A DNA stretch of 64,000 nt from Coniferiporia sulphurascens (taxonomy: Eukaryota > Basidiomycota > Agaricomycetes > Hymenochaetales > Hymenochaetaceae): contig NBBA01000006.1 of the NCBI GenBank assembly GCA_002794785.1, positions 1,984,001 to 2,048,000 on the forward strand. Reading direction: 5' to 3'. A program made the position numbers and the translations under genes. Position 1 is the first letter of the stretch. Each line of letters starts with the position of its first letter. Shown in pieces: positions 1-64,000 of the stretch. The notes under the pieces were generated by a model that saw nothing but the letters and a program-made list of their open reading frames with translations, made no database searches and was not told the DNA's origin.

Positions 1-868
1 CATGACCCACAATGGAAAATAAAGCTGCCTCATCAAGGCCCTGGGTCATCGCTGTGTGGACATTATACCGCTTGTCCAGTGCCTTTAGCAATTCTGGAAT
101 ATCTTTGTTAATATTTAAATAATGTGCCAGAATCTTGTCTGGTATTGTGCATAATATGCCATTATAAATGGCAGTATGGGCAACTAAGTGCTCTGTTGCT
201 GGTGGTGTTGTTAAAAGATTGCTGTAACCGGCACTTTCGACAGCTGTGGTGATCCTGAAGATCCACATTTTGTAGTTGTTTGGCCTGAGTTGATCGATGC
301 CATCAAAAAACTTGAGAAGGTTGGTGGCGGTGTTGGACATGTCTGAATTGTCCTCTTCTGTGTCAGATTCTTGCCAACCATCAGACAGATCAGGGGGCTC
401 ACTTGGTTCTTTTTCTTCTTTTTCTTTTTCTGTTGTTTCTTCAGTTTCTTCCTGTTTAATAAAGGGGTTGTTATTTTTAAATTGATCTTTTTGTTCATTA
501 TTTAATGAGTTATACATATGGAGACGATTGCTTATTTCGACTGCATTGCCGGAATCGGATATACCATTATATTCAGCTAGTCTTCTCATATCATCATAAA
601 AAGTAGCTCTTACCGCAAGTTTTTGAATTTGGGTTAGCTTTTCGTAATCTTCAATTCTTGTTTTTAGTTCATTTTTACTTCCTGTAGAAGGTATTAATAA
701 TGTATCAGCTTTTATTATTAATGCGACATGCTCATTTAGAGATTTCTTTTTGCTTATAATTTTTCGTAATTCAGGTAACGTAGTTGCCTGCGTAAATTTG
801 GCTCCTATTTCAGTGCCTTCTTTCCTTAACTCTGTGAGTTCTAACTGCTCATGCGCTTGGGTTTGAGA
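1..868 (-). CDS. Copia-type gag-like ORF, partial (runs off the window)
   Basis: An open frame of about 289 codons runs from just after a TGA at 869-871 to base 1 with no stop and no in-frame ATG near its beginning. It has a Lys/Glu-rich N-terminal part with a SAP-like stretch, an acidic low-complexity run near residues 125-160, and then a part resembling UBN2/copia gag: a LLKFFDGIDQLRPNNYKMW-like opening, followed by LAHYLN and LLKALDKRYN segments. Such proteins coat retrotransposon RNA in virus-like particles. An ATG lies just upstream at 871-873 but is out of frame by one base, so the copy may carry a small indel at its start or begin differently. Assignment rests on motif memory, not on a search. 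Confidence 0.6.
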
Positions 869-955
869 TCATGTTTCTCTGTCACCACTAGGCAATTTCT
901 GTTAGTAAATTGATGAAAATCGTGATCGCCAGATCAACAGATTAGCAAGATCGAC

Positions 956-1603
956 ATGGCAAGACCTGTAACTCTAATCGATACCAGGAACCTATGCCAA
1001 TGCTGTAAAGATGCAGATCAAGTAGCATGGAAAGCTTTTAATATTGCATGCACAACAGTAGGACAGAATGCAGGATACGACAACTGTCAAATTACATTTG
1101 ATCATACTACAAGGGAACAACAAGTGGCAGAAAGGCTAGAAGTAATAATTGAACATAGAGCAACTATGTTCTCATATCAATTGAATAGATATGTAATCAG
1201 TGCTTACACATGAACCAAGATTTATAATCAGCCACATAATGAATTATGTTATCAAAGGGCAGTTATTACATCAACCGATTATGCAGAAGCAGCACACCAA
1301 ATAGTTCATACTATCAATAAACAATTACAAGAACAACTATTTGCATACAAGGCCAACTTCACAGCCAAAGGACACACAACAGTAGATCGAAAGGAACCAA
1401 ACCAAAGACAGGAGTTAGTACCAATAGATAAAGAGATTATAATATGGTGGTTCAATGATGAACCTTCATATAGAATCACACCTGGGTATAGCAGGATAAT
1501 GAATATAAACACTATAGGGCCTGAGGAGCTCTTTATGCCAATAGACAATAGGACACCAGAACAAACCCCTTTCAATGAAGCAATGGAAATGACTCAATCT
1601 TAG
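956..1603 (+). CDS. ORF carried inside the LTR, split by one in-frame TGA (unknown function)
   Basis: Starting at ATG 956, 85 codons are open up to TGA at 1211-1213. The same frame then stays open for about 129 further codons and ends at TAG 1601-1603. The first part holds a cysteine pair (LCQCC) and a segment on TREQQVAERLEVI; the second part (KEIIIWWFNDEPSYRI, PEELFMPIDNRTPEQTP) has ordinary protein-like composition. It sits in the U3 half of the LTR, upstream of the TATA box, so it would be present in both LTRs of a complete element. I do not recognise the family. It could be a captured host fragment, a relic of an internal ORF swallowed by the LTR, or a real accessory protein with stop readthrough. 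Confidence 0.4.
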
Positions 1604-2061
1604 TCTACAGTAATAAGTAACAAGCCACAACAAGATAAGATTAAGAAAGCTAGCATAATTGCTGAGCCACACAAGTATATCTAAGTGTTTGGCTAAGAAT
1701 AGCCAATGGAAGCAGGGCGATCAATTAAAGATGTGATTGATGGGAGCCAAGTACAGCGCATTGCACAGCAGAACCAATTAGGAAATAAGGAGAAGCATCA
1801 TAGGTATAGTAGTATCCAAGAATGGTTAACTTAGGTATTGTACTATATGACTCAATGGAAACTCAGAGGAGGTTCTAGCATAAGATAAAGATAGCATGGT
1901 AGGCTGTAGAATGTACTGGAATATGTAACTGACTCATAAGAAGCTAAGAATAGTAAATAGCATGTACAGGATTGTACCAGAACATTCTTATGACTTATAA
2001 AGTGAGAGTAGTATGTTGTAGTAGCTACTGGAACATAGTAAATAGGCTACAACATGTAGGG

Positions 2062-2069
2062 TATAAAAG
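2062..2069 (+). promoter_or_regulatory. LTR TATA box
   Basis: TATAAAAG lies in the solo LTR about 180 bp before its 3' end. The mirror copy is at 2494-2501 on the minus strand. This fits an RNA polymerase II promoter with the R region starting some 25-35 bp downstream. The two LTR promoters face each other across a 72-bp spacer. Confidence 0.6.
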
Positions 2070-2317
2070 CCCAACGTAAAATTGCAGTAAAAAGCAGTTT
2101 AATTCATCTCTTGTCTCTTACCACCATCATCAGCTCTAACACTCTAGCGAGTGAAGGGTAACAAGCCTACCCTAAACTAACTAGTATTACTGTGTGAATC
2201 TGTTATCACTTGTTTCAATCCCTTACTCAGGGAGCGAATCTAACAATTTCAATCCTGATGCCTGTGACATTGTATATCAAAATTTCAATATTTATGTTGC
2301 ACTTATGCAATGGGAGC

Positions 2318-3663
2318 TGTTAGATTCGCTCCCTGAGTAAGGGATTGAAACAAGTGATAACAGATTCACACAGTAATACTAGTTAGTTTAGGGTAGGCTT
2401 GTTACCCTTCACTCGCTAGAGTGTTAGAGCTGATGATGGTGGTAAGAGACAAGAGATGAATTAAACTGCTTTTTACTGCAATTTTACGTTGGGCTTTTAT
2501 ACCCTACATGTTGTAGCCTATTTACTATGTTCCAGTAGCTACTACAACATACTACTCTCACTTTATAAGTCATAAGAATGTTCTGGTACAATCCTGTACA
2601 TGCTATTTACTATTCTTAGCTTCTTATGAGTCAGTTACATATTCCAGTACATTCTACAGCCTACCATGCTATCTTTATCTTATGCTAGAACCTCCTCTGA
2701 GTTTCCATTGAGTCATATAGTACAATACCTAAGTTAACCATTCTTGGATACTACTATACCTATGATGCTTCTCCTTATTTCCTAATTGGTTCTGCTGTGC
2801 AATGCGCTGTACTTGGCTCCCATCAATCACATCTTTAATTGATCGCCCTGCTTCCATTGGCTATTCTTAGCCAAACACTTAGATATACTTGTGTGGCTCA
2901 GCAATTATGCTAGCTTTCTTAATCTTATCTTGTTGTGGCTTGTTACTTATTACTGTAGACTAAGATTGAGTCATTTCCATTGCTTCATTGAAAGGGGTTT
3001 GTTCTGGTGTCCTATTGTCTATTGGCATAAAGAGCTCCTCAGGCCCTATAGTGTTTATATTCATTATCCTGCTATACCCAGGTGTGATTCTATATGAAGG
3101 TTCATCATTGAACCACCATATTATAATCTCTTTATCTATTGGTACTAACTCCTGTCTTTGGTTTGGTTCCTTTCGATCTACTGTTGTGTGTCCTTTGGCT
3201 GTGAAGTTGGCCTTGTATGCAAATAGTTGTTCTTGTAATTGTTTATTGATAGTATGAACTATTTGGTGTGCTGCTTCTGCATAATCGGTTGATGTAATAA
3301 CTGCCCTTTGATAACATAATTCATTATGTGGCTGATTATAAATCTTGGTTCATGTGTAAGCACTGATTACATATCTATTCAATTGATATGAGAACATAGT
3401 TGCTCTATGTTCAATTATTACTTCTAGCCTTTCTGCCACTTGTTGTTCCCTTGTAGTATGATCAAATGTAATTTGACAGTTGTCGTATCCTGCATTCTGT
3501 CCTACTGTTGTGCATGCAATATTAAAAGCTTTCCATGCTACTTGATCTGCATCTTTACAGCATTGGCATAGGTTCCTGGTATCGATTAGAGTTACAGGTC
3601 TTGCCATGTCGATCTTGCTAATCTGTTGATCTGGCGATCACGATTTTCATCAATTTACTAACA
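2318..3663 (-). repeat. 5' LTR of the retrotransposon (1346 bp)
   Basis: On the minus strand this begins TGTTAG at 3663 and ends CTAACA at 2318. A TATAAAAG box lies at 2494-2501 on the minus strand, leaving roughly 180 bp of R-U5 and a very long U3. Its flanks (3664-3668 AATGA, 2313-2317 GGAGC) do not match each other, as expected if it is the 5' LTR of a longer element rather than a solo LTR. It is collinear with the inverted copy at 900-2245 along the whole length: paired coordinates always sum to 4563 wherever I checked, so there is no net indel. Confidence 0.8.
2960..3607 (-). CDS. Second, identical copy of the LTR-borne ORF
   Basis: This is the mirror image of 956-1603 in the 5' LTR, with the same internal TGA (3351-3353 on this strand). 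Because the two LTRs are identical, the copies give no independent evidence for selection. Confidence 0.4.
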
Positions 3664-4234
3664 ATGACAGAAAACACCTCCTGGCACAGAAACTATTTAA
3701 ATAAATTATTTTCGGAGTAACCCACTCAGTTTCATTCTGGAACCTGCCATTATTAGAGATACTATGCCCATTCTTGGTTATTTCATTGCATTTTACGGAC
3801 TTATTCCCGATTACATAATAGAGTCTAGTTTCCCTGCCTGCATAACCCTCTGTATTGCATAGACTGACCCTTCCACTGACCCCTATACCATATGAGAAGT
3901 TTGACTGTACATCTTCCAGAAAGAACAACAGTAACAGGAATCAGACCTTGAGCAGGGTGGATGAAAATCTGAATTCAGGCCCTCTTGGGCATGACAAAAG
4001 TGCATTTTCTCAGCCACAGCATGGCCTAATTAGGAATTATCTCAGTGGTGTCATGGGTGTGCAAAGGACCAGAATGTATGACAAATGCCCTGGATTCTTG
4101 TATATTTTTTTGCTGCTGGACCAGTGCTTGTGGCATATCAAGTATTTTACTGAGCATTCTGAGTGTACTTTACCTTGGGTGTATAAGTTTTTCGAGATAT
4201 AAAAAATGTGTTGGGTGGTGTCAAAATATGAAAT
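3664..4234. other. AT-rich stretch without a recognisable gene
   Basis: Short frames are present on both strands (for example 3650-3928 minus and 3855-4202 plus), but none shows a recognisable domain. At 4054-4068 there is a 15-bp sequence, TGGGTGTGCAAAGGA, repeated in the same orientation at 12414-12428, just outside the right-hand TATATAG repeat. Confidence 0.5.
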
Positions 4235-4400
4235 ATCATCAGGAAAAACCCAAAATGCTATATAGTACTATATAACACTATATAATTAAAATAGGGCCCA
4301 TAGGTAAAATAGGTTAATTCAGCCCTTCTTGATCATATATAGTACTATATAGTACTATATAGTAGGCCCCCTTACTATATAGCACTATATACTATATAGC
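4235..4400 (+). repeat. Left TATATAG-rich inverted repeat
   Basis: The segment begins ATCATCAGGAAAAACCCAAA, runs into TGCTATATAGT and then into many imperfect CTATATAGTA units up to about 4400, followed by CTATTT-type runs to about 4540. The reverse complement of 12121-12410 shows the same order: ATCATCAGGAAAAGCCCAAA, TGCTATATAGT, CTATATAG units, then CTATTTTT runs. The shared order and the near-identical outer 30 bp make a common origin clear. Confidence 0.65.
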
Positions 4401-4410
4401 CCCCTTTCTC

Positions 4411-5985
4411 CACTATTTTGTACTATTTTCCAACTATTTTTCACTATATTGTGTCTACTTTCAGCTATTTTCTCACTATTTACAGCTATCTTCTATGATT
4501 TTCTGGCTATTTCTGACTATATCTGACTATTTCCCACTATATCTGACTGATAATCTCCCTGATGCTGGTCATATGGTTGATCACATTCTTTGTCTAGTCC
4601 TTTCAGAGAAAATATGTTCTATTTAGTTATAATATACAGACATCCAACTCTTCAAGTCAGGTGTATGTAAGTAATACTTAAGAGAAGCATAAAAGCTAGC
4701 AAATCAGTGGTCATTGGGACCAAAACATCCTAAGCAACTATAAAAAGAAACATTCTATGGGCATGGTAGCAGGATCTGTCACTAAAGTCTTGTTGATGAG
4801 AGCATAACTAAATCAGCTATAAAGAGATGTTCAACAGATTTGTGAAACATTACTTACCTACATAAGTAGACCTTCTGGATGTTCAACTGGTATGGTGGAT
4901 GAATCCAAGAGTCAGTCAAAATAAATGGAAAGAATTACATCATAGAATGTTTAAAAATGTGATATGCACTGGTGACAATGGTAAGGCTATTTGGGAAAGC
5001 AGTGCCAAAGTCAAATGAGGGACAGGCTAGATATAGCTTTGATGATGTACTCCCAAGGACATGCAAACCAACAAGCATGATAAGCATTGGGTCCTTTTGG
5101 GAGGAAGAAGTAATGGAGCAGAAATCTGAAATTAAGAGATGATGCATTGCAAGCATGTTATGTGGGAGTGAATATGGAGAGGAGAAAGTAGTTTTATCTA
5201 TCAATCTCCTTCTCCACTTCCCAAGACATATTTTTATGATCTAGGATGACCAAAATCCCAAATGTGGAATATTTGCAAATGGGATGATGGTGGTAAAAGG
5301 AAAAGAAGCAGAAGACCCTGAGTCCAATTTATAGAAGTTTGTCACATGTTGTCACATGACAGGCAAATACCTACAAACAGGGACATATTAGGAACTAGTT
5401 CTCACACATTGCATAAGCCTGCCTGGTTTGTTTACTACTTGAGTGTATTGTTGTAAGCACTTATTTGGCAGTGCCTCTGTTTTGCCATCTCCATCCTCTG
5501 TCCTTTTGCTATAGCCACTTTATTCCAACATTTTTTGCCACCACTGCTTCTGCTGATGCATCAGCAACTTGCTGTTGCTGCTGCTCAAGCAACTCAGGCA
5601 AGTCACCAGCTTTGAGTCTGTGTGTCACTGCATTGCAATAGCTTTCTCCTCATAATAGTTGTCAATCTGGATCCTTCCATCTGTTAGATTGTATAAGCTA
5701 TAGCTGCAACATACTAATACACTACATGCACCAATAAGCATTTTCCCACCATGTAGCTTAAAGGCACTATGTGCTGTGACCAGAGTTACACTTTGTGTGC
5801 AGAGCTGTCCACCAAGTTTTCCTTGTTCAATGAAATAGTCTTTTTCAGGCTGGGTCACATTAAGCTTAAAAGCCAGTAAATTATGGTGGAAGTAGTACAA
5901 GGAATCCAAGACCAGGCCCATCCATGCACAGACCACCAGCAAAAATAATAATCCTTCTCTTCCCCACCCACAGGCCACAACCCCC
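4411..5985. other. AT-rich, apparently non-coding interior of the element
   Basis: CTATTT-type runs continue to about 4545. The rest is AT-rich with many stops in all frames. A minus-strand frame at 5625-6125 overlaps the start of the CCR4 fragment and shows no recognisable domain. No RNA gene was seen. Confidence 0.5.
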
Positions 5986-5989
5986 AACA

Positions 5990-7463
5990 ACAACACGTGC
6001 TTGCGCAGACCTCGCCTCCAGGTGTCCTGGGCCCGATCATGTCCCGGCACTGGCAGCAGCAGCTGCTCAAGTATGACGTTCGTGTGCCCATTTATTTCTT
6101 TGTGCCGTGTTTGTGTTCGACTCATATGCGTCCTTGTCTGTGGCTTGCATCAGATGATCCGTGCCTCCAGATCTCCGTTCCACCGAGCATGACAGAGTGC
6201 GCTGGCCGCTCGGCCAACGATCGAGTCCGCTATCACAATAATCGATCCAAACCACGTAAAGCCGCCTCCTGACACCAAGGAGGAGGGCTTGGGGCCTGAG
6301 AACGATAATGGGAATGGAGAGGACCGTACTCCGGAAAGTCACCCTTCTTCGACCGCAGTGCTTGTTGCACCTGCGCCATGGTCGTCGACCATGCATGCTC
6401 CGGAAAACTCCTGGTCTTCGCTGGATATGGGTGGGATTAGCCTTAAGAACATCCCGCGCAGTTCGGGCCTTTCGTCCTTCACCTCCTTTCAGAACCTTTA
6501 CCTTAATCGCGATTCACAACGCCCTCCGAACGATCCCTCCTGAAGTTGCGCGGCTCAGGCAACTGGAGCTTCTCGACCTTTCTGGAAACGCATTGCGGGT
6601 TATTCCGCCTGAGCTCGGCATGCTAACGAATTTGAAAGAGCTCTATCTGTTTGACAACCATCTTGTTACACTTCCGTATGAACTAGGAACTCCGCACCAG
6701 CTTCGGACCATCGGTATTGAAGGCAAGCCGCTCTGTCCTGACATGAAAGAGATTGTGCAGAGGGACGGGTCACCGGCGCTCATTGCATTCCTCAATAATT
6801 CAGCACCGCCACCGAAACCAACACCGAAACCGCCACCGCCACGAATGTGGCAAATGCTTCGGACGGAGGCAAAGCGAAAGGCACAGGAGGCCGACCCTAA
6901 TGTCAAAACTGTCACCGCTCGTTGTTACAATATTCTGTGCGAGAGATGCGTAACGGAGAGGCTGTACGGGTATACGCCGAAGAAAGCACTTGAGTGGTCA
7001 TATCGCAAGGAACTCATCACGGATGAAATCCGGAGCTACAACTCGGACTTCATATGCTTACAAGAAATAGGTGTGGCGCAATATGGGGACTTCTTCTTGC
7101 ATCACCCTTCAGAATGTGGTTATGAAGGTGTGTACTGGCACAAGGCGAGGGCAAATGCGATGGAGGATTTGCAACGGAGATTGGTAGATGGATGTGCTAT
7201 ATTCTATAAGTCAGCCAAGTGCGTAACCTGCCCTTTTTGTGGTAGCCGGCTTTAACGAGCATGTTGTTTCCAGATACCAACTCATAAAGAAGCAGCTCAT
7301 CGAGTCCCGCCGCATCGCAATGCAGCGTTCGGGCTTCAAGAAAACGGATGATGTGTTCAATCGTGTACTCCAGCGGGATGACATCGCTATTATCGGTCTC
7401 TTTGAAAGTAAGGCAACTGGATCGCGTTTCATCGTCACCAACGTGCACATATTCGAGGAGTAG
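5990..7463 (+). pseudogene. CCR4: CCR4 deadenylase fragment (leucine-rich repeats plus truncated EEP domain)
   Basis: CCR4 is the Mg-dependent exonuclease of the CCR4-NOT complex that shortens mRNA poly(A) tails in the cytoplasm. Visible pieces in order are: an N-terminal SPPGVLGP and WQQQLLKYD motif; an intron ending at 6151; a basic stretch with RASRSP; SLDMGGISLKNIP; leucine-rich repeats (LELLDLSGNALRVIPPELG, LKELYLFDNHL); a Pro-rich linker; then the EEP nuclease start with CYNILCERC, YGYTPKKAL and FICLQEI, the last carrying the metal-binding Glu. After an intron (7218-7273) comes VAMQRSGFKKTDD-like sequence, ending at NVHIFEE. Breaks are a TGA at 6190-6192 where the family has Arg, an extra 7 bp near 6507 that shifts the frame, and loss of the rest of the EEP domain after about 7463, including later catalytic residues. 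It is not functional as a nuclease. Confidence 0.85.
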
Positions 7464-8337
7464 GTGCCAAGAGCTTCGTAGAACTGGGGCGATTGGTCCA
7501 TGCATCGTCGTCAAACCCACTAACAACCGGTACAGCGGAACTGGCTCTCGGGGGGCATGTAAGGGTACTCATCGGGGAGGCAACAAGTGTCACAGCTGGG
7601 CTACCGTGGCGATTGATTTGTTCTGACGCAGTTGTGACGAAAAGGAGGTCAACAGGTGCTGGAGGCGTGTTCTTGGACAAGTCACTTGCAATGCTACCCC
7701 GGCATCAGAAAGCGTACAGCGCCTGAATAGCCTGCCCAGGGTGCGGCGCAGCGTGATTCTGGGGGCTCAGCCCGAGCATGTCCTGGATCTGCTCCGGCAA
7801 GTAGTCCTTCGATCCATGGAACATGTACACCTTTGTGCACACTGTGTAGCCAAGCTTGTGTACTTGGGTATGTAATCACGTTAGAATTCAATTGTGAGCA
7901 AAAAGCAAATGAACGACACATGTACCATTGTCCCGAATGTAATAAGTCCGACAAGTGTGTTTGGGGGTAACATCCCAACAGCCACAGCAAGCGGACCACG
8001 GAGCACTGTGAGGTACTCCCTCCTCATTGAGACATGTACCAGCAACTAGGCGGGACCTGTGCAGGGCGCACAAGCGTGTACTTGATTGTTGTGTACTTTG
8101 GGAGCAACTCCGCAGGGAGGTTTGTGTTGGAGACGTCCCTGTAGTGGGGTGGGAATGTGTTTCACTGTAGGCAGAATGGGCAGATCCATAGCTTACCGCA
8201 GACGTCGATTTGGCTGTGCAGGACAGAGGGGGGAAGGAATATGCTGTTGGCACATATGTGGTGCATGTTGACGAGGTCTGTGGCTGTGGGAATTGAGTAA
8301 CTTATTAGGAAAAAATAAGAAAAATTCACTTGCTTTC
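7464..8337. other. Unassigned stretch, possibly more captured fragments
   Basis: Plus-strand frames look partly protein-like, for example [18 protein letters not shown] near 7790-7850 and VGTYVVHVDEVCGCG near 8240-8295. They are short, interrupted and not recognisable. They probably derive from other host genes, in line with the rest of the tract. Confidence 0.35.
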
Positions 8338-8620
8338 ACTGGGCTTGAACCCAGGACTTGGCCCTCCTACCACAGCAGCTGGGGGAAACCCACAAAAAAC
8401 ATAAGATAAAATAAAGAAAAATGGGAATTGGGGTGGCATTTTCATACCTACTCAATACCATATGTGCTGCAGTTAAGCATAGGTCCACCACCTTACATAG
8501 TATCTGCTGCCAATCCCAGTAGCAGATGCATAAGGGTTCAGAAACCTGAAAGCACCTGACTCTATGCGAGCCTCAATATGGTTCGGAAACCGCTCAACCA
8601 CTGAGCCATTCAGGCCATGA
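8338..8620 (-). repeat. Possible tRNA-derived SINE
   Basis: The minus strand begins with GGCCTGAATGGCTCAGTGG followed by TTGAGCGG, a good RNA polymerase III A-box context (about 8618-8590). A GGGTTCAAGCCC sequence inside a CTGGG/CCAG stem lies at 8341-8352, as in a tRNA T-arm B-box. The spacing, about 250 bp, is far too long for a tRNA, so this is either a SINE body with a second tRNA-like unit or two degraded tRNA-like sequences. It sits between the CCR4 and VPS35 fragments. Confidence 0.35.
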
Positions 8621-8715
8621 AATTTCTTCAAAATCCATCCCCTATGACTACCTCACTGACCTAATTTCCATTTACAGCCATGCTTTCTAATTAACATTAC
8701 TGGGTTTAGATTATA

Positions 8716-9311
8716 GACTCAAATGAAGTCAATCGCCCGGAGGAGATCGACCAGCTCATGGACGCGCTCAAGGGCGCCAGCACTATGCTCGCCAAGCTGT
8801 GCACCTCCTCGCTCTCCCCAAAGCAATACTACGAATTGTGTACATGCGCAGTCTCCTGCTGTTCCATCTCCCGATGCCGCAGCACTAACGCGCGTCCTCC
8901 TCCAACGCAGACATGGCCGTGTTCGACGCCCTCCGGCACCTCACTAATTACCTCTATGACGCGCACACGCAGGGGAAGCACCACCTTGCCAACCTCTATG
9001 AGCTCGTTCAATATGCAGGCAACATCGTCCCGCGTCTGTACCTTATGATCACCGTCAGTGCCGTCTACATGTCTATCCCCAACGCACCCATCAAGGAGAT
9101 CATGAAGGACATGATGGAGATGTCACACGGCATACAGCACCCTGCCCATGGTCTCTTCCTCCACCACTACCTCAGCGGACAGTCCTGGGATAACCTCCCT
9201 GTAGGCGACGACAAGGGGTACGTGTCCTACCCCCGCTCTGATCCCTGACCTCATTTCCACTTTCACAGCCCTGTCGGAAACCTGCCAGACTCGATCATAC
9301 ACCAGGTGTGC
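8716..9311 (+). pseudogene. VPS35: VPS35 fragment A (retromer core subunit)
   Basis: VPS35 is the scaffold of the retromer cargo-recognition complex on endosomes. This piece corresponds to the N-terminal PRLYLL region of the family: MDALKGASTMLAKL, LSPKQYYEL, then after an intron (from about 8840 to 8910) MAVFDALRHLTNYLYDAH, LYELVQYAGNIVPRLYLMIT and a helix on MKDMMEMSHGIQHP. A further intron (9220-9270) leads to PVGNLPDSIIHQ. Introns have canonical ends. There is no start and no upstream exon, and the sequence leaves the VPS35 register at 9311, where a GTGTGC donor should lead to the next exon. The continuation reappears at 10326. Confidence 0.85.
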
Positions 9312-9820
9312 TGATGCCGACTGGTGCTGACGGCGACGATGGTGATGATGGCGATGACAAAGGGGGAAAGGGAGACAAAAAGTAAAAGAACAGCTACAGA
9401 CATCTCATCAAGAGCATTCCAGGTGCTTTGCTCGTTTGATTCTTGGTCGTGCGATGCAATTTACACTTTCGTGAATCAGGTAAACACTTGGCGAAAGCAA
9501 ATGGCGAGCGGCACTTGCTTCGGGTTTTCAGTTTGTCAAGGTGGATACTGAGGACCTCACCACTCGTGCTGTCCAAATTTAGTCGTACTACAATCCTCAT
9601 CCCGCCACATTGTCATCCCACCTACCCGGGGTGCGTGGACGTGCTCACGACCGTATATCAGGCCTTGCTACATGCCGTGTTAAAGATATGGTCTACCCCC
9701 CCTCCCATGTCCGCAACTCAATGTTGTATTGCTCGTCGCTTTCATTTGGGGCGTTCTCGACAACCTACCATCGGCATCTACTACCTCAACCAGGCACCTG
9801 CACAATCTTGTGTTGTTTGG
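9312..9820. other. Unassigned stretch between VPS35 fragment A and the MON2 fragment
   Basis: Includes a plus-strand frame with [19 protein letters not shown] near 9625-9690, followed by [13 protein letters not shown] and [14 protein letters not shown] (9732-9850). These look like real protein segments broken by frame changes. The source gene was not identified; the second part may belong to a further captured gene. Confidence 0.35.
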
Positions 9821-10315
9821 CGAGTTCATTGTTGACATTGTCTGGGCTGTGGTTGCGGAGCTGGACGAGCTCTTTGGAGATGTCCTCCAGGCCTATCAGG
9901 GTCTTGCAAACGTTGCTGGCATGCTCGGCCTTGCAACGCTGCGGGATGCGTTCCTTACAAGTCTTGCAAAGTTTGCGATTACTGCGTGTGTCGTTCAGAG
10001 TATCGATGCGTACGTTGAATCGCCGACACCGTGGTCGTCCAGTGCATTGCAAGACGGCTTTAACGTCTTTGCGGGCAGCGCAGCCGCTACACAGCCACCG
10101 GGACTGTCTGAGCGTAACATGGTGTGCTTGAAAGTATTTGTCTCAAGTGCACTGTTCCTGGCAGGCAGTCTTGGCCCCGCATGGTACCACGTGCTTGAAG
10201 CCCTACAAAATGCGGAGTATGTACTCACCACAAAGGGCCAGAATGCTTTGGGAGCAAATCGTTTGTTGGCATTGGGTGTTGGTACGGGTTCCAGTCCTGT
10301 GAGTAGGTCTGTTTC
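9821..10315 (+). pseudogene. MON2: MON2 (Golgi/endosome trafficking scaffold) fragment
   Basis: MON2 is a large Arf-GEF-related scaffold of the trans-Golgi and endosomes. The open frame contains an [16 protein letters not shown] segment, [29 protein letters not shown], then [20 protein letters not shown] and [12 protein letters not shown], which match the central conserved region of fungal MON2 as I know it. The frame is open across this part but has no start and merges without a stop into VPS35 sequence at about 10326. It is inserted between two halves of VPS35, so it is not a functional gene here. Confidence 0.7.
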
Positions 10316-10325
10316 AGCACCGGCA

Positions 10326-10484
10326 GGCTTGATCGCGTTCGAGCTCACCAACTTTATAGAAATTGACAAGCTCTGGGTACGGCTGCAGCACCAAGGACAT
10401 TTCCGCAACTGCGAGAAGTGCGAGATGGAGCAATGCAAGCCGCGTATCCTCGTCGGTACCAACCTTGTATCTAGGAGCAGCTGA
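10326..10484 (+). pseudogene. VPS35: VPS35 fragment B
   Basis: This is the direct continuation of VPS35 fragment [21 protein letters not shown] and [15 protein letters not shown] lead to RILVGTNLV, which in the family is followed by the next helical repeat. Here the frame ends at TGA 10482-10484. Several conserved Arg codons have become Cys (CEKCEME where the family has Arg), consistent with C-to-T change. The junction with MON2 lies in the same open frame. Confidence 0.8.
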
Positions 10485-10679
10485 GCGACTACAAGATTCA
10501 CACTGCAACTTTTGCAGACCCCTCGACGGGTAACCCAGAAGGTGCACCGATGTGTGGCAGATTGCAAGACGCCGAAGCGACGTGGTGGACAACCTGGAGA
10601 CGATGGTTACACACGCTATTGCAAAGTGTGCAGGAGCTGCCGGCCGCGCAAAGAGGCACTGCAAGTGCAACCCAGAAGC

Positions 10680-11931
10680 GAGCATCGTCATGGAAAAGGC
10701 TCCTGTCGATGAGGACTCGTCGATGAATGTCAAGATGTTTGAAGTGAACGTGGACATGATGCATGAGGAGATGAGAATGGTTATAAAGGTGGGCTAACTC
10801 TATTATGCATTGTGCTCCGTAACTACACAATGCTTACTAGTTGATATTATCAGCTCGATATAACTGTGGTCGAGATGAAGTTAGACGATCGCTTTAAGTG
10901 GGATATTGAAAATGAAGGCCCGATGCCGGAACAGTTTGCAGAGATTTATAGCGGTGATCTTGGCCTCGCTGGAGACTTTAGGTGAGTGGCACAGCCACAG
11001 AATGCCAGCGGCATAAAATCCTAATTGAGTTTACAGGACAGCCATCGCACACTCAATATGAGAGCAAGTTGATGCCTACCAGAAGTTGCTCTTCTTGGTT
11101 GGACATCCGTCCGATGGCTCGGCGGTGCAAGATTTGCGCATGTCGTTCTTGCCATCGATCGCTCCTGTGTCTCGGTCCATCGATCAAATGCAGCTGTTCC
11201 AGCCGGTCATCGATTATCTGAGCGACGGAGAACTTGAAAGGCTCGATAAAGAACGTGAAAAGGAAGCTAATAAACGATGGAAACGTAATACGCGTGGACG
11301 TCGCGGAATTGCTCTACCTGATCGTGAACCACTCAAGACGCATCGTACTCCGGCCATTGGGTTCCTTGAGATCGATCCGTCTATGCTTGCGCTCGCCGCA
11401 GCGGCGTCTCTTACTATCGCAAATATAGTCGCTTTCAAAGAACAGCACAGTGATAATTCAGCTTGTCTTGAGCACACTGGTCGCACCCGCAGTTCTGTTG
11501 TCAAAGATTCCAAAGGCAAAAGGCTCTTTCAAGGCACCGAAGTATTCTTCGTCCTTGTTGACTGCTTGCGCAAATGTCACCACACCGGTGCCGTCGACTG
11601 TGGCAGATGTGGCAACATACAAGCCCCGTTAGAGGGCGATCTTCCGTTACTAGTGTCATTGACATTGCCTACAGCTGCATTGGATTCAAAAGCAGCTAAG
11701 GTTGTTTCGGCCCATCGGCAAAGAGAGCTCGAGAAAGAGGCCAAGGAGTGTGAGTATGCAGATGGGCAGTGCGCAAATATAATCAATGCTGTCCGACATT
11801 GTTCCAATTGTGGCTGTCCCGACAGTATCGCTATCGGTGGACGAAAGGGTCTGCCAGGGAATAAGTCTCAGTGCTATGCGTGTGTTATGGATCTTATATT
11901 TTCCTTGTGCTTGACAGAATTCTGTCAATAA
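10680..11931 (+). pseudogene. SNF5: SNF5/SMARCB1 fragment (SWI/SNF core subunit)
   Basis: SNF5-family proteins are core subunits of SWI/SNF and RSC chromatin remodellers. A first piece (VNVDMMHEEMRMVIK) is followed by an intron (10788-10852), then KLDDRFKWDIENEGP and the FAEIYSGDLGLAGDF repeat, a second intron (10981-11037), then TAIAHSI and a YQKLLFLVGHPSDG segment. Later come RGRRGIALPDREPLKT, SLTIANIVAF, DSKAAKVVSAHRQRELEK and a degenerate GATA-like zinc finger (CSNCGCPDSIAI, KSQCYAC). A TGA at 11059-11061 replaces the Arg codon expected in SIREQ. The region between about 11480 and 11640 loses the reading frame. N-terminus and C-terminus are missing. It is a clear pseudogene. Confidence 0.85.
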
Positions 11932-12120
11932 TTTCTTAGGCAAATTTTGGCATCACCATTGTTGTCCGCATCCGGTGGAGTATAGTATATTGGATAATTA
12001 AATTGAGTAATATAAGCACATGTTCAACTATTATCTGGCCATCCAATAGGTGTGCCATGGGCAGCTAAGCAACATTGAGCACTATCCATAGTACAGTATC
12101 ATAATACTTCAATCCTTTGG

Positions 12121-12410
12121 GGATTTGGGACTGAAAAAATAGCCAAATAATCCAAAATACTCAAAATACTCAAAAATAGCCATAATACTTATCAGAAGGT
12201 AGTATAGTGGTATATACTCCTTTATAGTATTACTTGAGCAGTATATAGTACTATATACTGCTATATAGCACTTTTGGCCAGTATATAGTGCTATATAGTG
12301 CTATATATGCTATATTATCTCAAAGATACAAAAATAGTCCTATTTAATGCTATATAATGCTATATAGTTATCCTGCCACACTATATAGCATTTGGGCTTT
12401 TCCTGATGAT
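12121..12410 (-). repeat. Right TATATAG-rich inverted repeat
   Basis: This is the inverted counterpart of 4235-4540. Its outer end is at 12410 (CCTGATGAT on the plus strand) and its inner side consists of A/T-rich runs. It may be the right terminus of an 8.2-kb mobile element or simply a second, independently inserted copy of a dispersed AT-rich repeat. Confidence 0.6.
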
Positions 12411-12510
12411 GGTTGGGTGTGCAAAGGAGCCGGACTACACTGTAGCGGATGTATATACACGACACGGAATTCGTCGCGAATAGCATGGGGTGTGATATCG
12501 GCGATTCAGT

Positions 12511-15500
12511 TCACTCGCCTGGTTGGCCGAATCCGCCCACCACGGGGAATGTCTGGCCGAAGAACGCTTCCAGCGCCGCATCGAACCCCACCACAGGCGC
12601 CGCTCCTTCCGCGCCCGCGCCCTCGCCCTCATCCTTACCCTTACCCTCACCCTCGTGGCCGTGGCCATAGCCACTGCCATAGCCGTACCCATCGAGCTCC
12701 ATAAGCGCAGCAAAGTCGGGCCCCTGCAGGTCGATTATCGACGCGTAGCCTCCCAATCCCCCGTACTCTGCACCCTCAGGCTGTCCGCCGCCAAGTCCGC
12801 CTTCTACACCCGGAGCCCCCGACCCATCGTACGGCGTGAAGAACGGCGCGGGGGCGAACGGCCAGGGCGAGCTCTCAGTGGATGAGGAGGCTGTCGACGT
12901 CGACGCAGGCTGGGCGCGGGTGTGGGCGTGGGCGTGGGCGGACCGGTCTACTCCCGCGGGTAGTGGCCGGACGTGCCCGTCGAGCGGTGCGGCGCTGACG
13001 CCCACGTCGCTAGCAACGAACCCCATAAACCCTCCCCCGCTCCCAGCGCCGATTGTAGCTTTAACCGCATTCGCGAAGCCGGTGTAAACCTGACTTCCTG
13101 AACTCGTTTCTGTGGCCGGGAGGAAATACGCGACCTGGTCCGTGTCCGTGTCCGTATGCAGCTCCGCAGTAGCGCCATTAATTACATCCCCCGACCCCGG
13201 CACGAATTGGGTAGACTGGGACTGGGGGAACGGGACAGACGCGTCTGGTGGATGCGGACGCGCCGCGGCGAGATCCTCCGCTGCGGAGATGGGATCTAAT
13301 ATACATGTACCATCCAAAACACGAAAGCCTTCTCCTCGCCCCCCGTCCGCCTTCGCCGGCGGCGGCGGGGCAGCTTTCTGCATGAAAGAGGCCACGTCGA
13401 CCCCGGCGCCCAAGAGCGCTACGTACGCCCTTTGCTGCAGACGCCTGAGGACGGGCTGTGTGGCCAGTTTAACAAAAGACAAACTCCAGGCGAGATTAAT
13501 TAGGCACATATATCAAATCGACTCACGAGTCCGCTCTGCACGGCCGGATGCGCTTGTGCCCTTTCGAACACACTCAACGACGCGACGAAATCAGAGAAGG
13601 CGTGCGGTGCGAGGGCCGAGGTCGGTGCCCTCGCGGCAACAGACCCAAGGACGACCTACAAGAAAATCGGTCCCACATAAGAAACCAGCCAGAACAGAAC
13701 GGGGGAGCCGACGCACGCATGCACTCAGGCTGTGTGCCCACGCCGACCAGTAGCGACGCATAACGTGCGGGTTGACCTCGAAGTGCTCGCGGACGACGCG
13801 CAGCAAGGACGAGGCGCTGTTGTACGCGGCGACGAACGACGGCGCAAATTGGCTCCGCATCGGGTCCTTCGGGTTCTCGAGGACCGCGCGTGCAAAGAAG
13901 TTCCGGTGCAGGTTTTGCAGGACTATTACATCGATGTAAGGGAGAGTCCGTGAAAGGACGATCAGGTATGAAGGAGACGTTTATACAAACCCATATCTTC
14001 CATCAGATTCTGTATGTATCGTTGTAAATACGCCCGAACGCCCCCTGGCTCGGAGCAGCCGTCCTGTCCGATGGACATAGCTATCTGCTTAGAAAGCTGG
14101 CGTGAGCCGAACTCGCGCACTTTATGATCCAGCTCCAGGATTTCCGAGTACTTCAGCGGTTTCGCCGAACAGAGCTTCTGGGAGATCTCCCCTATAAGGT
14201 CCCGAAAGATAACGTACTTCCATCTCCAGACTATTAAGGATGTAGGTTGGGTCAAGTCAGAACAACGAGCAAGCGTAGGGAGCGTGGTAAAGCCGAGTTC
14301 GAGCGTGAAATGTACGCACAGCTGGGGACCTCCTTTCCTTCTTCATCAAATGTGGCATCTGTGTCAATAGGCAATTCACAGTCGATATCGTCTTCATAAA
14401 TGGAAGCTGGTCTCCCTGAACAAAGGCACTGTGGCTCTTGTATGAGCGAGCGAAGGAATGAAGGATAGAATGAAGTTACCGAAAACACACCTTCCACGTA
14501 TCGAGGATCCTCAATTCCCAAAACACGACCCTCCTGCGCTGTACTATCTTGGGTTCAAACTTCCAATGCGTAGGATCTCGATCTACAATAAAAGAACGTA
14601 AGAGACGACGATACTAACATCTCACCCTCTTCCGATACTTACGCAAACCAACCTATGTAAATATCACCAGTATTAGTTGGTATGCTCTCTGTGGCACAGC
14701 GCATTCAACACGCACACCAGCAGCCAGACTCATGGCGAACGACAGCGTTTCCCACATCGTCTCCAGAGAGCGCTTGCGGCACGAAAACAGGTCGTATGCG
14801 CCCATCAGGCATACCGCTTGCACCGCCGACAGGCTCGCGAAGTCGAGTACGGGCTTGAGGCAGAGTGCAGCGCGACTCAGACGGAGGTACAATTCTGCCT
14901 CGTCGTTGTTTGGCTCGAGCGTGAAGTCGCCCACCGCGCCAAGCGCGAACACCATTAACAATACCGCGAGGTCGTGCGGGTCCATGGTCGCAATGCCTTT
15001 GGCTTCGGCCCCTCCCTTTCCCTGTCCTTCAGCGCCGCCTCCATCGTACCCGCGTCGCTTTTTGTACGCCGCAGGGACGAGCTCCTCCATGAGCTGGTCG
15101 CGCGCAACAGGCCGTATCCAACAAGAGAGATTCTGAACATAGCACTCGCACAGCGCGGACGCGCGCTCGTATGTGGGCAGCTGGTCTTCAATCGCCTCCT
15201 GCATCGCGCGCGTCTGAAGATGCGGAGGCGCGAAGGGGAAGCTCCTGCTGAGAAGGGTGATGTCGAACGGTAGGGCAGGTCGGTGCGCCACTGTCGGGCT
15301 ATCTGGCTCCAGTCGCGCGAGCACGCTGCGGTTGATATCGTGCTGTGGGCCATGTGAGTGCAAGGGGGTTGCTCCTGAGGTCTTATATTACGTACGACAA
15401 GAATGGACTAAAGTGTGATAAATAGAATAAGAATGATGTGGTGGAGAGTAGCAGTGTTAACGTACCTCCCCCGCTCCGGCACGCTCTGACACTGTGAGAT

Positions 15501-16153
15501 TCCCGAACGAGTTCATGATATCCTTGTCAAGCTCGTCGCTTCCAGCGTCATCCTCCCTCCCCTTCTTCGACGGGGACGCGACACCTGTCTTTATCCGTAG
15601 AAGGTCTTCGGAAAGCAAGGGGTGCTGGTCGTTGGACATTGCCGCATGCGCGATCTGCAGGGCATCTTCGAGCTGGCGGATACGCTTGCTCATCTCCTCC
15701 AACCTGAGGTGGAGCGTGTCCGTGTCTGCAAGAATATATCTGGGCGGCCAGAGTAGATCAGCGTACGCAAGGAGGATGAGGACGACTCGACACGTACCTT
15801 GTCCCTTGACCAGTTGCTAAAGAGCCTGAAAAGGGTATAAGAGCAAGTATATGGAGCCACACTAACGAGACGGCGGACCATTGGGACATATAGTCTGGCA
15901 ACCCCTCCTCACGCACGTGTTACACGGAATCTTGGAATTGAACAAGGTCAGGAAAGACCAGCCAGCGTGCCAGCGACTCACGGCTTTATCACACTTTACT
16001 TTCAACCTGCGCACACCCGTTGAGCTGATCGAGTCTATAATAAGGAGTAGCGCACCTTCTGCACTCCGCGCATGAGATCTCGCCCTTCGCCCGCTTGAGC
16101 TCTGTCCTCCTATTTCTGTGGCCCTCCGAAGCAGCCTTCTGCACAGGAGGCAT
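12511..16153 (-). CDS. Zn2Cys6 fungal transcription factor
   Basis: A Zn2Cys6 regulator with about 8-10 exons. ATG at 16151-16153 begins MPPVQKAASEG. The binuclear zinc cluster CAECRRLKVKC-x5-CNTC-x8-C spans three short exons (16056-16153, 15982-16006, 15879-15930) with spacing C-x2-C-x6-C-x5-C-x2-C-x8-C. A coiled-coil linker follows (LRLEEMSKRIRQLEDALQ). The middle homology/fungal-specific domain includes FAPPHLQTRAMQEAIEDQLP, MVFALGAVGDFTLEPN, then LCTGRPASIYEDDIDCELP in the next exons, and continues through RYIQNLMEDMGLYKRLLHT to MRRYWSAWAHSL. The C-terminal exon (about 12511-13470) is Gly/Ser/Pro-rich with an acidic tail and ends EAFFGQTFPVVGGFGQPGE, a likely activation region. All exons carry plausible GT-AG ends. 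Target genes cannot be inferred. Its 3' end lies only 100 bp from the right TATATAG repeat. Confidence 0.9.
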
Positions 16154-17455
16154 CGTCGGCGTCGATGTAGATACCGCTCGCTGCGTTCAAGTTAAGCATG
16201 CTATGTGTATTGCGCCGAACGCGTGAGCGCGGCGCCGCGGCCCGACTCCTGACTACGGTTGGCTCCAGTGGCTGTATAGCATCCCGAACGAGCCGTCGCC
16301 GAATGCTTACAGTCAATCACCCTTGGAGCTGGGCAAGTTTATTTTCACAGTTTTGTGAGAAACATCTTGAGCTATTTATGAGGAAACCGAGCAGATTTGA
16401 GTGAGAAAGAAAAATCCAGTGAAATTGAGCCTAGGAAAGTGCTGAAGCCACTAAATATCAAAAAGGAAAGAGTGGCTACGCGCAAACAAAAGCGAGACTA
16501 ATTTTCCTAAACAGAGAACGTAATCTTTGATGGCAACATTTCATTTTGACCTTTTCTCGACTATTTGTTTTCGATCGCAGTGGTCTTTTTTGACCTAGTG
16601 CCCCTCCCTTGTGCTGATATAAAGACCAGTAGAACTAAAGCCGCTCATGTCTTATGCTTCACATACTACATCCTGCTAACTGCTTCTGTCATATCTTTAT
16701 TCTAAGGATTTTACGGGAAATTTTTGCCTTTTCTTGCTCATTTTTCATTGAAACGAGCCACCTTACTTTACCCAAAAGCAAAGGTACATGCTTAGTCGTA
16801 AAAATTCAAAAGAAATCAACCGGATATGGCACCCTCTAACCCGGTGACCGATCGTAACTATGTTAATATATGTGGGGAGCCCACATAGAGTGGAGAGGCG
16901 AAGCTATGCACACGGCTTAATCCTAGTTGAGCAAGGGAATGGCCTTTTTTCGAGGCTGGCTTGAGGGGCAAGAGGATGTTCTCACGGGGGGGGGGGGGGG
17001 CCGCACAGCATCAAGCTACCGCTGACTAAGCTAGCTTTTTGAGAGCCCCTAACCGGATAACTGGAGGGCTTCGCCCCCCAATTAACCTTGATCTTACAGG
17101 TCTTGGTGCTGAAAACACCACTAGCAGTTTCTTTGATTACAGCACTGGAACCGACCATGGGATTTGTGCTTCCGACCCTGAGAACACACGAACAGAGGGG
17201 AAAAGGTCAGATGTAAGTACCAGTTATAACTGGTGATGAAATTTGTTTTCGTTCTGACCCTATCAATACTGGTTATATAACCAGTTATAACCCAATTCTG
17301 TGTGCAATGCAACACTTATTGTCCAGTAAGGTCCCCAAATAGCAACGCCCTCGAACAAATGCGGAAATCCCGGATATATCTGTGACACTATCGTCACACA
17401 AACGTGACACCTGGTCAAACTCGGTGGACGGTGGTCCTTGGACCCCAGGCCTGGC
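16154..17455. other. Intergenic region between the Zn2Cys6 gene and the Crinkler-type gene
   Basis: No convincing gene. It contains a run of 15 G at 16986-17000 and the palindromes near 17219-17294 described separately. It serves as the divergent upstream region of both neighbours. Confidence 0.6.
17219..17285. promoter_or_regulatory. Pair of perfect palindromes upstream of the Crinkler-type gene
   Basis: ACCAGTTATAACTGGT (17219-17234) and ACTGGTTATATAACCAGT (17268-17285) are both perfect palindromes and share the half-site ACCAGTTATA or its ACCAGTTATATA variant. A further half-site, CCAGTTATAACCC, overlaps the second. They lie 170-240 bp upstream of the ATG at 17456, a plausible place for a dimeric regulator. 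The binding factor is unknown. They could also be hairpin relics of a small transposon. Confidence 0.4.
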
Positions 17456-20400
17456 ATGCAGAACTCTTTTACCACCGCGCCGAAACGCTCACGATCCTTA
17501 TCGCCCACGGCAGACATGACGAGCAAAAGACCACGTCTATTTCTTCCAGATAGGGTCAAGGCGGCTATAAGTACTACTTACAGGGCCATGATCTCTTCCT
17601 TGACCGATTTTGAGAAGGACGAGACAGTCGATCTAGTCCATGCTGTTCTCCTAGGGTTTCATGACGCCATCCGACGGGAAAACATAAATTTTAACAGCGA
17701 GCTTTGCAACGGTAATAGTCAGCCTCAAATGTCATACTTAACTCGTATCAAGAACAGCGCTCCTGATAAATGGCGCGCTCTATGTCAAGCGATCCAGGCG
17801 AAAAACTGGGATGCATTACTGGACTTGCGTATGCATACTATCCCAATGTGCATATTAGCACATTGATATTTACTCTGATTTGTCTCGTTTCTTTTCGTGG
17901 CAGTCACCGTCAAGCTGCTCAGACACAGTTGGTACCGCTCTTGCTCCACGCGGTCTAGTCGCTCAATTATAATTATTCAGGCCCGAGTCCCGAAAGCGAT
18001 GTCACTGAAGATGCGATAGGTGAATTGGTACTTTCTAGTTTGAGCAAGCCCCTCCTAATAATGGCTTGTAGCCACGACCCTTTCGTGGCAAGAATCTTAC
18101 AAGGGGGACGCTGCGGATTTGCTTTGGGCTCACATCACAAGGCACTACAAACAAGCTAGAATACAGAGGCTGTATGCGCATGTTTCCGCCATCGTCCAAT
18201 CTTCCGGCATGGGAAAGTCCAGGGCGGTCGATGAACTCAGCAAGAAGCATTTTCTGATACCTTTATGTCTTTGGCGCAGTGATCAGACTGGTGCGCGAAA
18301 ATTCTTTCCAATACACTTCAACTTCTGACCTTATCTCAACTTTGATATACATGCAGGCTTTCCACCTCCCGATGCGGCAGTTCGTGATTATCTTCTGATT
18401 CCCAATCCGGAGTCCAGAGTCGCCATGTTCAAACGCAGTGCGGCGCTGCTCGCTGCTCTATTCCACACGACGACAGGAAGGCTTCGTGCACTTGGAGAAG
18501 ATAATGTAGAGGTTGTATCCATTCCTACTAAGTTTCGCGACTTAATGTCCAATAATCAAAGCATGACGCGGCCGAATGAATTCTGCCAGCGATTTTATGA
18601 CGACGTCGTCGCCTTAGCAAAGAGTTATGAGCCTGAGATCCCTGATGTACGAATTCTATGTCCCTACCTAAACTTCCAGCTAAATTCTTTCGTATTAGGA
18701 CTACGCGCGGTCCTCGGGACCCTACGGAAGTGAAAGCCCAGATGGGAACGCCGATAAATCCATTGGAAATACTTATTCCCCAACCTTGAGGCTTCGAGTC
18801 CTCCTTGAACTACTGTGTAAAGAAAAGCCGCAAGAGTACGGAGGATCGGGACTTTCAGATGATAAATCGGACTATTCTCAGGGAACCGTGTCGTACAGTG
18901 AAGAGGGGCCGAAAGTTATTGTTGCTTTTGACGAGGCCCATATCCTGAAAAATCCGGACAAAACTGTCTCTGATTGGTCTCCTTTTTCTGAACTCCGTCG
19001 TGCATTTCGCAGATTGCAGCATATACCAGTTTGGGGCCTTTTCCTCTCTACTACAGGCAAAATATCCCAGTTCAATACTAGCAAACTGGAGGGTGAGTCC
19101 GCTCGCATGCAGTACAATATCTACGCCAATGTCCCCCCGTTCACTGATCTGGGGTTCGGTATGTTTGTCCGCCCTCCGCTGGATCTCAATGGTGATAAAT
19201 GCGACCTGACATTGACCGAGGCATCGAGTACACTCTTTATGGTCAAATTTGGACGGCCACTGTGAGCTTGCTATCCTTCTTGAAGCATAACTGCCTGCTT
19301 ACCCGCTATGACGTGTTATTTTTAGGTTCCCACTCCGGTACGAGCTTGGCGGCGCATCGACCAAGCGGGAGATTGTGCGTTTCGCGATCAGGAAACCGAT
19401 AAACGAAAACTTTGATAGCATTGAAGATTTTACAAAGCTGGAAGACTCGCAGAGGACGGCATGTCTGTCCCAGCGTCTAGCCCTTGAGTTTAATTCAACA
19501 ACGTACAGCAGCCGTCGGGAAGAAGAAAGGCAAGTGGAAGCTCACATGAGGATATGTCTCAAGGTCGAACACGGATCCGAGCATATCGTGACTATTTCGG
19601 GATCCGAGCCTCTTCTCTCAGAAGCCGCATTCGTAGTTATGAGGCAGAAAGGATTCAACGCCCCGCAAGCCCTTAAAGCCGTCCTTAGCGGCTTCTCAGT
19701 TGATAAAGGGGACCGTGGCGAGCTCATTGCATTGCTGCTCCTGACACTTGCCCGTGACAACGCTGTATACGAGTTGAATGTTGGACAGTCGAAGGGGTTT
19801 TTAATGTCTGGGATGCTCAAGGACGACGGCGAAGGATGGTCTCGGAAAGTGCCTGTTACCAGCTTCATGGAACGTCCATTTGCTGGGCTAGATGGCAACA
19901 CGACTGCAGCTCTAAAGAAGCGATTCGAAGACGCACACGTGCATTTCAACCACTTTATCAAATCGAATGAGCAGGCAACCTGCCAAGCAAAGTATCTCCT
20001 GCGTTATATAGTGCGGGGAGCAGCACTTCTGTGTGCCCGCTCAATGCCAGGGATCGACATGGTGATACCGGTACTTTACAACAATCTCTTCCGGGTGGGG
20101 AATCTAAGCTATATCCTGGCCCAAGTCAAGAACAATAGCAAGGTGAACGAGGAACAAGCAAATGTACTTTTTAAGGCCATGGACCCTTCGGCTCTTGGGA
20201 TGTGGGATGAATACCAGACGCCGCGACACGTCATTTGTATTGTGTTTTCATTTGCGTCAAGACCATTCTTCGAATACAAGGAAAGAGCACTTGACCATGG
20301 TGGTGTTAGCTATACGTCCCATGACTTCTGGTGTGGGGGTGTCGATCCTAGTGTTCTGGGGCCAGTATTAGACACAGAGAAGGACACATGGCGTGCATTG

Positions 20401-20526
20401 GTGCTGTCTTCAAAGAGGTGGGAGAATGTGTACAACGAAGACGGTAAGATAATCCCGACACGCATGAGTATGCATGCCGGTGGGGCATCGGATGCAGAAT
20501 TCTGGAAGTGGGCACCGGTGGCGTAA
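17456..20526 (+). CDS. Crinkler-type P-loop NTPase with C-terminal PD-(D/E)XK-like nuclease
   Basis: Six exons fit in frame (17456-17828, 17981-18019, 18093-18290, 18357-18646, 18699-19261, 19326-20526) and give 887 residues. The N-terminus is Lys/Arg-rich (APKRSRS, SKRPR), a likely nuclear signal. A P-loop NTPase follows, with Walker A SSGMGKSR at about 174-181 and Walker B VIVAFDEAH at about 373-381. The C-terminal third holds a restriction-endonuclease-like core: an acidic residue in MPGIDMVIPVLYN (about 730) and the QVKN motif in LSYILAQVKNNSK (about 755), the usual D...QVK arrangement. NTPase-REase proteins of this kind are known in the Crinkler/CR effector class of fungi and oomycetes and are proposed to act in host interaction or intragenomic conflict. 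No Crinkler ubiquitin-like header or secretion signal is seen. An ATG at 17516 is an alternative start. All catalytic motifs appear intact. Confidence 0.75.
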
Positions 20527-20959
20527 GTCCAACACTAATCCGAGTTTATTCTTGCAATTCCTGGGCCTCTGAATCTTAACGTCGAATGTTGATTTATGAA
20601 ATCGACTATGAGTATTTCTCTTAGGCAACCCGTTTCACGGCTCCGTCATAGGGAGGGGGAGCATCATCAAAAGATCCTTTATTTCGTTCGTTTGGTCCAT
20701 TTTATCGTCAATGATCTGCTCATATGTTCGGAGGAAGGAGAGCCTGGAGACGCCCGACAGTAGTACAAACATAGCGGAAAAGATAGGTTAACTTAAATTT
20801 ATTTCTTTTGTAGATGATTCTGGAGGGCGTAAATAGAATTGGTAAAACCTGCTTCCGTAGCTTTTGCCAGTAGACCGGCCTTGTCAGTTATTACTTATGG
20901 AAGCCATGTTTATTTATTATTTATCGCCGTCACAGTGACTCGGGGTAATTATTGTTGAG
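20527..20959. other. Intergenic, AT-rich, no gene seen
   Basis: This is the 3' flank of the Crinkler-type gene. It ends where the duplicated segment described at 20960-21765 begins. Confidence 0.6.
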
Positions 20960-21765
20960 GCTGATTTGTTTACCATCCATGGCGGAGCGTTCGAAGGGGA
21001 CTAGTTCGAGTATCAAGTCGGACGTGCAGAGCTGTAGTTTGCACCTTGTAGAATTGCTCTGTCGCAATATACATGTACAACTGTTCGCAAACTTGTACAA
21101 GTAGCGGATGAAAGCGACAACGAGCCCTATTTCTACCAGTAACGTGGTTGCGCGCGGAGTTTGCACTGGCAGCTATGCATGTAAATGGTAAAGTTTGGGC
21201 CGACTCCACTTTTTATAAATCACGACCCGCAGTAACATTGTAACCTAAATAATCATAACTTAGTAGGAAGTATATGCACCTAAAACTTGCCAAGGAAAGA
21301 AACAAAAATAAGGTAAACAAGCGCGCTTTTGTGGTTTCGCTCAGCGACAAGATACGGTCTAGTGATCCGTTAACCAGCCCTGTACCTTTTCTACTGAGGC
21401 TTTCTTGTGTTCATTCTCTACAACCTTCCCCAAATCCTCCGACTTCCTTCGGGTAGCGCACCGAAGAGCCATCATCAAGTCAAACACGTCAAAGTCGCTG
21501 GATGCTTCGTCCTCAGACATTCCATCGGATCCAACCCTATTCCGTTTCCGATTTTGTAACCGTTCAAGTCTATCTCTTGTTTGTTTCTTCCTTCCTCTCT
21601 CTCCTTCCCTCACTCCTCCCTTCCTCGACTCCTTGTATTCACAGGATAAAAGTGGTCCTGCGTGTACCGCTTTACAAGCGCTAGTGCCGAGGGCGGCGCC
21701 CATTTCTTTACGGCAGCCGGGCAGCGCCACCATGATGTAAAGGCACCAGGAACACTTTTGTTACT
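20960..21765 (-). repeat. Duplicated segment, copy 1 (HNH gene tail plus downstream DNA)
   Basis: It is collinear with about 27160-27880. Both start with TTACCATCCATGGCGGAGCG, both contain ATGCACCTAAAAC and AATAAGGT-AACAA, and both end inside the HNH protein's C-terminal coding region. Copies differ by many substitutions and small indels, so the duplication is not recent. Confidence 0.85.
21359..21765 (-). pseudogene. C-terminal remnant of the HNH-endonuclease gene
   Basis: Reading leftward, one frame gives WAPPSALALVKRYTQD and FYPVNTRSRGREE, then hits TGA. A shifted frame resumes with GMSEDEASSDFDVFDLMMAL and ends KVQGWLTDH. These correspond to WAPPSALATVKRHTQD, YYPRDTRNQGREE, GMSEDEEYDDIDTLDMLMA and KVQGWLTDH of the intact gene at 27537-28771. 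The HNH domain itself is absent; at about 21765 the sequence switches to a FunK1 fragment in the same orientation, so this is a chimeric pseudogene. Confidence 0.85.
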
Positions 21766-22745
21766 CTCTGAAATAAGTGATTACTGGATCGGCGATGTAG
21801 ATCCCTCCAATATTCTTTGATAATGACATCTCGTTTAGCGACGTCGTCGACAAAAAACACACGTTTGCCTCCTGGAGGCACACGACGTGAACAGATCCGT
21901 TGCTCTGAAGGCACTTTGTTCCGTGCGGATTGTCCACTTTGGCATCGACAATTGGTTCGTGGACAGAGGCATAGTGTGATCTCGCGTTGGAAGAAGGGGA
22001 AGAGGATGCCGGACAGTACAAACATAGCGGAGTAAAACCGAACAGCTCGTTTCGTCTGAGAGCCAATATCGGCGCGAGCTGATAGTCCCAGACGTATCAG
22101 ACCAGTGGAGACGAGAGCACAGGGTTTCCCAGCTAATATATGGCATTCCAACCAAGTCTGGTCGAGCGCGGGGCAGGACTTGTACACAGGACGTAGTTTC
22201 ATCATCGTCATCTTCCGTCGTCTTACTCTCTATCTTACCCAGAGAAACGAGCTGATTCTAGTAGACTGGGCCGGAAAATTCACCAGTGTGGACAACTTTC
22301 TTTACCTGCATACGTGTGGAGATGACAGAAGAGATGTCTGGTTTCGAGTCGGAGCCATCGAATTCTCCCTTGCAGCCTGTATCTCTTCTATTACAACATA
22401 CTGTACCAGATGTTCAAGTTGATCTGCCGCGAACGAAAGTTAGCGGTCAGAGATAAATAACCAAGCTTAGCACCGGTTGATCACTGTGAGAAGTTTCTTA
22501 GTAAGTAATATACATACGAGCAGTGAGAATCCTTCTTTCTCTTTTCCCGCCATTTCATTCAAAATCTTATTTTTGAATGTCAACCAATCCGAAGGCATAT
22601 CCACCGCGTCCGAGTCTGCCTTCCGCAAGTAATAGGTCTTGAACCGCTCAGCCTCGGCGACGTGTGTGCCGGAAGTCATACCTATGCCCTTGATTGCCGA
22701 CTTTTTGTACGCTTATACTGAGGTAAAGTCTGTCCGGAGAAAGGA
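21766..22745 (-). pseudogene. Truncated FunK1 kinase copy
   Basis: Similar to the FunK1 gene at 23472-25784. MTSGTHVAEAERFKTYYLRK and DAVDMPSDWLTFKN correspond to its N-terminal region, and LPRARPDLVGMPYISWETL, LHWSDTSGTI and SRRQTCVF appear with frame changes and stops. The copy ends near 21780 at KEYWRDLHRR, before the ATP-binding and catalytic loops, where the HNH tail begins. It lacks the HRD motif and cannot encode a kinase. Confidence 0.8.
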
Positions 22746-23471
22746 TCGCTCATAGTCGTGGTTAAATTGGGAAGGTTAAGTTCGACTTTTGCAAGTTTAT
22801 GCCGTAATCATCATTTGTCATATCGAGCAAGCCACAGCCCCTTCCCCGCCGCCGTTGCCATTCAGTACGACCTGCGAAATAAAGTGGTTACATGCCATAC
22901 GCAATGGACAGAAGCACTGCTTCGATCCCACAGCCCATTCGGAATCTTGCGTTACAATCGCGGCAACAACAGCCTCGCCGTATAGCTAGGAGGCAGTCGC
23001 TAACTACTGTGTATAGATACATCGTTCTTGAAAAACACATACGATATGAGTTGCAGGGGTAGAAAACAAAACTAGAGGCCAATTTATATGAGTTACAGGA
23101 TGCCGTGAGTATACTATATCTATAAGAATGCGAATCATATGCGGTTAGAGACGATGATATGATGATATCGTGACAGTAAATCCAGGATTGAATAGGAGAA
23201 GAAAAATGTTTAGATGTGTCCACCGGGTGAGAAAATGCGGTAAGTCTTTGTCCCGTGCGTCGATAATAGTGTGTTGTACGATATGGTAGAAAAAGACCAA
23301 GTCTAAAGGTCAGACCGTCACGCTGCATCGCTACAATTTCCAGATGCCATCGACAGGCCGTAAATGGTCTTTGCACTGTTTCGGGTGCTCCGCCTCCTAG
23401 TAGTGTTGTCACTCTCACCGCGTTGCCCGAGGTCGGCAGCTGTACCTTTCCGAATTAGTGTATCCCTGCGC
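22746..23471. other. Intergenic, no gene seen
   Basis: Several short frames on both strands without recognisable domains. It lies between the 3' end of the FunK1 gene and the start of the truncated FunK1 copy. Confidence 0.5.
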
Positions 23472-25784
23472 CTAATCCACGTGAAACCCACGGCCTCTCT
23501 GCCCCATTCCGGATATAATCCGTGCTCCCTTTAAGCGTTTGGTTGGCGGATGCGCCTCAGTCTTCGAGGCATCTTCCTTATCACGAGTTCGCTTCAGTCT
23601 GTTCAATGACTTCTTCGAGTAACCTATTTCGGTCCCAATATTGACAGCGCGCTGGGGTTCCCAAGGTTGCCTCGTTTCTAGTCGCAAGGCAATCGGATCG
23701 TCTTTCAGCAGTACGATCCCATCGAGTAAGAGACGGCTCATCGCTTCGTGGCAATGGTCCTCGGGAAGATCATATTCTTTCCACAAAGCCCATTCAACCG
23801 CGACGTAACACGTTAACAGGCACATCATCTCGCACATAATACCCAGACAAGGGTGAAGAATCTCCAGCCATTCCTCCACTGTTGTTGTGCGGAGGATAGT
23901 ATCCCTGGTATCTGTAGCCCCCTCCTCGAAGGTATGCCATTTAAACACCCTCATCAAATGTTCAGCCTTTTTAGATATTTGTTTCTCCTCATTTACTGGC
24001 CAGGCGTGGAGAACTTGGTAGACAAGCACCCAGTAAGCGGATTCGACATCGTGGCAGCCGCAATGTTCTACAGGAACTTTTGCCGTTATAGGGATACCCT
24101 TCATAGAAGGCGTATTATTGATGGCATTGCTGTAGAAGTCGTACTTTTCAGAACCGTATGCCTTCAAGTAGAGCTCTTTGGCTTTGCCCAACAATTCCGG
24201 AAATTATCCCAATCGATCAGCATTCCTGCTTCCTTCACTTCCGTCCTAAACAGTGCGCAACATTACGACCAACCCCATGATAAATAACATGGGCTGCACG
24301 TACTTCGAAGGATCAAGGACCTGATTTATAAACTTCACGTCAGGATAGTCATCCAATTTCGTATCGTGGTGAATCGGATCAATAAGGATATTGTTCTGGC
24401 TTATATCGCGATGCAGCGTCCGTTTCTTCAGAAGACAGAGTCTGTGTCCTTTTATAAGATACAAATTAGCACCATATCACACAAGAAGCGGGGAAAGCCA
24501 GCTTACCCTGAAGGCTGTCATATAAGACCATTAATAATTGACGTACAGATGTTCGCTCCGCTAGGGGCTTCCCTATACTCTTCAAGACAGACCTCTGCTT
24601 CTCACGACGCGGAGCGGAGCGGTCACCACTCACAGTCTTTATCACTGTATCCGTTCCGGAGTGCACGTCAGTTGTTCTCAGGGGAACTTTAGTATTGTCA
24701 TTGTCCATCAAAACCGTCTCCGAGAAATCAACTTGTACCACACCAGGAACTCCTTTGATTCTCTCAAGAATGGCTGATTCTTTGAATCGAGGACGCATAT
24801 CTCTCCACTGATCTTTGATGATTCTCTTTGCGGCTTCGTCAACGAAAACACACGTTTGCCTCCCATGGGCAGACGACGCGAACAAAACCTTTGCCCTAAA
24901 AGCATTTTGTTTCGTGTGGGTATTGATAATCCACCTTGGTGACAACGACCGACCCAGGGATAGAGACATGGTGTGGTCTCGCGAAGGAAGGAGAGGGAGA
25001 GGGTGCCATACGGTACAGACATAGCGTAGCAAGACCGACCAGTTTGTATCTTTTGAAAGCCAGTATAGCCGAGAGCAGAAAATTCCAGATGTATCGGACC
25101 AGTGGAGACGAAAGCACAGGGTCTCCCAGCTAATATACAGCATGCCAGCCAAGTCTGGTCGGGCACGAGGCAGGAGTTGTAAGCAGGAGATGGTTTGACC
25201 ATCGCCATCATCCGCTGGTTTGCACTTAACCTCGCCTAGAGAGACGATCCGATTCCAGTAGATTGGACCAGAGAATTTACCATCACGAACAACTTTCTTG
25301 GCCTGTTTGCGTGTAGAGATGACAGAGGAGATGTCGAGTTTCAAATCGGAGCCATCAAATGTTCTTTTGCAGCCCGCATCCCTTGTATTGCAAAATACCA
25401 GGCATTGAGCTACTGCGAATGAAAGTTAGCGGACAGAAATAAGCAGTGGCTTAGCATGGGTTGCTCACTACTATCTTTGTTCGACTTGCTCACTGAGAGA
25501 CTTATCTTAGTCAGTAGCCTGCACACAAGCAGAGAAAGTCTTGCTTTCTCCTTTCCTGTCATTTCATTTGAAATGTTCTTTTTGAATGTCAACCAATCCG
25601 AAGGCATATCCACCGCGTCCGACTTCTGCAAGTAATAGTAGATCTCGAATCGCTCAACCTCGGCGACGTGTGCATCGCAAGACATGACCACAAGCTTGAC
25701 GGCACCGAGGTAGCCGAATTTCCGTATGTGTTTTTGAGGTACTAGATCTGTCCCGCGAAAGGACTGGTTATGGTCGTCGTTCAA
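23472..25784 (-). CDS. FunK1-type protein kinase, with one apparent frameshift
   Basis: FunK1 is a eukaryotic-type kinase family expanded in Agaricomycetes. Exons 25469-25784, 24507-25412, 24304-24448 and then 24245 leftward join in frame. Landmarks are: SDWLTFKKN in the N-terminal region; SGPIYWNRIVSLGEVKCKP; LPRARPDLAGMLYISWETL; LHWSDTSGIF; FVDEAAKRIIKDQWRD; GVPGVVQVDFSET; TLHRDISQNNILID, the HRD-x4-N catalytic loop; GMLIDWD, the metal-binding Asp in place of DFG; CHDVESAYWVLVYQ; and a basic C-terminus (KRLKRTRDKED, PTKRLKG). At about 24195-24205, after LIDWDNFR, one base seems to be missing. The downstream frame, LLGKAKELYLKAYG, is otherwise open to the stop at 23472. Either the gene is newly broken or this is a sequencing error. 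Substrate unknown. Confidence 0.8.
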
Positions 25785-26025
25785 GTTTGAGAGTTAAGTT
25801 CTCTCGAAGTTCGACTTCAACCTTGAGATTTCGATGAAAACGGTAACTACGTGACACGATAGTGCGCGTGTGACAGCAGCGCGTCAAGGTCACCCGGGCC
25901 GACGTCCAAATTTCCACTTGAATTACATTCATCGGTATTCAACCCAGGCGTCCGGGTTCAAAACTCTCGTCTCTTAAAAAACTTCAAGTTCAATACCACG
26001 TCTGAACACCAATTCCGAAGAAAAA

Positions 26026-27131
26026 ATGCGGCCCTCGTCGCCCTCGATTCCCGAGCGTGACTTTACGCTCGAGGCGCTCAAGCAGTCCTTGCGCGTCGAC
26101 GGGCGCAGCCCTCTCGACATGCGTCCCGTCGAAATCGCCTTCGGGCCTGAGCTTGGTTGGGTAGAGTGCGCGTTGGGAAAGACGAGGTGTGTCGGCCGTT
26201 ATACGGCTCCGAGAATGAGAACGCACTGTTGATGGCATTCTGCGAACAGAGTACTCGCGCAGGTGGACGCGAAGATGGTGAAACCACCGGAAGACCGACC
26301 GCTCGAGGGAATCATCAGCATACACTCGGAGATCTCCCCGATGGCGTCGAGCGAGTATGAACCTGGCCGGTAGGTGCGTATGCCCTCGCGACGCAGGCTG
26401 AATGCGCGCTGATATGCTCAACTCTTCCGTATACAGTCCGGAGGAGGAGGAGGAGGTTCTGATCACACGAATGCTGGAGAAGGTACTGCGCAGGAGTGAC
26501 GCGGTAGACAAAGAGTCTCTGTGTGTGCTAGCGGGGCAGCGGGTTCGTCGCGTCGTCTTCCCCGTCTTTGTTACCTTTTTTTAAGTCCACCATTTTATTT
26601 TTACGTAGGTTTGGCATTTGCGGTTGACGATGCACTACCTCGCAGACGCAGGGAACATGATGGACTGCGCTTGTCTGGCCGGGATAGTCGCCCTGAAGCA
26701 CTTTAGGAGACCAGAGGTCGAGGTCATCGGTGACGAAGTCACGATCGTAAGAGCATATTCCGGCTTCTCTCTAATATTACTACTGTTTGACGATTCTCCT
26801 CCAGCACCCGCCGACTGAACGCGCACCCGTTCCGCTTTCGCTGCACCACACGCCGTTCTGCCTGACGTTTGCGTACTTCGATGCCGAGGGGACGCCACCC
26901 ATCCTGGACCCGGCGCGGCTCGAGCAGACGCTTGCGACGGGCACGCTCTCTGTCGCGCTCAACGCACAACGCGAGCTGTGCGTCGTGCAGAAGGCGGGGG
27001 GCGTGCCGCTCGCCCCGGACGAGATTGTGAGGATTATCGAGGTGGGCGTCGTGAAGGTGCGGGACCTGGATGCGCTCGTCGAGGCGCGGCTGCGGGAAGA
27101 TTGGGCCGGCAGAAACGTGGAGGTCAGATAG
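26026..27131 (+). CDS. RRP45: RRP45 (EXOSC9), RNA exosome ring subunit
   Basis: Five exons (26026-26186, 26250-26369, 26437-26542, 26609-26746, 26805-27131) give 283 residues in one frame. RRP45 is an RNase PH-fold subunit of the nine-subunit exosome core, acting in nuclear and cytoplasmic 3' RNA processing and decay. Features include ERDFTLEALKQSLRVDGRSP at the N-terminus; a VLAQVDAKMVKPPEDRPLEG strand-loop; ISPMASSEYEPGRP; ESLCVLAGQRVWHLRLTMHY; LADAGNMMDCACLAG; and IHPPTERAPVPLSLHH. The length is usual for fungal orthologues, and the catalytic residues of bacterial RNase PH are not expected. The gene looks intact and single-copy, a housekeeping anchor between two conflict-type gene clusters. 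Confidence 0.92.
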
Positions 27132-27159
27132 TACTGTATTTACTGGTAGGCCACTGAGA

Positions 27160-27880
27160 CCAACTTATTTACCATCCATGGCGGAGCGTTCAAGAGAGTC
27201 ATAGTTCGAGACGTGATGAGTAGCATGTTGGGCGCGCAGGGCTACGGTCCGCACTTTGTAAAAATGCTTTATCGCAATATGCATCTATTCGTCAATACCG
27301 TACGAGGGAGCTGAAGAAAGCAGCCTCGTTTAACTTTTTCGCAGCTATATAATGGTAATTACTTACAGCCGATTCCCCTTTTTATAATCGTGTTTTAACC
27401 TTTTCAAACACTGTAGTCAGGAACTAAATAATAATAAATTAGTGTACATGCACCTAAAACATGGATATACACCGTTGAGGGGGGGGAAAGAAAAATAAGG
27501 TGAACAAATGCGACTTTCGTGGCTTCGTCATACGGTCTAATGATCCGTTAACCAGCCTTGTACTTTTTCTACGGTCACTTTCTTGCGTTCATCCTCAGCA
27601 GCCTTCCTCAAATCCTCCGACTTCTTTTGACTAGCGTACCGAAAAGCCATCAACATGTCAAGCGTGTCTATGTCGTCGTATTCTTCGTCCTCAGACATTC
27701 CCTCGGCCCGATTCTGACGCCGCTCACGCCGCTCTCTTGCTCGTTTCTCTTTCTTCTCTTTCCGCGCTTTCCTCCACTCCTCCCTTCCTTGATTCCGTGT
27801 ATCCCGAGGATAATACTTGTCCTGCGTGTGTCGCTTTACAGTTGCCAGTGCCGAGGGAGGCGCCCATGCATTAAGGGCCG
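27160..27880 (-). repeat. Duplicated segment, copy 2
   Basis: Counterpart of 20960-21765. It includes the 3' end of the intact HNH gene and about 380 bp downstream of its stop. A run of eight G near 27480 interrupts the similarity. Confidence 0.85.
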
Positions 27881-28771
27881 CGCTTCCATAAATCATGGAG
27901 TAAATCACTTCCGGAGGTCGCGTATCTTCGTTCAAGAAAGCCGCAGATTTGCCGTGACTAGCGAGGACCAAAAAATCCGGACCACGTTGCTCAAAGCAAT
28001 GAAGAGTAACAAGATATGCCTCGGGGTCACCACCCTGAACGATGTCGTCCGTTTTGAGTATGACATTCGGTGTCTTAATCAGACGCGTCGATAAGTAAGG
28101 ACTAATCGTTTAGGTAAAGGATCGTACCTGTAGGAAGGCAATCATACGCTTATCTAGAAGTCTATGAAGATGAACCCACAGAAAAAGCATGTTTCGGATG
28201 TCGCTGATCTCTTCGATGACTGTAAGACCTGCGCTTCGTTCTTCGGTAAGACGCTTTATATACTGATAACGTAGAGTTAACCAGTGAGGTTATAATGGTC
28301 ATCGAAGATATGACTGACTGCGTCTCCCTTCACGTGTGGGATAAGATGACAAGCGTCGCAGAGATCTTCCGCGGCTCTCGAGAAAGGACACGCTCCGTAT
28401 TGCACGATCAGTTCGTTCCGAATCGTCGTACTGCAACCACTTTGAGAGGAGTGCTCGCTCGTGACCTTACTTATGACATCGGGATCAGCGAAATGAGTAG
28501 CGTTGGTGGCATGGAAGTAGTAGATATCTCCAGCGTTGACAAGGTCATCCAAATCACAAGGAATTGACTTGTCCTGAGTGAGGGTAAGAACACCCACTGA
28601 ACCCGTCACAGCGTATCCCAGGTAGCTTAGCCATTTACGCGGCTTGACTGCATACAGAGGGAAGAGGTCCGGGGGAATAGCCAGAGCAGTAAACCAGTTC
28701 GAGTCTTCTTCTTCAGAAGCGAATCGGAGGTTTAGCGATACCAGAGTGTTATTCAACGACATGGTGGACAC
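27537..28771 (-). CDS. HNH endonuclease domain protein
   Basis: Three exons (28282-28771, 28128-28240, 27537-28073) give 379 residues; the first intron would be only 41 nt. The HNH_2-type core RNELIVQYGACPFS, then CDACHLIPHVKGD, then HIFDDHYN, lies at about 125-163, and the second part ISDIRNMLFLWVHLHRLLDK follows as in fungal HNH_2 proteins. The His of ACHLIP is the likely metal-binding catalytic residue. The C-terminus is charged: a long basic helix (KARKEKKEKRARERRERRQ) and an acidic DEEYDDIDTLD, ending KVQGWLTDH. These proteins are numerous in Agaricomycetes and mostly of unknown role. Its tail is duplicated at 21.4 kb, fused to a FunK1 remnant. Confidence 0.82.
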
Positions 28772-29440
28772 TGGGTGATCATGTTCCGCGGCGGCTTGCC
28801 ACTGGCAGTCAGTAGTCGCCCAGGCTGAAGCCGGAGTAGGCCGCTCTGTAGCAGGTCACGCGACCGTCACGGTGGCTACAGAACACGCGTCTGATTTTTA
28901 ACAATATTAGCGTCCGGTTTGCACGAACAGTCTGAAAAAGACTCGCCTCCTTCGAGTGTATTTGACGTAACGGATTCGATAAGGATGATTGGAGCACAAT
29001 ACGTCGCGAATTGTGATTCGGCGGTGAGAGAAAGGCCTGGCAGCGTGGATTCGCCGCCACGCGCGCGAGTGAATTGCGAACCCGGTTCTATTCTGTGCTA
29101 TCATTAGGTCGGGGTCTTCCCTTCGCGAAGCAGATCCTCAGGGCTACCGTCCGTGTCGGGGATTTGCAAGAAAGCTGAGAGCGCCCGAGAGTCCGACCAG
29201 CCTGAACACACTTGAGCGCGCTTTCCCAAGTCACGTTTTCTTTTACTCAGATGCAGGTCACGTGCGGTCACGCCAGCGGATGCCCGTTTACTTAGTCAGA
29301 GCCCCTAGAAATTTCTGCCCGGAGTCGCGCGATCCGCTTGCGCCAGTGCGTTTCCGAGCTTTATCTACCATCCTTGCTCTTTCACTCCTACACTCTCCGT
29401 CCCTTCCCTTCGTCGAAAAAGACAAAGCAAAGTATCTACA
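28772..29440. promoter_or_regulatory. Divergent intergenic region with CT-rich promoter tract of the peroxiredoxin
   Basis: Separates the minus-strand HNH gene and the plus-strand peroxiredoxin gene. A pyrimidine-rich stretch at about 29370-29415 lies just before the peroxiredoxin ATG, which is common in strongly expressed fungal genes. No clear TATA box was found. Confidence 0.45.
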
Positions 29441-30496
29441 ATGGTTGCCGCTGTGCAGAGACCCGCGCCTGAGTTCTCCGGCCCCGCCGTTGTCGATGGC
29501 CTCATCACCGACATTGCGTCCAAGGACTTCATCGGCCAGTGGTGAGCACGCTCAATTCCGCGTTTTTGCCCCTGTTCTTCGCTGACGACGTGTGGTTGGG
29601 TAGGGTTGTCCTGCTGTTTTACCCTATGTACGTTTCTCTGTCTTTTCTTTCTTTCTTTCTTTGATACGCCGAGCTGATGCGCGCGTTTTTGGGTAAAAGG
29701 GACTTCACCTTTGTCTGCCCGACGGAGATCCTCGCGTTCAACGACGCCATCAGCGCGTTCAAGGCCATCAACACCACTGTCATTGGTACGCGTCCACTTC
29801 CCTCATCCCATTGCATAATCACCGATTATTGCTTGCGTACACAGGCGTCTCTACTGACTCGCACTTCTCGCACCTCGCGTGGACGTCCAAGCCGCGCAAC
29901 GAGGGAGGTCTCGGCCCCGACCTCAAGCTCCCTCTCCTTGCAGACAAGTCGATGAAGATCTCGCGTGAGTACGGCGTCCTCCTCGAGGACGAGGGTATCG
30001 CGCTCCGCGGACTCTTCATCATCGACCCCAAGGGCATCCTTCGGTGAGTTTACGTGTCTTCCTTACTGTTTTCCTTCGGCCGAAGGCTGGGGGGCTGTAG
30101 CGCTCGTTCTCAGCCGGCGGTGTGGTAATTCAGACACTTATTCCTGTTCTTCCCTATTCCTCCGCACCCGCTTTACCCGACCCGACCCACCCCGACTCCC
30201 CAATCACTAGCCAGATCACGGTGAACGACCTCCCTGTTGGGCGCTCCGTCGAGGAGACCATCCGCCTCGTCAAGGCCTTCCAGTTCACCGTACGTCTCCT
30301 TGTCCCCTACCCCAAGCTATTCCTTGGTAATCCCCGTACTTACTTGACTCCCCTGGCGCAGGACGAGCACGGCGAGGTGTGCCCTGCAAACTGGACGGAG
30401 GGCTCGGCGACGATGAGGGCCGACCCGAAGGGCTCCCTCGAGTATTTCAACGCGGCGAACCCGAACCTCCCGAACAAGCGTAAGCGCGTCGATTGA
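29441..30496 (+). CDS. TSA1: Typical 2-Cys peroxiredoxin (TSA1/PRX1 type)
   Basis: Six exons (29441-29541, 29604-29627, 29700-29785, 29845-30043, 30211-30289, 30362-30496) give 207 residues. The enzyme reduces hydrogen peroxide and organic peroxides using thioredoxin. The start is [12 protein letters not shown], followed by [16 protein letters not shown] with the peroxidatic Cys near 49. [15 protein letters not shown] and [19 protein letters not shown] are family blocks. [20 protein letters not shown] precedes [27 protein letters not shown] carries the resolving Cys near 170. A C-terminal tail after the resolving Cys is present, as in overoxidation-sensitive eukaryotic forms. The second exon is only 24 nt. 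It appears fully intact. Confidence 0.95.
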
Positions 30497-31879
30497 TTCT
30501 CCCGCCCGACGGCCCCTCCCCTGCCTTTGCTGACCACCGCCCCCGTCCCCTTCTTTTCCCCTTCCCCTCATTTCTCTCCACCACGCGTTCTCAAAAATCT
30601 TTTTTGCGCATACTCGTCATGGTTCGGCCCGGCCCGCTTTTGATTCCTGCGCCCACCGGACTATCTACACCCATATTAATCCGCTTTCGTGAAAACATCT
30701 GAACAATTGATAATCGACTCTGCACGCCGTCTCGTGATCCTTGATCCTCGTCTATCCGCATTTATCATCGTCGTGGCCCGGTTCATCCCGCTCTATTCAC
30801 CCTTCTACCCTTGTTCTTGATCCCATCCGCATCGCTGCCCGTCATTTCCTTGTCTATATCCTCACGCCTGTCTTCCCCCCTTTTCGTCTCCGTCAACCCG
30901 TTACGTCCTCCGCCTGCCCGCGACACATCATGCAGACTAAATATGGTGCCCGCCCGTCCGAGTTTCGGGAGACTCCGAGCTAGAGTCGGAGTTCCCGTGT
31001 TCCCGACATAGACGTATACGTAGACGCCTAGAGGGCGAAGGGAGAGTCGGTGGGGGTTGATATAAGATATTTAATGATCGAGATACATAGATGAGTACGG
31101 CAGGTAGACGGAATCGAGTTTAGACATCGTATACGGCAGTACCTTAAGTGGGTAGATGAATAAGACATGATGATCACTGCTCTCTCTTTGCGTCACGGTG
31201 CTGCTAGTCATACATCGGGGTCGAGGTGGGGCATCACAACGACTGGTTGTAGTGCTGCCTGTCTAAGCCGCTTTAGTAGCGAAGAGAAAGAGAACGGTGT
31301 GGGCTACCTTTATATGCGTTGCGCGGAGGTGCTTTTCGTCCTCTAAGTACTGTATGATATGGCTAGCGAAGGCAAAGTGTGTGTTCACGTTTTCAAGTTG
31401 CAATAAATATTCCACGAGCTGATTGGTGTTGGTAAGAATGAACGTAAGTATGCATATCCAAAGAAAACAATTTAAACAAAATATGTTCCTCGCGACTCGC
31501 GTCCGAATTCTTCGCGCTCACACCCCTTGGGTATAGCGATTTAATTGTTTCGACTGAATGCGCATATAAGGTACCGGCTGCAGCCAGTTGGCACGACGTA
31601 TCTTTGTGGAAAAACAAACATGTACCCAAGCCTCACTGTCTGATAAGCACAAGGCGGCAAAGCATGGTAAGGGTAAAATCCTACTACCAATTCGTAAACG
31701 ATCACGATGCTCTACTTGACAAAGCCCGAAATGCACAAGTATGGTGCTCGTCTTAGGTGAGCGGCAAGTAATATGTGAACAAAACCTCCCTTCACTGCGG
31801 AGAATTAATGAGAGGAATTAATATTGTGCAATCAGTGACTATGATACCATGAAAAAGGTAAGGAAAGTACAATGCGCTC
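30497..31879. other. 3' flank of the peroxiredoxin gene and intergenic DNA
   Basis: A long CT-rich 3' flank (30500-30920) is followed by AT-richer DNA with no recognisable gene. The repeated unit begins at about 31880. Confidence 0.5.
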
Positions 31880-34330
31880 GCCGGCAGATCCCGGAATAAT
31901 TGCCTGGAAAATCATGTGGTACTGGTACCTGGATTGCGCATCGTCCTTTGTACTACCCACTGCCAGTCATCATGGCTGACTCTGAGTCCAGGATCGTTAT
32001 CATGGACATGGACTCCGGAAACTCAAGTTGTTCTTAGCATTTTTTACCGTATCGATTGGGTTTAATCGCCATCCTCAGTCCTCTGCGTCTGTCTGCCTTT
32101 CGGACCTTGGTCGGACATCATCAGACCCATATGGATTTCTGGAAGTACAAAAAGTTACGGTGAATCACGGTTTCGCTCCTTTATCGCAACGTCCCCTTTG
32201 ACCACTGCCATCCCCTCTAATCCCAGGCTCGGTCTTTGCCTGAGGCTAAGCGGTGCCCCAGCATTGTCTCTGGTCGCCATTTTTCACCTTTCACATCGCC
32301 TGAGACTCTTATAGCTGGTCGGATCTCGAGATCTCCAAATGTCCCGAGTCGTCGGGGGTCGACTTTCTCCGAACATGAAGTAACTCGCAAAAAATAAAGA
32401 CAGGTGAAGAAACCAAAGGTTTGTAGATAAATGATCTGGGATGGGAACTGAGTAGAAACTTGTCTGAATGATGGGTTAACCAGTACCAGGAATCGCGACG
32501 ATTCGTAAGTTATACGTCTAGTCGACTGTAGAGTACACTGAAGCTAATGCAATTCAGAATACTCTTCGGGCGACTGTAGTGGCCCGCGGTGGTCTTTTCC
32601 CGTAACTTGGGCATGCCTGAGCCTTTGCGGGTGCTGTTGATCAAGGACGACGTGAATCAGGCAATAACATTCAACGATATTGCGGTCGCGCCTCCTTCAG
32701 GACTATGGGCGTGCTCGATGCGCTTCCTCGGCGGGGCGTCCTCAGGTGCGTTGTCCTCGAAATCTCTTCGCGTTCTCTTGCTTCCTCGCTTCGGCTGTTC
32801 CTTCTTTTTCTCTCTCGTTGTTCCTTTGCCCATGACGGGGAGCATCTCTGGCTGCCTGCGGATGCGCAGACGGGGAATTGGAGTCTCCATAGAGACGAGC
32901 CTTCTGCGTCTCAACTCGCGCATCCCGTCTGGAACCACTAGAGTCGGAGGGATAGGCTCGTCGGCACGACCTTTTCCCTTCGCTTGACAGGAGATCGCGG
33001 CTGCACCATCGCATTTTTCCGCCCTAACCAAAAGACGGACGCGAGGTCGGGATATTTCTGGAGGGTGGGCCGCGAGCTCATCTACGTCGCCCCAGGGGCG
33101 AGTGGGTTTACCAGTCGCCTTGTCCGAAGGAGCGGTGTCAGTGGCGCTCTCCTTGCGTCTGTCCTTGCGTTTCTTCGCTTCCGCCGAAGGACCGGCAGGC
33201 CTTTTGTTTTTGTCTGACTTTGCCCACGCCTTATGGGCACGGGGTTTTTGTTGCTTAATGAACTGACCTAATTCTGGTTTGTTGAGGGCTATATGGTCAG
33301 GAAGTGCGTTGAAGAGGGGCCATACAAAGGCATATCGCATGCTCACCCTTTTTTTTAGTCTCTTCGGCTTTGCAGCGGCTGCTTGGGACCTTCGGGTTAT
33401 CTCTGGTTTTGTTAGGTTGGAGAGCACCGTTGCTCTCTAAGCCGTTATATACGCTGCCGAGGGCAACGGCGCCTTCATCCACAATTCCATAGATACCGTC
33501 TTTGGTCTCGGTTGTATCGTCTGCGGTGTCTTTAACTTCCCCAAGCCTCCGTAACCTTGCTCGTTCAGTATCGACTACATAGAGCAGCGCTCGAAAAGCA
33601 GTAATGCGTCCTTGAGGGACGACATGCTGTTGGCGCAACGATGTCGGGTCATTCGTTCTGCGCGGCAACTCCGCTTCCTTCATCCTAACGATAACTTTTG
33701 CCGCAGAGACCGTCCTAGCTGCATTGGTTTGGCCGCGAGCATTATGGTTAGGTTGTTCCATCCTAGCATTAGTGTGTCCCAAAACGAGGCCCTCTCGCTT
33801 TCTAGTTGCTGAACGAAGATTCATGGGCATGTCGATTCACTGACGAGGTTAAACGCAGACAGGTGAAGTCTCGAGGGATTATAAAGAGAGACGCGGCAGT
33901 GGTGGTTAGAGTGGGAGATGACAGGCTTTCGACCACTCGGCGGGTCGAGTTACTTTTCAACGACGGACCACGCAAAAGCGGACCGCCTCGTGCTCCGGTG
34001 GTTTGCGGTGTAGCTAAAGCTTGTATACTCTAATCCCTTTGTTCGGGTTTTTTGGCTAAGGCCCATTGTTCTATATCCAGTGGCGGCCGTGCCACGGTTC
34101 AAGTGGCAGGATACCGACTTTTTCCTTGGGTAAGACGTGTCAATTCCCCTCTCTCACAAAATAGAAAGCAGCGACATTGAAAACCTTGAAAACAAATTCA
34201 GAGACTCAAATTAACACTGCGAGATAGGGGGGACGGATAGGCAACTTGCCTAATGAGATATAAAATGGAGGTTTGGTGTGCATTTTGGGCGCTTCCTTGT
34301 TCCTCATTTGGTAGTCATCATAAACCTTGA
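31880..34330 (-). mobile_element. Novel repeated gene unit, copy A
   Basis: Read on the minus strand, the unit starts at 34330 with TCAAGGTTTATGA and ends near 31880. It shares with units B and D the start boundary, a CAAATAAGGAACAAGGAAGC module, an upstream GTATCCTGCC...CGTGGCACGGC block, the gene, and a 3' stretch containing GGTCAAAGGGGA, TTTTTGTACTTCC and GAGTTTCCGGAGTCCA. Its start boundary lies inside a GH53 gene. No terminal inverted repeat, poly(A) or transposase was seen. Confidence 0.75.
32657..33830 (-). CDS. Repeated-unit nuclear-type protein, copy A (unknown family)
   Basis: Exons 33347-33830 and 32657-33288 with a 58-nt phase-1 intron give 371 residues. It starts MPMNLRSATRKREG. 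Exon 1 holds an AKVIVRMKEAE motif, a VVPQGRITAFRALLYVVDTE segment that may be a short helical domain, and an acidic DEGAVALGSVYNG block. Exon 2 starts ALNKPELG and is strongly basic and disordered, with ISRPRVRLLVRAEK, QAKGKGRADEP, VVPDGMRELRRRRLVSMET, KKEQPKRGSKRTRRDFE and PPRKRIEHAH. The last two resemble nuclear localisation signals. No known domain is recognised. It is very close to copy B and clearly related to C and D. The frame is open throughout, so the copy could be functional. Confidence 0.7.
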
Positions 34331-35142
<812 letters not shown>

Positions 35143-35208
35143 CATCTGTTTCTCCTACGCATAACCAAACGAAATCGTCACAGTGCACCGCGACACCCTT
35201 TTGATAGC

Positions 35209-35478
35209 TCATTTTTGGCATCCACATGCATATGGACAATATTCCGGCATCCCGAAACCTGAAACGCAAAATGCGATCTGGTCTCTAGTAACGTATTTGC
35301 CATAGTACCAAGTGCAATACCCGACCGGCTTGCACAGGCGCAGCGAGCGTTGTCGGCTGTAGTGTTCAAACTTGAAGTTGTAACTAAAGATCATATCTAG
35401 TAATTCGGGTATACTAGCGACCCGCTCCATTGCAGTAGCAGATATCCCTGGCTTTGCGTTCCGCTTGCTGGATGCCAT
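35209..35478 (-). pseudogene. F-box-like N-terminal scrap
   Basis: An 89-codon frame starts MASSKRNAKPG and contains RVASIPELLDMIFSYNFKF, like the first helix of an F-box (IPELLxxIFSYL). The rest of the F-box and all of the substrate-binding part are missing. Either it is a remnant, or a short exon of a gene whose remainder I cannot see. F-box proteins recruit substrates to SCF ubiquitin ligases. Confidence 0.4.
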
Positions 35479-35841
35479 GGTTTGTAGACAGGTTCGGATG
35501 TCCCGTGGTGGTTGTTAGAGTCCGAGTCGTGCGCGTGGCTTCAAGCTGCGAAGGAAAAAGTCTACATAGATATTAGTTCGATACACGAACGCTGAGCTTT
35601 GTTTGAATTTGAACTTCAATAACAATAGGTTAAGCAATGAGTGTCAAGGAAAAATCCATAGCTGATGCCAGATAAGCCTTCGCACTTGTGTGTTCCGGGA
35701 AAAGGCAAATGGAATCATGAGCGACTTCATTGCTACTCAGTGTTGTAGACACTCAGTGATGGGCAACAGCGCACGCAAAAAGCTCGAAGTACTCAGTACA
35801 GTATGTTTGGCCAATTCGCCATGTCTTCCGTGCGCAAATGC

Positions 35842-38338
35842 TTAGCGTTCTGTGTTCTCGATATAGTCCTTGATGCACTTGATGGCGTCCTTCATGCTGG
35901 GTCGCTTCTTCGGGTCGGAGCTCATCAGATTCTTGCTCAAGCCCATCAGGAACTCTCGATGCGACGCTTTAGGGCATTTCACACACAAATCGGATACCAC
36001 CTTCCCAGCAGCCCACACGTCTGCCCACATCGGATTGTACGGCTCAGCACCCCCGACCTCGGGTGCCGTCCATCCTTTGGTGCCGATGAATCTACCGTCA
36101 AGCTGACCCACACGGAGAACTCCCAAATTAAAGTCGATGATCGAAACTCGGCCTGTCGTCTCGTCCACAACAATGTTTGAAGGCTTCAGGTCGTTATGCG
36201 CCACTTCCTTTTCGTGCAGGAACGCGACCCCTTCAAATAACTGCCGAGCAACCGCTAGCAGATTATCCGATAGGTTCTTGTATGAAGTCACTTTGGTGCC
36301 GCCATCCGGCAACACCACCAGTATGCCGTCATTCACAGCGTGGAACGCCATCCCACCCACTACAGGGTTGTGAGGAGAGTCAAATCTCGACAGAAAAGAA
36401 AGTATCCGGAATTCGTTGTCCTTATCTGGGCAGAGGAACTTGACGTAGTATAGCTCGGTGTCTCTGTACGCTACTGCCACGAAAGGGTGCTGCACATGCA
36501 ATAGTTAGTAAGGGTTAACTCAATGAACGCGTTGCTTACATCAAACAAGATGTACGGATCTGGTCTAAAGCCTAACTCGACCATAACGTCTTTCACGGCA
36601 GACCCGGAAAAGGGCTCTTCTTTAACTGAATCAAGTGCGCTCGTACTTCTGCCTGGCGCTTTACTTGAGCGTTTCCGGCTTGTGTGTTCGGCGGGTCTAC
36701 TTGACAATGAGCTCAAGTCTTTGCCCGCCTTCGTTATCTCCTCTAACTTATCGAACTTGCTGGAATCAAGTTCTTCTTCAATATGGCGTATCTCCTCGCC
36801 ATAGTTGTACATTTCCCGAAGAAACTGCTTTCCCTCAGCACTTTTCTTAAGGTCATACTTATCACATAAAATATCCACCTGGAGATAGGGTGAGAAGAGG
36901 TCTGATTGCATGATAAAAATGCTTACGCGGCGATTATCTCTTTTCGGCTGATATACGAGGTACCTTTCCGCGATAAACTCATTCGTGATATATACAGCCA
37001 TCACAACGAAGGTTCGTGCAGACGACGTCTTCAGCAAATACGTTCCGACACGCGCCAGGACAATGGCCTGGCAAAGCATCCGCCACCTGTCTGACACCAC
37101 CTCTCCAATGATGAAGAGCATTTTGCTACTAGTAGCTGTGGAACTGAAATCACTCTTCGGTCGGTATTTCGTGATCTTTTTTTTTCCGTTTCCTTTCACA
37201 AACATGCAGGAAGGCCACTGTTTTCCCCTAGATGAACTTCAAGTTAGTAATAGCTGCGCACAACAACAAAAATCCTAACATTTCGAATTTGGCGATTCCC
37301 TGCCTGGCAAAAGCCATGCTTGGCGGTAAGACATACACGCTTACCGTTATCACTGCAATCAGCTCGGATCGACGCTCATTCCGTTAGGAGACATCTGAGT
37401 GCAGCTCTTCCTCGAGGGTGGTTACCCGTGCGAAGTACTCAAATTCTAACTGGGATTCAATGGGCACTAAGGCGACCGAGCCCTTCCGCAGAGTGAAATA
37501 ATTTTTGAATCCGTTCCCAATCTTGTTCTTATAGAATTTCATGTTCTTCTTCGCACGCTTGTTGAGCTAGAGAACAATGCTGAACCGTCTTTTTCAAATG
37601 GCGAAGGGTAACTTACCATGTACTGCCTTGGTGCCGAAAGCCTCGCGATCATCCCCAACACATCGCTTGGCACGTCTGAATTCGGCACGTCTGGATCAGG
37701 GCCGCCGGTCCGCTGTTGTTTGGTTTAGTTTGCACTCTTGAAGGTGGGCTGTTGCTCTGTAGGCCCTGTAGACCCGGCGGCGGTCTGATCATCCTTAGCA
37801 ATTCTCAAGACGTCACATGGCTTCCATGTCGACTTTCCATTCCACACAGTGAGGCAGTTGAATAGTGTCTCATTTACTTGCTTCAACATCGTTTCGTCAG
37901 AATCTGGACTCTCAGCGTCAGGAAGAATTGCATAATAATAAGCAATTGCGTACCGTCGGAACGTTCAATCAGTAGGCACACGTGATCCCCGGGAACCTCG
38001 TTCGGAAAATATTTCTTGATGATATCATAATGATCCAGAATTTCTGTCTCACACTCCTGAAGTATATCCGCTTTATTCTTAGCTTTGTGAGGGGACTTGT
38101 CCAGGAGGACAGGAGGTTTGAGAAGGGAATATCGACATTGGGCAGGCCTGAGCCCTTTAAGGTATTCTTCCACATCTAGATCTTGTTCCTTCACCAGGTG
38201 GAAGATCGATCCCACATCCTTGTTTTTCGCGACTTCAACATGGACAGGGAAGTCCCCAACTAGCACGAAGAGATAGAGAGTATCTGCGGGAGGCCGAGAA
38301 ACGGGCAAGACAACGTGATGAGAAGGCATACTGGCCAT
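35842..38338 (-). CDS. Crinkler-type protein with C-terminal protein kinase domain
   Basis: The first exon (about 37954-38338) encodes a Crinkler-like ubiquitin-fold header: LYLFVLVGDFPVHVEVAKNK, DVEEYLKGLRPAQCRYSLLK, ILDHYDIIKKYFPNEVPGDH and VCLLIERSD, ending in the usual F-P-x-EVP-x-x-H pattern. A middle part of several exons (VAVYITNEF-like, then CDKYDLKKSAEGKQFLREMY) leads to the kinase domain in 35842-36538: YYVKFL (likely ATP-binding Lys), VAHNDLKPSNIVVD (catalytic Asp, Asn in place of Arg in HRD), IIDFNLG (Asn in place of the Gly of DFG) and GWTAPEV. Crinkler-kinase fusions are known in oomycetes and fungi, with nuclear action proposed. A TAA at 37725-37727 follows FKSAN and I could not splice around it, so the middle of the gene may be damaged. 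Confidence 0.7.
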
Positions 38339-38456
38339 GGAGGTGGGAGGTGTTCAAGTTCAACGTGGTCGTCCAAGTTACTGGTTGTCATCAACATTTC
38401 CCACGGTTAGTCACGGGCCAAGCATCGCAGCGCTCGAGCACACACGTGACACACCC

Positions 38457-39573
38457 TTTTTTTTTTTTTTTTTGATTCTCAATTTGTATTCTGCTATAGC
38501 AAATTAATTACAAGACGCAGTTGCCCAATCAATGTATCTAGGGCATTTATGATGGCATGTGGAGTGGGGTAGAAGGGGATCTGGCATAGTAAGATGGTTC
38601 TGGGGTCGAATTGCGGGAGGGCAGCTACTGAGGTGGGTGGCTAGTAATTACTTGTCAGGCAGAATGAGGACAGGGAGTGAGAAGAGTGCTGGTGGAGGGG
38701 GTTGGTAAGAGGGCAGCTGCAGAGAGAGAGAGAGCTGGCAAATGAGCAGTGCTATTCCCAGGTGGCTACTCAGGGCAGTAGGGCAGGCCAAAAATGGGTC
38801 CCTGGGAAAGGGAGGTTTTTGGGAAGTGGTGGTGGGGAGGGTGGTCCTAGGAAGGGGCTCCCCTGTGTGGAGGGAGTGTTTCAGTGGGGGGGCAGTGGCT
38901 GTGGGAGTAGGGGTGGGTGACGTGACAGGTGACGTGACCAAGCCTTGAGGGGGCAGTGTGGGTTGAGGGCTGGGGAGGCTGGCATGTGGTGTGACATGTG
39001 ATGTGACATGGGCATGAGGCGGCAGAGTGGGCTGAGGGTTGGAGGTGGGGGTTCTGAGGGTGTGGGCCAAGAGACCAGGAGGCTGGTTGAGGTTGGGGTG
39101 GTGGAGGGGATTTGGCCAAGTAGGAAGGGTATGAGAGTAGTGGTGGGCAACACAGCCAGTTTCATGGTGGCAAAAGATGATGTTGGTTATTGCAGTGGGC
39201 AGGGGAAGGATGAGTGGGGCCTCAGTGAGCCCAGGTATGTAGGGAGGTATGGTGGGGTGGCAGAGACCAAGGGTGACCTGGAGGGCCTCATCTTGGAGGA
39301 AGTAGGTGGAGAGGTGGGGGCGAGATAGAGCCCAGGCTAAGAGGTCAACAGAGAGTGGGTCATATAGTGCATAAGTGGTGGTGGTGGAGTGGGTTGGCAC
39401 CGGGAGAGAAAGGAGGCATAAAAGGGGGCAGGGGTGGGGGGGAAAGGGAAGTGGAATAGTGGTAAAAGATAATGATGCTGTGTAGTAGCAGCACAACAGT
39501 TTGGCTAAGGGAGCCGGGTGGTGCCTTTCGGTGGGATGGGGCGGCTGGTGGTGGTAAGAGGGAGAGTCGACCG
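38457..39573 (-). mobile_element. Retroposed insertion with poly(A) tail and 13-bp target duplication
   Basis: ACGTGACACACCC occurs at 38444-38456 and again at 39574-39586. Between them lies 1.1 kb that begins, on the plus strand, with 17 T. Read on the minus strand this is a sequence ending in poly(A), flanked by a target-site duplication, the hallmark of LINE-mediated retroposition. The body is extremely strand-biased (G/T-rich plus strand, C/A-rich minus strand) and free of minus-strand stops for over 300 codons, with a Pro/Thr/His-rich translation. No reverse transcriptase is present; it may be a SINE-like element, a 5'-truncated LINE end or a retroposed non-coding RNA. Confidence 0.7.
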
Positions 39574-39586
39574 ACGTGACACACCC

Positions 39587-40858
39587 CACCGGGCCACCGC
39601 CCAGCCACGGACCCAAGTTCTTGTACAACAACCAAATTTCGGTGCGTTGCACTCATTCACCTACGTGTGCTTGTTTCTGTTGTACTCCATTCTTGAGGAC
39701 ATACATGCTTTCAGGATACCTACGCACTTCATACAGATACTCGATGGTGCGGGTATGCCCTATCATAACGTTATGTAGGTGCGCTCGTGGTGCTATTTGC
39801 CTACTGCCGACTCGACACTACGGGTTGTCTTATCGTCATGCTGGTCGACTACAGAATAGCAAACGCAAAGGATCCTGTGCCGAGGAGAATCCAGACGTGC
39901 AGCGGGTCGTTCTGCGTCCGTGCCCAGAGACTATATGGGCGAATGTCTGTATGTTGAACGCAAGGGCTGATTGGGCTTAGTCGATTGGAAGCTTTAGATA
40001 CTGAGGCTAGGCTTGCTGGTGTGTCACGGCGCTGTTAATCTGATGCATTAATCGCTTCTCATTCACCCTCTGGCCATCAAAAAAAACCATCTACTTCAAC
40101 GCCTTTGTGTCTAGACCCTGACCCGCATCCAACACGTATCGTCAAAGACATGCTTCGGGTGGATAACTAGGCTCAGAACAGGGACCTCGTCGATTACTCT
40201 GCGAAGCAAGAAATCGTACTCGAGGCCTACAGCTTACTCACGTCAGTAGTACCCCTACATTTATCTCCGCTTACTGGCCCTGACGTCCCGAAGACGAAAA
40301 AAAAAGACGAATACAAATACAAATACAAATACAAATCATACGGTGCACACTTGTAACACCAACACGTCAAGATTTCCTTGAACAATCCCCTCGCCCCTCA
40401 ACCACAGTACGAACTCCTGTGATTCTTCTTCTCAACAGTACAGTACAGTACAGTACTCCACTGCGTGGGCCGAGACTGGGACTGGGAGACCAAATAAAAA
40501 ACAACACATCTTCCTAATCCTTAAAAAAAAAACTCGTTCGAACCGGGTATGTCAGGCACAATTTTAAAAAATCATAATAAAAGAGAGAAAGAGGTCCAAA
40601 CCAATTCCGATAGGCAAAAAAAAACCGGTTGGGGTTTCTAGTAACGTATAACGTACTACTGTAAATTAATTGCCGTACCACGTATCTAAATCTCACTCGA
40701 ACTCGGATGTATCACACGTAAACCCCGAGTCGGAGTCCCGACCCAGCGAGGCGAGGCGACCTTACGCTTCTCACGTTTTAATTCCAGGACAACCTCCCTA
40801 GCCCTCCTATCTTTCGTCTATCCCTTCTTGATCTCTTACCACCACCATCTCCCTTTGG
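39587..40858. other. Intergenic DNA with simple repeats
   Basis: No recognisable gene. It holds about five ACAAAT/TACAAA units at 40310-40337, about five CAGTA units at 40436-40458, and several A-runs at 40296-40620. Confidence 0.55.
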
Positions 40859-42330
40859 GTTTTGGTGTTGCAAGGGGGGTATCTGTCTAAGGGAGGGGGC
40901 CTGAGTGGTTTGCAGGCACTACCCTGACCATACCTGGGGTTCCCCTGGGCGGCCATGACGTTAACGCCTGCTGTGGGCTGTCACGGTGAGGGGCTTCCGA
41001 CCCCCCTTGCCACCCATGGCGCAGCCCCCCCGAGAGGGGAGGGGCGCTCAGTGTGTGAGTGGATCAAATCCTCACACCAAGTGTACTGACCGCCACCGCA
41101 TCGTGCGGGGTGGGTGTTGGACAATTGTTACAAATTTCCTTTACTTTTCCCTATTGCGCTGACTCACTTCCTCTTTGTCATCATCAGTCAGCGCAACTCC
41201 CCCATTTCTCTGCCTTACTCATCCTTATTCGCCTCACACCATAAGACGCCATGATGACGCCTTCTTGCACCATCATGACATGCTTTGCTTACTGATCGCC
41301 GTACTTGTATTACCAAGGCATTCCCTTGAGTTCCATGACCTCCCATAGTCTGGTAAACATACCTAACCAAGTCGCTACAGTAACAAACACATAGAGTAGC
41401 ATATAAGCATGTAACTTTGGTAGCACAAGCCCTAAGCTTGTGCTCTTTGTTCATACAAGCCCATTATCTGCTACCACCAGTCCATTGTGTGCTTTCCAGC
41501 CACTGGTCGCTTCGTCGTAACCCGACTCGCTATCAGAAACCCACCGTGTCTATATCGCCGATCAGGAAGCCCCGGCAACGATCCCACCTTGACTTACGAC
41601 ATCTAGGAAGCCCCGTTGCCGTACCACCAGTTCCGACGATCAGGAAGCCCCGACGTCGATCACCACGTAACCGTTGAGCTTAACAACAATGGACCTTGGA
41701 CGACGTGCAACAAAGTTCACCGACTTACGGGTGCCTGGCCTGTATAGCTCCTTATATGCTCCCTGCTGGACCAGTGATGATTAACTGGCTATGGCATTTC
41801 TGCTGCCCTCTGCCCTGCCCCTGACAAACCTGCCCACCACAATGGTGCTTCGTGACATCCAGTTCCCCTGGACTCCCCCATTTGGGCGCCTCGGCACCCA
41901 CGCTCGACCCGGCCCCTCACGAGGCCCCCACCCATGCAGCCCTCCAATCGTAATAGTGCGGACTGGCATTAGCACGCAACGAAACCCTAGCCTGGACAAT
42001 TGTAGTTGTAGGATGAGTTTTCGAATGCCCCCCCCCCCTCCCTGCCACAAACTTTCCTTTCCCAAACCAACACCAACGACCATCCTCCAATGTGAGGCTC
42101 TGAAAAGTCTAGTAGCTAGTAGTGTGGGTCATAGGGTCTCAGTAGTAGTTGGACCTGCCTTCCTCCCCTAATCCAAAGAATGAATGACCAACCTCCCCAG
42201 GGCTCTGATAGTCTAGTAGCTAGTAGGTGACGGGCTAGTAGGGTAGTATAGGGACTTGGGCACGGCCTACGGCCGCGCACTGTTCTTTTTAGAATGACGC
42301 GCGTAATAAAATCCATCTCTCTCTCTCTCC
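40859..42330 (+). other. Possible remnant of a non-LTR or LTR element
   Basis: GC-rich, apparently structured DNA at 40890-41110 is followed by a region with three copies of AGGAAGCCCCG (41566, 41608 and 41643) and a polyC tract near 42030. A direct repeat, GCTCTGA-AGTCTAGTAGCTAGTAG, lies at about 42098 and 42203, and the stretch ends with GCGCGTAATAAAATCC plus a CT microsatellite near 42300-42330. The tail resembles a LINE 3' end, but no reverse transcriptase or gag domain is seen, so the class is uncertain. Confidence 0.3.
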
Positions 42331-42599
42331 TATCTTTCGTCTTCCCAATTCACGTCTACTATATCGACATGGACATCTTAAACAAACAGCAACATAAGAA
42401 AGAGCCCCAGTCAAAAGAACTAAAGACCGAAATAAGGAAGAGGAAACCCAGCCAACAGTCAAGAGCCAACAGCGAGTCGAACTCAACAGGGAAACAAAGG
42501 CTCAGGACGAAGAGAGACCCACGCTAAAACTTGAACAGACACCAGGCCCGTCCACCCATTCCACCCCCATCTCCATCCTCAACCCGCCTCAATTCTCAA

Positions 42600-43374
42600 T
42601 CACACATCCCCCTCTTCAACATCCCCGTACCCAAAGAACCCCCAAGCCGAGCCCGCATCAAGGTCGTCCGCATCAACCGTGTCCTTCCGCCCAATCACGC
42701 CGTTGATCTGGTACAGCGACTTGCGGCCCTGCGTATGCGATATGCGATATGCGAGGAAAGAGAGGAAGACAAGGAGGTCACGTTAGCGCGGATGTATAAC
42801 AGGTAAGGAGGGGAGAGAGAGGAAACTCACGATCCCGAGAGAGACCTTGATCGCTGGCGGGCCAGGCTCATAGCGTTCGAGCTCCGGCTCCGACCCCGGC
42901 TGCCGCCCGACCTCGTCTTTATCCTCAGCCCGCGCCCGACGACTCGCCGCCGCCGCCGCTGCAAGCCTCAACACATTCCTCGCTGCCACTTCCGCCTGCC
43001 AATACGCCGTGTGCCCCGCCTTGATCGCGCCAAACGCGTCCGCCGCATCGCCAATAACGAACATGTGCGGATAGGGCGTCTCAGGGAGCGGTTCTTGCTC
43101 ATCCTCCTGCTCCATCTCTTCCTGCTCCTCCTCGTCAGGCTCTGCAAAGTCACTTCCGCTGCTAGGAACCAACACATCTGCGCCGAGATTGAGCTTCTCA
43201 ATGCCCTCAGAGAGCTCCCCCGCCTCTTCATCCTCACCAGACATTAGCTCGAGTGGGATCACGCCTAGCTGCATTGTCGGCAACGCATACGCAAGCTTTG
43301 TCTCCGGATCGACCGAGCCGGGTGACATCTCCGCAATGAGGCCCGTGTTGGGCGTCTGGCCTGTACACAGCAGC
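42600..43374 (-). pseudogene. 5'-truncated AIF/AMID-like FAD oxidoreductase
   Basis: Two exons remain (42831-43374, 42600-42728). LLCTGQTPNTGLIAEM is the end of the NAD-binding domain. HMFVIGDAADAFGAIKAGHTA is the FAD-binding GD motif. YWQAEVAARNVLRL follows, and the C-terminal KVSLGI-GRKSLYQINGVIGRK block ends with a stop at 42600-42602. These belong to the AIF-like NADH-quinone oxidoreductase group. A long acidic insertion (PDEEEQEEMEQEDEQE) precedes the GD motif. The first two thirds, including the N-terminal GxGxxG, are missing: upstream of an intron acceptor at about 43375 only 65 bp of intron remain before a 90-bp fragment of the novel repeated unit. Confidence 0.75.
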
Positions 43375-43439
43375 TGCAAATTACGAATCGGTCAGAACCA
43401 GAAGACTGAATAGCGAACTGGAATGCAATGGACGCACGA

Positions 43440-43529
43440 ATGGCCTTGCTTAATTGGATAAAAATGGAGGTTTGATGTGTGTTTTGGGCGCTTCCTTGTT
43501 CCTTATTTGGTAGTCGTCATAAACCTTGA
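43440..43529 (-). repeat. 90-bp end fragment of the novel repeated unit
   Basis: On the minus strand it begins TCAAGGTTTATGACGACTAC at 43529, continues with the CAAATAAGGAACAAGGAAGC module and ends near AAGCAAGGCCA. It matches the first 90 bp of units A, B and D. Beyond 43440 the sequence is the AIF-like gene's intron. Confidence 0.85.
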
Positions 43530-43784
43530 TCCCTCGTCTACGGAGACGGATTCCACCGTCGGTTTTTCAGTCTTTCGGTAGAAGACATATGGCATAATGC
43601 GAGGAATGCTTTTACCATTCGTAGAAGTTACTTGAACCAAAAATCTTTTCACGACTTGAGCAGCTCCTTGAAATCGAAGAGTTCACTATGAGGCATATGA
43701 CAAAAAGACCTCTAAGACACCTTGTCAGGATTACGTCCGTCCTTTAATGATTGTTTTTTTTTTTTAAATTTTCCATGCCTGCTA

Positions 43785-44489
43785 CAGTCAACCACCTTTC
43801 CTTTAGACACCCAATCAAAAAATATTTTTTGCTATTTTTTCCGAGTTGTTTGCTCTTTCAAAACCAGCCAAGGATGATCCACAAAGTGCTAAGGGCATTC
43901 TGTGAAATCCTCAGCAATGTAGCTGCAAAGAATCAATTATAGTGAATTCTTTAGTGAAATCAAGAGTTTTGTCACAGATCCAGGTCCTTTGGACACCCGT
44001 GACAGCGTGATAAACGTGTCAATCAGGGGTTTACATTTCCATGCAGGCTGGTATCTCGTCTGCATAACCAAAGGTCTGGAAGCTTCAGGCGTGGGAATTG
44101 ACAATGTGGTCCAATATCACACTCAGTGCCTTCAGAATGGTATTTTGCTTATTCTGCCCACATTTTTTGTTTAATTGTTTTACTCCAAAGTCAAACACAT
44201 GGAACTAGATCTCCTGCATGCTTGTACATAGATTTCATGGGCAAATATGACAAAGTCAAATTTTAAGAGAGTGTTTTTGATTGCATCGAATAGAGCAAAT
44301 CCTACTTTTTGACATCTTTTTTTTTTTGTGAAAGAACTGGGACAGCACTCTGCACCAAAATTATAATATATATAGCTAGAGCCAGCCTGTATCTACATGA
44401 ATTTTTTCAAATGAAAAGAGATGGAAATGAAGGAGAAAAAGACTGGTGTCTAAAGGATGGGTGGTGTCTAAAGGAATGGTGGTTGACTG
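43785..44489. mobile_element. Tc1/mariner-type MITE with TA target duplication
   Basis: The ends are CAGTCAACCACC...TTTAGACACC at 43785 and GGTGTCTAAAGG...GGTGGTTGACTG ending at 44489, flanked by TA at 43783-43784 and 44490-44491. A second internal GTGTCTAAAGGATGG lies beside the right end. At 705 bp, with frames full of stops, it is an internally deleted, non-autonomous copy. It lies upstream of the FCP1-like gene. Confidence 0.8.
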
Positions 44490-44615
44490 TAGCATGATAA
44501 GATTCGTGAACGTAGCAAAAGCCCTGCTTTTTATATAACGTGTCACGCGTGACGAGTGTCACTGTTATACCTGCGGTTTTGGCACGAGAGCTTTGCAGCG
44601 CTGCGGGACAAGTAG

Positions 44616-47285
44616 ATGGTTCGGGCTCAGCTGCTGCGATTCATGCGCACACAGCGAAACCGTCCTCGCACAGCGCATTCCTCTCTCTCTCTTCGACCAC
44701 GACCCCTATCCACGAACACCAGTTCTCTCGGACACCGACGCGCGATGTACGGCGACGATTCGGATTGCTACTACTACGCCGGCAACGAGGAGGGCGCGAA
44801 TGGCTACTATCCCGACGCCCATGACCGCTATTATGACCCCAGACACGGTGGACGCGGACGCAGAAGAGGAATGGGTCAGGGGACGTCGACGGGCCGCTTT
44901 GCAGGCAACACCAACTCCGATACATGGAATGCGGGCGCGAGCAGCAACGGCGCACGCAATCGCGACCACTACACGAGTCGCACCGACGCGTATGACGAGT
45001 ACTATGCTGTGCAGGGGCAAGAACAGGGGCATGCATCATCCCAAGTCGCGTACAGCGCGTACTACGATGCGTCTCTGGTAGAAACGCGGTCGCGCAGTCC
45101 GTACGGGGATCCGTCGTACCACGGAGCCGGGAATTATCAGGCCCGTCGGTTTTACCAGACGGGCGCACGGCGTTCGCCCCAGCCTCCATATTTCCCCCCT
45201 CCACGTCCCCCCTTCCTTCGTCCGCAACTACCACTGCAGCAGCAGCCGCAGCCACAACCCTCCATCGCTCCCGGCCCCTCCGACGAATACCTCCTCACCG
45301 CCTCCTCGCCCTCGCGCACCTGCACGCCAGAATCCGAGCCCGAATCCGCACCGCGCAAGCTCCTGATACTCGATCTGAACGGCACGCTGCTTGTGCGCAA
45401 AGAGCGCCGCTCGATCCTCCCGCGTCCATACATGCCCGCGTTCCGCGCGTACCTCTTCGCGCCGCAGACGCGAGCGTGGCTTGATACGATGGTGTGGAGC
45501 AGCGCGCAGCCGCATAACGTCGAGAAGATGGTGAGACGCTGTTTTTTTGAGCACAGGGAGGAGGTGGGTAAGAGCTGGGGCGGGGGCGGGAACGCGTGGA
45601 ATAGCGAGGAGACGGATAAGTGGGAGGGGAAGCTTGTTGCGGTGTGGGGGCGCGATACGCTGGGACTCTCGCACGTTGATTACTGTGAGTGATACCTTCT
45701 TTTTCCTGCTCTTTGCCAACACACGATAGAGTTCGGGTATCAGTAGAGACCTGTCTATATGCGCGAGATCTCGTCCCATCTCCACCGTCATTATCATCAC
45801 AATAATCGCGTCAACTAGCTAACCCGCCCATTTTGATATACAGCGCGTAAATCTCAAACGACCAAAGACCTCGCAAAACCCTGGAGCGCACTGAGCGACG
45901 GCGATCATAGTGCGTTTACGACGCTCCTGCTCGACGACTCGCCCGCGAAGGCGCGTCTACAGCCATACAACCACGTGTGCATTGCGGAGTACGGCGAGGA
46001 GTCGCGCGAGCGGGACGTGGCGAGTAAGCGTGGGGCAATCCTGAGGGAGCTGACGAGGTTCGTAGCAGAGAAGGCAGAGGAGAAGGCGGCCGTCCTTGAG
46101 GGAGACTCGGCTTCGTCGCGCACGGCGCGGAGGAAGGAGAAGAAGGAGCGTGAGAAGCGGGAGCGCTGGATGAAAATGGGAGAGCGTGCGGAGAGTGCGC
46201 TTGTTGATCGGCAACGGCGGGAGTTCGGGGATGCAGCTGAGGACGAAGCGCAAGTCGAGGCCGAGGTTGAGGCTGAACTCGAAGTCGAAGCCGAGGTTGA
46301 AGTCGAAATCAAATCTGAAGGTGAATCCGAAACCGGGGACAAAGACGAAACTATACCTTCACCCGAAACCAGCACCAATACCAATACCGACCCTGGATCC
46401 AACCCCGACCACAAACTTAAACCCGAACACCCCAAGCTGGACGAAACGCTTCTCGCAGTCGTCGGCATCCTCGACGCGCTGCGGTACGAGAGTAACGTCG
46501 CAGGCTGGGTGCGCGCGGGCGGGCTCTGGTGTGGGGATGCCCCACCCGCGGTCGATTCGCTCCACCCCGCAGAAGAAGGATATGCAGTGCGGGCGCCGTC
46601 CCCGACAGACGACGAGGTCGGCGTCGATGCCGATGCTGACGATATCGGCTCTGGAGCCGGACCTGCGTCGGATGAACCGCCGCCTCCGTCGTCGTCCCCC
46701 CAGGAGCGTGGGCCGTCGCCTGCTCTTACCTTTGCGTCTGCCACCGGTGCTGGGTCCGGGGGCGGGGGCGCCGTCTTGAGTGGTACCGCACATGCTGTAG
46801 CAGCGTTGACGCGCGACCCGAAGCGCCAGCGCTCGCAAGGCTCCCCTGCTGCGCCGGACAGGGAACCAGGCGTAGGCGCGAAGAAACGTGCGAGGCGGGG
46901 TGGGACGGCACAGGCACCGGCGCCGGCGTCTGACAACGACGGCACGGCGGGAGTGAAGGTTGTCGTGGCGAGGAACGACGCGGAGACATTGGGCGTCGGT
47001 GCCGATACTATTACCAATGCCGACGCCGGAGTCGACACGTCCACGCCCACCCCTGCACCCGCCCCAGCACCCGAGCCCACAGCGTTTACAGCGACTGCAG
47101 CTGCAGCGGCGAAGGCGGCACCTGTAGGTGTCCCAGGGACGCACGTGCCGATGTGGTTCGAGGACGCGGCGGTGTTCGACCGGTGGGTGGTGCGCGGGCG
47201 GGCTGCGCTGCGCGCTCTGGGAATTGAGGAGCAGGACGGTGTGGATATCCAGGATGCGCCTCCGGTGGTCCCGGGTCGTTGGTAG
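44616..47285 (+). CDS. FCP1/NIF-homology (HAD-like) domain protein
   Basis: Two exons (44616-45684, 45844-47285) give 836 residues. The N-terminal 230 residues are Tyr/Gly/Pro-rich and disordered (YYYAGNEE, QLPLQQQPQPQP). The HAD-type domain starts at about 247 with KLLILDLNGTLLVR, then RPYMPAFRAYLF, MVWSSAQPHNVEKMV and, in exon 2, TTLLLDDSPAKARLQPYNHV. FCP1/NIF phosphatases use a DxDxT motif; here the second Asp is Asn (DLNGT), so classical phosphatase chemistry is doubtful, though a DLNG variant is found in some fungal and plant members. Long acidic and low-complexity stretches (VEAEVEAELEVEAEVEVEI) follow and the protein ends VDIQDAPPVVPGRW. ATG 44745 is an alternative start. Role unknown; a nuclear or RNA-linked role is possible. 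Confidence 0.8.
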
Positions 47286-47626
47286 TACAGTAGTAATAAT
47301 GAAGAAATATACTACTGTAGTGACTAGTGGGCACGGTAGGCGGTAATCGACGGTACCTGTTGTTTCGAGGAGACTGTTCCTGGGCTGGGTACCTTTTCGA
47401 ATTCATTAGCTACTGTCCATCCTTATTTTTTTTTCTTCTTTTCTTTCTTTTCTTGTTCTATACGTCTTTCGTCGATCTGCTCTTTACTCTCTTCAGCTAT
47501 TTCATATGGGCTGAGCTTGATTTTGGTTTTAGTTTTACAATACTTAGAAGTTAGTACCTTACTTGCATTGCATTAGATGTCCTATTTCAATTATGTCTTT
47601 TTTTCTTTTCTTTTCTCGGCTCACTA

Positions 47627-47656
47627 CACGATACGATACGATACGATACGATACAC
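47627..47656. repeat. GATAC microsatellite
   Basis: About five tandem ACGAT/GATAC units in the 3' intergenic space between the convergent FCP1-like gene and MAD1. Confidence 0.8.
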
Positions 47657-47883
47657 ATGAAATAGCCAAAATAAGAGTAGAAAAAACAAACGCTGAAATA
47701 CGGAACGAGAAAAAAATAAAGCAAGGGAAAAGAAAAGTCAGGCTGGATGCTGGTAACATGGTCATGGATACGGCACCAAGAGCGCTCTGGACTCCAACAC
47801 TATCCAGAGAATCAACTAAGAAACGGACAGTACTACTGTAGTAAACAGCTCTGTAAAAGGGAGGGGGGTGGCGATAGCGGGCC

Positions 47884-50800
47884 CTAGGCGGCCTCCCGCT
47901 GCTCGCTCTTCCACTTGTCGTAGCACTCGAGGGTGACGCTCGCCATAAAGCACGGGATACACATCTCCTCGCGGATCCACGTATTCATCAATCCCTCAAG
48001 CTCACGCGGCCCCCCCTCTCCCGCCGCGATCAACTGCATCCGCGCGCCGTCCTCCGTCCCCGTCCCCGTCCCCGTCCCCGTCCCTACCCCTGCCCCCGCG
48101 CCTGTGCCGCTACCGCGCGAACGCGCAGAAGGCTGGAACACAAACGAAGCAGAGACATCATACAGACTCGTAATCCTTACCTGGCCATTCGGGTAAAACG
48201 CGAACTTGAGCCCGAGCAGCACCTCGAGCGCGTCGCGGAACTCGGCGCTCTTGCCCGCGAACACCTGCTGCAGTCGCAGGAGCCGCTTCTCGCGCTGAGC
48301 GAGTGCGCTTTGTAGCTCGTTCGTTTCTTCCCGTAGGACTTCGTAGCTCTCGCGCGGCACGTATTGTCCGTGCGTCCCTGCCCCTAGTGCCGCGTTTTCG
48401 GTGCCGATGCCGATGCCGGCGCCGGATTCGCCACTCGGGGAAGATGCTGCGGGCGCGCGCTTCTCAAGCTCCTCGATCCGCGCGAGGAGCGCCTCGTTCT
48501 CGCCCTTCAACCGGTCGAGCACCTCCTTACGCGTGTCCGCCCATGCCTGTGCGGGGTTTGCGCGAAGGCTTAGCACGCGCATGCCCGGCGGGACATGCCG
48601 TCCGCCCCCAATCTCCCCACCGAGCTCGAACAGCTTCTGCTCGAGCTCTTCGACGCGTGATGCGTGCGACGATACGCCTGCCTGTGCGTTCTTGAATGCT
48701 GGTAGTCATAGTCAAAAAGAAATAAGAGGGGGAATGAGTGCGTGATGTGAATGCCTGAGCCGAGTAAACGGAGTACATACCCTCTTCTAAGAGAGACGCC
48801 TTCTGTGCAAGCTGGTCCCACTGCTCCTGTGGTCTGCCGGATGCAGAAACCCCGACCCGCTGCAAACGATTCACCTCGTTCTCCAAAGACGCAGTCGTCG
48901 CCTTGTACTCTTCAAGCAAAGACTCGAGCTGAACGACACGCTGCTCAAGCTTCTCCCGCGCCTTCGTCCCGTCGCCCTCAGCGTCCTCAGGAGCGGCGTA
49001 CACCGCCTCCTCGCTCTTGTAGCTCGCCACAAGCGATTTCAGGAATATCACCTCGCGCTCCGCAAGTGCGCGGTCCTTTTCCTTGCGCGCCGCTGCATCT
49101 CGCAGCGTCTCTGCCTCCTTCCGCAGTACGTCGAGCTCGTGCGCGGAGCGTTCGGCCTCCTGACGCACGTCGGCGAGCTCGACCTCGCATGCGCGCCGCG
49201 AGGCTTTCAGCTGACCGTGTTCGTCGAGGAGCGCCGCGTGTGTCCTACGCAGAGTCGCCAACTGCTGTGTCACGCCCGTAGGCGTCCTCGACGGCGTGCC
49301 TCCACCATTACCACCATTCTCGTCTGTAGTCCGCATCGCACCTTGCTGTACCTCCCGCAGACGCGTCTCAAGTTCCCGTTCGCGTGCCACGTGAGCTGCA
49401 CCGGTCTCCTCGAGCTCTGCGACGCGCCGCCGAAGCGCATCCGCGCCAGCCACGCGACGCTCAAGCTCGCGTTTCTCCTCGCGCAGCACCTCCGCGCCCT
49501 GTGCGCGCGTGCGCAGACGTGCAAGTTCGCTCGTTAGGCGCGAGTTGGCTGATTCGAGCGACGCGAGGTGCGCGGTCTGCCGTGCGAGTTCGGCGCGCAC
49601 AATCGCTGTGTCCTTTTCGCGCTCGCGTGCGCGCGAGATGGATGCGGAGAGCGGGGCGGGGGATGCGGATAGCCCGAGGGAGGGGTTGCGTCGACGGGAG
49701 GGGGTACCGAGGCTTAGGCGGTTCTTAACGCGTGCGAGAGGGTCTAGGTGGGAAGCTGAGGCTGAGGCTGAGATGGAGGGAGAGCGGAGGGAGGGGGTCA
49801 CACTTGCAGTACCACGTAAAAGTCGTGTGGGTGTGCCCTCTTCAATTATGCTCATCGCGCTGGACGACGCGATGGATTCAGAGCGGGGGGTAGTTGGAGC
49901 GGACGGGGGTGAGGAGACGGTGTACGGAGGTGGGGCGCCTGGGTCTGGATACGCCTCGGCTTCAACCTCAACCTCAGGCTGCTTATCATCGACAGTAGCG
50001 ATAGCCGGTTGTAGAGCATTGGGGGAGGATGCGGGGATGGATGCGATGTCAATATCTTGAGTAGGAGTAGTGTCGCCAATGACATCGGCGTCGTTAGGTG
50101 AAGAGACGTCCGCGACTTCGCCGCTGATGCTGGTGGCCGCAGTCGTGGCAGGAGCGAAATTAACAGCCATGGACAGGTCGTCTTCGTCTTCATCGATCTC
50201 ACCGTCGGCGTCTGCATCGAGGTCGTCCTCTTCTTCTGAAGTGGTCCACCCCTGCATCCTCGGCACAGACTCCCATTCTGAGCCAACTGTGCCACTTACA
50301 GTTTCCTTCTCGTTCTTGTTCTCATTCTCGTTCTCCACATCTAATTCCGCCTCTTCTTTCACGTCCATGTCCACATCGACGTCCTCAACCTCCTCCTCCT
50401 CAAGCTCATCGCCATCCATTTGTTCGATGATCGCCTCCAGCTCCCTGATGCGATTCTCCTTCCCGCGTGCGCTTTCCTCTGCTTCGTCTCTTTGACTTTC
50501 GAGGAGTGTGACTTGCTGGTCATGCGTCGCAAGTTCAGCCTTCAGTGTGGCGATTTGAGACTGTGAGGTGTGGGATAGCTGGGAGTAGGCATCATCGAGG
50601 TCTTCATGGTCAGCCTCGAGATCCGCGAGTCGCTTTTTAAGAGAGGCCGACTCCACTTCGTACTCTTTCTGTAGAAACGTGTAAGAAAAACCTGATGAAA
50701 GGAGAGAAGACACAACGCACGGATAGACTTGCTAGCTCCTCCTCACAGCGTTTCCGAGACTCCCTCTCCTCCTCCTCTCTTGCTGCCATGAGCCGCAGGT

Positions 50801-51238
50801 CCGCCTCTAGCCGGTCGACCTTCCCTTGTCTCTCGAGCAGCGCATTTTGCAATTCGGTGACTTGTGCCTGCGCTGCGAGTAGCTGGCGGTTGAGCGACGT
50901 CTGTGTAACGTGTGCAGAGAATGCGCTACTCAGAGCGGGGCGTTTCGCAGATGCGGGGTCTGAACAGGTTCATAAGAAAGGTCATACAAAGGGAGGACTG
51001 AGATTGTACCTTTGTCGGCGTCGCCGCTCACTGTGCGCGTTTTACGCTTCATACCCGTCGGAACGCCCGGGAGAGTAGCAGCAGCACTCGAACGAGAAAC
51101 ATTTGAGGCTACAGACGAAGGGCGGGATGTCGTCGTGGGTACTGTCCGTGGTCGAGTAGTACCCGTAGTTGTGGTCGACGCGGTAGAGGAGCGTAGGGGG
51201 CGGAAGCCACCCGATGGGCCAGCTCTTGCGTTGCTCAT
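47884..51238 (-). CDS. MAD1: MAD1, spindle assembly checkpoint protein
   Basis: Four exons (51010-51238, 50721-50959, 48781-50668, 47884-48698) give 1056 residues. MAD1 sits at nuclear pores and unattached kinetochores and recruits MAD2. The N-terminus is Ser/Thr/Arg-rich; long coiled coils follow (RLEADLRLMAAREEEERE, LKKRLADLEADHEDLDDAYS). A large acidic and Ser/Pro-rich low-complexity insert (about residues 235-450) separates them from further coils. The C-terminal domain is clear: LAQREKRLLRLQQVFAGKSA, FRDALEVLLGLKFAFYPNGQ, VRITSLYDVSASFVF, then LMNTWIREEMCIPCFMASVT and LECYDKW. The RLK motif used for Bub1 binding in well-studied MAD1 proteins reads RLQ here. A Gly-Thr repeat, encoded by a hexanucleotide repeat at 48056-48090, is inserted within this domain. 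The gene is longer than the usual 650-750 residues because of the insert. Confidence 0.9.
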
Positions 51239-51669
51239 GACAGTTTATAAATGTAAGGCCAGAGTCATGCGCGGTTTACGGCGAGCTCGTCGTTGTCGGG
51301 GACGTGCACGGATGGTGAAGCGGACGTACGGAAACAAGAGGCGCGTCTGGAAATGGCGCGCGTGTGGGCTACCCACTCGGACGCGTCTTGCGCCCATACC
51401 TTCGGACAAAAATAAATGCAAGATTTCTGGAACTCGACAAACGGACCCAAGGTGGACATTAATTTATTACAGCACTGAAAAAGGCCCGAAAAATATTCAC
51501 TTATTCGCGAGAGGGGTCACGAACGAGGGACGCGGTTGTTGGGAATTGGCATATGACCCTCTGGGCGGCCCGCCAGCTCGTCGCTTCATGCCCAGCGAAC
51601 GCTGCACCTGTGACGCACCCGGCTGTCTTTTCCACCGTGCCTGCAATGCTTTTTCAACAATCGCACACA

Positions 51670-51676
51670 TATAAAT
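51670..51676 (+). promoter_or_regulatory. TATA box of the GH28 gene
   Basis: TATAAAT lies about 53 bp upstream of the ATG at 51729. The 490 bp between MAD1 and the GH28 gene serve as a divergent promoter; no other site stands out. Confidence 0.5.
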
Positions 51677-51728
51677 GGGCCTCGACGTCGGCGACGGAGG
51701 GACAGGTGCCCCCAGTGTCAGCGCAACG

Positions 51729-54098
51729 ATGGCCTTCAAACCTCTTCTCAAGTTCGCCGCAGTCGCAGCCTGCGTTCTGCCCACCCTTGGTCTGACTATC
51801 AGCATCGGGCCTATCACTATTTCGCTCCCGCTCGGTAACCTCCTCCCTCGTCCGAACACCTGCACGATCAAGCCGCTCGGCAATGGACGCGAAGACACTG
51901 ACCAAGCAGGTCCTGTTATAAACGACTCTGGGCCCTTTGCTAACCCTCTAGCTTGCAGGTCTTGGACGCCATCGACAAGTGTGGTAAAAATGGGCATGTT
52001 ATCCTCGAGTCTGGGGAGTTCAACATCACCAGGTATTGACTTTCTGCCGTTATTTCCTTAGTGCGTCTAACATGCATACAGGAAAATGACGTGGAACCTC
52101 GATAATGCTCAGGTAGATCTCTACGGTGTTCTCAGCGTAGGTGTCAATTACACTCTGCTATATCGTCTTAACTGAAAGCCCGCACCGCTCAGTTCGTTCC
52201 GGACATCCAATACTGGTTGAACTCGAACAACACTTACCGTGTCGTCTACATCCAAGTAAGTTCGCCCTTCTTCGGGTAGAATAAGACGTCCTAACACACT
52301 ACTCACACAGGACCAAGCTTCCTGGTTCGTCGTCTCGGGCAACAACTTCATCATCGACGCGCACAACGAGGGCGGGATCAACGGTAACGGGCAACCGTGG
52401 TGGGACTACTACACCACCGTCCCGCGTCTCGACGGTGACGGCCGCCCGCTCTCCCTCACGCTGTACCAGGCCACCAATGGCGAGATACGCGACTTCAGCA
52501 TCAAGGATCAGCCGTTCTGGTGCAACGCCGTTGCAGAATCTAGCAATATTTTGTACGACGGCATGATTTGCAACGCGACGAACACCAACCCTGAGTTCTT
52601 TGGCCAGAAGTGCGTTCTTTGGTTTCCCACCTCGCTGGTTTGCATCGCTGAACGGCAGTTCGTTCGTTTCTAGCATCGTGCCGAACACAGATGGTATATC
52701 CGTTTCTTCCTGTTTGTGACGCGTCTAACGACCCATTCCAAGGTATCGACACATACCGAGTCGACCGTGTGACTCTCAAGAACTGGGACGTAAGCAGACA
52801 ACCCCCCACTCCTTGCTCATGTCGACGTCAGATTCTCACATACTCGAAATATAGGTCACCTGCGGAGATGACTGCATAGCAGTCAAGGGTGTAAGTTCTT
52901 CCTCTCCAAGTCCAAGCCGACCGAAGACGAAAGACACAAGTAATCTAATGAGAGCTCATTATTCTATACACTGCAGAACACGACAAATCTCTCCGTGAGT
53001 GGCCTTACATGCCGCGGCGGGAACGGTATCGCCTTCGGCTCGCTTGGGCAGTACGTGCAGTTTGTACGTACGGTTAAGCACTTTGGAGAGCGCAGAAACT
53101 GATCGGTCTGGATGACATATATAGGAAGAGATCGTGGAGAATGTAGTTTTCGAGGACGTCACGGTACGCTCTTGCTCGCTTCCAGGGTGCAGAGGAACAA
53201 ATGCTAATGAACTTTGTCCTTATTCTCTTCTGAATAATAGCACGTCCGCTTAAACTCGTCTATCCAGCCGAACATGAAGAACGGGGTACGTCGTACTCAG
53301 TCCATTACTAATAATCGTGACTCACCTTCGAATCCTCATGGCAGGTGTACTTCAAGTCGTGGACGGACACTGTCAACGGCGTCCCCCCGAGCGGTGGAGG
53401 AGGCGGAAAGGGTGAGCGCGCCTCCAGCTTCTTCTCCCCCCGTGAAGAAATATTACGACTAATACGATATCACATAGGCTACGCGAAGAACGTAGTGGTG
53501 CAGCGCATGTCACTCGACCGAGTCGACTCACCTGTGCACCTGTACCAGACGAACGGCGGCAGCTCGTCAGTACCCATGTCATCCTCCCGTATATCCCTCT
53601 TTTACTGATTTCGACTCTCTTCCTTTTTTATTTTTATTTTTCCTTGTCTTTGACTCGCCCTCTTTAATAATGCTGTTTGACACGTGCAGCACGGACACTC
53701 CCTCGTACTACCAATTCAGCGACCTCAGCTTCATCGACTGGTCCGGTTCGTCTACGTCCAACAAAAGTAAGCAATCGCCCCTCCCCCTCCCCCCTCTCAA
53801 ATGCCCTGGTATCAATTCCGATCTGACTGTACCCTATTGAAACCCAGTCGTCGACATCGAGTGCAGCGTGAACGCCCCCTGCCCGGGAATGACGTTCCAG
53901 AATTTCGATATCGCGACGCCGAGTAACGAGGCGCCGGAGTATATCTGCATCAACGTTGAGAGCGAGAAGGGACTGTCCGGTACGTCTCGCGCCGTTCCTC
54001 ATTCCGTTCCCATTTTCGAAATGCGGGTGATTCTTTAGTTTCTGACTCGCTCTCGCTATGTGTTTTCAGCTCCTTGTAACTTCACGGGAAAGGCTTGA
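51729..54098 (+). CDS. Secreted GH28 polygalacturonase-family enzyme
   Basis: A gene of many short exons. It starts MAFKPLLKFAAVAACVLPTL, a signal peptide. The pectate-lyase-type beta-helix begins with VLDAIDKCGKNGHVIL, then MTWNLDNAQVDLYGVL, GGINGNGQPWWDYY, and the GH28 sites: VPNTDGIDTYR (first catalytic Asp), TCGDDCIAVKG (two further Asp), RGGNGIAFGSLGQY and NGVYFKSWTDTVNG. Late cysteines (ECSVNAPC) and N-glycosylation sites (NTTNLS) fit secretion. The usual His of the G-H-G motif is Asn here, a pattern I associate with basidiomycete exo-acting GH28 groups. The stop is at 54096-54098 after NFTGKA. Substrate (polygalacturonan or rhamnogalacturonan ends) cannot be fixed from sequence alone. 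It looks intact and complements the galactanase that has been lost at 34.3 kb. Confidence 0.88.
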
Positions 54099-54982
54099 AC
54101 GGGGTGAATACGACACGACTCGGACTCGGAGCGCTGAACTCGGGTTAGGGCTTGATGGTGGGCGAACCTCTCTCGTCTTGGGCAGGACTAGTATGCGTGG
54201 GGTATGACTACTATTAAACTACTATGGCCACTCCTGGATATGCATACACATACGATATATTATCACTTGCTAATTCGAACTCTGCTTCGGATTTGGATTT
54301 GGACTCGGAATCTAACCTTTTTTTTCGATCGCCGTTCGCTCCCTCGTGGATCGTGCTGTAAATTGTTCGAGTGACGCAACTAAACCCCCTTGTCCGGGCC
54401 GGTCCGGGATAGCCGCGCGTTCCGGATTTCGTTTCTAACCCTTGACAAAGAACCATCAAGGAACAAGGACTCGGAGCCTCTCCTAGAGATACGGTACACA
54501 ACGCAGAACGCGACCCAGGGCTGCTGCCAAGTGAGTCCTGACCGAACGGCGCTGTATGATTCCGAGTCGCTAGACCGTGACTGTCTCCCGGGCAGCCTGG
54601 CCCCGGGTGCATCGTATGTATGAATGACTACATAGGAAGACCCGGGGGCGAAGAAGACGTGGAAGAAGTCGGCGCAGGCTCGGACTTGGAAGGACGAGAA
54701 CTGGGTGACGTTCGGTCTGAGATAGACTTTTATTGAGTTTCCAGCGGCAGGGATTGTACTAGTATACGGGCCGGATGTGGTTTACGTACGGATTAGACTT
54801 GGGTTTGGATTTTAGTGGCCAAGAATAAAGCTTTATGAGGTATATTCAAAAGAATGGGTGTACACTCTACCTCGCATTCCTCTACTCAATCAGCGTACAT
54901 TATTCCATCTTCTACCAAGGAAATAAATAAAAAAATAACGGTAGAATCCATCCCCATTAGACATGAGAACGTGGTCCAGGGA
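54099..54982. other. 3' flank of the GH28 gene, no gene seen
   Basis: AT-richer DNA with short frames only. It ends at the start boundary of repeated unit B. Confidence 0.55.
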
Positions 54983-55289
54983 TCAAGGTTTATGACAATT
55001 GCCAAATAAGGAACAAGGAAGCGCCCAAAACGCACATCAAACCACCATTTTTATCCGGTTAGGCAAGGCCACTATCGGATTCCCTATCCTATCCGTCTCC
55101 TCTCACTCGCAGTAGCACTACCAGTGGAATAGTAATCTGAGCCTCTGAATTTTATCCATCTAGGTCCTTCGTCGTCACCACTTCTAGTTTGTGAGAGGAA
55201 GGGGTCGTGTCTTACCCCCCAAAGAACAAGTCGGTGTGGTCAGTATCCTGCCACTTGAGCCGTGGCACGGGCCGCCACTGGAGAGAACA

Positions 55290-55535
55290 ATGGGCATTAG
55301 GCAGGAAGACGAACAAAGAGGTCAAAACTTACAAGCTTTAGCTACACCGCGAACCGGCGGAACACGAGGCGCTCCGCCTTTTCGTGGCCCGTGGTTGAAG
55401 AGAAACTCGACACGCAGAGTGGTCGAAAGCCTTTCATCTCCAACTCCAACCACCCACTACCGCGTCTCTCTTTATAATCCCTCGAGGCTTCACCTGTCTG
55501 CGTTGAACCTCATCAGTAAATCGACATGCCCATGA
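55290..55535 (+). CDS. Upstream short ORF of unit B, overlapping the main start
   Basis: An ATG at 55290 opens 81 codons (MGIRQEDEQRGQN, LQALATPRTGGTRGAP) that end at 55535, overlapping the main ATG (55526) out of frame. Unit D has a matching start at 61751 (MGVRQENEQRDQN) that runs in frame into its main ORF, and unit C has MRQKRTKDKTLQVLATPRN at 60326. The peptide start is thus conserved; it may be a translational control ORF or an alternative first exon. Confidence 0.4.
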   Translation: MGIRQEDEQRGQNLQALATPRTGGTRGAPPFRGPWLKRNSTRRVVESLSSPTPTTHYRVSLYNPSRLHLSALNLISKSTCP

Positions 55536-56705
55536 ATCTTCGTTCAGCGACTAGAAAGCGAGAAGGCCTCGTTTTGGGACGCACCAATGTTAGGATCGAA
55601 CAACCTAACTATAATGCTCGCGGCCCAACCAACACAGCTAGGACGGTCTCTGCGGCAAAAGTTATCGTTAGGATGAAGGAAGCGGAGTCGCCGCGCGAAA
55701 CGAATGACCCGACATCGTTGCGTCAACAGCATGTCGTCCCTCAAGGACGCGTTAATGCCTTTCAAGCGCTGCTCTATGTGGTCGATACTGAACGAGCGAG
55801 GTTACGGGAGCTTGAAGACGATAAAGACACCGCAGAAGATACAATCGAGACCAAAGACGGTATCTATGGAGTTGTGGATGAAGACGCCGTTGCCCCCAGC
55901 AATGTATATGACGGCATGGAGAGTAACGGTGCTCTCCAATCTAACAAAACCAGAGATAAACCGAAGGTCCCGAGTTATCTCTGCGGGGCTGGGGAGACTG
56001 AAGGTGAGCATGTGATATGCTTTTATATGTCCCCTCTCTAACGCACTTCCTGACCGCATAGCCCTCAACAAGCCAAAAGCAGGCCTTCCAGTGCTTGCAA
56101 TCGATCAATCAGTTAAGGACGAAAAACCCCGTGCCCGTAGAGCGAGGTCAAATAAAAGTAAAGAGCCTGCCGGTCCTTCTGCGAAGGAGAAGAAACGCGA
56201 GGACAAGGGCAAGGAGAAGACAGCCAACACTGGTCCTTCGGACGAAGCGGCTGGTAAACCTGCTCTCTCCGGGGACGACGTAGATGAGGTCGCGGTCCAC
56301 CCTCCAAAAATATCCCGACCTCGCGTCCGTCTCTTGGTTAGGGCCGAGAGATACGGTGCCGCGGCCACGATCTCCTGTCAAGCGAAAGGAGAAGGTCGTA
56401 CCTTCGAACCTGTCCCCCCGCCTCTAGTGGTTCCAGACGAGATGCGCGAGTTGAGGCGCAGAAGGCTCGTCTCTATGGAGACTCCAATTCCCCGTCCGCG
56501 CATACGCAAGCAGCCAGAGATGCTCCCCGTCATGGGTAAAGGAACAATGAAAGAGAAAAAGAAGGAACAGCCGAAGCGAGGAGGCAAGAGAACGAGAAAA
56601 GATTTCGAGGACGATGACGCACCTGAGCACTCCCCGCCGAGGAAACGCACGGAGCACGCCAGTAGTCGCGAGAGAGCCGGAACATCATTGGATGTTATGG
56701 CTTGA
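55526..56705 (+). CDS. Repeated-unit nuclear-type protein, copy B
   Basis: Exons 55526-56003 and 56062-56705 with a 58-nt phase-1 intron give 373 residues. It begins with the same MPMNLRSATRKREGLVLG as copy A. PTSLRQQHVVPQGRVNAFQA and LLYVVDTERARL follow in exon 1; ALNKPKAGLPVLA, ISRPRVRLLVRAE, VVPDEMRELRRRRLVSMETP, KKEQPKRGGKRTRKDFEDDD and PPRKRTEH follow in exon 2. Composition is basic with acidic patches and Ser/Pro-poor linkers. Fully open. The family is unknown to me; DNA or chromatin binding is a guess from charge alone. Confidence 0.7.
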
Positions 56706-57849
56706 TTCACTCCATCACTAATCGACAACACCCGCTAAGGTTAGGACATGCCCAGGTCGCGGGCATAAACCACTACAAGTCGATGTAATCGGGAGATGAA
56801 CGTTCTGTGCCCCTAATATTTATTTTCACTGTTTTAGCTTAGACATGACCGATTAGATTGGATGTACAACTTACAGATGCTCGGACGTCCGCAATTCCCT
56901 GTATTGAACAGCTTTCTGCTCAGTTTTCAAACCTTTACGGACCTTTGGACTCTTCACTTGTCTGCATTTCTGCGAGCTGGATCATCGTCTGCGTATAGCT
57001 TGCAACATAATTGCCACTGTTTTGCTGAACAAAAACGAAGTCGTTTCTCGCCAAACAATCGGGCACCGACCAGCTGTAGGAGTGTAAGACGACCTATGAG
57101 TGGTGATCGGCGATGACAGACAATGTAGGGGCGCTTCTCACCACCGAGCGGATATGGGATATGAGGACGAGAGGGGACGACAGTGGTCAAAGGGGAAGTT
57201 GTGCCAAAATGATAGCGAAACCGCGATTCACCATAAGTTTTTGTACTTCCAGGAGCCACACATGGGCCCGACGTCCGATAAAGGTCCGGAGAACAAACGC
57301 AGAGGGTGACAATTAAAACTCATCGATACAAAGGAAAGATGAGAACAACCTGAGGGGGAATGAGAATGGCCATGAGTTGCCAGCACACGAGAGTTTCCGG
57401 AGTCCACGATAGCGATTTTGGAGTCGGCTATGATGACTAGCGGCGAAACTTTGAAAGTACAAAGGTCAAAGGACTGTACGGAATCTAGATAATCTAGGAT
57501 CTCTTGAGTTATTGAGTCGGTATTGTTGTAAAAATTTGCGAGGGCCCGTGGCGTACATTTGTCAAGGAATTATTCCGTGGGATTTACTGTAACGGACGCC
57601 AGCACATCCCGATTCGTGCGCTTTCCTCTTTCTCCACAGAGTGGACCACAGTATTCTCCGCAGCGAGGAGGGATATATTATTTACAATTTTATATATTCT
57701 CCCGTTGGTACTCGCTGCCAAGGGTTTTATCAAGCAGAGTACCATTCGCAAATGCGGTGAGTTTACTCCAGGTCTTATGCCTTGTGCTCCGCGGCAACGC
57801 CGGTGCTTGAAGACACGCTTGCGTTTTTGCAGGGACGCACTCTGCATGT

Positions 57850-60375
57850 CGGTCTCCGCATTTTTTTAAATCATATCGATTGAACTTAGTTGTCGGATTC
57901 TGCTTTTACCCTTCAACTTGATCGGACTTCACGGCCCAAGTGGAGAGGTGATACAAAGTACGGGGTGACACGGTTTCGCCCTTTGACAACTTCTTTGACC
58001 ACAATCATTCCCTCTAACCCTCCTCCCCCTCCTCCATACCTTTTCTCTGGGCTGAGGAGAGCCTCCGAATTTTCAGTGCTCGCCGTTTCTCACTTTTGCT
58101 GCCAAGACCCTTTCAGCTGATTGGATCGCGAAATGCCCGCGCGTTTGTCGAGAAACGAATTCTTTTCAACGAGACACAAAACAATAACAATTGTGTTACA
58201 AGCTATACGCAGATGATGAACCAATTCGCAAAATATAGACGGATGAAGTGTTCAAGAGTCCGTAAATAAAGGGTCTAATGATCCAGGGAGGGCTATCCGA
58301 GCGATGGGTTACCCGGGGCCAGAAATTGTGACGATCCGAGCATCTGTAAGTTATACATTCGCTACGAATTTAGGGAAACGTTGGAGCTGAAGCAATAGAA
58401 AATGAATATTAGGGACGAAATACGTCCAGACGAGTCCATCGTTCGATTAACGGCGATAGACTTTTCCGAAGAGCAGAGTCGTCTCAGAACGACGTAGCGG
58501 CCTGTTGAGTGGGATAGCCGCAGGCTGAGCGGGTACGAGATCTTGTGGAATCTGTTGATTAGGGACTGGCACGGCATGGAAAGCCGGAGGAAGTACCGCG
58601 AGATGAGCGGGAAGCTGCGGGGCTGCTACGATAGGTGGTGCTGCGGCTTGTTCTTCAGCAAGTGCTGGTCCCTCGACTGCAGGGACTGCGGGAACTTCTA
58701 AGACTGCGATTTCCGAAACTTCAGGAGCTGCGGATTCGTCAGCCTCGACTTCGAGCTCGACGGTGTGAGTTTCAGGGACAATGAGCGCAGCCTCTTCCTC
58801 TTCAGGAGCAAAGTGAGATTCGGGGGCCTCCTCTTCGGCAGTCTCTTCGGCCAATGGCTCCAGTCGCTGCTCGACTGCTTCCAGAGGAGTGTGAGCGTGC
58901 TTGCTGCGCTTCTTCGGAGGGGCATCCTCAGTTGCGTCGTCGCCCTCGAATTCGTCTCGCGTCCTTTTATTTTCTCGCTTTGGTTGCTCCTCCTTTTTGT
59001 CCTCGACTGTTTCTTCCTTCACAACGGGAACTATCTTCAGTTGTTTGCGAGTGCGAGTGCGGGGAGCCGGAGGCTCAGCAGAGACGAGCCTGTTCCCCCT
59101 CAGCTTACGCATCCCTTCTGGAACTACCAAAGGAGGGAGTGGCGAAGGGCTCCGCGGCTTAACCGTGGGTTTTACACCGCGGGTGCGTCCTTGAGAGGGA
59201 CCCGGAGCAGCATCGGGGCGCGCAGCATCGGCGACATTACCATCGGTAACTTTCTTGGCCTTTTGGCCGCGTCCTCTGCGTATCACGACATTTTTCGCTG
59301 GTGGATGTGGGGCTGGTTCGTCGGCACGACCCTTGCCCTTGGCTTGGCGAGAGTCGGCGGCTGCGGCTGCGGCTTTTTCTGCTCTGACTACAGCACGAGT
59401 ACGGGGTCGAGTTACTTCAGACGGATGGATTGTGGCCTCTTCGTCAGCCGCGGAGCGAATGGGCATATCAGGGTCTTCATCCGAAGGTCCTGTGCTAGCC
59501 GCCCTTTCCTTTCCCTTGCCTTTCTTTACCTGCGCAGGGCCTGCGGGGTTTCTGCCTTTCCCCGTTCTTGTCCTACGAGGGGGACCACTATCCTCTTCCT
59601 CGATCGCTCGACTATTCGCGAGCGCGGACACGCTGGCTTCCGGTTCGTTGGGACCTATCGTGGTCAAGAAGAGCGTTAGGGGGAGACTATACGAAGACAT
59701 ATTTCATTGCTCACCTTCGCTCACGTCATCCCAGGGTGAAATGTTGAGACCGTTAAGTACCTCGGCTTCGCCGGTGAAGCTCATGAAATCGGGGTACTCT
59801 AAGGGGTTGTTGGAAATGGGAACACCGTTGCTCTCTAAATTGCCGTTGTACACGTCAGCGAGGGCAACGGCGCCTTCTTCCACAGCCTCATAGACGACAT
59901 CGGTTTCGGACGTGTCGCCGGGGAGGACTGCAGTGTATGTTGCGGCATTATCAACCACAGGGACATTCGTTTCTGTGATGTCTGGGTAATGAATGTCGTG
60001 GTTAGGGGGCGCAACCCTACGATTCTGGTCGTGACGTCCCAAAGCGCGATTTGCGCGGAGTCTTTCCACGAAGCGAGGATGCATTGGCATGCTGATTAAC
60101 CTATGGCGCTATGACGCTCAAGGCAGACAGGAACAGGGTACAGTTATGCAGGTGCAGCCTCGAGAGAGGGGACGGGATGTAGTGGTTGGAGTTGAAGACG
60201 AAAGGATGCTGGGCCACTGAACGTGTTGATTTTTTCTTTCAACCACTCCGCGCGCCTCGTGTTTCCGGCATTTCGCGGAGTCGCTAAAACTTGTAAGGTC
60301 TTATCCTTGGTTCGTTTTTGCCTCACATTTGTTGTTCTTTATCCAGTAACGCCTGTGCACCAGAATGCCGACACA
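57850..60375 (-). mobile_element. Novel repeated gene unit, copy C (most diverged)
   Basis: Similarity to the other units runs from about 60375 (TATCCAGTAACGCC, against TATCCAGTGGCGGCC in A) through the gene to about 57850, including GCGTATAGCTTGTAACA-ATT, TTTCTCG-CAAAC and GGCGAAACCG...TACTTTGTA in the 3' flank. The TCAAGGTTTATGA start module is not present. This copy is older or lost its outer end. Confidence 0.7.
58447..60090 (-). CDS. Repeated-unit nuclear-type protein, copy C, long form
   Basis: Exons 59715-60090 and 58447-59654 with a 60-nt phase-1 intron at the same place as in the other copies give 527 residues. The start is MPMHPRFVERLRANRAL. Exon 1 keeps EEGAVALADVYNGNLESNG but lacks the VVPQGR segment. 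Exon 2 keeps VTRPRTRAVVRAEKA, QAKGKGRADEP, VVPEGMRKLRGNRLVSAEPP, KKEEQPKRENKRTRDEFE and PPKKRSKHAHTP, with an extra KNVVIRRGRGQKAKK block. It then continues for about 150 residues absent from A, B and D: an acidic, Ala/Glu/Pro-rich tail ending RPLRRSETTLLFGKVYRR. It may be the ancestral, complete form from which the shorter ones derive. Confidence 0.7.
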
Positions 60376-61156
60376 GGGCTCAGGGTCATCGGCGGACTCA
60401 ATAGCCTGGCCAAGCTCTCTGGGCTTACAGATACTGTGTGTCCCCCTCCTCACCAGCGGAAACCGGGCAGTTTTGGAAGCCTCAGGTCGGCCATACAGAC
60501 GGCAAGGAGGTTGTCATCAATAATCGTGGGTTGCTCGCCAAAAAAAAACCGTACGGCACGGGAAATGCCATTGACGCCGTTGAAATGATGCGTGTGGTCG
60601 AGACAGAAGACTCTATACTTTCCTCTTTCACAATGAGCTTTTCACAATTTCCATTCCTACGACATTCCATCAGACCGAATGTCACTTCCCGCGCCGTGCC
60701 GTGTAACATATTTAGATAAATAACAAGCCCGCTTATCCAGAAAACGATCAATTCATTCGGGGACTCTGAAGATCGGCACATCCTCTCAGGTTGTGAGCTT
60801 CAAAACGAATTCATCAGACCGAACACTACATTTCTCTTTCGTCATGTCGGCCGCTTACGGCATATGTACAGTGATACAGTATCCCAAAAATAATAGCAAG
60901 CACCGATCTTTGAATGTATGAGATTGAGTTTTGTGTGCGACAGTTGTTCTGTCAATAAAGTCTTTGCTCTGCAGAACTTGAAGCCGCTTAAGTTACTCTA
61001 TATTCGATGGAAAGAAATATTCGGTTTTGATTTTACCAGAACAAAGCTTCGTGACGTATTCAAAGGTACTTGTTCCTCTACCCAGTTATCATGCATTATG
61101 CTGTCTGTCTTCTTCCAAGAGACCAGGGAGAATAACGGTGGTCGAATCTGAGAGTA
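60376..61156. other. Intergenic, AT-rich, no gene seen
   Basis: Lies between the upstream end of unit C and the MITE. Only short frames without recognisable domains. Confidence 0.55.
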
Positions 61157-61431
61157 CAGTTAAACCTCCCATAACGGCCCGGGGTACCTCTCATAACGGA
61201 CAACCTCCCATAATGGGTAGTTTGGGGCTCCCACCAAAGTCCACGACAAAAGAACTGGGCATATTCATTGCTCAGAAAAATGAGTACTGCCTGTTTCACC
61301 CAAGCATGCTTTAAAATAAAAAGAAGTAAGTAATTACATAATAATTCGGACCTCTCGTAGTGGGATAACCTCCCATAATGAATGTATATTTCTGTGTTCC
61401 ACCGACCCCCATCCGTTATGGGAGGTTTGAC
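61157..61431. mobile_element. 275-bp MITE of the pogo/Tc1-mariner type
   Basis: Left end CAGTTAAACCTCCCATAACGG at 61157; right end CCGTTATGGGAGGTTTGAC ending at 61431; TA on both sides (61155-61156, 61432-61433). Internal copies of the ACCTCCCATAATG motif occur at about 61203 and 61370. No coding capacity. It ends only 11 bp before the start boundary of unit D. Confidence 0.75.
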
Positions 61432-61442
61432 TAGTGATAGGT

Positions 61443-64000
61443 TCAAGGTTTATGACGACTACCAAATAAGGAACAAGGAAGCGCCCAAAACGCACATTAA
61501 ACCTCTACTTCTATCCGATTAGGCTTACATCATCGGAAAGGGCCACTATCATATTCCCCATCCGTCTCCCCTCACTCGCAGTTGCCCCACAGTGAAATAG
61601 TGGTTTGAGTCTCTGGATCATGTCCTTCAGTGTCCTCCGTCTTCGTCGCCCTTTGTTTCGTGAGGGAGGGGGACGTGTCTTTCCTAAATAACGATGTGAT
61701 TAGTATCCTGCCGGCTGAGCCGTGGCACGGCCGTCACTGGATAGAGAACAATGGGCGTTAGGCAAGAAAACGAACAAAGGGATCAGAATTCACAAGCTTT
61801 AGCGACACCGCAAACCACCGGAGCACGAGGTGCTCCGCATTTTCGTGGTCCGTATTGGAGTGAACCAAACACGCCAAGTGGTCGACAGCCTTTCATCCTC
61901 AACTTCGATTACCGCCTCTGCATCTCCCTTTCCTCTTTCTCAAGCCTTCACCTGTCTGGATTGAAAACCGTCAGCAACATGCCAGTGAAGCTTCGTTCTG
62001 CAGCTCGAACTTGCAACTTGGCTGGGAATATTACCGCTAAGACGAAAGAAGTTGTGTTAGTGTATAAGACGAATGAGTTGGTATCGTTGTGCCAGCACTA
62101 TGGCGTTCCTCAAGGACAAGTTACTGCATTTCAGGCTCTTCTACATGTGGTTGACGCTGAACGAGCACGGCTACGTGAGATTGAGGAAAATAAGGACACC
62201 GCCGTCCTCTCAGGCGATACAACGGAAATCGACGACGACGTCTATGGAGCGGTGGATGAGGGCTCCGTTGCCCTCGGAGACGTACGCAACGACATTGGGA
62301 GCAACGGTGCTCAACAAAACCACAACCCCATAGATTTCCCCGTGGTTCCAAGTTATCGCTGCGGGACTGTGGAGCCTGAGGGTGAGTATGTGGCGTGCTT
62401 TCGTAATGTTTTCCCTAACGCAGTTCCTGACCGTGTAGCTCTCAACAAACCAAAAGCGGGTCCAGTGCTTGCAACCAGTCAATCGACTAAGGACGACAAA
62501 AGACGTGCCCGTGTGGCGAGGTCAAAGAAGAACAAAAGGCCTGCCGGCCCTGCTGCGGGGGAGAAGAAGCACAAGGACAAGACCAAGGAGAGGACCATGA
62601 ACACTGGTCCTTCGGACAAAGCGACTGGTAAATCCACTCGTTCCGGGGGTGATGTAGATGAGGTCATGATCCACCCCCCAGAAATATCCCGACCTCGCGT
62701 CCGTCTCTTCATTAGGGAAGAGAAATACAATTCTGCAGCTGCGATCTCCCGTCAAGCGAAAGGAGAAGGTCGTGCCGACGGGCCTAACCTTCCCCCTCTA
62801 GTGATTCCAGACGGGATGCGCGAATTGAGGCGCAGAAGGCTCGTCTCTATGGAGACTCCAATTCCCCGTCCGCGTATCCGCAGGCAGCCAGAGACGCTCC
62901 CCGTCATGAGCAAAGGGACAATAAAAGGGGGGAAGAAAGAACAGCCGAAGCGAGGAAACAAGAGAACGAGAAGAGATTTCGAGGACGATGACGCACCTGA
63001 GGACGCCCCGCCGAGGAAGCGCAGCGAGCATGTCCATAGTCCTGAAGGAGGCGCGGCCGCAACATCGTCGAATGTTATGGCCTGACCCACGCCATCATTA
63101 ATCAACAGCACCTCAAAGCCCCAGACCTGCCCAAGTTGCAAGGCATAAATCACCACAGGCGGCTGTGATCGACAGACGAACGTTCTTCGTCTCTAATATT
63201 CATTTTCATTGTTTAGCTTCGATGAATCCCTACATTAAACTGAATGTACAACTTACAAATCCCCGGTGCTTGTCAGCCCGTCACCTGGACAATTTTCGAC
63301 GCCGTTTTTCTTCCAGCCCTCTTATTTACGGACCTTTGGACTCTTCACCTGTTGATATTTTTACGATTTGATCCCTTGTCTGCCCATAGCTTGTAACATT
63401 ATTATTATTGTTTCGTTGAACAAAAATGAAGTCGTTTCTCGCCAAACATTCGGGCATCTCGAGACCTGACCAGCTGTAGGAGTGTGAGACGACATATGAG
63501 TGAAAGTCGGCGATGACAGACGTTTCAGGGGCACTTCTCACCACCGAGCAGATACCGGAGATGGGGACTGGAGGGGACGATAGTGTTCAAAGGGGAAAGA
63601 AATTGCGCCAAAGGAGCGAAACCGGATTCACCGTAAGTTTTTGTACTTCCGGAGCCACACATGGGCCCGATGTCCAATCAAGGTTCGGAGAGCAATCGCA
63701 GAGGGTGACAATTAAAAATCATCGATACAAAGGAAAGCCGAGAACAACTTGAGGGGGGATGAGAATGGCCATGAGTTGCCAGCACGAGAGTTTCCGGAGT
63801 CCACGATAGCGATTTTTGAGTCGGTTATGATGACTAGCGGCGAGAAGTACAAAGGTCAAAGGACTCTGTGGAATCTAGATAATCTGAGATCTTTTGAGTT
63901 ACATTAAATCGACCTTTCTGTTAAAATTTGCGAGGGCCCGTCAAGGAAATCATTCCGTGGGATTTAGCGGCGGACGCCAGCACATCCTAATTCGCGCGCT
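61443..64000 (+). mobile_element. Novel repeated gene unit, copy D (reaches the window edge)
   Basis: Starts at TCAAGGTTTATGACGAC (61443) and is collinear with unit B along its full visible length, reaching GGACGCCAGCACATCC at the last bases of the window. It contains all modules of unit B in the same order and orientation. Confidence 0.8.
61979..63085 (+). CDS. Repeated-unit nuclear-type protein, copy D
   Basis: Exons 61979-62381 and 62439-63085 with a 57-nt phase-1 intron give 349 residues. In this copy the intron contains no stop and could be read through. Start MPVKLRSAARTCN; YGVPQGQVTAFQALLHVVDA and EGSVALGDVRNDIGSNG in exon 1; ALNKPKAGPVLATSQ, ISRPRVRLFIREEK, QAKGEGRADGP, VIPDGMRELRRRRLVSMETP, KKEQPKRGNKRTRRDFEDDD and PPRKRSEHVHSPEG in exon 2. 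An upstream ATG at 61751 is in frame and would add 76 residues; I prefer 61979 because the MP(M/V)xLRSA start is conserved among copies. Confidence 0.7.
   Translation: MPVKLRSAARTCNLAGNITAKTKEVVLVYKTNELVSLCQHYGVPQGQVTAFQALLHVVDAERARLREIEENKDTAVLSGDTTEIDDDVYGAVDEGSVALGDVRNDIGSNGAQQNHNPIDFPVVPSYRCGTVEPEGEYVACFRNVFPNAVPDRVALNKPKAGPVLATSQSTKDDKRRARVARSKKNKRPAGPAAGEKKHKDKTKERTMNTGPSDKATGKSTRSGGDVDEVMIHPPEISRPRVRLFIREEKYNSAAAISRQAKGEGRADGPNLPPLVIPDGMRELRRRRLVSMETPIPRPRIRRQPETLPVMSKGTIKGGKKEQPKRGNKRTRRDFEDDDAPEDAPPRKRSEHVHSPEGGAAATSSNVMA

Follow-up and report, generated by a model that had tools for sequence, protein, structure and literature searches.

The window, a stretch of 64,000 nucleotides from Coniferiporia sulphurascens, contains four genes of one family. 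Three of them (A1, B1 and D1) belong to a shortened branch, type 1, and the fourth (C2) belongs to a full-length branch, type 2. These genes and the features connected with them lie at the following positions.

32657..33830, minus strand: A1, a gene of type 1 (371 aa), with exon 1 at 33347-33830 and exon 2 at 32657-33288, separated by a phase 1 intron of 58 nt (33289-33346)
43441..43542, minus strand: solo copy of the type 1 upstream segment, 102 bp, 89% identical to 54970-55071, no family gene attached
54970..55071, plus strand: left end of the B1 upstream homology, partly common to A1, D1 and the solo copy
55526..56705, plus strand: B1, a gene of type 1 (373 aa), with exon 1 at 55526-56003 and exon 2 at 56062-56705, separated by a phase 1 intron of 58 nt (56004-56061)
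56697..56785, plus strand: last codons of B1, then a post-stop, out-of-frame remnant of the C-terminal coding tail, 67% identical to the type 3 copy W3
58447..60090, minus strand: C2, a gene of type 2 (527 aa), with exon 1 at 59715-60090 and exon 2 at 58447-59654, separated by a phase 1 intron of 60 nt (59655-59714); its C-terminal tail PLRRSETTL is conserved
54977..60431, no single strand: unit formed by the convergent pair B1-C2; one copy, D1-E2, extends from 61440 past the end of the window, and another, the inverted F2-G1, lies outside the window
61979..63085, plus strand: D1, a gene of type 1 (349 aa), with exon 1 at 61979-62381 and exon 2 at 62439-63085, separated by a phase 1 intron of 57 nt (62382-62438)
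62039..62197, plus strand: block specific to type 1, in exon 1 of D1 (KTKEV...ENKD, 53 aa), located by counting residues from the start of D1; counterparts in A1, B1 and G1

The DNA homologous to the other units spans 32022-34336 around A1. The original prediction had described a family in both orientations with a phase 1 intron of 57-60 nt in A1, B1, C2 and D1, and all of this is borne out. Its count of four copies is too low, as a search of the 39.3-Mb genome reveals at least 12 close copies, all located, at the sensitivity of the search, in two clusters at C6:2.016-2.069 Mb and C24:174-213 kb. The intron is present in 12 of 12 copies, both strands are represented, and nine copies are open within their own branch and three are broken. 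In a 103-kb stretch of C6 searched at an E value of 0.001, no further copies occur to the left of 31.9 kb or to the right of 84.7 kb. Arrays of at least three TTAGGG or CCCTAA repeats are absent from the last 9.8 kb of C6 and from the 3.0- to 3.3-kb ends of C24, so a subtelomeric setting is not supported by the ends checked.

The family comprises three branches: type 1 (A1, B1, D1 and G1), type 2 (including C2, E2 and F2) and type 3 (including W3, X3 and Y3). In an unrooted codon tree built from the nine open copies, C2, E2 and F2 form one group and W3, X3 and Y3 another, with A1, B1 and D1 set apart. The proteins of types 2 and 3 have 515-553 aa, a negative net charge and an almost invariant C-terminal tail, RPLRRSETTL..G+.YRR. 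A genome search with one version of this tail at E values up to 10 gives 10 matches. Eight are the copies of types 2 and 3 (four each, including the dead ones), and the other two are distant relatives. The net charge is -17, -6 and -6 for C2, E2 and F2; -10, -10 and -5 for W3, X3 and Y3; and +32, +16 and +15 for A1, B1 and D1. The description of the family as basic proteins in the original prediction thus fits type 1 and fails for types 2 and 3.

The two distant relatives lie at C6:563724-566642 (a 973-aa frame) and from C6:569005 upward (a 348-aa frame). They share with types 2 and 3 the tail PLRR[ST]ETTLLWG and a similar middle, and they contain GT-AG introns of 57 and 59 nt at a site that seems, by eye, to correspond to that of the family; the intron of the first relative is in phase 1. 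They differ in their low identity to types 2 and 3 (25-33%, with composition adjustment off), and the 973-aa frame contains an extra stretch at approximately residues 250-563, itself repeated at C6:479-586 kb.

All nine open proteins contain few cysteine and aromatic residues and show FoldIndex values near zero or negative, as computed with our own script. Types 2 and 3 follow a common charge layout, in which the start and the tail are acidic and the middle is basic. With regard to the N-terminal signal peptide that marks secreted effectors, the protein starts, such as MPMNLRSATRKREG, are charged and, as judged by eye, free of hydrophobic stretches. AlphaFold2 gives a mean pLDDT of 49.7 for C2 exon 2, with a single helix of eight residues (4-row alignment), and of 50.7 for D1 exon 1, with few helices; at alignments of only 3 and 4 rows, such low confidence is weak evidence for disorder. 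The family probably consists of mostly disordered, charge-patterned, nuclear proteins.

Five frames of the unit, the B1, C2 and D1 frames among them, yield three weak Pfam matches at E values up to 1, the best with an E value of 0.087 (DUF5308) and none above the curated cutoff. Likewise, no Pfam match above that cutoff emerges for three frames from the distant relatives, at E values up to 0.1, or for three frames of a gene on C23 described below, at E values up to 0.01. The long frame of C2 has no match among PDB sequences at an E value of 0.1, and Rfam has none over positions 54900-64000. The searches thus agree with the earlier statement that no known domain is recognizable in these frames, and neither a transposase nor a characterized family came to light in Pfam, PDB or Rfam. 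Among the titles and abstract openings returned by literature searches, none names this family, which leaves the label 'undescribed' tentative. The motif PLRR[ST]ETTL provides a searchable C-terminal signature for a fungal family without a match in the libraries used.

Several analyses of selection and coding were carried out on preselected open copies, a choice that biases both the omega values and the gap counts towards intact frames. Nei-Gojobori omega values for nine pairs are 0.25-0.54; this method ignores transition bias, and a fitted kappa of 4.2-6.6 raises omega to the preferred values of 0.45-0.74. The gene frame has the lowest omega of the three forward frames in 9 of 9 pairs, and the mirrored reverse frame rc1, whose wobble position coincides with that of the gene frame, shows similar values of 0.33-0.65 and falls below the gene frame in one of the nine pairs (A1-B1). 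Maximum likelihood estimates, with kappa searched on a grid for the tests against an omega of 1, are 0.45-0.54 for type 2 (2dlnL, 18.5-30.0) and 0.55-0.61 for type 3 (2dlnL, 18.0-26.7), with support for an omega below 1 in all six group-by-frequency-model runs. Type 1 shows 0.71-0.74 (2dlnL, 5.7-6.9). Within it, the block found in this branch only has an omega of 0.47 (2dlnL, 5.1), the rest of exon 1 has 0.63 (2dlnL, 3.7), and exon 2 has 0.83 (2dlnL, 1.2), which is indistinguishable from 1 and fits decay as well as function. A Ka/Ks value below 1, the check proposed with the original prediction, is thus clear for types 2 and 3 and is reached by a small margin in type 1. In the nine open pairs, all 29 gaps counted in exon 2 have lengths divisible by 3. 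The type 1 share of these is 9 of 9, compared with 5 of 6 gaps in type 1 exon 1 and with 7 of 29 downstream and 1 of 14 upstream in the type 1 flanks, all counted over three nonindependent pairs of the same three copies. Splice sites are kept in all four type 1 copies, three of which are still open at a synonymous divergence of 0.25-0.47 (Nei-Gojobori). From these sequence comparisons, we conclude that the genes of types 2 and 3 encode functional proteins and that those of type 1 probably do so as well, under weak constraint.

The copies are arranged in a way that points to the duplication of longer DNA segments. A single gapped alignment that starts in B1 exon 1 and extends into the DNA upstream of C2 covers D1-E2 with 82.6% identity over 4845 columns, and the same stretch aligns in inverted orientation to F2-G1 with 81.5% over 4888 columns; the convergent type 1/type 2 pair was therefore duplicated as a whole. 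DNA upstream of B1 aligns to D1 and G1 in additional pieces, part of the C2-D1 spacer has a match in the G1-H2 spacer, and C2-D1-E2 as a whole corresponds to the inverted H2-G1-F2. On the 3' sides of A1 and H2, the partner that this arrangement would predict is missing. The 5' flank of B1 resembles that of C2 in inverted orientation, as expected for convergent homologous genes. The retention of the intron in 12 of 12 copies indicates copying at the DNA level instead of retroposition, and processed retrogenes are rejected for the same reason. Local spread in both orientations, as suggested in the original prediction, is thus upheld, with a copying process that keeps the intron. Mating-type homeodomain pairs carry a homeodomain in both genes and are arranged divergently. 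Pfam finds no homeodomain in the B1, C2 and D1 frames, the pairs described here are convergent, and such a pair is therefore rejected.

The type 1 copies appear to be mosaics. In 10 of 12 maximum chi-square tests, none of 300 permutations reaches the observed value, and in the other two, 1 and 3 of 300 do so. Identity between A1 and B1 is 88-95% in three windows of 150 columns around exon 1 and 64-75% in the last three windows, in which B1 and D1 show 82-91% identity. Only type 1 gives a clear mosaic signal; that of type 2 is weaker and that of type 3 doubtful, and uneven rates along the sequence can produce similar patterns.

The remade type 1 branch is the most interesting part of the family. 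A1, B1 and D1 share one end point (...NVMA or NVIA). In W3, the word ATGGTC occurs at two sites 334 nt apart, and type 1 passes from the first site into the sequence after the second, out of frame and with an immediate stop. The tail was apparently lost through an old 334-nt deletion with a frameshift; the deletion may have arisen at ATGGTC by microhomology, with both words exact in only W3 of the three type 3 copies. From its stop codon onward, type 1 DNA still resembles the end of the coding sequence of type 3, with 63-71% identity over 89-108 nt in all of the nine type 1 by type 3 pairings except D1 against Y3, which gives no match. Type 1 is net basic because the loss of the tail removed the acidic part, and middle stretches of types 2 and 3 are missing as well. 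Type 1 is thus a compact example of a remade branch with an acidic tail cut off, a fragment related to another gene added and the net charge flipped, and its frame is open in three of four copies, with G1 broken.

The added fragment is the block of ∼53 aa in exon 1, which is found in type 1 only and is absent from all six intact type 2 and 3 proteins. AlphaFold2 places a low-confidence helix on residues 45-75 of D1 exon 1. The block matches a 454-aa open frame on C23 (L046:5107-6468, minus strand) with an E value of 6.5e-10; this frame contains coiled-coil-like repeats, as judged by eye. The likeness extends over 55-85 aa of type 1 exon 1 at 38-52% identity and is visible at the DNA level (68-76% over 101-155 nt), whereas the rest of type 1 is unmatched and the block lies inside a much longer frame in the C23 gene. 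The capture of the block from a C23-like gene would be the simplest reading. It is quite unlikely that the block is instead ancestral and was lost from types 2 and 3, although within a single genome, capture and repeated loss look the same and relatives would be needed to tell them apart. Against such a loss, besides the absence of the block from the six intact proteins, the reverse search with the end of the C23 gene gives five matches at an E value of 0.1, the gene itself and the four type 1 copies, and the six type 2 and 3 proteins have no tblastn match to the C23 locus at an E value of 0.01.

With moderate confidence, we favor a disordered, probably nuclear family that multiplied in two regions by segmental duplication, followed by exchange and gene death. 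DNA segments, the convergent type 1/type 2 pair included, were duplicated inside two small regions, and sequence exchange between copies and gene death would have followed as ordinary birth-and-death evolution. The full-length proteins of types 2 and 3 may act in the nucleus, where their basic middle (KKGKGKE, RPRTRA, RRRGRG and KRTR) could bind nucleic acid or chromatin and their acidic tail with the fixed C-terminal PLRRSETTL could contact partners. Type 1 would have kept the basic middle, lost the partner-contacting tail and gained a helix, and it would most likely be a competitor or modulator of the full-length proteins or be heading towards loss of function. Nuclear location, binding and antagonism are all read from composition.

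The closest competitor of this account holds that the type 1 genes are slowly decaying, nonfunctional truncated copies and that types 2 and 3 are the sole real genes. It is somewhat unlikely: the truncation and frameshift common to the branch, the broken frame of G1, the modestly supported omega of 0.71-0.74 and the exon 2 value near 1 would all be expected of decay, but the three open copies at their synonymous divergence, the in-frame exon-2 gaps next to out-of-frame flanks, the constrained type 1-only block and the four intact sets of splice sites argue for retained function. Very unlikely is a mobile element, a nonautonomous transposon with a host-like gene that inserts locally. A left end near 54970-54980 common to A1, B1 and D1, the solo 102-bp copy and the two orientations are reminiscent of such an element; however, the frames scanned with Pfam contain no transposase, integrase, reverse transcriptase or other element domain, the close copies show no dispersal beyond the two regions at the sensitivity of the search, pairs and a spacer piece were copied together, and the full-length branches are under purifying selection.

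The linkage of full-length and truncated genes also allows for a selfish or self-recognition pair, such as a killer and an antidote, whose members depend on each other. The convergent pair occurs three times on C6, its truncated and full-length forms have the middle in common, and the mosaic patterns and dead copies seen here are also shown by fungal meiotic drivers. A pair that is copied in a single piece, however, remains linked whether or not its members depend on each other. A1 and H2 have no 3' partner, no type 1 gene accompanies the type 3 copies on C24, and we consider such a selfish pair very improbable. We likewise give little credence to an antagonistic module in which the full-length gene and the convergent, truncated, helix-bearing gene were copied as a unit because both halves are needed; if true, it might take the form of a driver paired with a suppressor or of a regulator paired with a dominant-negative version of itself.

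As a kind of system, the segmentally duplicated family is read as ordinary local gene-family evolution and not as a new kind. It shows the clustered paralogs, the intact and dead members and the local duplication typical of birth-and-death families. Fungal PF17667 kinases are an example of such locally expanded families. Dead copies and exchange between copies are common to locally expanded fungal families and the PLRRSETTL-tailed family. Unlike the PF17667 kinases, this family has no enzyme or known domain and is defined by low-complexity charged segments and its C-terminal tail. A PF17667 kinase frame with duplicated adjoining DNA is itself present at 21-28 kb of the same 64-kb window.

A distant 973-aa relative of the locally copied gene family (L047:1721-4642) carries an extra stretch at residues ~250 to 563 that recurs at C6:479-586 kb. 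Among the matches listed in this interval, 11 of the 16 other matches to the stretch contain internal stops. The extra stretch looks like a second local family, fused in this protein to the family of types 1, 2, and 3.

The upstream DNA of the type 1 genes, the truncated branch of the family, shows better conservation in the farther bin than in the nearer one, with K values of 0.13 to 0.26 at 401 to 500 nt before the start codon versus 0.36 to 0.76 at 301 to 400 nt (six pairs). The conserved far segment may hold a promoter element or may instead mark an old deletion. The far upstream segment of the type 1 gene B1, at window positions 54970-55071, is also present as a solo copy at 43441-43542 on the reverse strand, with no family gene attached.

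Frames at 47887-50731, between the type 1 genes A1 and B1, match PF05557 (mitotic checkpoint protein MAD1).

Repeated sequence is also found in other parts of the window. The region 20966-27881 contains diverged duplicated stretches, the longer pieces of which are 71 to 82% identical, and includes a frame at 24469-25425 matching PF17667 (fungal protein kinase family). At 900-3663, a perfect inverted repeat is formed by two arms of 1346 nt (identity, 1346/1346) separated by a loop of 72 nt. This repeat may have arisen recently by inverted duplication, or it may be a fold-back in the assembly.
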